A DNA stretch of 33,939 nt, from contig DQSN01000199.1 in NCBI GenBank assembly GCA_015663245.1, positions 1 to 33,939 of the forward strand, read 5' to 3'. Shown piece after piece: positions 1-33,939 of the stretch (position 1 is its first letter; every line of letters begins with the position of its first letter). The notes under the pieces are model-generated. The model saw only the letters and a program-made list of their open reading frames with translations. It made no database searches and had not been told where the DNA came from. The position numbers and the translations under genes were made by a program. Origin of the DNA: Leucothrix mucor (GTDB lineage Bacteria > Pseudomonadota > Gammaproteobacteria > Thiotrichales > Thiotrichaceae).

Positions 1-457
1 ACAGCTTTATTCGTGACTTTGTTACATCATCCGTATCACTAACCTGTTGCGAACAGTCATACAACGCAAGGTATTCAAAGTTTGATAGAACGGATATTTT
101 TAACTTTGCTGTAAATCCATATCGACGCACCTATTTCGCCGCATCATTATTTATTTCAACTTTTACAGAGGGTTTTTTGGCTTCTACAAAGAGTTTTCGC
201 TCAGAAAACAAGCGGAATGTATAGTCTGGTTTTTTGGTATTAGAGGTTGCATCCGCTTTTAACGACTCTTCAAGTAAAACCTCTCGTTCATGAGTATTTG
301 TCCCTTTTTCATTTTTAACATCCCAGCCAAGCAGCTCAAAAAAAGGATCTAAAAAATCAGCTCGGAGCTGTGTTTCGTTATAAACTGGACTTAAATACGC
401 ATCTCTATCATCTTCGTATTTTTTAACTAATTGTCTAATCTTGTTTTTAATGCGCAT
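1..457 (-). pseudogene. Restriction endonuclease-like gene, 5' part, interrupted by in-frame TAG
   Basis: The first 108 codons (457 down to 131) encode the N-terminal nuclease domain of a large restriction enzyme, of the type I HsdR-N or Eco57I-like class. The PD-(D/E)XK core is visible as KPDYTF followed by KLFVEAKKP, with the acidic residue and the E-x-K pair in place. The frame then meets TAG at 131-133, directly after NNDAAK. Beyond it the same frame reads VRRYGFTAKLKISVLSNFEY and on to the window edge without another stop, which is what family members continue with. In homologues a Gln usually sits between AAK and the hydrophobic-RRYG stretch, so a CAG-to-TAG change is the simplest explanation. 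The start ATG at 457 has AGG five bases upstream. The gene runs off the window, so its remaining domains and any methylase partner are not visible. A sequencing error or a suppressed stop are the alternatives. Confidence 0.75.
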
Positions 458-850
458 AGTGACCTGAAATAAACTGACATAGGCTAGTTTATATCAATTA
501 TTTTGTATAATCTGGAGTATTTTCTCTATCAAAGGAGCGAATACTCTCATCAAATGAGCTATTCGTATAACTCTTTACGAGTTGGTAGTTTAGACTCAAG
601 TTGATATTTGGTGCTCCCCTTTTTTCTTCCCTCTGTGTTAGGTTTCAGGTTGCTTACGGCTGAGCAACAGATTTGAAGAAGTCGCTAATATTATGTTGCA
701 GAGACATTATGATTGAAATGTTATACACTGAAATTCTTCTACGAAAAGGCGTAAATCATAAGAGTTGATCGCCGCAGAGGAAAAGCCGACTCTAAAACTT
801 CTTCAAGTTAGATGGCATCTAAATAACAATTTTGACCGTAAGACAACAAT
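458..850. other. Intergenic region between broken nuclease gene and copper operon
   Basis: These 393 bases separate two divergent genes and must hold promoters for both. No convincing ORF, RNA gene or CueR/CusR-type dyad was recognised. A TATAAT box near 505 lacks a good -35. Short inverted repeats are present (GAGTATT/AATACTC around 511-547 and AACTC-TTTAC-GAGTT near 571-585), together with AACTT-CTTC-AAGTT near 798-811. None is strong enough to name a regulator. Confidence 0.4.
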
Positions 851-1189
851 ATGCAGCGTATAACCTCCTTTTTACTGATGTTAATCATGACGGCACTTCC
901 CGTGTTCTCTATTGCTGCGCCTGCCCTTCATCAAAATATGACGCATGCTAGTCCAGTAACAACTGCTTTAGATAAAATTCAAGCAGTGACTGCTACAGCT
1001 CATGACTGCTGTCAAACACTTGAGTTGTCGTGTGATTGTGATAATGGTCAATCTAGTTATTCTGCAATTCACTCACTGACGAATATCGCCACTACGCACA
1101 GTCGTACTGTATTCAAAAACTCCCTAATAACTACTCTTAGTTACTTCCGTTCTGATTCTCTTTATCGCCCCCCAATAGCCGTTATTTAA
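851..1189 (+). CDS. Small secreted Cys/His-rich protein of a copper operon
   Basis: The protein has 112 residues with a clear Sec signal peptide (MQRITSFLLMLIMTALPVFS, cleavage near IAA-AP), so it should be periplasmic. The mature part carries HDCC and, ten residues later, CDCD, both plausible soft-metal sites. It ends in SLYRPPIAVI. A C-terminal YRPP motif after a Cys/His region is typical of small proteins found at the head of copper-resistance operons (the CopL/DUF2946-like class), and this similarity is the only family clue. It lies 168 bp upstream of the cusB-like gene on the same strand, with a possible attenuator in between. A metal-sensing, chaperone or leader role is inference from context. 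The start was chosen because the signal peptide begins there. Confidence 0.65.
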   Translation: MQRITSFLLMLIMTALPVFSIAAPALHQNMTHASPVTTALDKIQAVTATAHDCCQTLELSCDCDNGQSSYSAIHSLTNIATTHSRTVFKNSLITTLSYFRSDSLYRPPIAVI

Positions 1190-1305
1190 ATAATCCTCTT
1201 CGGTTTTCTCAAAGATTAAAACACTGTCGTAATGTTGTTTTCCATCCAAGGTTAACGCGCAATTATTGTTTAATCTGCAAAAATTTAATTGAGAATACCC
1301 AAAAT

Positions 1306-1328
1306 TCACCCTATTAACGGGTGATTTT
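1306..1328 (+). terminator. Hairpin with short T-run before cusB (attenuator-like)
   Basis: TCACCC (1306-1311), loop TATTAAC and GGGTGA (1319-1324) form a six-pair stem followed by TTTT. The flanking AAAA/TTTT can extend the stem with one bulge. It ends 29 bases before the cusB-like start, so it could terminate the upstream small gene or attenuate entry into the efflux genes. This was found by eye only. Confidence 0.4.
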
Positions 1329-1357
1329 CTGACGATAAAAAATATATCGGGCTATTT

Positions 1358-2815
1358 ATGAAATTTTTAATAAAGACAATTATCTTTTTAGTATTGCTGG
1401 CAGCTTTAACGGTAATGGGCATTTGGCTTATTAACGACAATCCTAAACTTGAAAAAATATATGATGATTCGATAGGACAATTCACAGGACAAACATTTGA
1501 TCAAACGTTTGATATTGTCGCCAACGACAGCCTAGAAGAGCATGTTGATCGTCATAATGATCCTACTTATGTTTGTCCGATGCATCCGCAAATTATCAAA
1601 GGTGAGCCAAGTAATTGCCCGATTTGTGGCATGGATTTAGTCTTAAAAAGCCCCGTTAAACCCAAGCCTGTAAAGAAAGCTGAATCTCCTAAAGAAAAGA
1701 AAATTCTTTACTGGGTTGCGCCAATGGACGCTAATTACCGCCGCGATGAGCCAGGAAAATCACTCATGGGCATGGACTTAGTACCTGTTTACGAAACAAA
1801 CACAAATACTGATGATGACGATGGTTTACCACAGATAACCATTAATGCCAGCATTGCGCAAAACATGGGGGTGCGTATTGAAAAAGCACAGCGACGTAGC
1901 TTGTCACGCACCATCAAAACCATTGGTTCGGTAACTTATAACGAAGATACTTTGCATCATGTGCATGTACGTTCTAATGGTTGGGTCGAGCATGTTAATA
2001 CCCGCTCACTTGGCGATAAGGTCAGTAAGGGAAAGGTGCTATTAGAATATTATTCACCCGATATTCTTGCGGCACAAAAAGACCTGATAGTTGCCAGAAG
2101 AGCTAGCTCTGTTATCTCAGGAAGACGCGGCACATCACTTAGCGAAGCTTCTAAAACAAGGTTACGTGATCTCAGCGTGCCACAAAGTGTGATTAATAAA
2201 ATAGTACGCACAGGAAAATCACAAAACCGTATCCCGATTATTGCCAAGCATGATGGTGTCGTGGTTAGTGTCGGCATTCGTGATGGCATGTATATCACGC
2301 CAACCACCGAGCTTTACACCATTGCCGATTTATCCACCGTATGGGTCATTGTGGATGTGTTCGAGCATCAACTCACTTGGGTTAAAGTTGGTAATAGAGC
2401 AGAGATAAAAGTCCAAGGCATTCCTGCGAAGACGTGGAAAGGTGTGATCGATTATATCTACCCCGAGCTCAATCCCAGCACACGCACTCTAAAAATCCGC
2501 CTAAAATTCAATTCACCTAAGCAGCAGCTAAAACCCAATATGTTTGCCGACGTTACCCTGTATAACGATAGTAAACAGGCTTTAAGCATTCCTTCCGAAG
2601 CCATCATTTATTATGAAAATAGCCCACGCGTGGTTAAGCGTATTGACGATGGGCAGTACCAACCCGTCGAGATTAAAATAGGTTTGAAATCTGAAGGGCA
2701 CGTTGAGGTATTAGAAGGTATTAGTGAAGGCGATGAGATACTGGTTTCAGGGCAATTTATGATTGATTCCGAAAGTAATCTACAAGCCAGTTTTAGACGA
2801 CTTAGCGGCAAATAA
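1358..2815 (+). CDS. cusB: Heavy-metal RND efflux periplasmic adaptor (CusB-like)
   Basis: This 485-residue membrane-fusion protein should link the inner-membrane pump to the outer-membrane channel and hand over Cu(I)/Ag(I) in the periplasm. Residues 1-24 form a membrane anchor or signal. Residues 71-95 are a heavy-metal-binding domain of the YHS-like type, YVCPMHPQII...NCPICGMDLV, with Cys73, Met75, His76, Cys87, Cys90 and Met92. A second, Cys-less copy follows (YWVAPMD...GMDLVPVY, about 118-145), as is common in CusB proteins. The rest is the usual barrel-sandwich, alpha-hairpin and beta-barrel region, including NASIAQNMGVRIEKAQ and the VSGQFMIDSESNL ending. The cusA-like gene begins 15 bp downstream. 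Metal specificity (copper/silver rather than zinc/cobalt) is inferred from the Met/Cys-rich N-domain and the CusA-type pump. Confidence 0.93.
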   Translation: MKFLIKTIIFLVLLAALTVMGIWLINDNPKLEKIYDDSIGQFTGQTFDQTFDIVANDSLEEHVDRHNDPTYVCPMHPQIIKGEPSNCPICGMDLVLKSPVKPKPVKKAESPKEKKILYWVAPMDANYRRDEPGKSLMGMDLVPVYETNTNTDDDDGLPQITINASIAQNMGVRIEKAQRRSLSRTIKTIGSVTYNEDTLHHVHVRSNGWVEHVNTRSLGDKVSKGKVLLEYYSPDILAAQKDLIVARRASSVISGRRGTSLSEASKTRLRDLSVPQSVINKIVRTGKSQNRIPIIAKHDGVVVSVGIRDGMYITPTTELYTIADLSTVWVIVDVFEHQLTWVKVGNRAEIKVQGIPAKTWKGVIDYIYPELNPSTRTLKIRLKFNSPKQQLKPNMFADVTLYNDSKQALSIPSEAIIYYENSPRVVKRIDDGQYQPVEIKIGLKSEGHVEVLEGISEGDEILVSGQFMIDSESNLQASFRRLSGK

Positions 2816-2830
2816 TCGGGGGATATAACC

Positions 2831-5800
2831 ATGCTTGCAAATATAATAGAAGCCTCGATCCGCAACCGTATTTTAGTCATGATGATGACTGCATTGCTTA
2901 CAGTATGGGGATTGGTATCGCTATCAAATACACCGCTGGATGCTATTCCTGACTTGTCTGATGTTCAGGTTATTGTAAAAACTAGCTTCCCTGGACAAGT
3001 ACCACAAGTGGTCGAAGATCAAGTTACTTATCCTATTACCACCACCATGTTAAGTGTTCCAAAAGCTACAGCAGTGCGTGGATTTTCCTTTTTTGGTGAT
3101 TCTTACGTTTATGTGATTTTTGAAGATGGTACGGATATTTATTGGGCGCGAGCGCGCGTTCAAGAATATCTAACTCAAGCTGCTAGTCAACTACCTGATG
3201 GTGTTGAACCTCGTTTAGGTCCTGATGCCACGGGAGTTGGCTGGGTGTATGAGTATGCTCTTGTTGATAGAAGCAATACTCACGATTTATCGCAACTACG
3301 TTCTTTGCAAGACTGGTTCTTAAAGTACGAGCTACAAACGGTTAAGGGTGTCTCCGAAATTGCCACCATTGGCGGCATGGTTAAGCAGTATCAAGTGATT
3401 GCTGACCCTGATAGTTTGCGGGCTTACAATATTACTTTAGAGCAACTGAAAACTGCAATTCAGCGTGCTAATCAAGAAACCAGTGGTTCGGTGATGGAGC
3501 TGGGCGAAGCTGAATATATGATTAGCTCCAAAGGCTATCTGAAAAATGTTAGTGATATTGAAACCATTCCTGTGAGCTTAAACAAAGCCACAGGTTCGCC
3601 GATTCTCCTGCGTGATATTGCCAAAGTTCGCATAGGCCCACAAATGCGGCGCGGAATAGCCGAGTTAGATGGTGAAGGTGAAGTGGTGGGCGGTATTGTG
3701 GTGATGCGCTATGGTGAGAATGCCTTACAAGTCATTAAAGATGTTAAAATAAAAATAGAGCAACTGAGGGCAGGTTTGCCCAAAGGTGTAGAGATTGTTA
3801 CTACCTATGATCGTTCTAAATTAATTTTAAGTGCGGTCGATAACCTCAAAGTTAAACTGCTAGAAGAGTTTGCGGTGGTGGCGATTGTTTGCTTAGTCTT
3901 TTTGTTCCATCTGCGTTCTGCATTGGTTGCTATTCTCAGCTTGCCGATTGGGATTATGGCAGCATTTATCGTTATGCAGCAGCAAGGCATCAATGCCAAT
4001 ATCATGTCACTAGGAGGGATCGCAATTGCTATTGGAGCGATGATTGATGCGGCAATTGTGATGATCGAAAATGCCCATAAACATCTGGAGTATTACAAAG
4101 AAAAGTATGGAAAAATGCCCACAGGTCAGGATCATTGGCGGGTTATCAGCAAGGCATCAATTGAAGTTGGTCCTGCCTTATTCTTCTCCTTATTGATTAT
4201 TACTTTGAGTTTTGTGCCTATCTTCTTTCTTGAAGCACAGGAGGGTCGTTTATTCTCGCCACTCGCCTTTACTAAAACTTATTCAATGGCGGCTGCGGCT
4301 GGCTTATCCATTACCTTAGTACCTATTTTAATGGGCTATTTAATACGTGGAAATTTGCCCAAAGAAAGTAGCAATCCGCTATCAGCTTTTTTAATTGGGG
4401 TTTATCGCCCTTTACTTAAAGCCTGTTTGTCAGCGCCTTGGCTCACCATTTTCGCCTCATTCTTGATTATGTTATCTGCTTTTATTCCCTTACAAAATAT
4501 CGGCAGTGAATTTATGCCTGAGTTGGAAGAAGGCGATCTCTTGTATATGCCAACTACACTCCCTGGTATCTCGATTGGTAAGGCGCGCGAGTTGTTAATG
4601 CAAACAGATAAGTTAATTAAAACCATGCCAGAAGTAGAGCGGGTATTTGGTAAAGTCGGACGAGCAGAAACTGCCACCGACCCAGCGCCTTTAACCATGC
4701 TTGAAACCACCATTATGCTCAAACCCAAGAGTGAATGGCGCAAAGGCATGACCTTGAAAAAACTGATTGCTGAACTTGATGCGCTAGCCAAATTCCCTGG
4801 ACTAACAAATGCATGGGTGCAACCCATCAAAACTCGTATTGATATGTTGGCAACAGGTATTAAAACACCTGTTGGTATCAAAATCGCAGGGCAAGATTTA
4901 AAAGTCATCGAACAAATCGGTAAAGATATAGAAGCAATTTTGCAGGATGTTCCTGGCACCGCCTCGGTATTTTCAGAGCGTGTTTCGGGTGGACGTTATA
5001 TTGAGATTATTCCTGATCGTGTCACTGCGGCGCGTTTCGGTCTTAATATTGCCGATATTCAAACCATTATCAGCTCAGCTGTCGGTGGTGCAAATATCAC
5101 GCAAACAGTGGAAGGCTTAGAACGCTATCCTGTGAACCTGCGTTATCCACGTCATACCCGTGATGATATTGACAAGTTGATGGAATTACCACTAGTGACA
5201 CCTTCTGGCGCACATATTCCACTATCGCGTGTAGCAAGCATTCGCTTTAGCGAAGGTCCACCGATGATCAAAACCGAAAATGCACGTTTAAATGGCTGGG
5301 TCTTTGTGGATATTCGCGATGTTGACCTTGGTGGCTATGTTGAAAGTGCGCGTCAAAAACTCCAAGATACGCTAAAACTTCCCCCAGGATATTCCGTCAC
5401 ATGGGCAGGTCAATATGAGTACTTATTACGTGTGAAAGATAAGCTATCACTGGTTATACCCATGATGTTATTGATTATCTTATTGTTACTCTATATGACT
5501 TTTCGCAGTATGACTGCTGCGATGATTATTATGCTATCGCTACCTTTCGCTTTGGCGGGTGGTATTTGGTATCTCTATATTTTGGACTTCAACTTTTCAG
5601 TCGCCGTTGCGGTTGGCTTTATTGCTTTAGCGGGGGTCTCCGCCGAGTTTGGCGTTATCATGTTAATTTATTTAAACAATGCTTTAGGGGAGCGGCATAT
5701 AGCAGGAAACCTAAAAACAATCACTGACCTTAAAGACAGCATCATGGAAGGTGCAGTAATGCGTGTGCGTCCTAAAGCCATGACCGTTGCGGTCATTATT

Positions 5801-5992
5801 GCAGGGTTAGTGCCGATTATGATTGGCACTGGCACTGGCTCAGATGTGATGAAGCGTATAGCCGCTCCCATGATCGGCGGCATGATTACTGCACCGCTAC
5901 TTTCCCTTTTTGTTATCCCCGCCATTTACCTTATCTGGAAGCGATCACCGTTAAAAAACAGCCGTGCCGATAAGAAGCAGGAGAAAAAATAA
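2831..5992 (+). CDS. cusA: Cu(I)/Ag(I)-type RND efflux pump (CusA-like)
   Basis: This 1053-residue proton-driven inner-membrane pump of the HME-RND family has the usual full length. The start is the ATG after GGGGGATATAACC. TM4 carries the proton-relay motif GAMIDAAIVMIENAHKHLE, with the essential Asp at about residue 406 (Asp405 in E. coli CusA). The family signature TRIDMLATGIKTPVGIKI is present and supplies one of the periplasmic substrate-site methionines. Further Met residues occur in PLTMLETTIMLKP. The N-terminal TM, two large periplasmic loops and the C-terminal TM block (ending VIPAIYLIWKR) are intact. It lies between the adaptor and two outer-membrane factors and should form the tripartite exporter with them. 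Monovalent copper/silver is the best-supported substrate by motif, though this is family inference. Confidence 0.95.
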   Translation: MLANIIEASIRNRILVMMMTALLTVWGLVSLSNTPLDAIPDLSDVQVIVKTSFPGQVPQVVEDQVTYPITTTMLSVPKATAVRGFSFFGDSYVYVIFEDGTDIYWARARVQEYLTQAASQLPDGVEPRLGPDATGVGWVYEYALVDRSNTHDLSQLRSLQDWFLKYELQTVKGVSEIATIGGMVKQYQVIADPDSLRAYNITLEQLKTAIQRANQETSGSVMELGEAEYMISSKGYLKNVSDIETIPVSLNKATGSPILLRDIAKVRIGPQMRRGIAELDGEGEVVGGIVVMRYGENALQVIKDVKIKIEQLRAGLPKGVEIVTTYDRSKLILSAVDNLKVKLLEEFAVVAIVCLVFLFHLRSALVAILSLPIGIMAAFIVMQQQGINANIMSLGGIAIAIGAMIDAAIVMIENAHKHLEYYKEKYGKMPTGQDHWRVISKASIEVGPALFFSLLIITLSFVPIFFLEAQEGRLFSPLAFTKTYSMAAAAGLSITLVPILMGYLIRGNLPKESSNPLSAFLIGVYRPLLKACLSAPWLTIFASFLIMLSAFIPLQNIGSEFMPELEEGDLLYMPTTLPGISIGKARELLMQTDKLIKTMPEVERVFGKVGRAETATDPAPLTMLETTIMLKPKSEWRKGMTLKKLIAELDALAKFPGLTNAWVQPIKTRIDMLATGIKTPVGIKIAGQDLKVIEQIGKDIEAILQDVPGTASVFSERVSGGRYIEIIPDRVTAARFGLNIADIQTIISSAVGGANITQTVEGLERYPVNLRYPRHTRDDIDKLMELPLVTPSGAHIPLSRVASIRFSEGPPMIKTENARLNGWVFVDIRDVDLGGYVESARQKLQDTLKLPPGYSVTWAGQYEYLLRVKDKLSLVIPMMLLIILLLLYMTFRSMTAAMIIMLSLPFALAGGIWYLYILDFNFSVAVAVGFIALAGVSAEFGVIMLIYLNNALGERHIAGNLKTITDLKDSIMEGAVMRVRPKAMTVAVIIAGLVPIMIGTGTGSDVMKRIAAPMIGGMITAPLLSLFVIPAIYLIWKRSPLKNSRADKKQEKK

Positions 5993-5993
5993 G

Positions 5994-7262
5994 ATGAAAA
6001 TTAAAATGATTCCATTCTTCTCGGCAGTATTTGCCATCAGCTTAATGATAAATACAGTGGTAGCAGCTCAAGTGCCTATTACGCCATTTAATCAATTGGT
6101 GAAAATAGCTATCAACAATAATTCCACACTTAAAGCGAAGCAATTGGCATGGAAAAGCTTGATTCAGCAGTATCCACAGGCAACTGCCTTAAATGATCCA
6201 CGCTTGGTATACAGCGAGTCACTGCGCCCTATTGAAACCCGCCTTGGACCACAAGAACGAGCGCTCTCTATTAATCAAAAAATTCCATACCCTGGTAAAC
6301 TTGCGCTCAAAGGTGAGGTAGTTAAGCAAAGGATAGAAATTGCTAAACTGCGTTATGACCAAGCCAGTCGTGATTTGATTGTTGACTTGAAAAAGTCCTA
6401 CCATGAGTTGGTTTATCTGGAAAATGCGATAAAACTGAGCTTAAGAAATAAAAAATCTCTCGAAAAAATTACCCGTATTTCCACGTTTGATTATGCCGCT
6501 AATATTAGCAGCCTTAACGATGTCGCTAAGGCACAAAGCCAGTATGCGCAAGTTGCCTACGATGTACAGTTGCTAGAAGAGTTACGCTCAACTGAGAATA
6601 CACGTATAAATACTCTGCTTAATCGTAACCCTGAACAGGTATTTAGAATTAATAGTGCAGTGCGCAAACCCGCAAAATTACCACATTCATTAAAAAGCTT
6701 GTATCAATGGGCTGAGTCGAATGATGAGTTGAAAATTGCTGATGTGATGATTAAGCAGGGGGAGCTTAAAAAGCAGTTATCTCAGTATGCTAGTCGCCCT
6801 GATTTTGATTTTGGTTTGCGCTATACGCAGATAGGTAGCACTAATATTGCGGGACTAGAAGATAATAGCCGTGATGGTATCGCGGTAAGTATTGGTATTA
6901 ATATCCCGCTGAATCTTTCTAAAAATAAGGCGATAAAAGAGCAGGCAAGATTGGAGCAGTTAAGAAGTATTGAAGATAAAAAATCTTTAATGAGCACACT
7001 TAAAAATAAGGTGAAAGGTGTGTATTTTAAATTAAATAACTCGCACCGATTAATCACTTTATATGGCAATAATCTTATCCCTCAGGCAAATCGTGCCATG
7101 CATATTGCCGAGCTACAGTATCGAGAAAATAAAGGTTCTATTGCCAAATATGTAGAGACTCAGTCAACATGGCTTAACTTTCAATTAGCCTATCACCGCG
7201 CCTTGGCAGATTACGCTAAAAGCATTGCGGAAATGGAAAAACTAACGGGGAGAAAACTGTGA
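5994..7262 (+). CDS. Outer-membrane efflux channel, TolC family (first of two)
   Basis: This is the outer-membrane factor of the exporter, forming the trimeric channel that docks on CusA/CusB. The frame is open from 5964 inside cusA, but the ATG at 5994 is preferred. It follows the cusA stop (5990-5992) and has CAGGAG ten bases upstream. From there the 422-residue product starts with a Sec signal peptide (MKIKMIPFFSAVFAISLMIN, cleavage near VVAAQ) and has no lipobox. The duplicated TolC alpha-helical repeats are recognisable: FNQLVKIAINNNSTLKAKQL, the conserved FPG-like IPYPGKLALKGEV, and the second-half GLRYTQIG...INIPLNL. It is slightly short for the family but looks complete. It overlaps the next gene by 4 bp (GTGA), implying translational coupling. 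Confidence 0.85.
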   Translation: MKIKMIPFFSAVFAISLMINTVVAAQVPITPFNQLVKIAINNNSTLKAKQLAWKSLIQQYPQATALNDPRLVYSESLRPIETRLGPQERALSINQKIPYPGKLALKGEVVKQRIEIAKLRYDQASRDLIVDLKKSYHELVYLENAIKLSLRNKKSLEKITRISTFDYAANISSLNDVAKAQSQYAQVAYDVQLLEELRSTENTRINTLLNRNPEQVFRINSAVRKPAKLPHSLKSLYQWAESNDELKIADVMIKQGELKKQLSQYASRPDFDFGLRYTQIGSTNIAGLEDNSRDGIAVSIGINIPLNLSKNKAIKEQARLEQLRSIEDKKSLMSTLKNKVKGVYFKLNNSHRLITLYGNNLIPQANRAMHIAELQYRENKGSIAKYVETQSTWLNFQLAYHRALADYAKSIAEMEKLTGRKL

Positions 7263-8812
7263 AGTATCCAACTAAGAAATTCATAGTAATAGCCCTGCCA
7301 CTGCTTGGTGTGATTGGATTATCTGCTTGTAGCAGCATCAAACCAAAGACTAATACCTTGCAGCGTTTGCAGTACGAAGCAGATCATCATCAATATTCTA
7401 GCTATGTAAAAAACAACCTAAGTCCTCAGGCTGCTATTAGCTCTGCGCATGTAAAAAAATACCCTGTTAATACGGGCAACATCAGCCGCTTCTTAGCGGT
7501 TGAGAAAAAACGAATGACTCAACATAAAAAACGCTCTCATGGGAGTATTAGGTCGGTTGTAGGGCGTAATGGTTTGTATACGCCATCATCTGCCTCACGG
7601 CAAAAATCAGCTATAAAAAACAGCTTAAAACAAACAGCACCTTTAAGTGCAGTTTTAAGCATCGCATTAAGAAATAATTTGGATATTAAAAGCAGCCAAC
7701 AAACTGCACTTGCTAGCTTGTCTAAATATGATCAGGTGAGTGCTTTGGATGATATGTTGGTGCAATACTCGGCATTCACAAAAGACATAAACCTTACGGG
7801 AAGTACGCAGAAACATAATAAATCAGTTAGCTCAGGATTCCCCTTTCCTGGCTTAACCGCATTAAAAGCATCCATTATTGATCAGTCTGTAGAGTCTTCT
7901 CGCTTGCAGCTAAAACAAACAGTGCAAGATGTGATTACTCAGGTACGCATTGCTTATTATGAGCTGCAATATGCCCAGCAAGAAAGCAGCCTCACCTTGC
8001 AAAATAACAAACTGTTACAATCCCTTAAAGAGGAGCTGGAAAATGCTTATGCGAGCAATACCTCAAGCTTAAATGAAATATTACAGATTGATATTGAAAT
8101 TGAAGAAAATAGAAACAGCAACCGTATCGCCAAGAATAAGCAACAGGCTCAACAAGCACGTTTAAACGCACTGCTTAATCTAGATTCGACCTTTAAGCTG
8201 GGAAGGTTAGATGCTTTAAAGCCCGTTAGAATGACAAGGAACGCTCAACAATTATTAATAATCGCTAAAAATAAGCGTGTGGAGATTGCTCGTTTACGCT
8301 CTAATTTAAAGAAGATGAAGCGTATTATTCAGCTATCTGAAAAACGTTTTTATCCAGATTTTGATGCAGGCTATAGCCGCTTCCAAAACCGTACAAGCCA
8401 GCAGGTCGGAAGTAACGCCAATCGAGATGCTTTCTCTAAGCGCCCTAAGATCAAAAGCAATGGATTCTTTGCCAAGAACGATGCGTATTTAACGGAAACA
8501 AAATTAAAATACAAAGCTTTGCAAGCGAAGATCAACGCCCTGAATACCAAAACAGCCGATGATATTCAGCAAGCTTTATCCAGTTATCAAACACAAAAGA
8601 ACCACTACACACTTTACCAATCCAAAATATTGCCTAAGGCAAAAGAGTCATTAGAACTGGCTAAAAATGATTTTGAAGCAGGCGAAGGCGGTTTAGCTAA
8701 CATCATCAGCTCACAACAAATGGTGCTTAATTATCGCTTGCTAGTCTTTAAAGCCACTGCGGGAATGAATGTGAATGTGGCAAAGTTGAAGCGCATAGTG
8801 GGGGAGAGTTAG
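7259..8812 (+). CDS. Outer-membrane efflux lipoprotein, TolC family (second of two)
   Basis: This is a second outer-membrane factor of 517 residues. The start is GTG at 7259, overlapping the previous stop by 4 bp. The N-terminus is a lipoprotein signal with lipobox LSAC (Cys24 region of MKYPTKKFIVIALPLLGVIG-LSACSS), unlike its upstream neighbour. About 100 residues of Lys/Ser-rich linker with little family similarity precede the TolC core, which begins near VLSIALRNNLDIKSSQQTAL. Elements parallel to the first factor are visible: SKYDQVSALDD, FPFPGLTALKASI and YYELQYAQQES. The end keeps the GGLANIISSQQMVLNYR type of terminal helix. Whether it replaces, alternates with or mixes with the first factor in the complex is unknown. 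The convergent bufferin-like operon ends 121 bp further on. Confidence 0.82.
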   Translation: MKYPTKKFIVIALPLLGVIGLSACSSIKPKTNTLQRLQYEADHHQYSSYVKNNLSPQAAISSAHVKKYPVNTGNISRFLAVEKKRMTQHKKRSHGSIRSVVGRNGLYTPSSASRQKSAIKNSLKQTAPLSAVLSIALRNNLDIKSSQQTALASLSKYDQVSALDDMLVQYSAFTKDINLTGSTQKHNKSVSSGFPFPGLTALKASIIDQSVESSRLQLKQTVQDVITQVRIAYYELQYAQQESSLTLQNNKLLQSLKEELENAYASNTSSLNEILQIDIEIEENRNSNRIAKNKQQAQQARLNALLNLDSTFKLGRLDALKPVRMTRNAQQLLIIAKNKRVEIARLRSNLKKMKRIIQLSEKRFYPDFDAGYSRFQNRTSQQVGSNANRDAFSKRPKIKSNGFFAKNDAYLTETKLKYKALQAKINALNTKTADDIQQALSSYQTQKNHYTLYQSKILPKAKESLELAKNDFEAGEGGLANIISSQQMVLNYRLLVFKATAGMNVNVAKLKRIVGES

Positions 8813-8843
8813 GGATATTACATTTGCCACTTACTTAAAGCGA

Positions 8844-8864
8844 CTTCCTAGGAGACCTAGGAGG
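8844..8864. terminator. Hairpin between convergent operons
   Basis: CTTCCTAGG, loop AGA, then CCTAGGAGG make a nine-pair stem with one T-G wobble. The same bases also read as a direct repeat of CCTAGGAG. It sits between the converging OMF and DUF2063 genes, where a two-way terminator is expected. No T-run follows on either strand, so the function is uncertain. Confidence 0.4.
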
Positions 8865-8932
8865 CTAATTTCCTCTTACACAATCTATCAGGAGTACGTC
8901 ACATTAGTTTCCAAAGCAGACCCAAAGACTAC

Positions 8933-9715
8933 TTAAAACGACGTAACCTTTAACTCCACAATCATATCTGCTGCGAGCCAAGTTGAGATAAATCCCGCGA
9001 CCCTTGCTGGGGCGTGTTCTTCATCTATCCACTCACATACGCCTGCACAAATTTCTGAAAAGCTAGCCCCTTGTATGACATTATCCAAAGCCCATGCTTC
9101 ATCAACGTCAACTGAGCGATAGTAGGTTTTTAAATCCTTGCGCCAGATTATCCAAGGAATAGGGTACTCTGCTTCTTCAATGGGAATTTCACCCGTTTCA
9201 TCCTCAATAGCTGCCCATAGTTGTGGCACATTCCATTGCAAATCAACACGAGCTACGGAAGGGTGCAATACAAAACCCAAATCTGCCCATGTGTTTGGTG
9301 CAACTGTTTGCAAAGCATCTAAACCTAGTGATGATAAATCTTTTGCATCGAAAGCATCGCGTAACGCCCATTCAAAACGTGCCATTTCCGCTAATACGCC
9401 AGTCTCTTGATGATGGTCTTTTAAAAAGGCTTCGAGATGACTGCCAAAATAGCGAATGGAGAAGTGTTGCGAAGGGTAGTCTGCGATGTATTTAATGCCA
9501 TCATCATAAAAACCTTCATCACCCAACAAAGTATGAACAGAGGGGTAGTTATCCGATAAGGCATCTATCAAACGGTAACGGTAAGCATTGGCATAAATAG
9601 CCAGTCTGATATCCACACTGACTTTTTTTGTACCTAGTACTTGTGAGTGAATATCACCTGACTCTGTTTTTAGCCACTGCATCATATCCCGCTGTAAAGC
9701 TAGTAAATCAGACAT
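8933..9715 (-). CDS. DUF2063-family partner of the MNIO enzyme (HvfC/BufC-like)
   Basis: This 260-residue protein has a DUF2063 N-terminal domain: LLALQRDMMQWL, then RLAIYANAYRYRLIDALSDN, YPSVHTLLG and FSIRYFGSHLEAFL within about residues 5-100. A second alpha/beta domain extends to the end (DLGFVLHPSVARVDL, ...WRKDLKTYYRSVD). In characterised systems the DUF2063 protein binds the RiPP precursor and delivers it to the DUF692 oxygenase. Older annotation calls the family putative DNA-binding, which the context does not support. Its ATG overlaps the end of the DUF692 gene by 8 bp, so the two are probably translated together. It is the last gene of the operon. It lacks a signal peptide, so modification should occur in the cytoplasm before export. 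Confidence 0.85.
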   Translation of the reverse strand: MSDLLALQRDMMQWLKTESGDIHSQVLGTKKVSVDIRLAIYANAYRYRLIDALSDNYPSVHTLLGDEGFYDDGIKYIADYPSQHFSIRYFGSHLEAFLKDHHQETGVLAEMARFEWALRDAFDAKDLSSLGLDALQTVAPNTWADLGFVLHPSVARVDLQWNVPQLWAAIEDETGEIPIEEAEYPIPWIIWRKDLKTYYRSVDVDEAWALDNVIQGASFSEICAGVCEWIDEEHAPARVAGFISTWLAADMIVELKVTSF

Positions 9716-10541
9716 GCTCAGCCTCCAACATATCAGCTGATATTTGCTTCATCTGCTCATATTCTTTCATTAGCTCAGGTAAGTCTGGAATATTATCATC
9801 ACGTTCAATCATTGCTGAGACATTCCCAAAGCGTTTGACAGATTCCGCATATAATTCCCAAACCGACTGCACTACATCGTGATCATGGGTATCAATAATA
9901 TAATCACCATAGTCACTATGACCCGCTAGATGATGTTGTTGCACGCGCTCTTTTGGCACACCATCGAGATATTCCAAAGGATCAAACTCGTGGTTTATCG
10001 CACTGACGTAAATATTATTTACATCGAGTAACAGCAAACAATCAGCCTCTTCTGCAACGGCTGATAAAAACTCCCATTCAGTCATTTGCGACTGCGTATA
10101 AGAGACATAGCTAGAGACATTTTCAATTAAAATTCGACGTTCTAAGAACTCTTGAACCTGCTTAATACGTGTGGCAACGTGTGTAACTGCCTCTTCTGTA
10201 TAGGGTAGTGGCAAGAGATCATGTGCATTGATACCATCTAAACCCGTCCAACAGAGGTGGTCTGAAATCCATTTTGCATCGGTTCGCTGTGCCAACTCTT
10301 TAACTTGCTGGAGATAGTCAAAGTTTAAAGGATCGTTACCACCAATCGACAAAGAAACACCATGCATGACCATAGGGTAGCGTTCATTAATAGCATCAAG
10401 AAAATAGAGTGGCTTTCCACCTGGAACAAGGTAGTTTTCAGTTAGCACCTCAAACCAATCGACTGCTGGGGAAGTGTCTAATATTGTTTGGTAGTGCTCT
10501 TTTCTCAGCCCTAAACCAAAGCCTAGCGGAGGTAGTTTCAT
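9708..10541 (-). CDS. DUF692 multinuclear non-heme iron oxygenase (MNIO; HvfB/BufB-like)
   Basis: This 277-residue TIM-barrel enzyme is of the MNIO family, whose characterised members oxidise Cys residues of RiPP precursors (to thiooxazole/oxazolone-type groups) using two or three iron ions. Candidate iron ligands are visible: His60 (MVMHGVSLSIGG), His95 (SDHLCW), Glu140 (IENVSSYVSY), Asp173 (LLDVNNIYVSAINH), His204/His208 (HHLAGHSDY), the DTHDHDV segment near 218-224 and Glu246 (AMIERDDNIP). The frame opens with TTG at 10556, but the ATG at 10541 places the family-typical LGFGLGLR near the N-terminus. Neither start has a good Shine-Dalgarno, so translation may depend on upstream coupling or be kept low. 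It lies between the precursor genes and its DUF2063 partner. Its substrate is inferred to be the two adjacent Cys-rich peptides. Confidence 0.92.
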   Translation of the reverse strand: MKLPPLGFGLGLRKEHYQTILDTSPAVDWFEVLTENYLVPGGKPLYFLDAINERYPMVMHGVSLSIGGNDPLNFDYLQQVKELAQRTDAKWISDHLCWTGLDGINAHDLLPLPYTEEAVTHVATRIKQVQEFLERRILIENVSSYVSYTQSQMTEWEFLSAVAEEADCLLLLDVNNIYVSAINHEFDPLEYLDGVPKERVQQHHLAGHSDYGDYIIDTHDHDVVQSVWELYAESVKRFGNVSAMIERDDNIPDLPELMKEYEQMKQISADMLEAEHV

Positions 10542-10575
10542 ATTTATTATTCGCAATCAGTATTGAAGCAGAAAA

Positions 10576-10604
10576 ATACGCAGGATGATTTTCACCGAGC
10601 GTAT
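10576..10604 (-). terminator. Terminator-like hairpin between precursor and MNIO genes
   Basis: On the minus strand ATACGC...GCGTAT enclose a second stem GGTGA-AAA-TCATC (one G-U pair) with a 2x2 internal loop, and five T residues follow. It lies in the 164-bp gap between the second precursor and the DUF692 gene. A partial terminator here would make the precursor transcript more abundant than the enzyme transcript. Found by eye. Confidence 0.5.
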
Positions 10605-10705
10605 CTACTAAAAAGTGAGTTAATTATCACCAAAATAAAACAAATACCCTACACAAAATTGAAGAGTAATCTTTGTCTCAACTCAAGAAAACTCAAACAA
10701 TTAGA

Positions 10706-11017
10706 CTATTGGTTGGTAGACTCAAAGTAAGGATCTCCAGGAACACCATTAGATGCCATGCAATTTGATGCACTCATTGGTAACCAGCCTTTTCCTTTGC
10801 AACTATTAAAACCTTTACAACTACTGTTTGCAGTTTTACACGCCGACTTACCTTTACAGGCATTTACACCGCTACATTGAAAGAAACCAACTTTAGTTGC
10901 TTTGACACCAGAGTCACTTGATGCGACGTTTGCACTTGTGCCTGCACAACCTGCTAAAATTAATCCTGCTGCCGCAGATGCGAGTAATGCGCCTGTCATT
11001 TTTCTTGCTACTTTCAT
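10706..11017 (-). CDS. Bufferin-type Cys-rich RiPP precursor, predicted lipoprotein (copy 2)
   Basis: This 103-residue precursor begins with MKVARKMTGALLASAAAGLI followed by LAGC, a full lipoprotein lipobox with Cys24 as +1 and Ala at +2 (outer-membrane sorting expected). After a short linker come six Cys at 48, 54, 60, 67, 73 and 86, in the pattern CSGVNACKGKSACKTANSSC, then KGFNSCKGKGW and SNC. This matches the BufA2-like group of metal-binding precursors processed by MNIO enzymes. AAGGAG lies 7 bases before the ATG. The Cys spacing (6, 6, 7, 6, 13) is identical to the neighbouring paralogue, but the tail after the last Cys (NGVPGDPYFESTNQ) differs. Role (periplasmic or envelope sequestration of copper) is inferred from the family and from the adjacent cus genes. 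Confidence 0.85.
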   Translation of the reverse strand: MKVARKMTGALLASAAAGLILAGCAGTSANVASSDSGVKATKVGFFQCSGVNACKGKSACKTANSSCKGFNSCKGKGWLPMSASNCMASNGVPGDPYFESTNQ

Positions 11018-11109
11018 GACTATCTCCTTTGATTAAATAAAAACATAGCCACCATAAGTTATTGTAATGACTATATTTTTTATACGTTAGAGATTAATTT
11101 TCAGACGCA

Positions 11110-11136
11110 AAAAACAATTACATTTTAATTGTTTTT
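11110..11136 (-). terminator. AT-rich hairpin with U-tail overlapping the precursor stop codon
   Basis: On the minus strand AAAAACAATTA, loop AAATG and TAATTGTTTTT form a perfect 11-pair stem ending in a run of T. The TAA stop (11118-11120) is inside the stem. It separates the two precursor genes and could act as a leaky terminator or a 3'-end stabiliser. The AT-only stem makes strong termination doubtful. Confidence 0.5.
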
Positions 11137-11423
11137 CCTACTTTTCCGCCTTTCGACAAGCAGTTTGCTTTAGTCTCAGGAATCCAGCCTTTACCTTTAC
11201 AACTATTAAAACCTTTACAGGCACTTGATGCTGTTTGACAAGATGACTTTCCTTTACAAGAGTTAATTCCAGAACACTCTACTTTTGCCATACTCGCCTT
11301 TTGCATAGTCACACCAGACTTTGCCGCAGTATCCATCTTAGCCGTTGACGCACAACCTGCTAGTAATAATGCTGCCGCTGCAGAAGCAAGAGCAACACTT
11401 GATAATTTTTTTGTTGTATTCAT
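11118..11423 (-). CDS. Bufferin-type Cys-rich RiPP precursor, predicted lipoprotein (copy 1)
   Basis: The frame opens at 11450, but the ATG at 11423 has AAGGA nine bases upstream and gives a normal signal, so it is taken as the start (101 residues). The signal MNTTKKLSSVALASAAAALL is followed by lipobox LAGC with Cys24, at exactly the same position as in the paralogue. Core Cys are at 50, 56, 62, 69, 75 and 88 (CSGINSCKGKSSCQTASSAC, KGFNSCKGKGW, ANC). The repeated unit is Cys-Lys-Gly-x-x-x-Cys-like. This is the first gene of the DUF692 operon. The 144 bp separating it from msrA probably carry the operon promoter, but I could not identify it with confidence. The two precursors are clearly a tandem duplication. 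Confidence 0.85.
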   Translation of the reverse strand: MNTTKKLSSVALASAAAALLLAGCASTAKMDTAAKSGVTMQKASMAKVECSGINSCKGKSSCQTASSACKGFNSCKGKGWIPETKANCLSKGGKVGKTIKM

Positions 11424-11567
11424 TGAACAATATCCTTTGATTAATAACACTCATAAATGAGCAAGTACGAAGTACCTTAAAAACATAATATTGGCACTCG
11501 CTATACTAAGCTACGCACAACAAGGGAATATTGGTTGCAAAAAATGCTACAAATTATCATATTCTTA

Positions 11568-12068
11568 CTACTTTGAATTAGGCAAAACCCAGTCAGCACG
11601 TGGAAAGTGACAGGTATATCCTTGAGGGATACGTTCAAGATAATCCTGATGTTCTGGCTCAGCCTCCCAGAAATCACTCACCGCAACGACTTCTGTCGCC
11701 ACTTTCGCAGGCCATAAACCTGAGGCATTCACATCCTCAATCGTCTTCAACGCCATTGTCCGTTGCTCATCACCCACATAAAAAATAGCCGAGCGATAAG
11801 CAGTACCACGGTCATTACCCTGACGATTTACAGTTGACGGATCATGAATCTGAAAAAATAAAGCTAATAGATCCCGATAACTCATTAGCTCATTATCAAA
11901 CTCAATTTCAATCGCTTCGGCATGAGACCCATGATTTCGATATGTCGCATTAGGCACATCGCCCCCTGTATAACCCACACGGGTTGCCGTCACTCCTGAT
12001 AATTTGCGGATTAAATCTTGCATCCCCCAGAAACAACCACCCGCTAAAACAGCTCGCTCAATACTCAT
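11568..12068 (-). CDS. msrA: Peptide methionine-S-sulfoxide reductase MsrA
   Basis: This 166-residue enzyme reduces the S epimer of methionine sulfoxide in proteins. The catalytic motif GCFWG is at residues 11-15 with nucleophile Cys12. The family motifs [12 protein letters not shown] and [10 protein letters not shown] are present, with the conserved block [20 protein letters not shown] downstream. A second Cys ([10 protein letters not shown], near 153) is a candidate resolving residue. There is no signal peptide, so it acts in the cytoplasm. Its ATG overlaps the msrB stop by 4 bp (ATGA), so the pair is co-translated. It lies directly upstream of the bufferin-like operon on the same strand. 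Copper promotes methionine oxidation, so a shared stress role is plausible but not proven. Confidence 0.95.
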
Positions 12069-12520
12069 TGCTTATCACTCTCCTCAACTTGATCTATATA
12101 CTCGCCATAACCTGCTGCCTCCATCTCATCACGAGGAACAAAACGCAGGGAGGCGGAATTAATACAGTAACGTAGACCACCACGATCTTGTGGTCCATCG
12201 GTAAATACATGGCCCAAGTGACTATCGCCATAACTAGAACGCACCTCTGTACGCACCATGCCATGCGCCGTATCACGTAATTCACTCACATATTCCGTAT
12301 CAATTGGCTTGGTAAAACTGGGCCAACCACAGCCAGATTCAAATTTATCAGCAGAGGCAAATAAGGGTTCACCTGATACAATATCAACATAAACACCAAC
12401 CGCATGATTTGATAAATACTCACCGCTACCTGGATGCTCTGTACCACTTTCTTGTGTCACGCGATATTGCTCAGCGTCTAAGGTAGCTAGTACTTTGGGG
12501 TCTTTTTTATACTCAGTCAT
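12065..12520 (-). CDS. msrB: Peptide methionine-R-sulfoxide reductase MsrB (zinc-less form)
   Basis: This 151-residue enzyme reduces the R epimer of methionine sulfoxide. The frame can begin at a TTG (12526), but the ATG at 12520 has GGAG eight bases upstream and is preferred. The catalytic Cys is in [11 protein letters not shown] (Cys119) and the probable resolving Cys in ESGCGWPSF (Cys64). The two CxxC zinc pairs of many MsrB proteins are absent: the equivalent positions read DIVS (about 46-49) and SSYG (about 95-98), so this is the zinc-less subtype. Other family signatures (GHLGHVF-like [19 protein letters not shown]) are intact. It is the first gene of msrBA. Confidence 0.95.
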
Positions 12521-12668
12521 GTGCAAAACTCCGTTAAAACCTTTAATAGATTGATAAGCTCATTCGGCAGACTCATCATTTTTTCTAAACATTATGTAAT
12601 GTGCTCAATCGGAACTCCCCCGCTGTTTTTCTTGTCTGAATTGGGGATGTTAACAAATGGAGTCAATA

Positions 12669-13088
12669 ATGATTGATAAAACTCGACGCAAATTATTAAA
12701 AACGATTGGATACGGTGCTGCCTTGTCGGCAACAGCCGTTTCATCTAGCGCAATTGCACTTAGTGCATCTCACAACGCATCTGTTGCAAACCCTGCTGAC
12801 GAGGTTATTTCTGGCCTTAGTATTTTTCAGCAACAAAGCAATGGCAAAGAAGTCGTATCGTTGATGAATCTTAGCAATGAAGCTATCACACTTGATGCTA
12901 ACGCTCCTGTTAGTTTGAAAAATATAAATGACTCTTTGATGATTAGCTTAAATGCTGCTAACGATGACAAAACAATTACACTACAAGCGGGGGAACGTTT
13001 TGTTTTTAACGTAGAAACAGTCGCTCACTATGCAAAGCTAAGCAGCACACATAAAGCATTTAATGGTGTAGTGGCAATCGCAGCTTAG
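12669..13088 (+). CDS. Small exported protein with Tat-like signal, unknown function
   Basis: The ATG at 12669 is preferred over the in-frame ATG at 12657 because GGAG lies seven bases upstream. The product has 139 residues. The N-terminus MIDKTRRKLLKTIGYGAALS has a twin-arginine pattern (T-R-R-K-L-L-K) followed by a hydrophobic stretch and a Ser/Ala-rich cleavage region, so export by Tat is likely. The remainder is a small beta-rich domain (ISGLSIFQQQ, VVSLMNLSNEAITL, ITLQAGERFVFNVE) with no Cys and no recognisable catalytic or cofactor motif. It stands alone between the divergent msrB and the convergent ureG, followed by a strong terminator. I do not recognise the family. Confidence 0.75.
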   Translation: MIDKTRRKLLKTIGYGAALSATAVSSSAIALSASHNASVANPADEVISGLSIFQQQSNGKEVVSLMNLSNEAITLDANAPVSLKNINDSLMISLNAANDDKTITLQAGERFVFNVETVAHYAKLSSTHKAFNGVVAIAA

Positions 13089-13113
13089 CATTTATAATCT
13101 TTCTGTAATTAAT

Positions 13114-13145
13114 AAAGGGCTGGTCTTAATGACCAGCCCTTTTTA
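13114..13145. terminator. Strong bidirectional rho-independent terminator
   Basis: AAAGGGCTGGTC, loop TTAAT and GACCAGCCCTTT form a 12-pair GC-rich stem, followed on the plus strand by more T residues. On the minus strand the same hairpin is followed by TATT. It ends the Tat-signal gene and, from the other side, the ure operon after ureG. Confidence 0.92.
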
Positions 13146-13193
13146 TTTGCTCTAAGAAAGAACTATATTTTAATGAGGTTGGCAAGCGCAATA

Positions 13194-13805
13194 TTACAAC
13201 ATTCCTTCTTCTTTAATAAATGCCACCACCTTATCCAAGTTCTCACCCGTTTTCAGGTTGGTAAACAGATAAGGTTTATTACCCCGCATCCGTTTAGTAT
13301 CGCTATCCATCACTTCTAATGATGCGCCAACCATAGGTGCGAGGTCTATTTTATTAATGATCAATAAGTCAGATTTGGCGATCCCAGGACCGCCTTTTCG
13401 TGGGATTTTATCGCCTGCCGCAACATCAATCACATAAATAGTCAGGTCTGCCAGTTCTGGACTGAATGTTGCACTAAGATTATCACCACCGCTTTCGATA
13501 ATCACAAACTCTAAGTTTTCAAAACGGTTACACAAGTCTTCGACTGCGGTTAGATTAATCGAAGCATCTTCTCTAATAGCCGTGTGTGGACAACCGCCTG
13601 TTTCAACACCCACAATGCGATCAGCATCCAGCACTTCGTGGCGTAGTAAAAACTCAGCATCTTCTTTAGTGTATATGTCATTTGTCACCACGGCAAAATC
13701 ATGCTCATCTTTCATTACAGCGCACAGTTGGCGTATTAACGCAGTTTTCCCTGAACCAACAGGGCCGCCAATGCCTAATCTAAGGACAGTATCTTTTTTC
13801 TTCAT
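13194..13805 (-). CDS. ureG: Urease accessory GTPase UreG
   Basis: This 203-residue SIMIBI-class GTPase powers nickel delivery to urease together with UreD, UreF and UreE. The P-loop GGPVGSGKT is at about residues 13-21. The metal-binding CPH motif is in [16 protein letters not shown] (Cys72, His74). The invariant [16 protein letters not shown] is intact, as is the guanine-specificity NKID. Unlike some homologues it has no His-rich N-terminus, so nickel storage probably falls to UreE. It is the last gene of the ure run, 9 bp after ureF, and ends just before a bidirectional terminator. Confidence 0.97.
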
Positions 13806-13814
13806 AGGGTAATC

Positions 13815-14498
13815 TCAAGAACGAAATAAACGGGAGTATTGTGTTTCATGTTGTGCGCTAAGAATGGCAAGCATCGGTAGTGATGCGCCAATCTTGGCAG
13901 TTTTGATGGTTAAGCCTTTATGGACAATATCGGGAATAATCTCGATGGTATTGGATAGTATTTTTTGCCCATTCGTTTGCCCTAATGGGACTAGCTTAAT
14001 GGCTGCTGCTATTTGATTGTCTAGCCACGACCAAAGATAGCCCGTACAAGCTTTCTCACAGCTAATTTTCCATTTCACAGCCGCTAGAGTAAACAACGTC
14101 AAAAAACACACGTTAGGATTTTTCTTCCACACTTCGGCTTCTGCAATGCCCAAATCAAACAATAAGCGAGCCAGTGCTATACCCAACTGCTGATCTTCAT
14201 CTCGTAGCTCTTTCGTTTCACGCTGAGCGCGTAGAAATTGATTCCAGTAGCTCACTTGCTCAAGGTCGTTATCAAGCCATGCCTGATATAAACGTGAAAA
14301 AAGTGGCACATCGGTTTGTTGTAAGCTGTATCGCAAACTATCTTCTAGGCAAGTTTGAGTGCTTTCAGCATTGCTTATCAAACCTGTTTCTATCGCCGAC
14401 TCCAAACCTTGCGAGTAAGCAAATGCACCCACAGGAAGCGTTGGGCTACTGAGCTGTAGTAATTTTAGTAATTGCAAAGACTGCGCCATTTTAGTCAC
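13815..14498 (-). CDS. ureF: Urease accessory protein UreF
   Basis: This 227-residue all-helical protein forms the UreDFG activation complex and acts on UreG GTPase fidelity. The family opening LLKLLQLSSPTLPVGAFAYS and QGLESAIE is present, as are REL-like RETKELRDEDQQLGIALARL and the conserved C-terminal RLFRS. Length matches the family. It follows the small membrane-protein gene by only 2 bp and precedes ureG by 9 bp, so it belongs to one transcript with them. Confidence 0.95.
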   Translation of the reverse strand: MTKMAQSLQLLKLLQLSSPTLPVGAFAYSQGLESAIETGLISNAESTQTCLEDSLRYSLQQTDVPLFSRLYQAWLDNDLEQVSYWNQFLRAQRETKELRDEDQQLGIALARLLFDLGIAEAEVWKKNPNVCFLTLFTLAAVKWKISCEKACTGYLWSWLDNQIAAAIKLVPLGQTNGQKILSNTIEIIPDIVHKGLTIKTAKIGASLPMLAILSAQHETQYSRLFRS

Positions 14499-14500
14499 TA

Positions 14501-14740
14501 TTATTTTCTTAGTTTTTTATCGTTATGACGTACTTTTTTGGCTTTAGTTTTTGGGCGCATTTTATAAGTAATGAACGCGAGCAGAACAACCAGCACAGCA
14601 AATGTTGCACTATGAAAAGGGCTGATTAACAGGTGCATCATCTGCTCATACATGCTGTTACTGTGTAGTGCTTCTGAATGAGCTAAAGCAGTATTGCTAA
14701 AAGAAAAAAGAGTAATAAAGAAAAGATAATTTTTTATCAT
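14501..14740 (-). CDS. Small predicted membrane protein inside the urease accessory operon
   Basis: The frame opens with TTG at 14758, but the ATG at 14740 starts exactly at a signal peptide (MIKNYLFFITLFSFSNTALA), so it is preferred (79 residues). Neither start has a good Shine-Dalgarno. After cleavage the short mature head HSEALHSNSMYEQMMHLL has three His and three Met, then comes one transmembrane helix (about SATFAVLVVLLAFITYKM) and a strongly basic tail (RPKTKAKKVRHNDKKLRK). The expected topology is periplasmic head and cytoplasmic tail. It sits between ureE and ureF with tight spacing. A metal-related role is a guess from the His/Met head and the location. It does not show the HupE/UreJ multi-helix fold. 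I do not recognise the family. Confidence 0.6.
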   Translation of the reverse strand: MIKNYLFFITLFSFSNTALAHSEALHSNSMYEQMMHLLISPFHSATFAVLVVLLAFITYKMRPKTKAKKVRHNDKKLRK

Positions 14741-14773
14741 AACTAGGTTATTTTCCAATGAATAAAGGGGGAT

Positions 14774-15235
14774 TTAATATGAGTGGCTATGATGAGAAGT
14801 CGTATGATAAGCGCCAGATTCAGGCTCAAAAGGTGCTTGTTCGACCTGTACCGTTAAACCTAAGCCCTTCACCATATCGTCCAACACATGATCGTGTTGA
14901 TAACGAATAAAATCAGCATTAATCTGCAAGCTTACATGACGATTACCCAAATGATAACAAGCCCGTGCAAGCTGTAATGTATCGTTACAATAAACCGTTG
15001 ATACTTGCTCTAATGCTGCTTTAATTTGGATTACAACGCTTTCATTATCGCCTGTCACTTTACTCATCAACAGATCATTATGTTCTAAGTGCTTACCATT
15101 TTCCAGCACAATACCTGCTTCACGACCATCATCCAGCGTGGCTTTTAAACGGCTTTTATTACGCTGATCGAAGGTGAGCGTTAGCGTTGTTTCTGGATTT
15201 AAGGGTTCAGATATTTTTTGATTGAATTTCAGCAT
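14774..15235 (-). CDS. ureE: Urease accessory metallochaperone UreE
   Basis: This 153-residue dimeric nickel chaperone passes Ni(II) to the UreG complex. The peptide-binding N-domain is visible in LTLTFDQRNKSRLKATLDDG. The metal-binding C-domain carries CYHLGNRHVSLQI with His95 and His100, near the conserved interface His of the family. The tail (GAYHTTSHHSHSY) is modestly His-rich, with His144, 148, 149 and 151. It follows ureC after an 83-bp gap that contains a perfect palindrome, which may change its expression relative to the structural genes. Confidence 0.95.
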   Translation of the reverse strand: MLKFNQKISEPLNPETTLTLTFDQRNKSRLKATLDDGREAGIVLENGKHLEHNDLLMSKVTGDNESVVIQIKAALEQVSTVYCNDTLQLARACYHLGNRHVSLQINADFIRYQHDHVLDDMVKGLGLTVQVEQAPFEPESGAYHTTSHHSHSY

Positions 15236-15263
15236 GACTATTTTTCAAAGAGAAAGAAAATGC

Positions 15264-15304
15264 ATCCGTAGCCTGTGTTGAGGCACGAAACACAGGCTAC
15301 GGAT
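15264..15304. repeat. Perfect 16-bp inverted repeat between ureC and ureE (REP-like)
   Basis: ATCCGTAGCCTGTGTT (15264-15279), a nine-base loop and AACACAGGCTACGGAT (15289-15304) are exact reverse complements. There is no T-run on the minus strand, so it is more like a dispersed palindromic (REP-type) element or mRNA-stabilising hairpin than a terminator. It lies 15 bases after the ureC stop. Confidence 0.85.
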
Positions 15305-15318
15305 TAATGTAATGTGCT

Positions 15319-17022
15319 TTAGAACAAGAAATAGCGCTGTGCTAACGGCAATACTTCCGCAGGTTCGCAGGTTAATAATTCTCCATCCGCACGCACTTGA
15401 TAGGTCTGTGAATCTACTTCTATTTTAGGTAAATAATCATTATGAATCAGGTCTTTCTTTTTCACCGTTCGACAGCCTTTTACTACACCAATTAAACTTT
15501 CTAAACCTATCTCATCAGCTATGCCTGCGGATGCGGCGGCTTGTGAAACAAAGGTCATACGAGTAGCTAAACGGGAACGCCCATAAGCACCAAACATTGG
15601 TCGATAATGCACGGGTTGTGGTGTGGGAATAGAGGCATTAGGATCACCCATTGGCGCAGAGGCAATGACACCTCCTTTGATAATTAAGCTAGGTTTAGTG
15701 GCAAAAAAGGCAGGTTTCCATAAGACAATATCGGCTAATTTACCGACTTCAAGCGAACCCACTTCATGGGCAATCCCGTGTGATAAGGCTGGGTTGATGG
15801 TGTATTTAGCGATATAACGCTTAATGCGCTGATTATCATGCGTAGCAGGATCACCTTTTAAGCTTCCGCGTTGCACTTTCATTTTATGCGCGGTTTGCCA
15901 TGTGCGTGTAATCACTTCACCCACGCGCCCCATTGCTTGAGAGTCGGATGAAATCATTGAAAATGCACCTAAATCATGCAAAATATCTTCTGCGGCAATG
16001 GTTTCACGACGTATACGCGACTCCGCAAAGGCGACATCTTCGGCAATACTAGGTGATAAATGATGACACACCATCAGCATATCTAAATGCTCATCAATGG
16101 TGTTGACCGTATAAGGTCGGGTAGGATTAGTGGATGATGGCAACACGTTCATTTCGCCACAGGCTTTAATAATATCAGGTGCATGCCCCCCGCCTGCGCC
16201 TTCGGTGTGGAAGGTGTGAATGGTACGGTCTTTAAAAGCCGCTAATGTATCCTCGACAAAGCCCGATTCATTCAAGGTGTCGGTATGAATCGCCACTTGA
16301 ATATCATGCTTTTCGGCAACCGACAAACAATTATCAATCGAGGCGGGCGTTGTCCCCCAATCTTCATGTAACTTGAGACCTAACGCGCCTGCAACCACTT
16401 GTTCATCCAGCGCTTCAGGTAAACTGGCATTGCCTTTCCCCATAAAGCCAAGATTCATCGGAAAAGCTTCTGCCGCCTGTAACATACGCTGAATATGCCA
16501 AGGGCCTGGTGTACAGGTGGTCGCATTTGTACCCGTTGCAGGGCCTGTTCCACCGCCTAACATGGTGGTGATACCAGAGGTGAGTGCCTCATCAATCTGC
16601 TGCGGACAGATAAAATGGATATGCGCATCAATGCCGCCCGCGGTGACAATAGAACCTTCACCTGCAATAATTTCTGTGCCTGCGCCAATAATAATATCAA
16701 CATTGGACTGAACATCAGGATTACCCGCTTTACCAATCCCCGCAATACGTCCGTTTTTAATCCCAATATCGGCTTTAACAATACCCCAGTGATCGAGTAT
16801 TAGTGCATTAGTAATCACCGTATCGGCTACTTCAGCAGCAACGGCTTGCCCTTGACCCATGCCATCACGAATCACTTTTCCACCGCCAAATTTAACTTCA
16901 TCGCCATAGGTAGTGAAATCTTTTTCAACTTCCAACCATAGCTCGGTATCGCCTAAACGCAAACGATCCCCTGTGGTCGGCCCATACATTTCAGCATACG
17001 CTTGTCGGCTAATGGTACTCAT
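15319..17022 (-). CDS. ureC: Urease alpha subunit UreC (catalytic)
   Basis: This 567-residue nickel enzyme subunit hydrolyses urea to ammonia and carbamate. All active-site residues are present at the same numbers as in Klebsiella urease: His134 and His136 ([10 protein letters not shown]), carbamylated Lys217 and His219 ([12 protein letters not shown]), His246 (AIHTDTL), His272 ([10 protein letters not shown]), Cys319 and His320 of the flap ([20 protein letters not shown]), and Asp360 ([11 protein letters not shown]). The protein is full length and ends in the conserved [10 protein letters not shown]. Its ATG overlaps the ureB stop by 4 bp. It should be an active enzyme once metallated. Confidence 0.98.
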
Positions 17023-17339
17023 GATGCCTCCTTATCAAGACTGCCCATCACTTTGCCATTAAAACCATACACATGGCGTTTACCTGCAAAACTCACCAAC
17101 TGTATTGTGCGAGTTTGTCCTGGCTCAAAGCGTACTGCCGTTCCCGCCGCAATATCAAGTCGAAAACCCAGCGATGACTTTCTATCAAAGGTCAAAGCGC
17201 TATTGGTTTCATAAAAATGATAATGCGAGCCGACTTGAATCGGACGATCCCCCGAATTACTGACCTCAAGACTTAATTTTTCACGCCCTTGGTTCAATTC
17301 GATCTCACCCTCAGCTACGCGTAGTTCACCTGCAATCAT
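17019..17339 (-). CDS. ureB: Urease beta subunit UreB
   Basis: This 106-residue structural subunit opens with [18 protein letters not shown] and carries the signatures [40 protein letters not shown] and [14 protein letters not shown]. It begins 9 bp after ureA and overlaps ureC by 4 bp, as in the standard three-gene ureABC arrangement. Not fused to UreA, so this is the bacterial three-subunit type. Confidence 0.97.
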
Positions 17340-17348
17340 GGCATTACC

Positions 17349-17651
17349 TCAAACAATCGGGTTGTGGACAGTGACAAGTTTAGTGCCATCTGGAAAAGTG
17401 GCCTCGACTTGTACATCAGGAATCATCTCAGGAATACCCTCCATGACATCATCGCGCGTTAATAAGGTTTGTCCGTAAGACATCATCTGAGCAACCGTTT
17501 TTCCATCACGCGCACCTTCCATAATCGCGGCACTGATATAGGCGACGGCTTCAGGGTAGTTAAGCTTAACGCCTCTGTCTTTGCGTCGCTCGGCTAGTAG
17601 TGCGGCAGTGAAGAGGAGGAGTTTGTCTTTTTCTCTGGGGGTTAATTCCAT
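17349..17651 (-). CDS. ureA: Urease gamma subunit UreA
   Basis: This 100-residue structural subunit begins [20 protein letters not shown] and carries [20 protein letters not shown] and the closing [21 protein letters not shown] six bases before the ATG is a good ribosome site. It is normally preceded directly by ureD. Here ureD lies 2.8 kb away with plus-strand toxin-antitoxin genes in between, so ureABC probably needs its own promoter. Confidence 0.97.
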
Positions 17652-17684
17652 GATGAATCCTTTGGTGATGATTTTTACTTTAGA

Positions 17685-17693
17685 AATATAGCA
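17685..17693 (-). promoter_or_regulatory. Candidate extended -10 promoter for ureA
   Basis: On the minus strand TGCTATATT is an extended -10 motif about 34 bases before the ureA ATG. The matching -35 is poor. It is proposed because the toxin-antitoxin insertion cuts ureABC off from ureD. Confidence 0.3.
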
Positions 17694-17736
17694 GAATTAT
17701 CAATAAAAATTAGAACTATTATGCGAGCAATATTGA

Positions 17737-17773
17737 GTAGTTCCTTAGCGTGGACTACACTGCGTAGTATCCA
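17737..17773 (+). promoter_or_regulatory. Repeated half-sites upstream of the UPF0175/DUF3368 operon
   Basis: Three related half-sites occur in 36 bases: GTAGTTCC (17737), GGACTAC (17752, the inverse of GTAGTCC) and GTAGTATCC (17764). The last two make an imperfect palindrome, TGGACTAC-n5-GTAG-TA-TCCA. They lie just ahead of the antitoxin gene, where such systems usually bind their own promoter. Candidate autoregulatory operator. Confidence 0.4.
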
Positions 17774-17795
17774 ACTCATTTGAAAAGGTGTTTTT

Positions 17796-18134
17796 ATGTA
17801 CGCAACCAACGTTAGAGAACTAAAAAAGAACCCCTCGCTTGCTTTGCGAGAAGCGAAGAAAGCCCCTGTTTTAATTTTAAAAGGCAATGAGCCTGATGCG
17901 TTACTGATTCATTTAGATGAGTCACTGACCAAAACAGAAATGGGACTTCGCCCAGCCTTAGCCGCTAACTTATATAAGGAGGGTGTTGTCTCTTTAGGCA
18001 AAGCCGCCAAGATAAGCGCATTAACATTGAGTGAATTTATCAATCATTTAGGGAGCTTAGGGATTGAAATCATCACGAGAAATGAGACAACAGAGCATGA
18101 AACCAAGGATGTGTCTGCATGGCTATCGTCATAA
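17796..18134 (+). CDS. Antitoxin with Phd-like head and UPF0175 tail
   Basis: The product has 112 residues. The first ~45 (NVRELKKNPSLALREAKKAP, VLILKGNEPDALLIHLD) resemble the Phd/YefM DNA-binding dimer region. The second half (LRPALAANLYKEGVVSLGKA, AKISALTLSEFINHLGSLGI) is a UPF0175 domain with its predicted helix-turn-helix. It overlaps the DUF3368 gene by 16 bp. UPF0175 genes are typically paired with PIN-like DUF3368 proteins and regarded as antitoxin and toxin. The combined Phd plus UPF0175 layout suggests two DNA-contacting parts. AAGG seven bases upstream supports the start. Confidence 0.8.
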   Translation: MYATNVRELKKNPSLALREAKKAPVLILKGNEPDALLIHLDESLTKTEMGLRPALAANLYKEGVVSLGKAAKISALTLSEFINHLGSLGIEIITRNETTEHETKDVSAWLSS

Positions 18135-18595
18135 GTGATGCAGGGCCATTAATTGCTTTGGCTAGAATTGATGCCCTCTTTATTCTACAAAAACTATTTT
18201 CAACCATTCAAATCCCCGAAGCGGTTTATCAAGAATGTATTGCAAAAGAGGCGGTGGATAGCCAGCGCATACAACAAGCGATTGATGAGGGCTGGATTAA
18301 TCCTGTTTCTGTTACTGTAAAACAAAGCTTTCCCGTAAGCTTGGGAGCAGGTGAAATAGAAGCCATGCAATTGGCTTTGGACAATGAAGCAACCTTATTA
18401 ATCATGGATGATCGCCTTGCGAGACGGCAAGCAATGGTATTGGAGTTAAACTATATTGGCATTATTCGCGTGCTGTATTTAGCAGAACAAAAATTACTGA
18501 TTAACAATGCTGAAGTTCTGGTACAACAAATGGTAAAGACTGGCTATAGAGTGTCGCTACAGTTATTGAAAACGTTAAAAACAGAGGATTTATAA
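18119..18595 (+). CDS. PIN-like toxin, DUF3368 family
   Basis: This 158-residue putative ribonuclease has PIN-type acidic residues: Asp7 (VISDAGPLIAL), Glu79/Glu81 (SLGAGEIEAMQLA) and Asp97/Asp98 (LLIMDDRLARRQA). The N-terminal SDAGPLIAL is diagnostic for DUF3368. It overlaps the upstream antitoxin by 16 bp and the downstream small gene by 1 bp. RNA target and activity are unknown. The acidic set looks complete enough for catalysis. Confidence 0.82.
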   Translation: MAIVISDAGPLIALARIDALFILQKLFSTIQIPEAVYQECIAKEAVDSQRIQQAIDEGWINPVSVTVKQSFPVSLGAGEIEAMQLALDNEATLLIMDDRLARRQAMVLELNYIGIIRVLYLAEQKLLINNAEVLVQQMVKTGYRVSLQLLKTLKTEDL

Positions 18596-18831
18596 TGGAT
18601 TTAAAACAAGTTTCAGATGCCGACTTAATCTTAGAGATTTATCGTCGCATCAAAGAAAATGATGAAATAAGTGTGCGTCGCAATTATTGCTATCGTGCCG
18701 CGTTTCGCCCTGTTATCACAGCTTTTGATAAAGTCAATGCGGATGAAAGCAATATACGCATGTATAAAAATCCTAACTGGAAACTGATCGAGAAAGAAAG
18801 GGATGAAGCCTTGAGGTATTTTCCTGATTAA
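18595..18831 (+). CDS. Small conserved-looking protein, third gene of the toxin-antitoxin operon
   Basis: This 78-residue soluble protein has no signal, TM or Cys pair. It is charged and helical (DADLILEIYRRIKENDEISV, WKLIEKERDEALRYFPD). The ATG shares one base with the TAA of the DUF3368 gene, so it is probably translationally coupled to it. I do not recognise the family. It may be an accessory to the toxin-antitoxin pair, or a short regulator carried with it. Confidence 0.6.
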   Translation: MDLKQVSDADLILEIYRRIKENDEISVRRNYCYRAAFRPVITAFDKVNADESNIRMYKNPNWKLIEKERDEALRYFPD

Positions 18832-18874
18832 GCTTTAAAGATATGTTTTTCTAGTTATATAGTTTTTCACATTT

Positions 18875-18983
18875 CTCGTACCCAAATTCCCATTTGGGTA
18901 TGCAGTAACGAAATTCTATTTCGAGTGTAGGGCTTGACCAAAAATAAAATAACAGCGTTACCAAATAGGAATTTGGTAACGAG
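18875..18983. repeat. BIME/REP-like element: two inverted palindromes plus a small hairpin
   Basis: The 109-bp element has ends that are inverted copies of one another: 18875-18897 and the reverse complement of 18961-18983 match at 20 of 23 positions, both starting CTCGT. Each end is itself a hairpin: TACCCAAAT-TCCC-ATTTGGGTA (18879-18900) and CGTTACCAAAT-AGGA-ATTTGGTAACG (18956-18981). A third hairpin, CGAAAT-TCT-ATTTCG (18909-18923), lies between. The CTCGT-(C/A)CCAAA style resembles widely scattered REP palindromes moved by REP-associated tyrosine transposases. No transposase is present here. Confidence 0.75.
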
Positions 18984-19062
18984 AAAAATTCAATCACAAC
19001 CTATCCACACATTGCCATCTGACATATTAACGATGCAAACTGTTGGATGGCACTCCTTTTGT

Positions 19063-19419
19063 TTATTTGCTTAATTTCTTCTCTTCAAGTAATAGAGTTT
19101 TTCCTGTTTTTGGATTCCATGCGACAACATCAATATCACCATAATCTTTATCAAGTTTTTTATTTAGAAGCTTGGTAAGAAATACGTCAGAATCAGCTTG
19201 CCAGCAATTAGCCTTAAACTCATCTGCTACATCCTTATTAAATTGATGACCTGCCTTATTTCTCGTTTTTCCAATCCACTGTTGCATTTCCTTGCTATTA
19301 GGTTGACCGTTATCAAATGATGCTTCATGACAGTTCCGTACCAAATAGAGAAGCCCGCTTCTTAGCAACCTAGGAGCCATAATCAACTTATCGTCGATTT
19401 TTAATATAGGTCGAGAGTT
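19063..19419 (-). pseudogene. Fragment of a larger nuclease-domain protein
   Basis: The frame is open from 19419 (just after a TGA at 19420-19422) to TAA at 19063, encoding NSRPILKIDDKLIMAPRLLR, then EMQQWIGKTRNKAGHQFNKD and ending GDIDVVAWNPKTGKTLLLEE-KKLSK. The only early starts are TTG at 19386 and ATG at 19380. It reads like an internal piece of a much larger protein: no proper N-terminus, and a PD-(D/E)XK-like core (GDIDVVAW...LLLEEKK) cut off right after the E-x-K region, where homologous folds normally continue. I regard it as a remnant rather than a working gene. The family name is uncertain. Confidence 0.55.
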
Positions 19420-19651
19420 TCACAAAGTGGGCATTTTATTTTTTGGTAATATATCATCAACTAAATATAGATCACTTCACAGAAATGTCCCACTACCGTA
19501 AATTCAATTATTTGTATGATAAATTATTATGCAATAAAAAGGATATTTTATGGCTGGGGAATATTTTGAAAGAAGGAGGCTATCAGCTTTGTAACTATGA
19601 TAAGAAAAAAATTAGAAGACGAGGCAAGAAAGAAAGATTTAAAATAAACTC
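19420..19651. other. Gene-poor AT-rich spacer
   Basis: Between the nuclease fragment and the first ureD-end repeat I see no supported gene. A plus-strand frame from 19443 is open, but it has an unusual Lys/Arg/Asn-rich, low-complexity end, runs into the ureD-derived repeat and lacks a ribosome site. It is probably decayed mobile DNA. Confidence 0.4.
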
Positions 19652-19676
19652 ATGTCGCCCAAATTCGAGGTAAACA
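19652..19676 (-). repeat. Direct repeat of the ureD 3' end, distal copy
   Basis: These 25 bp match 20463-20487 at 24 of 25 positions. Read on the minus strand this copy gives CLPRIWAT followed by TGA (19650-19652). The true ureD end gives CLPRIWAT followed by TAA. The single internal difference (TTA versus TTG, both Leu) is silent and both copies keep a stop codon. The two copies bracket the AbrB/PIN module, 811 bp apart. Confidence 0.9.
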
Positions 19677-19709
19677 TCAAGGATTTATCTATAAAATTAG
19701 CCCAAATCA

Positions 19710-19773
19710 CATTCTTTACTATTTACAACAAGTAAAGAATGGAATATCCTAACTACTCTATAAGAGGATATTC
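19710..19773 (+). promoter_or_regulatory. Two inverted repeats at the AbrB/PIN module start
   Basis: CATTCTTTACT (19710-19720) and AGTAAAGAATG (19731-19741) form a perfect 11-bp inverted repeat. Immediately after, GAATATCC (19742-19749) and GGATATTC (19766-19773) form a perfect 8-bp one whose right arm overlaps the ribosome site GAGG (19764-19767). They fit an antitoxin operator and/or a hairpin that masks the start of the antitoxin gene. Function not shown. Confidence 0.5.
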
Positions 19774-19775
19774 AA

Positions 19776-20006
19776 ATGCCAAAAATTAGCGCTAAACGGC
19801 AAATTACATTACCTATTCAACAATGTAAGCAGCTTGGCTTAGAAGCAGGGGATGAATATATCAGCTTTGTTTTTAATGGTCGTATTACTATTATTAAGAA
19901 AGTCGCTACCGCTGCTAAAGGTTTTTTAAAGCATATTAAGGGTGATGCTTCTATAAGTGATCAAGAATCTATGCAGGATGGTATGGATTTAGGTCAAACA
20001 ACATGA
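19776..20006 (+). CDS. AbrB/SpoVT-type antitoxin (VapB-like)
   Basis: This 76-residue protein has an N-terminal swapped-hairpin DNA-binding domain: MPKISAKRQITLPIQQCKQL, GLEAGDEYISFVF, RITIIKK. The C-terminal tail (GFLKHIKGDASISDQESMQD) is the part expected to bind and block the PIN toxin. GAGG lies eight bases before the ATG. It overlaps the toxin gene by 4 bp (ATGA). It is opposite in direction to the ure genes around it and lies inside the segment bounded by the ureD-end repeats. Confidence 0.85.
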   Translation: MPKISAKRQITLPIQQCKQLGLEAGDEYISFVFNGRITIIKKVATAAKGFLKHIKGDASISDQESMQDGMDLGQTT

Positions 20007-20437
20007 TTGCTATTGATACTAATGTATTACTTCGCTACTTACTTTGGGATGATGAAGTGCAGTCACCCAAAGCTGAGGCGATTATTACAGGCAATAGTTT
20101 AATATTAGTCAGCGATATTGTTTTAGTTGAAACATTGTGGACATTACAGGGAAAAAAGTATCATATCTCCAAAGAAGAAACCTTGGCTGTTATTAACGCT
20201 CTATTTGAAGAACCTAATATTTTCTTTGAAGATGGTCAAACCATTTGGTGTGCCGTTAATGATTATAGGCAGGCTGAAAAAATAAAAGTGAGCAAAAAAA
20301 AGAAACAAGCTGATTTTCCTGACACCTTGATGGTTAATAAAGCCAAGTACATTGCTAAACAAAAAAAAGAGACCTTGGAAGCGGTGTATACCTTTGATAT
20401 TGCTGTTCAAGAGATGGAAGGAGTAGAAGCACCTTAG
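20003..20437 (+). CDS. PIN-domain toxin (VapC-like)
   Basis: This 144-residue putative ribonuclease has the four PIN acidic positions: Asp5 (AIDTNVLLRYLL), Glu43 (VLVETLWTL), Asp104/Asp107 (ADFPDTLMVNKA) and Asp132 (YTFDIAV). A Lys run (KIKVSKKKKQ) precedes the third acidic motif. It is translated with the AbrB antitoxin through a 4-bp overlap. It ends 23 bp from the ureD stop, tail to tail. Target RNA is unknown (tRNA or rRNA in characterised VapC enzymes). Confidence 0.87.
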   Translation: MIAIDTNVLLRYLLWDDEVQSPKAEAIITGNSLILVSDIVLVETLWTLQGKKYHISKEETLAVINALFEEPNIFFEDGQTIWCAVNDYRQAEKIKVSKKKKQADFPDTLMVNKAKYIAKQKKETLEAVYTFDIAVQEMEGVEAP

Positions 20438-20460
20438 TGCTGAATGCTGTTATTTATACT

Positions 20461-21306
20461 TTATGTCGCCCAAATTCGAGGCAAACAAACGGGTCGTTGC
20501 ATAACGTCATTACGCAATGCCGACCAGATAGATTTTAATTGTGTGCTGACTTGCTCTGAGTGCTGACCTAAACAACGGGCTATCAGCAAATCATCCAGTA
20601 GCGTGATACCCATCTCAACGTTGTTTGCTGTCTCTAAATCTGCAACGGCTAAGCGTGCTTTTTCTAATAGTTGCGGTGTTGCATGGGTTGATATAAAGGT
20701 ACCAAAACAGGGATAGTTATTAATACAAAGAGGGCTGTTTAATTCTGCTTGGTTATTTAATTGTAGACGATCAAGCAGGATAGGTTTTTTATCACGGAAT
20801 ATTTCTAAGGTGGTGGTTATTTGTCCTGTGCTAAATAATTCATTGGCAGCAGGTCGTCCGTAGCATTGAATCTCCCAGCCCATAAATCGAGCTGATTTTT
20901 CTAAGTTAACGGTGGTGCTTAGAGCTGAGTGGGTATTATCAAAGAAGATGTTTTCTTGAGGAAACCATTCCAAAGCACAGCCATTGGCAATATTTAGGAT
21001 TTGTTTTTGTTCTGCTAGTTGCCCTGTATTACGATAAAACTTGGTAGCGCCAGGTGTGGTGATAAGGACTTGGGCTTGTTCTTTAAGTTCTACATCGATA
21101 TGGAGCTGGTCTCCTCCTACAACACCACCTGGAGGATGCAATAAATAGACGTGACAAACATCATTTTCAGGGTAGAAAGGACGTTGAATAGCAAGTGGCC
21201 CTTTATGCTCTCGCTTACTGATAACCGTGCGCAGAGGCGTGGCTTTAAATTCAAGCGATAGATTTGCTTTCCAGCCTGTTTTTTCTGTTTGAGGATTTTG
21301 CGTCAT
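20461..21306 (-). CDS. ureD: Urease accessory protein UreD (UreH)
   Basis: This 281-residue scaffold binds apo-urease and receives nickel through UreF/UreG. The family motifs YLLHPPGGVVGGDQLHIDVE, TTPGATKFYR, EWFPQENIFFDN and the terminal CLPRIWAT are intact. In most operons ureD abuts ureA. Here 2.8 kb of opposite-strand toxin-antitoxin genes and repeats follow it. Its last 25 bp are repeated at 19652-19676. The upstream neighbour on the same strand is another AbrB/PIN pair rather than urtE, so ureD is framed by such modules. No strong ribosome site precedes the ATG. Confidence 0.95.
   Translation of the reverse strand: MTQNPQTEKTGWKANLSLEFKATPLRTVISKREHKGPLAIQRPFYPENDVCHVYLLHPPGGVVGGDQLHIDVELKEQAQVLITTPGATKFYRNTGQLAEQKQILNIANGCALEWFPQENIFFDNTHSALSTTVNLEKSARFMGWEIQCYGRPAANELFSTGQITTTLEIFRDKKPILLDRLQLNNQAELNSPLCINNYPCFGTFISTHATPQLLEKARLAVADLETANNVEMGITLLDDLLIARCLGQHSEQVSTQLKSIWSALRNDVMQRPVCLPRIWAT
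20463..20487 (-). repeat. Direct repeat of the ureD 3' end, copy inside ureD
   Basis: This is the gene-resident copy of the 25-bp repeat, covering the codons for the last residues (CLPRIWAT) and the first-read stop base. See the distal copy at 19652-19676. The pair resembles the att duplications left when an element inserts at the 3' end of a conserved gene. Confidence 0.9.
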
Positions 21307-21370
21307 GTGTTTCTTTTGTTTATAGCCTTTTTGTAGTTTGTCTGTAACTAAAGCAGCAGAGAAGTAATTA

Positions 21371-21775
21371 TTAATCTACTTCTATTTTTTGAAAAAATTC
21401 AAATTTGGAAGCTTTTTTATCAAAGGTTAGTGTGGTATCACAAGCAAGCTCTACCGCAGAGAGTGCAATTAATAAATCGGATAGATCAAAAGTTGAATGA
21501 TTAGCTGAGTTAATGAAATGACGCAGTGTGCTTTGTTTTTCAAAATATAAGGCGGGCATTAAGATTAAATTACTGATTGCGCCAATAATATCTTCTCTTT
21601 CAACCGCATAAACTGCATCCAAGACCCATATTAATTCGAGAACAACTAAAGTCGTAACGAATAAAGGTTGCTTCGATAGCTCTGCTTCTTTTATGATTTT
21701 TTTAGCTACATCTGCCTGTTTTTTATCATCGTTTACTAAAAAACGAACCAGTACATTAGTGTCTAATGCGATCAT
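21371..21775 (-). CDS. PIN-domain toxin (VapC-like), module between urtE and ureD
   Basis: The protein has 134 residues with a full PIN acidic set: Asp5 (MIALDTNVLVRFLV), Glu47 (VVLELIWVLD), Asp97/Asp100 (STFDLSDLLIALSA) and Asp119 (TLTFDKKASK). The order and spacing are typical of VapC ribonucleases. It overlaps its AbrB-type antitoxin by 4 bp and is co-oriented with the urea genes, so it may be read from the same transcript. It ends 64 bp before ureD. It is not a close copy of the PIN gene at 20003-20437, so the modules look separately acquired. Confidence 0.9.
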   Translation of the reverse strand: MIALDTNVLVRFLVNDDKKQADVAKKIIKEAELSKQPLFVTTLVVLELIWVLDAVYAVEREDIIGAISNLILMPALYFEKQSTLRHFINSANHSTFDLSDLLIALSAVELACDTTLTFDKKASKFEFFQKIEVD

Positions 21776-22023
21776 GAGAAAGATTGCCGCATGCGTTGTT
21801 TAATACCCTCATTCATTTCCTCGATAGAAACGGGGGATTTTTTTTGATATTTAGATAAACTCGCAAAGACATCGCTAGACTTCTTTGTAATCGGTTTCAA
21901 TACCACTTCATTCTTATCATTGAAAACAAACTCTACTTTATCGCCTGAAAATAAATGCAGTAGCTCCCTGATACTTTTCGGGATTGTTATTTGACCTTTA
22001 CTGGTTATTGTTGAGAGAATCAT
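21772..22023 (-). CDS. AbrB/SpoVT-type antitoxin (VapB-like), module between urtE and ureD
   Basis: This 83-residue protein has the swapped-hairpin domain STITSKGQITIPKSIRELL, SGDKVEFVFNDKNEVVLKPI and a C-terminal toxin-binding tail (SPVSIEEMNEGIKQRMRQSF). AAGGA lies eight bases before the ATG. A 10-bp palindrome 30 bases upstream is a candidate operator. It pairs with the PIN gene by a 4-bp overlap. Confidence 0.88.
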   Translation of the reverse strand: MILSTITSKGQITIPKSIRELLHLFSGDKVEFVFNDKNEVVLKPITKKSSDVFASLSKYQKKSPVSIEEMNEGIKQRMRQSFS

Positions 22024-22052
22024 AATAAATTCCTTACTTTATTTTAAATTCC

Positions 22053-22062
22053 ACCCTAGGGT
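22053..22062. promoter_or_regulatory. Palindrome upstream of AbrB/PIN module
   Basis: ACCCTAGGGT is a perfect 10-bp palindrome 30 bases before the antitoxin start, flanked by ATT/AAT on the two sides. It could be the autoregulatory site of the module. Weak evidence. Confidence 0.3.
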
Positions 22063-22118
22063 AATGCTAAAAAAGTGTTTAGTCAAAATTACACTTGTAT
22101 TATCTATGTTCACAAAAA

Positions 22119-22844
22119 TCAGACCGTCAAAAACTTTTTAACCAAATCGTCATCTAATTCACTCATTACACCTGTTGCAACACTTTTTCCACGTTCAAGA
22201 ATACAAAATTTATCGCCAACACGTCGTGCAAAAGGAAGTTTTTGTTCAACTAATAGCACGGTAATATCCAGCTCTTTAGTAAGCTTTTGAATAATGTCAC
22301 CAATCTGGGCGACGATATTTGGTTGGATGCCTTCTGTTGGCTCATCAAGAATTAATATCTTAGGATCAATGACTAAAGCACGTCCGATAGCAAGTTGCTG
22401 CTGTTGTCCGCCTGACAAGTCCCCCCCATTACGGTTAATCATTTCTTTTAACACTGGGAATAGCTCAAAGATAAATTCAGGTACTTTTTTCACTTTGTCT
22501 TTACGTGCAAACAAACCTGTTGCTAAGTTTTCACCCACAGTGAGTTGAGAGAATATCTGACGACCTTGTGGAACATAGCCAATGCCAATGCCTGCACGAA
22601 TTTCAGCTACTTTATTTTGAATCTCTTCTCCTGCAAAATTAATCGTACCTGATTCTATTGGTAATAGACCCATAATGCTTTGAAGTAAGGTGGTTTTACC
22701 CACTCCATTTCGTCCCATTAAACAGGTGCATTGCCCTTTTGCAACAGACAGGTCTAAATTCCATAAGGTGTGGCTTTCACCATAAAATTGATTCACACCC
22801 TTGACGGTTAAAATGCTATCGATTGTTTGCGCTTCTTCACTCAC
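22119..22844 (-). CDS. urtE: Urea ABC transporter ATP-binding protein UrtE
   Basis: This 241-residue ATPase is of the branched-chain-amino-acid/urea (HAAT) family. Walker A is GRNGVGKTT, the ABC signature LSGGQQQQLAIGRAL, Walker B ILILDEPTEG, with the LivF-like GIQPNIV continuation and the switch His replaced by the usual LLVEQK region. It overlaps urtD by 8 bp and is the last gene of urtABCDE. Substrate assignment rests on the five-gene order and its place beside ure genes. Confidence 0.95.
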   Translation of the reverse strand: MSEEAQTIDSILTVKGVNQFYGESHTLWNLDLSVAKGQCTCLMGRNGVGKTTLLQSIMGLLPIESGTINFAGEEIQNKVAEIRAGIGIGYVPQGRQIFSQLTVGENLATGLFARKDKVKKVPEFIFELFPVLKEMINRNGGDLSGGQQQQLAIGRALVIDPKILILDEPTEGIQPNIVAQIGDIIQKLTKELDITVLLVEQKLPFARRVGDKFCILERGKSVATGVMSELDDDLVKKFLTV

Positions 22845-23667
22845 CGAGATACACCTCTATTACTTTTTGATTGTTTTGCACTTCGTCCATTGTGCCTTCT
22901 GCTAATACGCTACCTTGGTGTAGCACGGTGACTTTATTGGCGATAGAACGTACAAAATCCATATCGTGCTCAACCACCACCACAGAGTGCTTACCTGCGA
23001 GAGAGGTTAATAACTCTGCGGTACGATCCATTTCTTGATGAGTCATGCCTGCGACAGGCTCATCCACAAGGAGTAGTTTGGGGTCTTGCATTAATAGCAT
23101 GCCAATCTCTAACCACTGTTTTTGACCATGTGATAGCGAACCAGAGCGTTGTTGTGCATTTTCTTTGAGTCCAATAGTCGTTAGCACTTCATCAATGCGG
23201 TCTAACTGCTCTCCTGAAAGTTTGGCTCTAAAAGTTGTCCAGACGCTTTTATCACCTGCGATGGATAACTCTAAGTTTTCAAACACGGTATGAAATTCAA
23301 ACACGGTTGGTTTTTGGAATTTTCGACCGATACCCATTTGTGAAATTTCTGGTTCATCAAAATTTAGTAAATTGATGTTTTGCCCAAACCAGACACTACC
23401 TTTGTCGGGGCGTGTTTTACCTGTAATGATGTCCATCATGGTGGTTTTACCCGCACCATTTGGACCAATCATGCAACGTAACTCACCCACTTCGATATAA
23501 AAATTAAGATCATTAATCGCCTTAAAACCATCAAAAGATACGGTGACATCTTCTACATAGAGAATTTGACCATGACTGGTATCCACTTCTTTATGTGTTG
23601 GCTTATTTACAAAATCATAGACTTGATCACGACGTGTTGCTTGACGTAAGTTTTCAATAATCTTCAT
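22837..23667 (-). CDS. urtD: Urea ABC transporter ATP-binding protein UrtD
   Basis: This 276-residue ATPase has a 35-residue N-terminal extension before the core. Walker A is GPNGAGKTT, the signature SLSHGQKQWLEIG (typical of UrtD/LivG), Walker B LLLVDEPVAGM and switch VVVEHDMDFV. It overlaps urtC by 4 bp and urtE by 8 bp. It should form the heterodimer with UrtE that drives import of urea through UrtB and UrtC. Confidence 0.96.
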   Translation of the reverse strand: MKIIENLRQATRRDQVYDFVNKPTHKEVDTSHGQILYVEDVTVSFDGFKAINDLNFYIEVGELRCMIGPNGAGKTTMMDIITGKTRPDKGSVWFGQNINLLNFDEPEISQMGIGRKFQKPTVFEFHTVFENLELSIAGDKSVWTTFRAKLSGEQLDRIDEVLTTIGLKENAQQRSGSLSHGQKQWLEIGMLLMQDPKLLLVDEPVAGMTHQEMDRTAELLTSLAGKHSVVVVEHDMDFVRSIANKVTVLHQGSVLAEGTMDEVQNNQKVIEVYLGE

Positions 23668-24749
23668 GATTTTGCCCCTCGTCTAGCCATCAGCCCTGCA
23701 ATGCCATTTGGTAGGTAGAGCGTCACCAAGACAAACATTGCACCGAGTACAAAAATCCACATTTCAGGGGCGGCAGCGGTGAGGTAGGTTTTAGAGTAGT
23801 TAATTACTAACGCACCAATGACTGCGCCATACAGTGTTGCGCGCCCTCCTATTGCAACCCAAACGACTAATTCAATAGAGCGCAATGGCGAGAATTCACC
23901 TGGGTTAATAATGCCAACTTGTGGGACATATAATGCTCCTGCAATGCCTGCCAGCACTGCGGAGAAAGTGAAGATAGCTAACTTAATACGATCAACACGG
24001 TAGCCTGTAAAACGTACTCTGTCTTCGGCATCGCGTATGGCAACGGCGACTTTTCCTAAACGGGAGACAACAATCGCACGACAGGATAAATATCCCAAGC
24101 CTAAGGCGATTGCAGTGACGATAAAGAGTACTACGCGGGTATTATCTGATTGCAAACTAAAGCCCAGAATATCTTTAAAGTCGGTCAGTCCGTTATTACC
24201 ACCAAAACCCATTTCATTGCGGAAGAAAGCCAGCATGAGCGCATAGGTTAATGCTTGGGTGATAATGGACAGATACACACCTGTGACACGCGAGCGAAAG
24301 GCAAGTAGACCAAAGAAAAAGGCGAGTGTGCCAGGGACTAAGGCGACCATAATCATTGCAAACCAGAAATTATCAAAACCGCTCCAGAACCAAGGGACTT
24401 CTGTCCAGTTGAGGAAGACCATAAAGTCAGGCAGATCAGCGTTGCCGTAAACACCACGATCACCAATTTGTAGCATTAAATACATGCCCATTGCATAACC
24501 GCCTAAGGTAAAAAAAGCACCATGCCCTAGGCTTAAAATACCTAAATATCCCCAGACTAAATCAACTGATAAGGCAAGGATGGCAAAGGCTAGATATTTA
24601 CCTAACAAAGTGACGGTATAAGTTGAAACGTGAAATACATTTCCTTCAGGAACAAAGATATTGAGGATGGGGACAAGAATAGTGACCAAGGCAAGTACGC
24701 TAAGAAAAACCTTTCCACCGCGATCATCAGTAAGTAAATTCGTTAACAT
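23664..24749 (-). CDS. urtC: Urea ABC transporter permease UrtC
   Basis: This 361-residue inner-membrane permease is of the LivM type, with about ten hydrophobic segments. Conserved elements include LSLGHGAFFTLGGYAMGMYL, FRSRVTGVYLSIITQALTYA, the cytoplasmic coupling loop VVSRLGKVAVAIRDAEDRVR and YVPQVGIINPGEFSPLRSIE. It lies 2 bp from urtB and overlaps urtD. Length is normal for UrtC. Confidence 0.96.
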   Translation of the reverse strand: MLTNLLTDDRGGKVFLSVLALVTILVPILNIFVPEGNVFHVSTYTVTLLGKYLAFAILALSVDLVWGYLGILSLGHGAFFTLGGYAMGMYLMLQIGDRGVYGNADLPDFMVFLNWTEVPWFWSGFDNFWFAMIMVALVPGTLAFFFGLLAFRSRVTGVYLSIITQALTYALMLAFFRNEMGFGGNNGLTDFKDILGFSLQSDNTRVVLFIVTAIALGLGYLSCRAIVVSRLGKVAVAIRDAEDRVRFTGYRVDRIKLAIFTFSAVLAGIAGALYVPQVGIINPGEFSPLRSIELVVWVAIGGRATLYGAVIGALVINYSKTYLTAAAPEMWIFVLGAMFVLVTLYLPNGIAGLMARRGAKS

Positions 24750-24751
24750 AA

Positions 24752-26392
24752 TTAAGCTCCCGCTCCACGGCCTTTTTGTGGGAATAATCCACGTGGGCGT
24801 TTTTGAATGAAGAGGATAATAAACACTAATATCATTACTTTAGCCAGTACAGCACCAGCCCATGGTTCTAAAAACTTGTTTGCAATACCTAAGGTGAAAC
24901 CACTTATTAATGCTCCCCAAAGATTACCCACACCGCCAAAAACCACTACCATAAAGGAGTCAATGATATAGGCTTGCCCTAAATTAGGACCTACATTTGT
25001 AAGCTGTGATAATGCTACACCTGCCACACCTGCAATACCTGATCCTAAACCAAAGGTTAAAGCGTCAATACGATCAGCGCGTATTCCCATTGCTCTTGCC
25101 ATTGGTCTATTTTGTGAAACAGCGCGAACACTTAAACCTAATGATGTTTTCTTCATTGCGACATAAAGCAACGCAAAGACAATAAGGCAAAAGAGAATAA
25201 TATAAAGACGATTATAGGTAAGCGATAACACGCTATTAATTTCTAAAGAGCCAGACATCCATTGTGGTGTCTCAACAGAGCGGTTAAGGGGTGAAAAGAT
25301 CACGCGTACTGCTTGCTGTAGAATAAGGCTGATACCAAATGTTGCTAACAGCGTTTCGAGGGGTCGATCATACAGGTGTCGAATCACCAGTCGTTCAATC
25401 AATATTCCCACAAAACCTGAAATGATAAAGGCTGCGGGAACTGCCACGGCTAACGATAAACCAATATGATTCGGCATAAGTTGTTGAATCACGTAGGTGG
25501 TATACGCACCGATCATAATTAACTCGCCATGCGCCATATTGATAACGCCCATCACACCAAAAGTAATCGCTAAACCGATGGATGCTAAGACGAGAATAGA
25601 ACCAAGACTCAAGCCAAAGAACAATGTTTTGACATTTTCATAGAAACTGATGCTTTCATCGATGGATTGCAGTGCTTTTTTAGAGGCACTCGCAACTGCT
25701 TTGTTTTCTGATGCCGTTAAAGCTTCCATCTTGCTACGAACTTCTGGCTCTAAATTATCAGCAAGCGCGGAAATAGCTTCTAATTTTACAGCCTCATCAT
25801 CAGAAGAAAGCTTGTCTAAGTTAAGGATAGTCGTGATTTTTTCTTTTACAGCCTCATCCTTTTCTTGTTTTAGCTGAGTTTTTAGGGCGGTTAGACTTGC
25901 CTCATCGGTGTTATTAATCATTTGTTTAACGGCTTCTAAACGTACATCCGCATCAGGATTGTTTAACTTTAAAGAAGCCATCAATGCGCGTATTTTTTTG
26001 CGCAATTTATTATTGACGGTGATTTTTTTCAGTTTTGATTTTTCAACCGTTCCTAATACATCACCTTTTAAAACACTTGTAATGGCGTAACCTTCTGAGC
26101 CTTTAACCGTAATAACAACGGTTTTATCGGCTTTAGTGTAAAACAAACGAGCTTTAAGCATTGCTTCGATAATGTTTAAGGTACGACTGTCTTTAGTAGT
26201 TGCTAGTTGATCTAATGCTTTTGACTTGTCTTTAAAGCTTTTTGATTTTAACAATTCGATAGAAGCAATAAATGCTTCTGTATTCGCTGGTTTCTCAGCA
26301 TAGGAAGGTGCTGATACAAACAAGCTAAGTATAAATAGGGTGATAATTCCTAAGAGCGGAATTTTTTTGGAATAGCTAAGAATGGGCATCAT
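24752..26392 (-). CDS. urtB: Urea ABC transporter permease UrtB
   Basis: This 546-residue LivH-type permease has the long N-terminal domain characteristic of UrtB. It comprises a signal/anchor (LLGIITLFILSLFVSAPSYA), then about 230 residues of HEAT-like helices outside the membrane (ALDQLATTKDSRTLNIIEAM, DADVRLEAVKQMINNTDEAS), and the membrane domain from about residue 260 (FFGLSLGSILVLASIGLAIT). The permease motifs INMAHGELIMIGAYTTYVIQ and YIIDSFMVVVFGGVGNLWGA are intact. The ATG lacks a clear ribosome site. The 170-bp gap to urtA contains a repeat element. Confidence 0.95.
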   Translation of the reverse strand: MMPILSYSKKIPLLGIITLFILSLFVSAPSYAEKPANTEAFIASIELLKSKSFKDKSKALDQLATTKDSRTLNIIEAMLKARLFYTKADKTVVITVKGSEGYAITSVLKGDVLGTVEKSKLKKITVNNKLRKKIRALMASLKLNNPDADVRLEAVKQMINNTDEASLTALKTQLKQEKDEAVKEKITTILNLDKLSSDDEAVKLEAISALADNLEPEVRSKMEALTASENKAVASASKKALQSIDESISFYENVKTLFFGLSLGSILVLASIGLAITFGVMGVINMAHGELIMIGAYTTYVIQQLMPNHIGLSLAVAVPAAFIISGFVGILIERLVIRHLYDRPLETLLATFGISLILQQAVRVIFSPLNRSVETPQWMSGSLEINSVLSLTYNRLYIILFCLIVFALLYVAMKKTSLGLSVRAVSQNRPMARAMGIRADRIDALTFGLGSGIAGVAGVALSQLTNVGPNLGQAYIIDSFMVVVFGGVGNLWGALISGFTLGIANKFLEPWAGAVLAKVMILVFIILFIQKRPRGLFPQKGRGAGA

Positions 26393-26441
26393 GGGGTTCG
26401 TTCTTGCTTTAGGGTGGGGGAGAATAATCTATCAAAAAAAA

Positions 26442-26504
26442 ACCACGAAGGATACGAAATTAAAAGCGCACTTGCTAACTTCTTCCTTTCCTATCTTTCG
26501 TGGT
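26442..26504. repeat. Imperfect inverted repeat between urtA and urtB
   Basis: The left arm ACCACGAAGGATACGAAA (26442-26459) and right arm TTTCCTATCTTTCGTGGT (26487-26504) pair at 16 of 18 positions, with a 27-base centre. The ACCACGAAG/CTTTCGTGGT ends match a style of small dispersed repeat seen in many bacterial genomes. It could also lower urtBCDE relative to the abundant binding protein UrtA. Confidence 0.65.
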
Positions 26505-26562
26505 GATATATCTCATGTTGAAGAATGATTATCCCGCAACATAAATACACTCAGCCAAAGTA

Positions 26563-27864
26563 TTACTTAGCAGCGGCTAAACATTTCTTTTCTTTCGTAT
26601 TGTAGTTGCCACAGCTAATAGGCTTAGTCCAATCAGAGATTAAGTCTTTACTTCCGTCAAGGAAGTCAGACCATGCATCACCCGCTACTTCTCCATCTGT
26701 TCTAGAAACCACTTCAAACTGACCATCTTCTTGGATTTCGCCAATCAATACAGGCTTTGTTAGGTGATGGTTCTTCAACATTTTAGCCGTACCACCTGTA
26801 AGGTTAGGTACTTCAATACCGATCATTGCATCAACTACTTTATCAACATCAGTAGTGCCAGCCTTTTCAACTGCTTTAACCCACATTTTGAAACCAATAA
26901 CTGTCGCTTCCATAGGATCGTTTGTTACACGTTTCTTGTCTTTGATAAAGGCATGCCATGTTTTGATGAATTCAGCATTTTCTTTATTATCTTCGCTCAT
27001 GAAGTAGTTCCATGCCGCTAAATGACCCACAAGTGGCTTAGTATCAATACCAGCAAGCTCTTCTTCACCTACTGAGAATGCAATGACAGGAATTTTCTCA
27101 GAAGTAACACCTTGGTTGCCTAGCTCTTTGTAGAAAGGAACGTTTGCATCACCATTAATGGTAGAAACAACCGCTGTTTTCTTGCCCGCAGAACCAAATT
27201 TCTTAATATCAGAAACGATTGACTGCCAGTCAGAATGACCAAATGGCGTGTAGTTAACCATGATGTCTTTATCTGCAACGCCTTTCGACTTTAAGTATGC
27301 TTTTAGAATTTTGTTGGTTGTACGAGGGTAAACATAATCCGTACCCGCTAGAACCCAACGCTTAACTTCAAGGTCTTTCATTAAGTAATCAACTGCAGGA
27401 ATCGCCTGTTGGTTTGGCGCAGCACCTGTGTAGAAGATGTTTTTCGATGATTCTTCACCTTCGTATTGAACAGGGTAGAACATCAAGCCGTTTAACTCTT
27501 CGATAACAGGAAGTACAGACTTACGTGATACTGAAGTCCAGCAACCGAAGATAGTCGCTACTTTTTTCTTTTCGATAAGCTCACGTGCTTTTTCTGCAAA
27601 TAAAGGCCAGTCTGAAGCTGGGTCAACCACCACCGCTTCTAGTTTTTTGCCTAATACGCCACCTTTTTTGTTCTGCTCTTCAATAAGCATCAACATAGTG
27701 TCTTTTAGTGTCGTTTCACTAATCGCCATCGTTCCTGAAAGAGAATGTAAAACACCGACCTTTATAGTGTCATCTGCCGCAGAAGCTTGGCTAGATAACA
27801 GTGAAAATGATAAACCCAGCATTAAAGCTGTGGCTGTCATTTTTTTAAGATTTTTAATGATCAT
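26563..27864 (-). CDS. urtA: Urea ABC transporter substrate-binding protein UrtA
   Basis: The frame is open from 27948, but the start is placed at ATG 27864: it has TAGGAC upstream, begins with a clear signal peptide (MIIKNLKKMTATALMLGLSF, cleavage after QASA), and the sigma-54 promoter lies within the longer frame. The 433-residue product is a periplasmic type I binding protein: DTIKVGVLHSLSGTMAISET, VVDPASDWPLFAEKARELI, IFGCWTSVSRKSVLPVIEEL, LMFYPVQYEGEESSKNIFYT and AWNYFMSEDNKENAEF. These blocks distinguish UrtA from amide-binding AmiC/FmdD relatives reasonably well. First gene of the cluster. Confidence 0.95.
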   Translation of the reverse strand: MIIKNLKKMTATALMLGLSFSLLSSQASAADDTIKVGVLHSLSGTMAISETTLKDTMLMLIEEQNKKGGVLGKKLEAVVVDPASDWPLFAEKARELIEKKKVATIFGCWTSVSRKSVLPVIEELNGLMFYPVQYEGEESSKNIFYTGAAPNQQAIPAVDYLMKDLEVKRWVLAGTDYVYPRTTNKILKAYLKSKGVADKDIMVNYTPFGHSDWQSIVSDIKKFGSAGKKTAVVSTINGDANVPFYKELGNQGVTSEKIPVIAFSVGEEELAGIDTKPLVGHLAAWNYFMSEDNKENAEFIKTWHAFIKDKKRVTNDPMEATVIGFKMWVKAVEKAGTTDVDKVVDAMIGIEVPNLTGGTAKMLKNHHLTKPVLIGEIQEDGQFEVVSRTDGEVAGDAWSDFLDGSKDLISDWTKPISCGNYNTKEKKCLAAAK

Positions 27865-27907
27865 AAATAGTCCTATGTATATTTTTGATGAAATGCAATA
27901 TTTACAT

Positions 27908-27923
27908 AGCAGGAAGCGTGCCA
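27908..27923 (-). promoter_or_regulatory. Sigma-54 (RpoN) promoter for urtA
   Basis: On the minus strand TGGCACGCTTCCTGCT matches the -24/-12 consensus TGGCACGNNNNTTGCW except for one base (C for T). The invariant GG and GC are ten bases apart, as required. It ends 43 bases before the urtA ATG, leaving room for a start site and leader. This predicts nitrogen-responsive transcription. Confidence 0.78.
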
Positions 27924-28028
27924 ACTTCCTTAACGATATATGAATCATAGGGTTACTTGTAGACTGTTTAATCCCGTATCAATAACAAATAGTTGGGAGC
28001 ACTATTATGGGTCAAGAAAATACAAAGC

Positions 28029-28045
28029 AGTACCAAAATAGTGCG
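28029..28045 (-). promoter_or_regulatory. Candidate NtrC-type activator site upstream of urtA
   Basis: On the minus strand CGCACTATTTTGGTACT fits the dyad TGCACCA-n3-TGGTGCA at about ten of fourteen positions. It is roughly 110 bases upstream of the sigma-54 element, a usual distance for an enhancer. It overlaps the foot of the FKBP terminator hairpin. Weak but well placed. Confidence 0.35.
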
Positions 28046-28069
28046 AGGCATATAGCTGATATGTCTCGC
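28043..28069 (-). terminator. Terminator-like hairpin after the FKBP gene
   Basis: GCGAGGCATAT, loop AGCTG and ATATGTCTCGC pair over 11 positions with one wobble. It lies 14 bases beyond the FKBP stop on the minus strand, followed by ACTATTTT. Likely end of the FKBP transcript. Confidence 0.6.
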
Positions 28070-28082
28070 TCCAGAAGCTCTG

Positions 28083-28565
28083 CTACTTAATACCCATCAA
28101 CTCCACATCAAAAATTAGAGTGGCATCAGGTGGGATTGTTCCACCTGCACCACGTGAGCCATATGCCATATCAGAAGGGATAATTAAGGTGCGCTGCCCA
28201 CCTACTTTCATACCTACAACCCCTTGATCCCAACCTTTGATAACGCGTCCTGCGCCTAAAGGAAAGACAAAAGCTTTGCCACGATCACGTGAACTATCAA
28301 ACTTTTTGCCATGACTATCAGGGGAGTTAGGTTCATATAACCAACCTGTATAATGTACTGATACACTTTGCCCTGACTTTGCTTCTACACCATCACCAAC
28401 TTTTACATCTGTCTTTGTAAAACTTACGGCAGAATTTGTACTGCTGGTAGCTGTTGATGGCGTGACGGTTTTATCTTTAGAGATAGAGTTGGTATCTCCA
28501 CAGGCAGTTAGTAAAATACTCAATGGTATGCTAAGTGATAATGTGGTTAATAATTTTATTTTCAT
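28083..28565 (-). CDS. FKBP-type peptidyl-prolyl isomerase, lipoprotein
   Basis: The frame is open from 28757, but the upstream part shows no signal or domain. The ATG at 28565 starts a lipoprotein signal (MKIKLLTTLSLSIPLSILLT, lipobox LTAC with Cys22), giving 160 residues. After a Ser/Thr linker the FKBP domain begins near residue 55: GQSVSVHYTGWLYE, FDSSRDRGKAFVFPLGAGRV, IKGWDQGVVGMKVGGQRTLI, IPSDMAYGSRGAGGTIPPDA and TLIFDVELMGIK. The ligand-pocket residues (Tyr of VHYTGW, Phe-Asp of FDSS, the IKGWDQ Trp and Tyr of AYG) are present, so it should catalyse proline isomerisation and aid folding in the envelope. No ribosome site stands out. Confidence 0.9.
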   Translation of the reverse strand: MKIKLLTTLSLSIPLSILLTACGDTNSISKDKTVTPSTATSSTNSAVSFTKTDVKVGDGVEAKSGQSVSVHYTGWLYEPNSPDSHGKKFDSSRDRGKAFVFPLGAGRVIKGWDQGVVGMKVGGQRTLIIPSDMAYGSRGAGGTIPPDATLIFDVELMGIK

Positions 28566-28744
28566 AAGGTTATAGCTTTTAAGTTGTATTGTTGATTGGA
28601 AATAAATGAAAGGTGTTATGTTAAAGTGCTGGAATAAACATAATTCTTGATAAGAACTGGATATTATTTTATTTTCAGTCCTAAGCTTATCAATAGAGTC
28701 TAGTAATGCAAGAAATTGATATAATTGTTGTTTAAGAACGAAGT

Positions 28745-29761
28745 ATGGGAGAAACATTAGTGGATGATAAAAACCAAGGTGATACTACTGCTTTTCAATA
28801 TTTAGTCCCCGATGCAATTTTGGACTCAATAGAAAGCCAAGGGTATTTATGTGATGGTCGTTTTTTGGCCTTGAACAGCTATGAAAATAGGGTGTATCAA
28901 ATAGGCATTGAAGATGACTCTCCTGTCATTGCTAAATTCTACCGTCCACAACGCTGGAGTGATGCCGCAATTATAGAAGAACATCAGCTAACACTCGAAC
29001 TAGCGGCTAGCGAAATACCTGTCGTTGCGCCATTAATAAATCCACAGGGTGAAACACTACACCACTACAAACACTATCGCTTTGCGCTGTACCCACAAAA
29101 AGGAGGACGTACTCCTGAGCTTGATAACCCACAGCAATTAGAAGTTATTGGGCGCTTTCTTGCGCGTATCCATTTACATGGTGAGCAGCAAGATTTTCAA
29201 TCACGTCCTAGTTTAGATATTGAGCAATTTGGTATACAACCTTCCCAGTATTTATTAAAAAGTCAGCTAATTCCAATGGAGCTTGAGACTTCTTACTCGG
29301 CATTAATTGATGATCTTATTCCAAAAATACGACATCACTTTGAGCTAGCAGGGGCAGTTAAAAATATCCGCCTACATGGTGATTGTCACCCAAGCAATAT
29401 ACTCTGGCGTGATGGTACGCCTCATATTGTAGATTTTGATGATGCGCGTATGGGACCAGCTATCCAAGATTTATGGATGTTTTTATCAGGAGATAGACAG
29501 TATCAAACAGCCCGTCTAGCCGATATTCTGGAGGGCTATACGCAGTTTCGTGATTTTAACCCCCGTGAATTACATCTGATTGAGGCGTTGCGCACGCTAA
29601 GAATGATTCACTATGCAGCATGGCTTGCAAAACGTGCCGAAGACCCCGCTTTCCAATTAGCCTTTCCTTGGTTTTATACTGCTCGTTATTGGGATGATCA
29701 TATTCTAAGCCTGAAAGAGCAATCTTCTGCTTTAGACAACCCACCTTTGGTTTGGGATTAG
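28745..29761 (+). CDS. srkA: Stress-response Ser/Thr kinase SrkA (YihE/RdoA)
   Basis: This 338-residue APH-fold kinase is linked in E. coli to the Cpx envelope-stress response. Visible motifs are the N-lobe NSYENRVYQIGIED and VIAKFYRPQRW (catalytic Lys in AKFY), the catalytic loop LHGDCHPSNILW and the metal-binding DFDDARMGPAIQDLWMFLSG. WFYTARYWDDHI near the end is typical of the family. The ATG at 28745 gives the longest form. A GTG at 28760 with GGGAG eight bases upstream is an alternative start, as nothing good precedes the ATG. Its stop shares a base with the GTG start of the protease gene. Confidence 0.94.
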   Translation: MGETLVDDKNQGDTTAFQYLVPDAILDSIESQGYLCDGRFLALNSYENRVYQIGIEDDSPVIAKFYRPQRWSDAAIIEEHQLTLELAASEIPVVAPLINPQGETLHHYKHYRFALYPQKGGRTPELDNPQQLEVIGRFLARIHLHGEQQDFQSRPSLDIEQFGIQPSQYLLKSQLIPMELETSYSALIDDLIPKIRHHFELAGAVKNIRLHGDCHPSNILWRDGTPHIVDFDDARMGPAIQDLWMFLSGDRQYQTARLADILEGYTQFRDFNPRELHLIEALRTLRMIHYAAWLAKRAEDPAFQLAFPWFYTARYWDDHILSLKEQSSALDNPPLVWD

Positions 29762-30468
29762 TGAGAATATTACTTTCTATACTTGTCTTCTTTACCTTAT
29801 CAAGCCTTGCAATAGCCGCTTATCGGTCAGATATTGTGACGCTTTCTTTGATTGAATTTTCTGATTTTGAGGAAATTCGCCCACATATTTATGTATCAGC
29901 AGAAACCAGTAAAAAGCAACGGCAACAGCTTTTAGTATTAATAGATGCGGGTAAAAAGCGCATAGAAAACACCTTTGGAGCATACGCAGCAACAGCTACT
30001 ATCATCGCTTCCAGCAATAAGAGGGCACTTAAACCTTATGGGAATAATAGCTATGCAAGTGCTAAATTTTTCCCAAACCAAGCTTATCTCATCATTGGAG
30101 AGAATGGTTTTAATATTGATGTTATCTCCCATGAGTTAGCCCATGCGGAGTTGTTTGCGCGTATAGGATATATAAAGCGTTTGCTGCAAATTCCTCTTTG
30201 GTTTGATGAAGGTGTCGCAATGCAGTTAGATTTTAGAGAGAAATACAATTATCCACCGCCGCAGAAACCAGAGTTGTCACAACTAAAATATGCGTGGCAA
30301 TTTTTTAACGGTGATAGTGAGACACTAACCGCACATTATGCTTTAGCAAAGGATGAAGTAAAACATTGGTTGAGTCATTTGGATACATATACGCTGGCTA
30401 ATTTTCTTGATGAGATTAATCAGGGTAAAGATTTTGATACTTTGTACGTAAAACATGCTTTTAAGTAG
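29761..30468 (+). CDS. Secreted HExxH zinc-metalloprotease-like protein
   Basis: The frame is open from TTG 29752, but the GTG at 29761 shares its first base with the srkA stop and begins directly at a signal peptide (VRILLSILVFFTLSSLAIAA). The product has 235 residues. The zinc-peptidase motif is VISHELAHAELFARIG (His124, Glu125, His128), and the likely third ligand is Glu150 in LWFDEGVAMQL, a gluzincin (peptidase MA-like) arrangement. The fold is otherwise small, with a C-terminal helical part (HYALAKDEVKHWLSHLDTYT, ANFLDEINQGKDFDTLY). It should act in the periplasm on an unknown substrate. The close coupling with SrkA hints at envelope quality control, which is inference. Confidence 0.8.
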   Translation: MRILLSILVFFTLSSLAIAAYRSDIVTLSLIEFSDFEEIRPHIYVSAETSKKQRQQLLVLIDAGKKRIENTFGAYAATATIIASSNKRALKPYGNNSYASAKFFPNQAYLIIGENGFNIDVISHELAHAELFARIGYIKRLLQIPLWFDEGVAMQLDFREKYNYPPPQKPELSQLKYAWQFFNGDSETLTAHYALAKDEVKHWLSHLDTYTLANFLDEINQGKDFDTLYVKHAFK

Positions 30469-30504
30469 ATGGACATTATAATTCTAACGAAATTTTCAAA
30501 GGGT

Positions 30505-30585
30505 GTTTTTCGATATTCAAGGCGTTGTTGAAGGAGCATAGCCAAGCTACGTGACGACGACAATAACAAAGAAAATCGGAAAATA
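30505..30585. repeat. Long imperfect hairpin downstream of the protease gene
   Basis: TTTTTCGATATTC near 506-518 pairs imperfectly with GAAAATCGGAAAA near 571-583. Inside, GCGTTGTTG opposes CAATAACAA and the centre TAGC-CAA-GCTA is a small stem. It lies in the 152-bp gap between convergent genes and may be a dispersed repeat or a poor terminator. The match is by eye. Confidence 0.4.
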
Positions 30586-30620
30586 AACAAGCAAATATTA
30601 GGTTTATTGTGTCTACCTAC

Positions 30621-31544
30621 TTATACCCATAGCTGGCTAATAGCCGCAACACCCTGTGCGCCATTGTTTCTGGCAGTTTCAAGATCATCTTTACCTAAGC
30701 CCCCCAAAGCATAAACAGGTACATTTATTTGCCTCACCGCCTTATTAAACCAATCCCAACCTTTCCCTTCCGCATCAGGGTGCGAGGTGGTCGCTTGAAT
30801 CGGTGACAAAAATACGAAATCAACCCCTAATTCTTGTGCTTTTTGTAGCTCTATTTCGTTGTGGCAAGCCGCTGATAATAATCTCACATCAGGTCGCTGT
30901 GCTTGTGCTAATAATTGATAGCTTGTGAGGTGTAAACCTTGGTTTGTGAGTGCGGTTAATAATGTAGGAGGCGAATTAAATACAAGCTGACATTGATAAG
31001 ATGAGCATTGTTGAAATAGCCAGCTTGCACGTTTTATATAATCATCTTCCGAGAGTGTTTTTGCACGAAATTGAATGAGCTTTATACCTTTATCCAGACA
31101 GCACAACAGATCTTGTTTAAACTCGTCCTCATCAACAATTTCAGGTGTAATCAAGCATAGATCGGCTAATTGTAATGCTTGTAAAATAGGCTTATTCGCG
31201 GCAGGAAAAGAATAGTCACTCATCTCATTAAGACTCACCCAGCGTACAGCTTGCCCTTCTTTACCGTAAGCTTCGCCTTGCCATGCGGTGACTTCATAAA
31301 TATCTAAGAAAACTGATAGGTCAGGATAATGATGGTGTACTTGGATTAAAGGTGTGGCGGCGGCTATTTGAATACCCAACTCTTCATCAAGCTCCCGTGC
31401 AAGAGCTTGTTGAGCCGTTTCACCATTCTCAACTTTTCCGCCTGAAAATTCCCATTTGCCACCTTGATGCTGCTTGCTTGCACGTTGGGCAATGAGTATT
31501 AAATTGTTTTTATCACGAATGACAGCGGCAACAATGTGGAGCAT
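30621..31544 (-). CDS. Nudix hydrolase (MutT-like) fused to ThiE-like domain
   Basis: This 307-residue two-domain protein has a MutT-type Nudix domain at residues 1-130, which cleans 8-oxo-dGTP from the nucleotide pool. The Nudix box is complete, GGKVENGETAQQALARELDE followed by ELGI. Residues ~133-307 form a TIM barrel related to thiamine-phosphate synthase ThiE (LIQFRAKTLSEDDY, GLHLTSYQLLA, SAACHNEIELQKAQELGVDF, VFLSPIQATTSHPDAEGKGW, YALGGLGKDDLETARNNGAQ). This fusion is standard in many gammaproteobacteria. ThiE activity of the second domain is uncertain because several residues for the pyrimidine substrate seem changed. Confidence 0.92.
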   Translation of the reverse strand: MLHIVAAVIRDKNNLILIAQRASKQHQGGKWEFSGGKVENGETAQQALARELDEELGIQIAAATPLIQVHHHYPDLSVFLDIYEVTAWQGEAYGKEGQAVRWVSLNEMSDYSFPAANKPILQALQLADLCLITPEIVDEDEFKQDLLCCLDKGIKLIQFRAKTLSEDDYIKRASWLFQQCSSYQCQLVFNSPPTLLTALTNQGLHLTSYQLLAQAQRPDVRLLSAACHNEIELQKAQELGVDFVFLSPIQATTSHPDAEGKGWDWFNKAVRQINVPVYALGGLGKDDLETARNNGAQGVAAISQLWV

Positions 31545-31588
31545 GCAGTATCTCTTTTTTATGCTTATAAATAGATCAATTGAAAAAC

Positions 31589-32404
31589 CTAATAAACTTT
31601 AAGTTCTTTTTTAAAATAAGTAAGCGGTACAAAATCGGCCACACAACGTATAACAGGAATCCATTCCGCTAGATGTTTAGCGGTAAACAGTCTGCCTTCG
31701 TGTTCATTTTCAAACACACCGTCATGTAAAAGCACTGTACCATTACGACCTGAGCACATTTGTGTCATTACATTGTCGAGAATCTTGGTTCCTTGCTGAT
31801 TCTTCTTGTCCCAATCAAAGCCCGACATCTCCCAACCAATATGAGTAAATCCATGCTGTTTTAATGCCTTCATCACTTGTGGTTTGTCTTTTTGATTAAA
31901 CCAACCATCGCCATAAGGTAGGCGAAAAGGTGCAGGATTACTGCTAAAGAAAGGCTGCAATATTTGCTTGGAGCGCTTGATATTGGATTGCAACTCAGCG
32001 GGCGATAATTGTGAGTGACGTAAATGCTCATAGCTATGTGAACCGATCAAATGACCGTCTTGTTTGATACGTTTTAGAATTTGGCGACGTTGCTGGCACA
32101 GTTGTAGAGATTTACAACTTACTTGGTTACGCCCTGTGCCACAGCTTTTACGATGGGCTTGGCAGTCAACTTTGTTGCCTAAGACAAAAAAAGTGGCGGG
32201 TATACGCTCACGTTTTAAAGTATTGAGAATTTGGGGTGTAACACTGCCCACGCCATCATCAAAACTCAGATGAATTTTAAAACGTTTATCTGCAGGGCAG
32301 TGATATTTTGCACGATAAGCGTCGCAGTCTTGCGCTACAACCGTGGAAATAAAAAACGCACTCAGTAATAAGCTACTGATAAATAATCGAACCATTGAAG
32401 CCAT
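31589..32404 (-). CDS. Secreted polysaccharide deacetylase (NodB homology)
   Basis: The enzyme has 271 residues with a signal peptide (MASMVRLFISSLLLSAFFIS, cleavage near VVAQ-DC). NodB motifs are in order: SFDDG (Asp49, Asp50), GSHSYEH (His123, His127 as metal ligands), RLPYGDG and TVLLHDG near the C-terminus. It should remove acetyl groups from N-acetylglucosamine-type polymers in the periplasm or outside. An insertion rich in Cys (CQAHRKSC...SCKSLQLC, about 81-103), together with other Cys, suggests disulfides. AGGA seven bases before the ATG supports the start. Substrate unknown (peptidoglycan, chitin-like or exopolysaccharide). Confidence 0.9.
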   Translation of the reverse strand: MASMVRLFISSLLLSAFFISTVVAQDCDAYRAKYHCPADKRFKIHLSFDDGVGSVTPQILNTLKRERIPATFFVLGNKVDCQAHRKSCGTGRNQVSCKSLQLCQQRRQILKRIKQDGHLIGSHSYEHLRHSQLSPAELQSNIKRSKQILQPFFSSNPAPFRLPYGDGWFNQKDKPQVMKALKQHGFTHIGWEMSGFDWDKKNQQGTKILDNVMTQMCSGRNGTVLLHDGVFENEHEGRLFTAKHLAEWIPVIRCVADFVPLTYFKKELKVY

Positions 32405-32510
32405 GTGGATGTCCTTATCCTACAGTGAAAGGGTAAAAGTGAAAGGGAGAATCAAAATCTAATATTTAAGAAGGTGCACCTATTTAGGTGTTTATTTCCT
32501 GGGGGTAGCC

Positions 32511-33722
32511 TTAACTACGGTATTCTGCATTGATAGTCACATATTCATGTGATAAATCCGATGTCCAGATACGCGCACTAGCATCACCTGCATTTAAGGC
32601 GATACGGATAGTAATTTCTTCTTTATCCATTTCTATTTGTCCTTGTTCTTCGGTATAGCTTTCTAGTGGCTCGCCTGCTTCAAGCAGTTGCGTATCACCC
32701 AGCCATAATGATAATTTGCTGACATCTAAAGCAGATACATTACTACGACCGATTGCCATTAATAAACGCCCCCAGTTTGGATCACTCGCAAACAAAGCCG
32801 TTTTGACCAGTGGTGATCTCGCTACTGTGTAAGCAACTTCACGCGCATAATCTTTATCTGGAGCAGACTCCACCTCGATAGTGACAAACTTTGTCGCACC
32901 TTCTGCATCACGAATAATAGCCTGTGCTAGTTGTTGGCAAACAGCATTGACTGCTTGCTGGAACTCTCCGCTACTTTCCGCCGTAATCACTCCGCCAGAT
33001 TGAGCCGAGGCTAATAAAACTAAGGAGTCATTAGTTGAAGTATCACCATCAACGGTGATCGCATTAAAAGAATCTGCAACAGCCTCATTTAATACTTGTT
33101 GTAGTAACTCTGCCTCAACACTCGCATCACACGCAACATAAGCCAATAGCGTTGCCATATTCGGCTCCATCATCCCAGACCCTTTTGCTATGCCTGTGAT
33201 GGTGACTGTTTTGCCATCAATTACCAACTGTTTACTGACACCTTTAGCAACAGTGTCGGTCGTCATAATACCCTCTGCCGCTAACATCCAATTGTCTTCT
33301 GCAAGCTGCTCAATAGCTTGAGGTAAACTCTTTTCAAATGGCTCAAGTGGCAATTGCTCACCAATCACTCCTGTAGAGAAAGGTAGAATACTATTACTGC
33401 TTAGCCCTGTCAGCCCCGCCAAAGTAGAGCAGGTTTGTAATGCATTATTTAAACCTTTTTCACCCGTACCTGCATTGGCATTACCTGCATTAATTAATAA
33501 GTAGCGCGGTGATGTGTTTTCATTTAAATGCTTACGACACAAAGTGACAGGTGCAGCACAAAACTTATTGAGTGTAAAAACGCCTACCGCAGTACCGCCT
33601 TCCGCCATTTTTATCAAAACCAAATCATTGCGATCTTTGTAGCGAATATTCGCCTCCACGGCGGATAAGCTAATACCTTTAACGGCTAGAAGTGATGTTG
33701 GTGCTTGTAAGTTGACGGGCAT
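32511..33722 (-). CDS. argJ: Bifunctional ornithine acetyltransferase/N-acetylglutamate synthase ArgJ
   Basis: This 403-residue enzyme of the cyclic arginine pathway transfers acetyl from N-acetylornithine to glutamate and, in bifunctional forms, also uses acetyl-CoA. The autoprocessing site is GSGMMEPNMATLLAYVACDA: cleavage before Thr191 gives alpha and beta chains with Thr191 as nucleophile. Oxyanion-type and substrate motifs FSTGVIGEQLP, TVDGDTSTNDSLVLLAS and DPNWGRLLMAIGRS are intact. It ends in YVTINAEYRS. AAGGAG seven bases before the ATG is a strong ribosome site. Cytoplasmic. Confidence 0.97.
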   Translation of the reverse strand: MPVNLQAPTSLLAVKGISLSAVEANIRYKDRNDLVLIKMAEGGTAVGVFTLNKFCAAPVTLCRKHLNENTSPRYLLINAGNANAGTGEKGLNNALQTCSTLAGLTGLSSNSILPFSTGVIGEQLPLEPFEKSLPQAIEQLAEDNWMLAAEGIMTTDTVAKGVSKQLVIDGKTVTITGIAKGSGMMEPNMATLLAYVACDASVEAELLQQVLNEAVADSFNAITVDGDTSTNDSLVLLASAQSGGVITAESSGEFQQAVNAVCQQLAQAIIRDAEGATKFVTIEVESAPDKDYAREVAYTVARSPLVKTALFASDPNWGRLLMAIGRSNVSALDVSKLSLWLGDTQLLEAGEPLESYTEEQGQIEMDKEEITIRIALNAGDASARIWTSDLSHEYVTINAEYRS

Positions 33723-33939
33723 AAAGAAGCTCCTTAGCTATGTAAATAATTTTATATATTGGGTGTTTCTTTAGGCATCGACTAAGCAGTGAAAATAAAA
33801 GTTAATGCCAACAAAACCTAGGGGGAATCCCACAAATCAATTATCCGCTATTTCTCAGATAATGACGACAAAAGAAATCTATTACATTCAATTCCCAACA
33901 AAAAAAGGCAACCCACTATTGATAAGCTCAATTTATCAA
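33723..33939. other. Upstream region of argJ to window end
   Basis: No gene is seen in these 217 bases. The argJ ribosome site AAGGAG is at the left end. At the right edge TTGATAA-GCTCAAT-TTATCAA (33919-33939) is a 7-bp inverted repeat of unknown role. I could not identify an ArgR-type operator with confidence. Confidence 0.4.

Follow-up and report, generated by a model that had tools for sequence, protein, structure and literature searches.

A Buf2 bufferin operon with predicted lipoprotein precursors and its probable ECF regulon in Leucothrix mucor

The gammaproteobacterium Leucothrix mucor encodes a Buf2 bufferin operon composed of two BufA2 precursors, the MNIO maturase BufB and the DUF2063 partner BufC (positions 8933–11423, minus strand, of the 33,939-nucleotide stretch of contig DQSN01000199.1 analyzed here, hereafter the window). 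It adds an ordinary new member to the bufferin family, which has already been published (PMC12452194). Since an ECF-type promoter element is shared by bufferin, ECF and cus genes, bufferins and Cus export probably belong to one ECF regulon in this organism.

Genes and Enzymes of the Operon

The operon comprises the following genes.

11118–11423, minus strand: bufA_a, first Buf2 precursor, 101 aa (NCBIfam Cu_RiPP_BufA2, 80.6 bits, cut-off 60)
10706–11017, minus strand: bufA_b, second Buf2 precursor, 103 aa (NCBIfam BufA2, 74.4 bits, cut-off 60)
9708–10541, minus strand: bufB, MNIO (DUF692) bufferin maturase, 277 aa counted from ATG (MNIO_BufB, 384 bits, cut-off 310; PF05114, 379 bits)
8933–9715, minus strand: bufC, DUF2063 partner protein, 260 aa (PF09836, 57.3 bits, cut-off 27)

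All four proteins match known families above the curated cut-offs of the NCBIfam and Pfam profiles. The original prediction of a bufferin-type RiPP operon can be narrowed to Buf2, since the BufA2 and MNIO_BufB models both score above cut-off; the DUF692 enzyme and overlapping DUF2063 partner that it placed after the precursors are present (bufC and bufB overlap by 8 nt), as are the putative iron ligands. BufB retains all the iron ligands of MbnB and its catalytic Asp (H60, H95, E140, D173, N176, H204, D217, E246 and the base D248; residues for comparison from PMC8888699). Directly after Asp248 stands a further Asp (ERDD), as reported for Cys-Lys (Buf2) enzymes (PMC13097082). BufC is a PME of type 1, with DUF2063 plus an RRE-like C-terminal part, and the best PDB match of its profile is 3DEE (E = 0.006).

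Other MNIO classes fit poorly. For the oxazolin/fontiphorin class, EGKCG is absent, ERDD replaces ERDF and the HvfB model scores 299 bits (cut-off 360); for methanobactins, the MbnB model scores 51.7 bits (cut-off 325) and the partner is DUF2063; for Buf1, where a DUF2282 precursor is expected, the window precursors have no PF10048 match. A separate Buf1 set occurs in the same genome (C96/C88). The operon shares with published Buf2 systems (BufA2/BufB/BufC; Buf_6/12Cys; Leprevost 2024; Antoine 2025, PMC12452194; Caulobacter CCNA_03001-03000-02999) the order A-B-C, the six conserved Cys, the Sec-type signal and the MNIO enzyme with its DUF2063 partner. It differs in that both precursors are predicted lipoproteins, each with its own ECF-type promoter, and in the presence of a third, orphan paralogue.

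Precursors and Predicted Lipidation

The Cys-Cys distances of BufA_a and BufA_b are identical (6, 6, 7, 6, 13), exactly as predicted. The same spacing occurs in 77 of the 80 distinct precursors fetched; it is thus a family hallmark and no sign of recent duplication, a use of the spacing that was rejected. The two proteins are only about 47% identical, and in the tree bufA_b branches off the bufA_a clade and has diverged fast; outside the window genome, this second copy is present only in genome G007. The description of two duplicated precursors was correct, with the additions that a third Buf2 paralogue, the orphan bufA_c, lies at the purD locus (G000:C118) and that tandem precursors are already on record (PMC12452194). 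BufA_a has CKG motifs at Cys 2, 4 and 5; of the 77 precursors, 74 have the motif at Cys 2, 56 at Cys 4 and 73 at Cys 5. An AlphaFold2 model of BufA_a, considered for disulfides and free Cys, was unusable (mean pLDDT 62).

Ahead of the six conserved Cys, both window precursors carry an N-terminal hydrophobic stretch and a lipobox with a seventh Cys (LLLAGC in BufA_a, LILAGC in BufA_b), a residue that the original prediction did not mention. The lipobox, which also occurs in nearly all Buf2 precursors of Thiotrichaceae, follows a short hydrophobic h-region and is followed by Ala (LLLAGC-A/LILAGC-A), as in SPII substrates; this assignment is a pattern match, not the output of a trained predictor. 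On the strength of the lipobox in both precursors, the mature bufferins are probably lipoproteins. Lipoprotein signals are reported for about 16% of Buf2 bufferins (PMC12452194), and bufferins with SPII signals were also predicted alongside the DAG-RiPPs DybA and NedA (PMC12636315). In DAG-RiPPs the precursor becomes a lipoprotein after MNIO modification, as predicted here, but the precursor classes tested in that work are others than Buf2 of this lineage.

The ECF-Type Promoter Element and Its Sigma Factor

The element has the consensus TGCA[AT]C[CT]-N15-17-CGTA and is represented at both precursor genes.

11512–11539, minus strand: bufA_a ECF-type promoter, TGCAACC-N17-CGTA, 88 nt 5' of the ATG
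11083–11109, minus strand: bufA_b ECF-type promoter, TGCGTCT-N16-CGTA, 65 nt 5' of the ATG, within the inter-precursor gap

The bufA_a element was found in 6/6 genomes aligned, the neighborhoods of which differ. In Thiotrichaceae the consensus element precedes 20 of 26 Buf2 precursor genes vs. 3 of 418 other ORFs (Fisher 1.7e-26), counts which are not independent because the genomes compared are related MAGs; among the three other ORFs are a detached bufB (G034) and an ECF gene. In G032 the element occurs at the Buf1 precursor and at the MNIO gene. Six of the 26 Buf2 precursor genes are without a clear element, as are most bufB genes that stand apart and, in G006, the gene for the Buf1 precursor; the Buf1 gene of G000 has only a weak one. 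A whole-genome search for GCAACC-N15-18-CGTA returned 14 matches vs. 15 for the reversed control pattern, so that this short pattern lacks specificity by itself and the signal stems from position and conservation. Outside Thiotrichaceae, 2 of about 44 Buf2 precursors score above 14, hence the regulon looks lineage-specific. Sigma-70 promoters and simple terminators were no commoner than in shuffles.

The element is also found before a gene for an ECF sigma factor, unlinked to the operon and accompanied by an RskA-like anti-sigma gene (G000:C145). A matrix derived from Buf2 sites matched, among held-out genes, 23 of 29 ECF-family genes vs. 6 of 489 other genes, four of these six being the cus lead gene. 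In five genomes of genera g2 and g6 (G009, G016, G021, G024, and G032) the ECF orthologue lies less than 2 kb from a BufB-family MNIO gene. As in SigK/RskA pairs (PMC7509140), the sigma factor, which is among the closest to SigK-type models, appears to be autoregulated and the anti-sigma resembles the C-terminal part of RskA; however, both fall below the curated cut-offs (SigK model 140 bits, cut-off 226; RskA_C 28.9 bits, cut-off 29.4), and the system differs further in its predicted targets, which are gammaproteobacterial copper genes.

Caulobacter SigF controls two bufferin operons from GTAACC-N16-CGAA, a -35/-10 pair (PMC3511200, PMC8224329). Both regulons would thus have one ECF sigma factor, paired motif blocks and bufferin targets, but they differ in the motif (TGCA[AT]C[CT]-N15-17-CGTA here), in the RskA-like anti-sigma and in the appearance of cus as a target; the NrsF anti-sigma (PF06532) is absent from the genome, which sets this system apart from SigF/NrsF.

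The Neighboring cus Cluster

The bufferin operon converges on a Cus exporter cluster, as originally described, with 120 nt between the stop codons of bufC and the last OEP gene.

814–840, plus strand: near-match element before the cus cluster, GGCATCT-N16-CGTA, 10 nt 5' of the first ORF
851–1189, plus strand: lead gene of the cluster, for a small exported protein that contains Cys, without Pfam family, in the same position in relatives
1358–2815, plus strand: cusB adaptor with heavy-metal-binding domain(s) HMBD (PF16576, PF19335)
2831–5992, plus strand: cusA heavy-metal RND permease (TIGR00914, 1296 bits, cut-off 701)
5964–8812, plus strand: two OEP (TolC/CusC-like) outer-membrane genes (PF02321), convergent end with bufC

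The identification as Cus is borne out by the TIGR00914 score and by E. coli CusA being the closest solved structure (1362 bits); in the alignment to 3T51 Met is conserved at the three positions which we take to form the copper site. The cluster resembles E. coli CusCBA in these Met residues and in the metal-binding domain of CusB, but no CusF was seen, there are two outer-membrane genes and the small Cys protein heads the operon.

The element precedes the first cus gene in 4 of 9 genomes (that of the window, G002, G018, and G012). These four matches fall in genera g1 and g5, and the enrichment amounts to Fisher 8e-7, or 3e-5 with G012 and G018 counted as one.

Proposed Mechanism and Alternatives

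A Buf2 bufferin operon under ECF control, as set out here, is considered quite probable as the explanation. In this account the genes, their families, the ligands, the lipoboxes and the promoter element with its distribution are read from the sequence, whereas the chemistry, the lipidation, copper as ligand and signal, and the pairing of sigma factor and promoter are inferred. In the cytoplasm, BufB and BufC would oxidize cysteines of both precursors, most likely the CKG Cys 2, 4, and 5, to copper-binding thiooxazoles by analogy with characterized bufferins. The modified precursors would be exported by Sec and, as both carry a lipobox, would be trimmed and lipidated by signal peptidase II. The resulting lipoproteins would bind copper at the periplasmic side of a membrane, probably the outer one because Ala stands at position +2. 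For each of the two precursor genes, transcription would begin at a separate ECF-type promoter recognized by the unlinked, autoregulated SigK-like sigma factor that the RskA-like anti-sigma holds; the same factor probably reads the cus operon too, and envelope stress, presumably copper, would raise membrane-bound copper buffer and export pump together. The chances are about even for the more specific view that a SigK/RskA-like ECF system, linked to Buf1 clusters in related genera, now serves as an envelope-copper-response switch driving lipid-anchored Buf2 bufferins, with a promoter for each precursor, together with Cus, whereby a thiooxazole copper buffer at the membrane and the pump would increase in step.

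The reading of the layout as a sequestration-export-repair module for copper stood in part: the layout is a weak argument, as neither the Buf2-Cus nor the msrBA neighborhood is conserved in relatives, while its sequestration-export half gains from the ECF-type promoter common to bufferin and cus genes. That this match and the adjacency are coincidental, the Buf2 operon being a standard one and cus being controlled separately (e.g., by a metal sensor elsewhere), is possible though clearly less likely. Conserved Cus-Buf2 synteny was rejected, since in the flanks fetched for 67 related MNIO loci no CusA exceeds about 25% identity; moreover, the element at cus is a slightly degenerate near-match only 10 nt from the ORF, and it is missing in G005, G014, and G015. 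Against coincidence, four of the mere 6 in 489 unrelated family genes that reach the score are the cus lead gene, and in genus g8 cusBA and a Buf1 set are physically joined. The repair half gains no such support. The genes msrB and msrA (11568–12526, minus strand; PF01641, PF01625) do lie 5' of bufA_a on the same strand at 144 nt, as predicted, G006 has purD-bufA_c-msrB-msrA, and in Caulobacter the periplasmic reductase MsrPQ is under SigF control along with bufferins (PMC8224329). That msrB-msrA and the bufferin genes form one functional operon in a three-part copper stress module is nevertheless unlikely: no ECF element was found before msrB, a separate promoter for bufA_a lies behind msrA, and MsrA and MsrB have no signal peptides and would therefore act in another compartment than the bufferins. 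Conserved msr-Buf2 synteny was likewise rejected, the linkage being confined to the window genome and G006 of the same genus, in the latter with a different Buf2 precursor. Elsewhere in the genus, msrBA stands apart from bufferin genes in G008, and a different msrB is present in G001, G003, and G004. Thus msrBA is probably a separate transcription unit outside the conserved system.

Somewhat less likely still is that the element is the site of a classical activator or repressor. Sequence conservation alone does not separate the two, but the two blocks with fixed 15–17 nt spacing and a CGTA second block, located 20–120 nt before start codons and also before the ECF gene itself, have the layout of the mapped Caulobacter SigF promoters (PMC3511200), and the same scan finds the SigF motif before Novosphingobium Buf1 and Buf2 precursors (L092). 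It is very improbable that the precursors are unmodified metallothionein-like Cys-rich lipoproteins with BufBC serving another substrate (e.g., the Buf1 precursor on C96/C88). The orphan bufA_c, the separate contigs of precursors and bufBC in some species, and the further MNIO set of this genome, which comes with a DUF2282 precursor, would be compatible with this view; on the other side, the order bufA2-bufB-bufC is kept across Gammaproteobacteria and further, and ERDD fits Cys-Lys substrates.

Significance

A published survey reports sigma factor genes in Buf1, not Buf2, clusters (PMC12452194), and no description of a regulation such as that proposed here was found in the literature; the distribution of the element in relatives points to a single sigma factor that activates sponge and copper pump genes alike, a link that would be new. 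Bufferins are widespread copper sponges, and how they fit with export pumps becomes a testable question. The predicted sigma factor, promoter sequence and targets offer a way to find bufferin regulons with scattered precursors and enzymes, and the element points to a possible mode of control for Buf2 genes that are unlinked. Should the precursors be lipidated, the buffer would be located at a membrane, which would change the ways in which copper could pass to Cus or leave in vesicles.

Bufferin Genes and Maturase

The window belongs to a 2.7 Mb draft genome near Cocleimonas (Thiotrichaceae) and carries four consecutive bufferin genes.

Bufferin genes of the window, in order of transcription
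11423-11118, minus strand: precursor bufA_a; BufA2 (NCBIfam, above cut-off)
11017-10706, minus strand: precursor bufA_b; BufA2 (NCBIfam, above cut-off)
10541-9708, minus strand: maturase bufB; MNIO_BufB (NCBIfam, above cut-off) and PF05114 (Pfam)
9715-8933, minus strand: partner bufC; PF09836 (Pfam)

These assignments bear out the original prediction of a bufferin-type operon with two Cys-rich precursors, a DUF692 (MNIO) enzyme with its iron ligands and a DUF2063 protein; judged by sequence, the system belongs to the Buf2 bufferins, and its precursors are predicted lipoproteins. The best PDB match of the BufC (DUF2063) profile is weak (E = 0.006); it is 3DEE, in which a DUF2063-RRE partner protein was solved. 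Sequence comparison finds in BufB the catalytic Asp and all iron ligands of MbnB (listed in PMC8888699), as well as an Asp directly after the catalytic one, reported for enzymes acting on Cys-Lys substrates (PMC13097082). Copper is the presumed ligand and signal, as the families of these genes suggest.

Precursor Peptides

The Cys spacing 6, 6, 7, 6, 13 is shared by 77 of the 80 distinct precursors collected here, most of the 77 having CKG at Cys 2, 4, and 5, which, if the Cys-Lys class of PMC13097082 is a guide, would be the likeliest modified residues. A lipobox occurs in both window precursors (LLLAGC-A and LILAGC-A) and in nearly every Buf2 precursor within the family, and in only a minority outside it. 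Neither the lipobox nor tandem precursors are new in themselves, since both appear in a survey that mentions the latter and estimates lipoprotein signals at 16% (PMC12452194). The model predicted for BufA_a was of too low quality for use.

A third, solitary lipobox precursor, bufA_c, adjoins purD (G000:C118). In the tree bufA_b forms a fast-evolving branch inside the bufA_a clade and is known from this genome and G007 only; in the latter a 42 aa bufA_a remnant, the C-terminal half (L118:5766-5894), precedes an intact bufA_b, the first of the tandem pair apparently being in decay.

Gene Neighborhoods

The sister genus has the order purD-bufA-bufA-bufB-bufC-rhomboid gene-gsp genes. In the window's genus the pieces are scattered, bufA_c remaining at purD; in G005 two precursors are still beside purD, with bufBC in another place, and in G001 and G034 (the latter of the sister genus) precursors and bufBC lie on different contigs. 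The window operon is one such rearranged copy.

Besides the window's, no true CusA was found near any fetched Buf2 locus, the relatives' cusA genes being on other contigs or far away; no conserved linkage of Buf2 precursors to cusA appeared. In genus g8 (G015, L140; G026, L142) one co-directional cluster comprises bufB-bufC, a small Cys protein gene, cusB, cusA, a Buf1 precursor, and a second adaptor, and is a fusion of bufferin genes with a Cus exporter; G020 (L141, also g8) has the same bufBC-cusBA-Buf1 cluster, with a weakly matching Buf1 precursor masked in the ORF list.

The methionine-sulfoxide reductase genes msrBA adjoin bufferin genes in the window's genome and G006 (purD-bufA_c-msrB-msrA) only; G008 has msrBA with no bufferin genes beside them, and the msrB of G001, G003, and G004 is a different one, located elsewhere. 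Beside msrB, a small divergent ORF with a Tat-like signal (12657-13085) weakly matches only the formate dehydrogenase region TAT target family. The stretch 13194-27948 contains the genes for urease and its accessory proteins and then a urea-type ABC transporter; several toxin-antitoxin-like genes with PIN domains (17796-18595, 20003-20437, and 21371-21775) interrupt this series.

A Shared Promoter Element and its Candidate Regulator

When the region before bufA_a was aligned across six genomes with differing neighborhoods, only two blocks were conserved, TGCAACCA and CGTA, with 16-17 nt between them. This arrangement, in the form TGCATC[CT]-N15-17-CGTA, also precedes bufA_b, bufA_c, and the sister-genus precursors. 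As one fixed pattern within 200 nt upstream of each ORF, the element occurs at 20 of 26 Buf2 precursor genes vs. 3 of 418 other ORFs, related genomes not being independent samples in this count or in those below. Two of the three other matches are meaningful: a detached bufB (G034) and a sigma factor gene.

Candidate regulator gene
G000:C145:6198-6737, minus strand: ECF sigma factor, element upstream

A matrix derived from the Buf2 sites matched 23 of 29 ECF-family genes in the fetched loci vs. 6 of 489 other family genes (Fisher test, 3e-29); four of these six stand at the head of a cus cluster (window, G002, G012, and G018; 8e-7, or 3e-5 with two close sister-genus genomes counted once). Since the Buf2 sites went into the matrix, the Buf2 counts are partly circular, which does not apply to the matches at ECF, cus, Buf1, and detached bufB genes. 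The matrix also placed the element before the Buf1 precursor and the MNIO gene of G032 and the DoxX gene of G009. As a positive control, scanning upstream regions in the same way recovered the Caulobacter SigF motif in front of the two bufferin precursors that a Novosphingobium has (L092). The window's genome has a second bufferin set (Buf1: DUF2282 precursors, MNIO, DUF2063, and DoxX) on C96 (L104) and C88 (L105/L002); the upstream scan found no clear ECF element before its C96 precursor.

Among sigma factors, the ECF protein is similar to the SigK type; in five genomes, belonging to genera g2 and g6, its ortholog lies at most 2 kb from an MNIO gene of the BufB family. In Caulobacter the motif read by SigF, GTAACC-N16-CGAA, stands upstream of both bufferin operons and of a methionine-sulfoxide reductase (PMC3511200, PMC8224329). 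The anti-sigma factor of SigF is NrsF, whereas the window's genome lacks NrsF and has, after the ECF gene, a protein weakly similar to RskA_C, just below cut-off.

Variant Precursors in Relatives

In genus g7 (G014, L109:4400-4760, minus; G025, L110:5440-5760, plus) the first precursor gene codes for a short lipoprotein with four near-perfect hexapeptide repeats at its end (e.g., NSCSGKDSCKGKDSCKGKNSCSGK). This gene is paired in tandem with that of a normal Buf2 precursor and carries the ECF-type promoter described above; its product may be a repeat-type substrate for the MNIO that acts on the normal precursor. G003 has a MerC-Buf2 fusion (L119:3370-4077) adjoining a MerR regulator and a CobW-type GTPase, similar chimeras being reported in PMC12452194. 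A Buf1 (DUF2282-type) precursor of G006 (L130:4284-4589) bears the lipobox LLLTACGG, whereas its counterpart on C96 in the window's genome bears a signal peptide of the ordinary kind.

Sequestration, Export, and Repair

The copper sequestration-export-repair module originally read from the gene layout fails as stated because the neighbors are not conserved. The regulatory data favor one predicted ECF sigma factor that would control bufferins and cus together, and hence sequestration and export. Nothing points to membership of msrBA in this joint regulation; a repair link would have a precedent in Caulobacter, though with a different enzyme. The peptide system itself is not new, and the novelty lies in the set of putative regulator, promoter, and targets.
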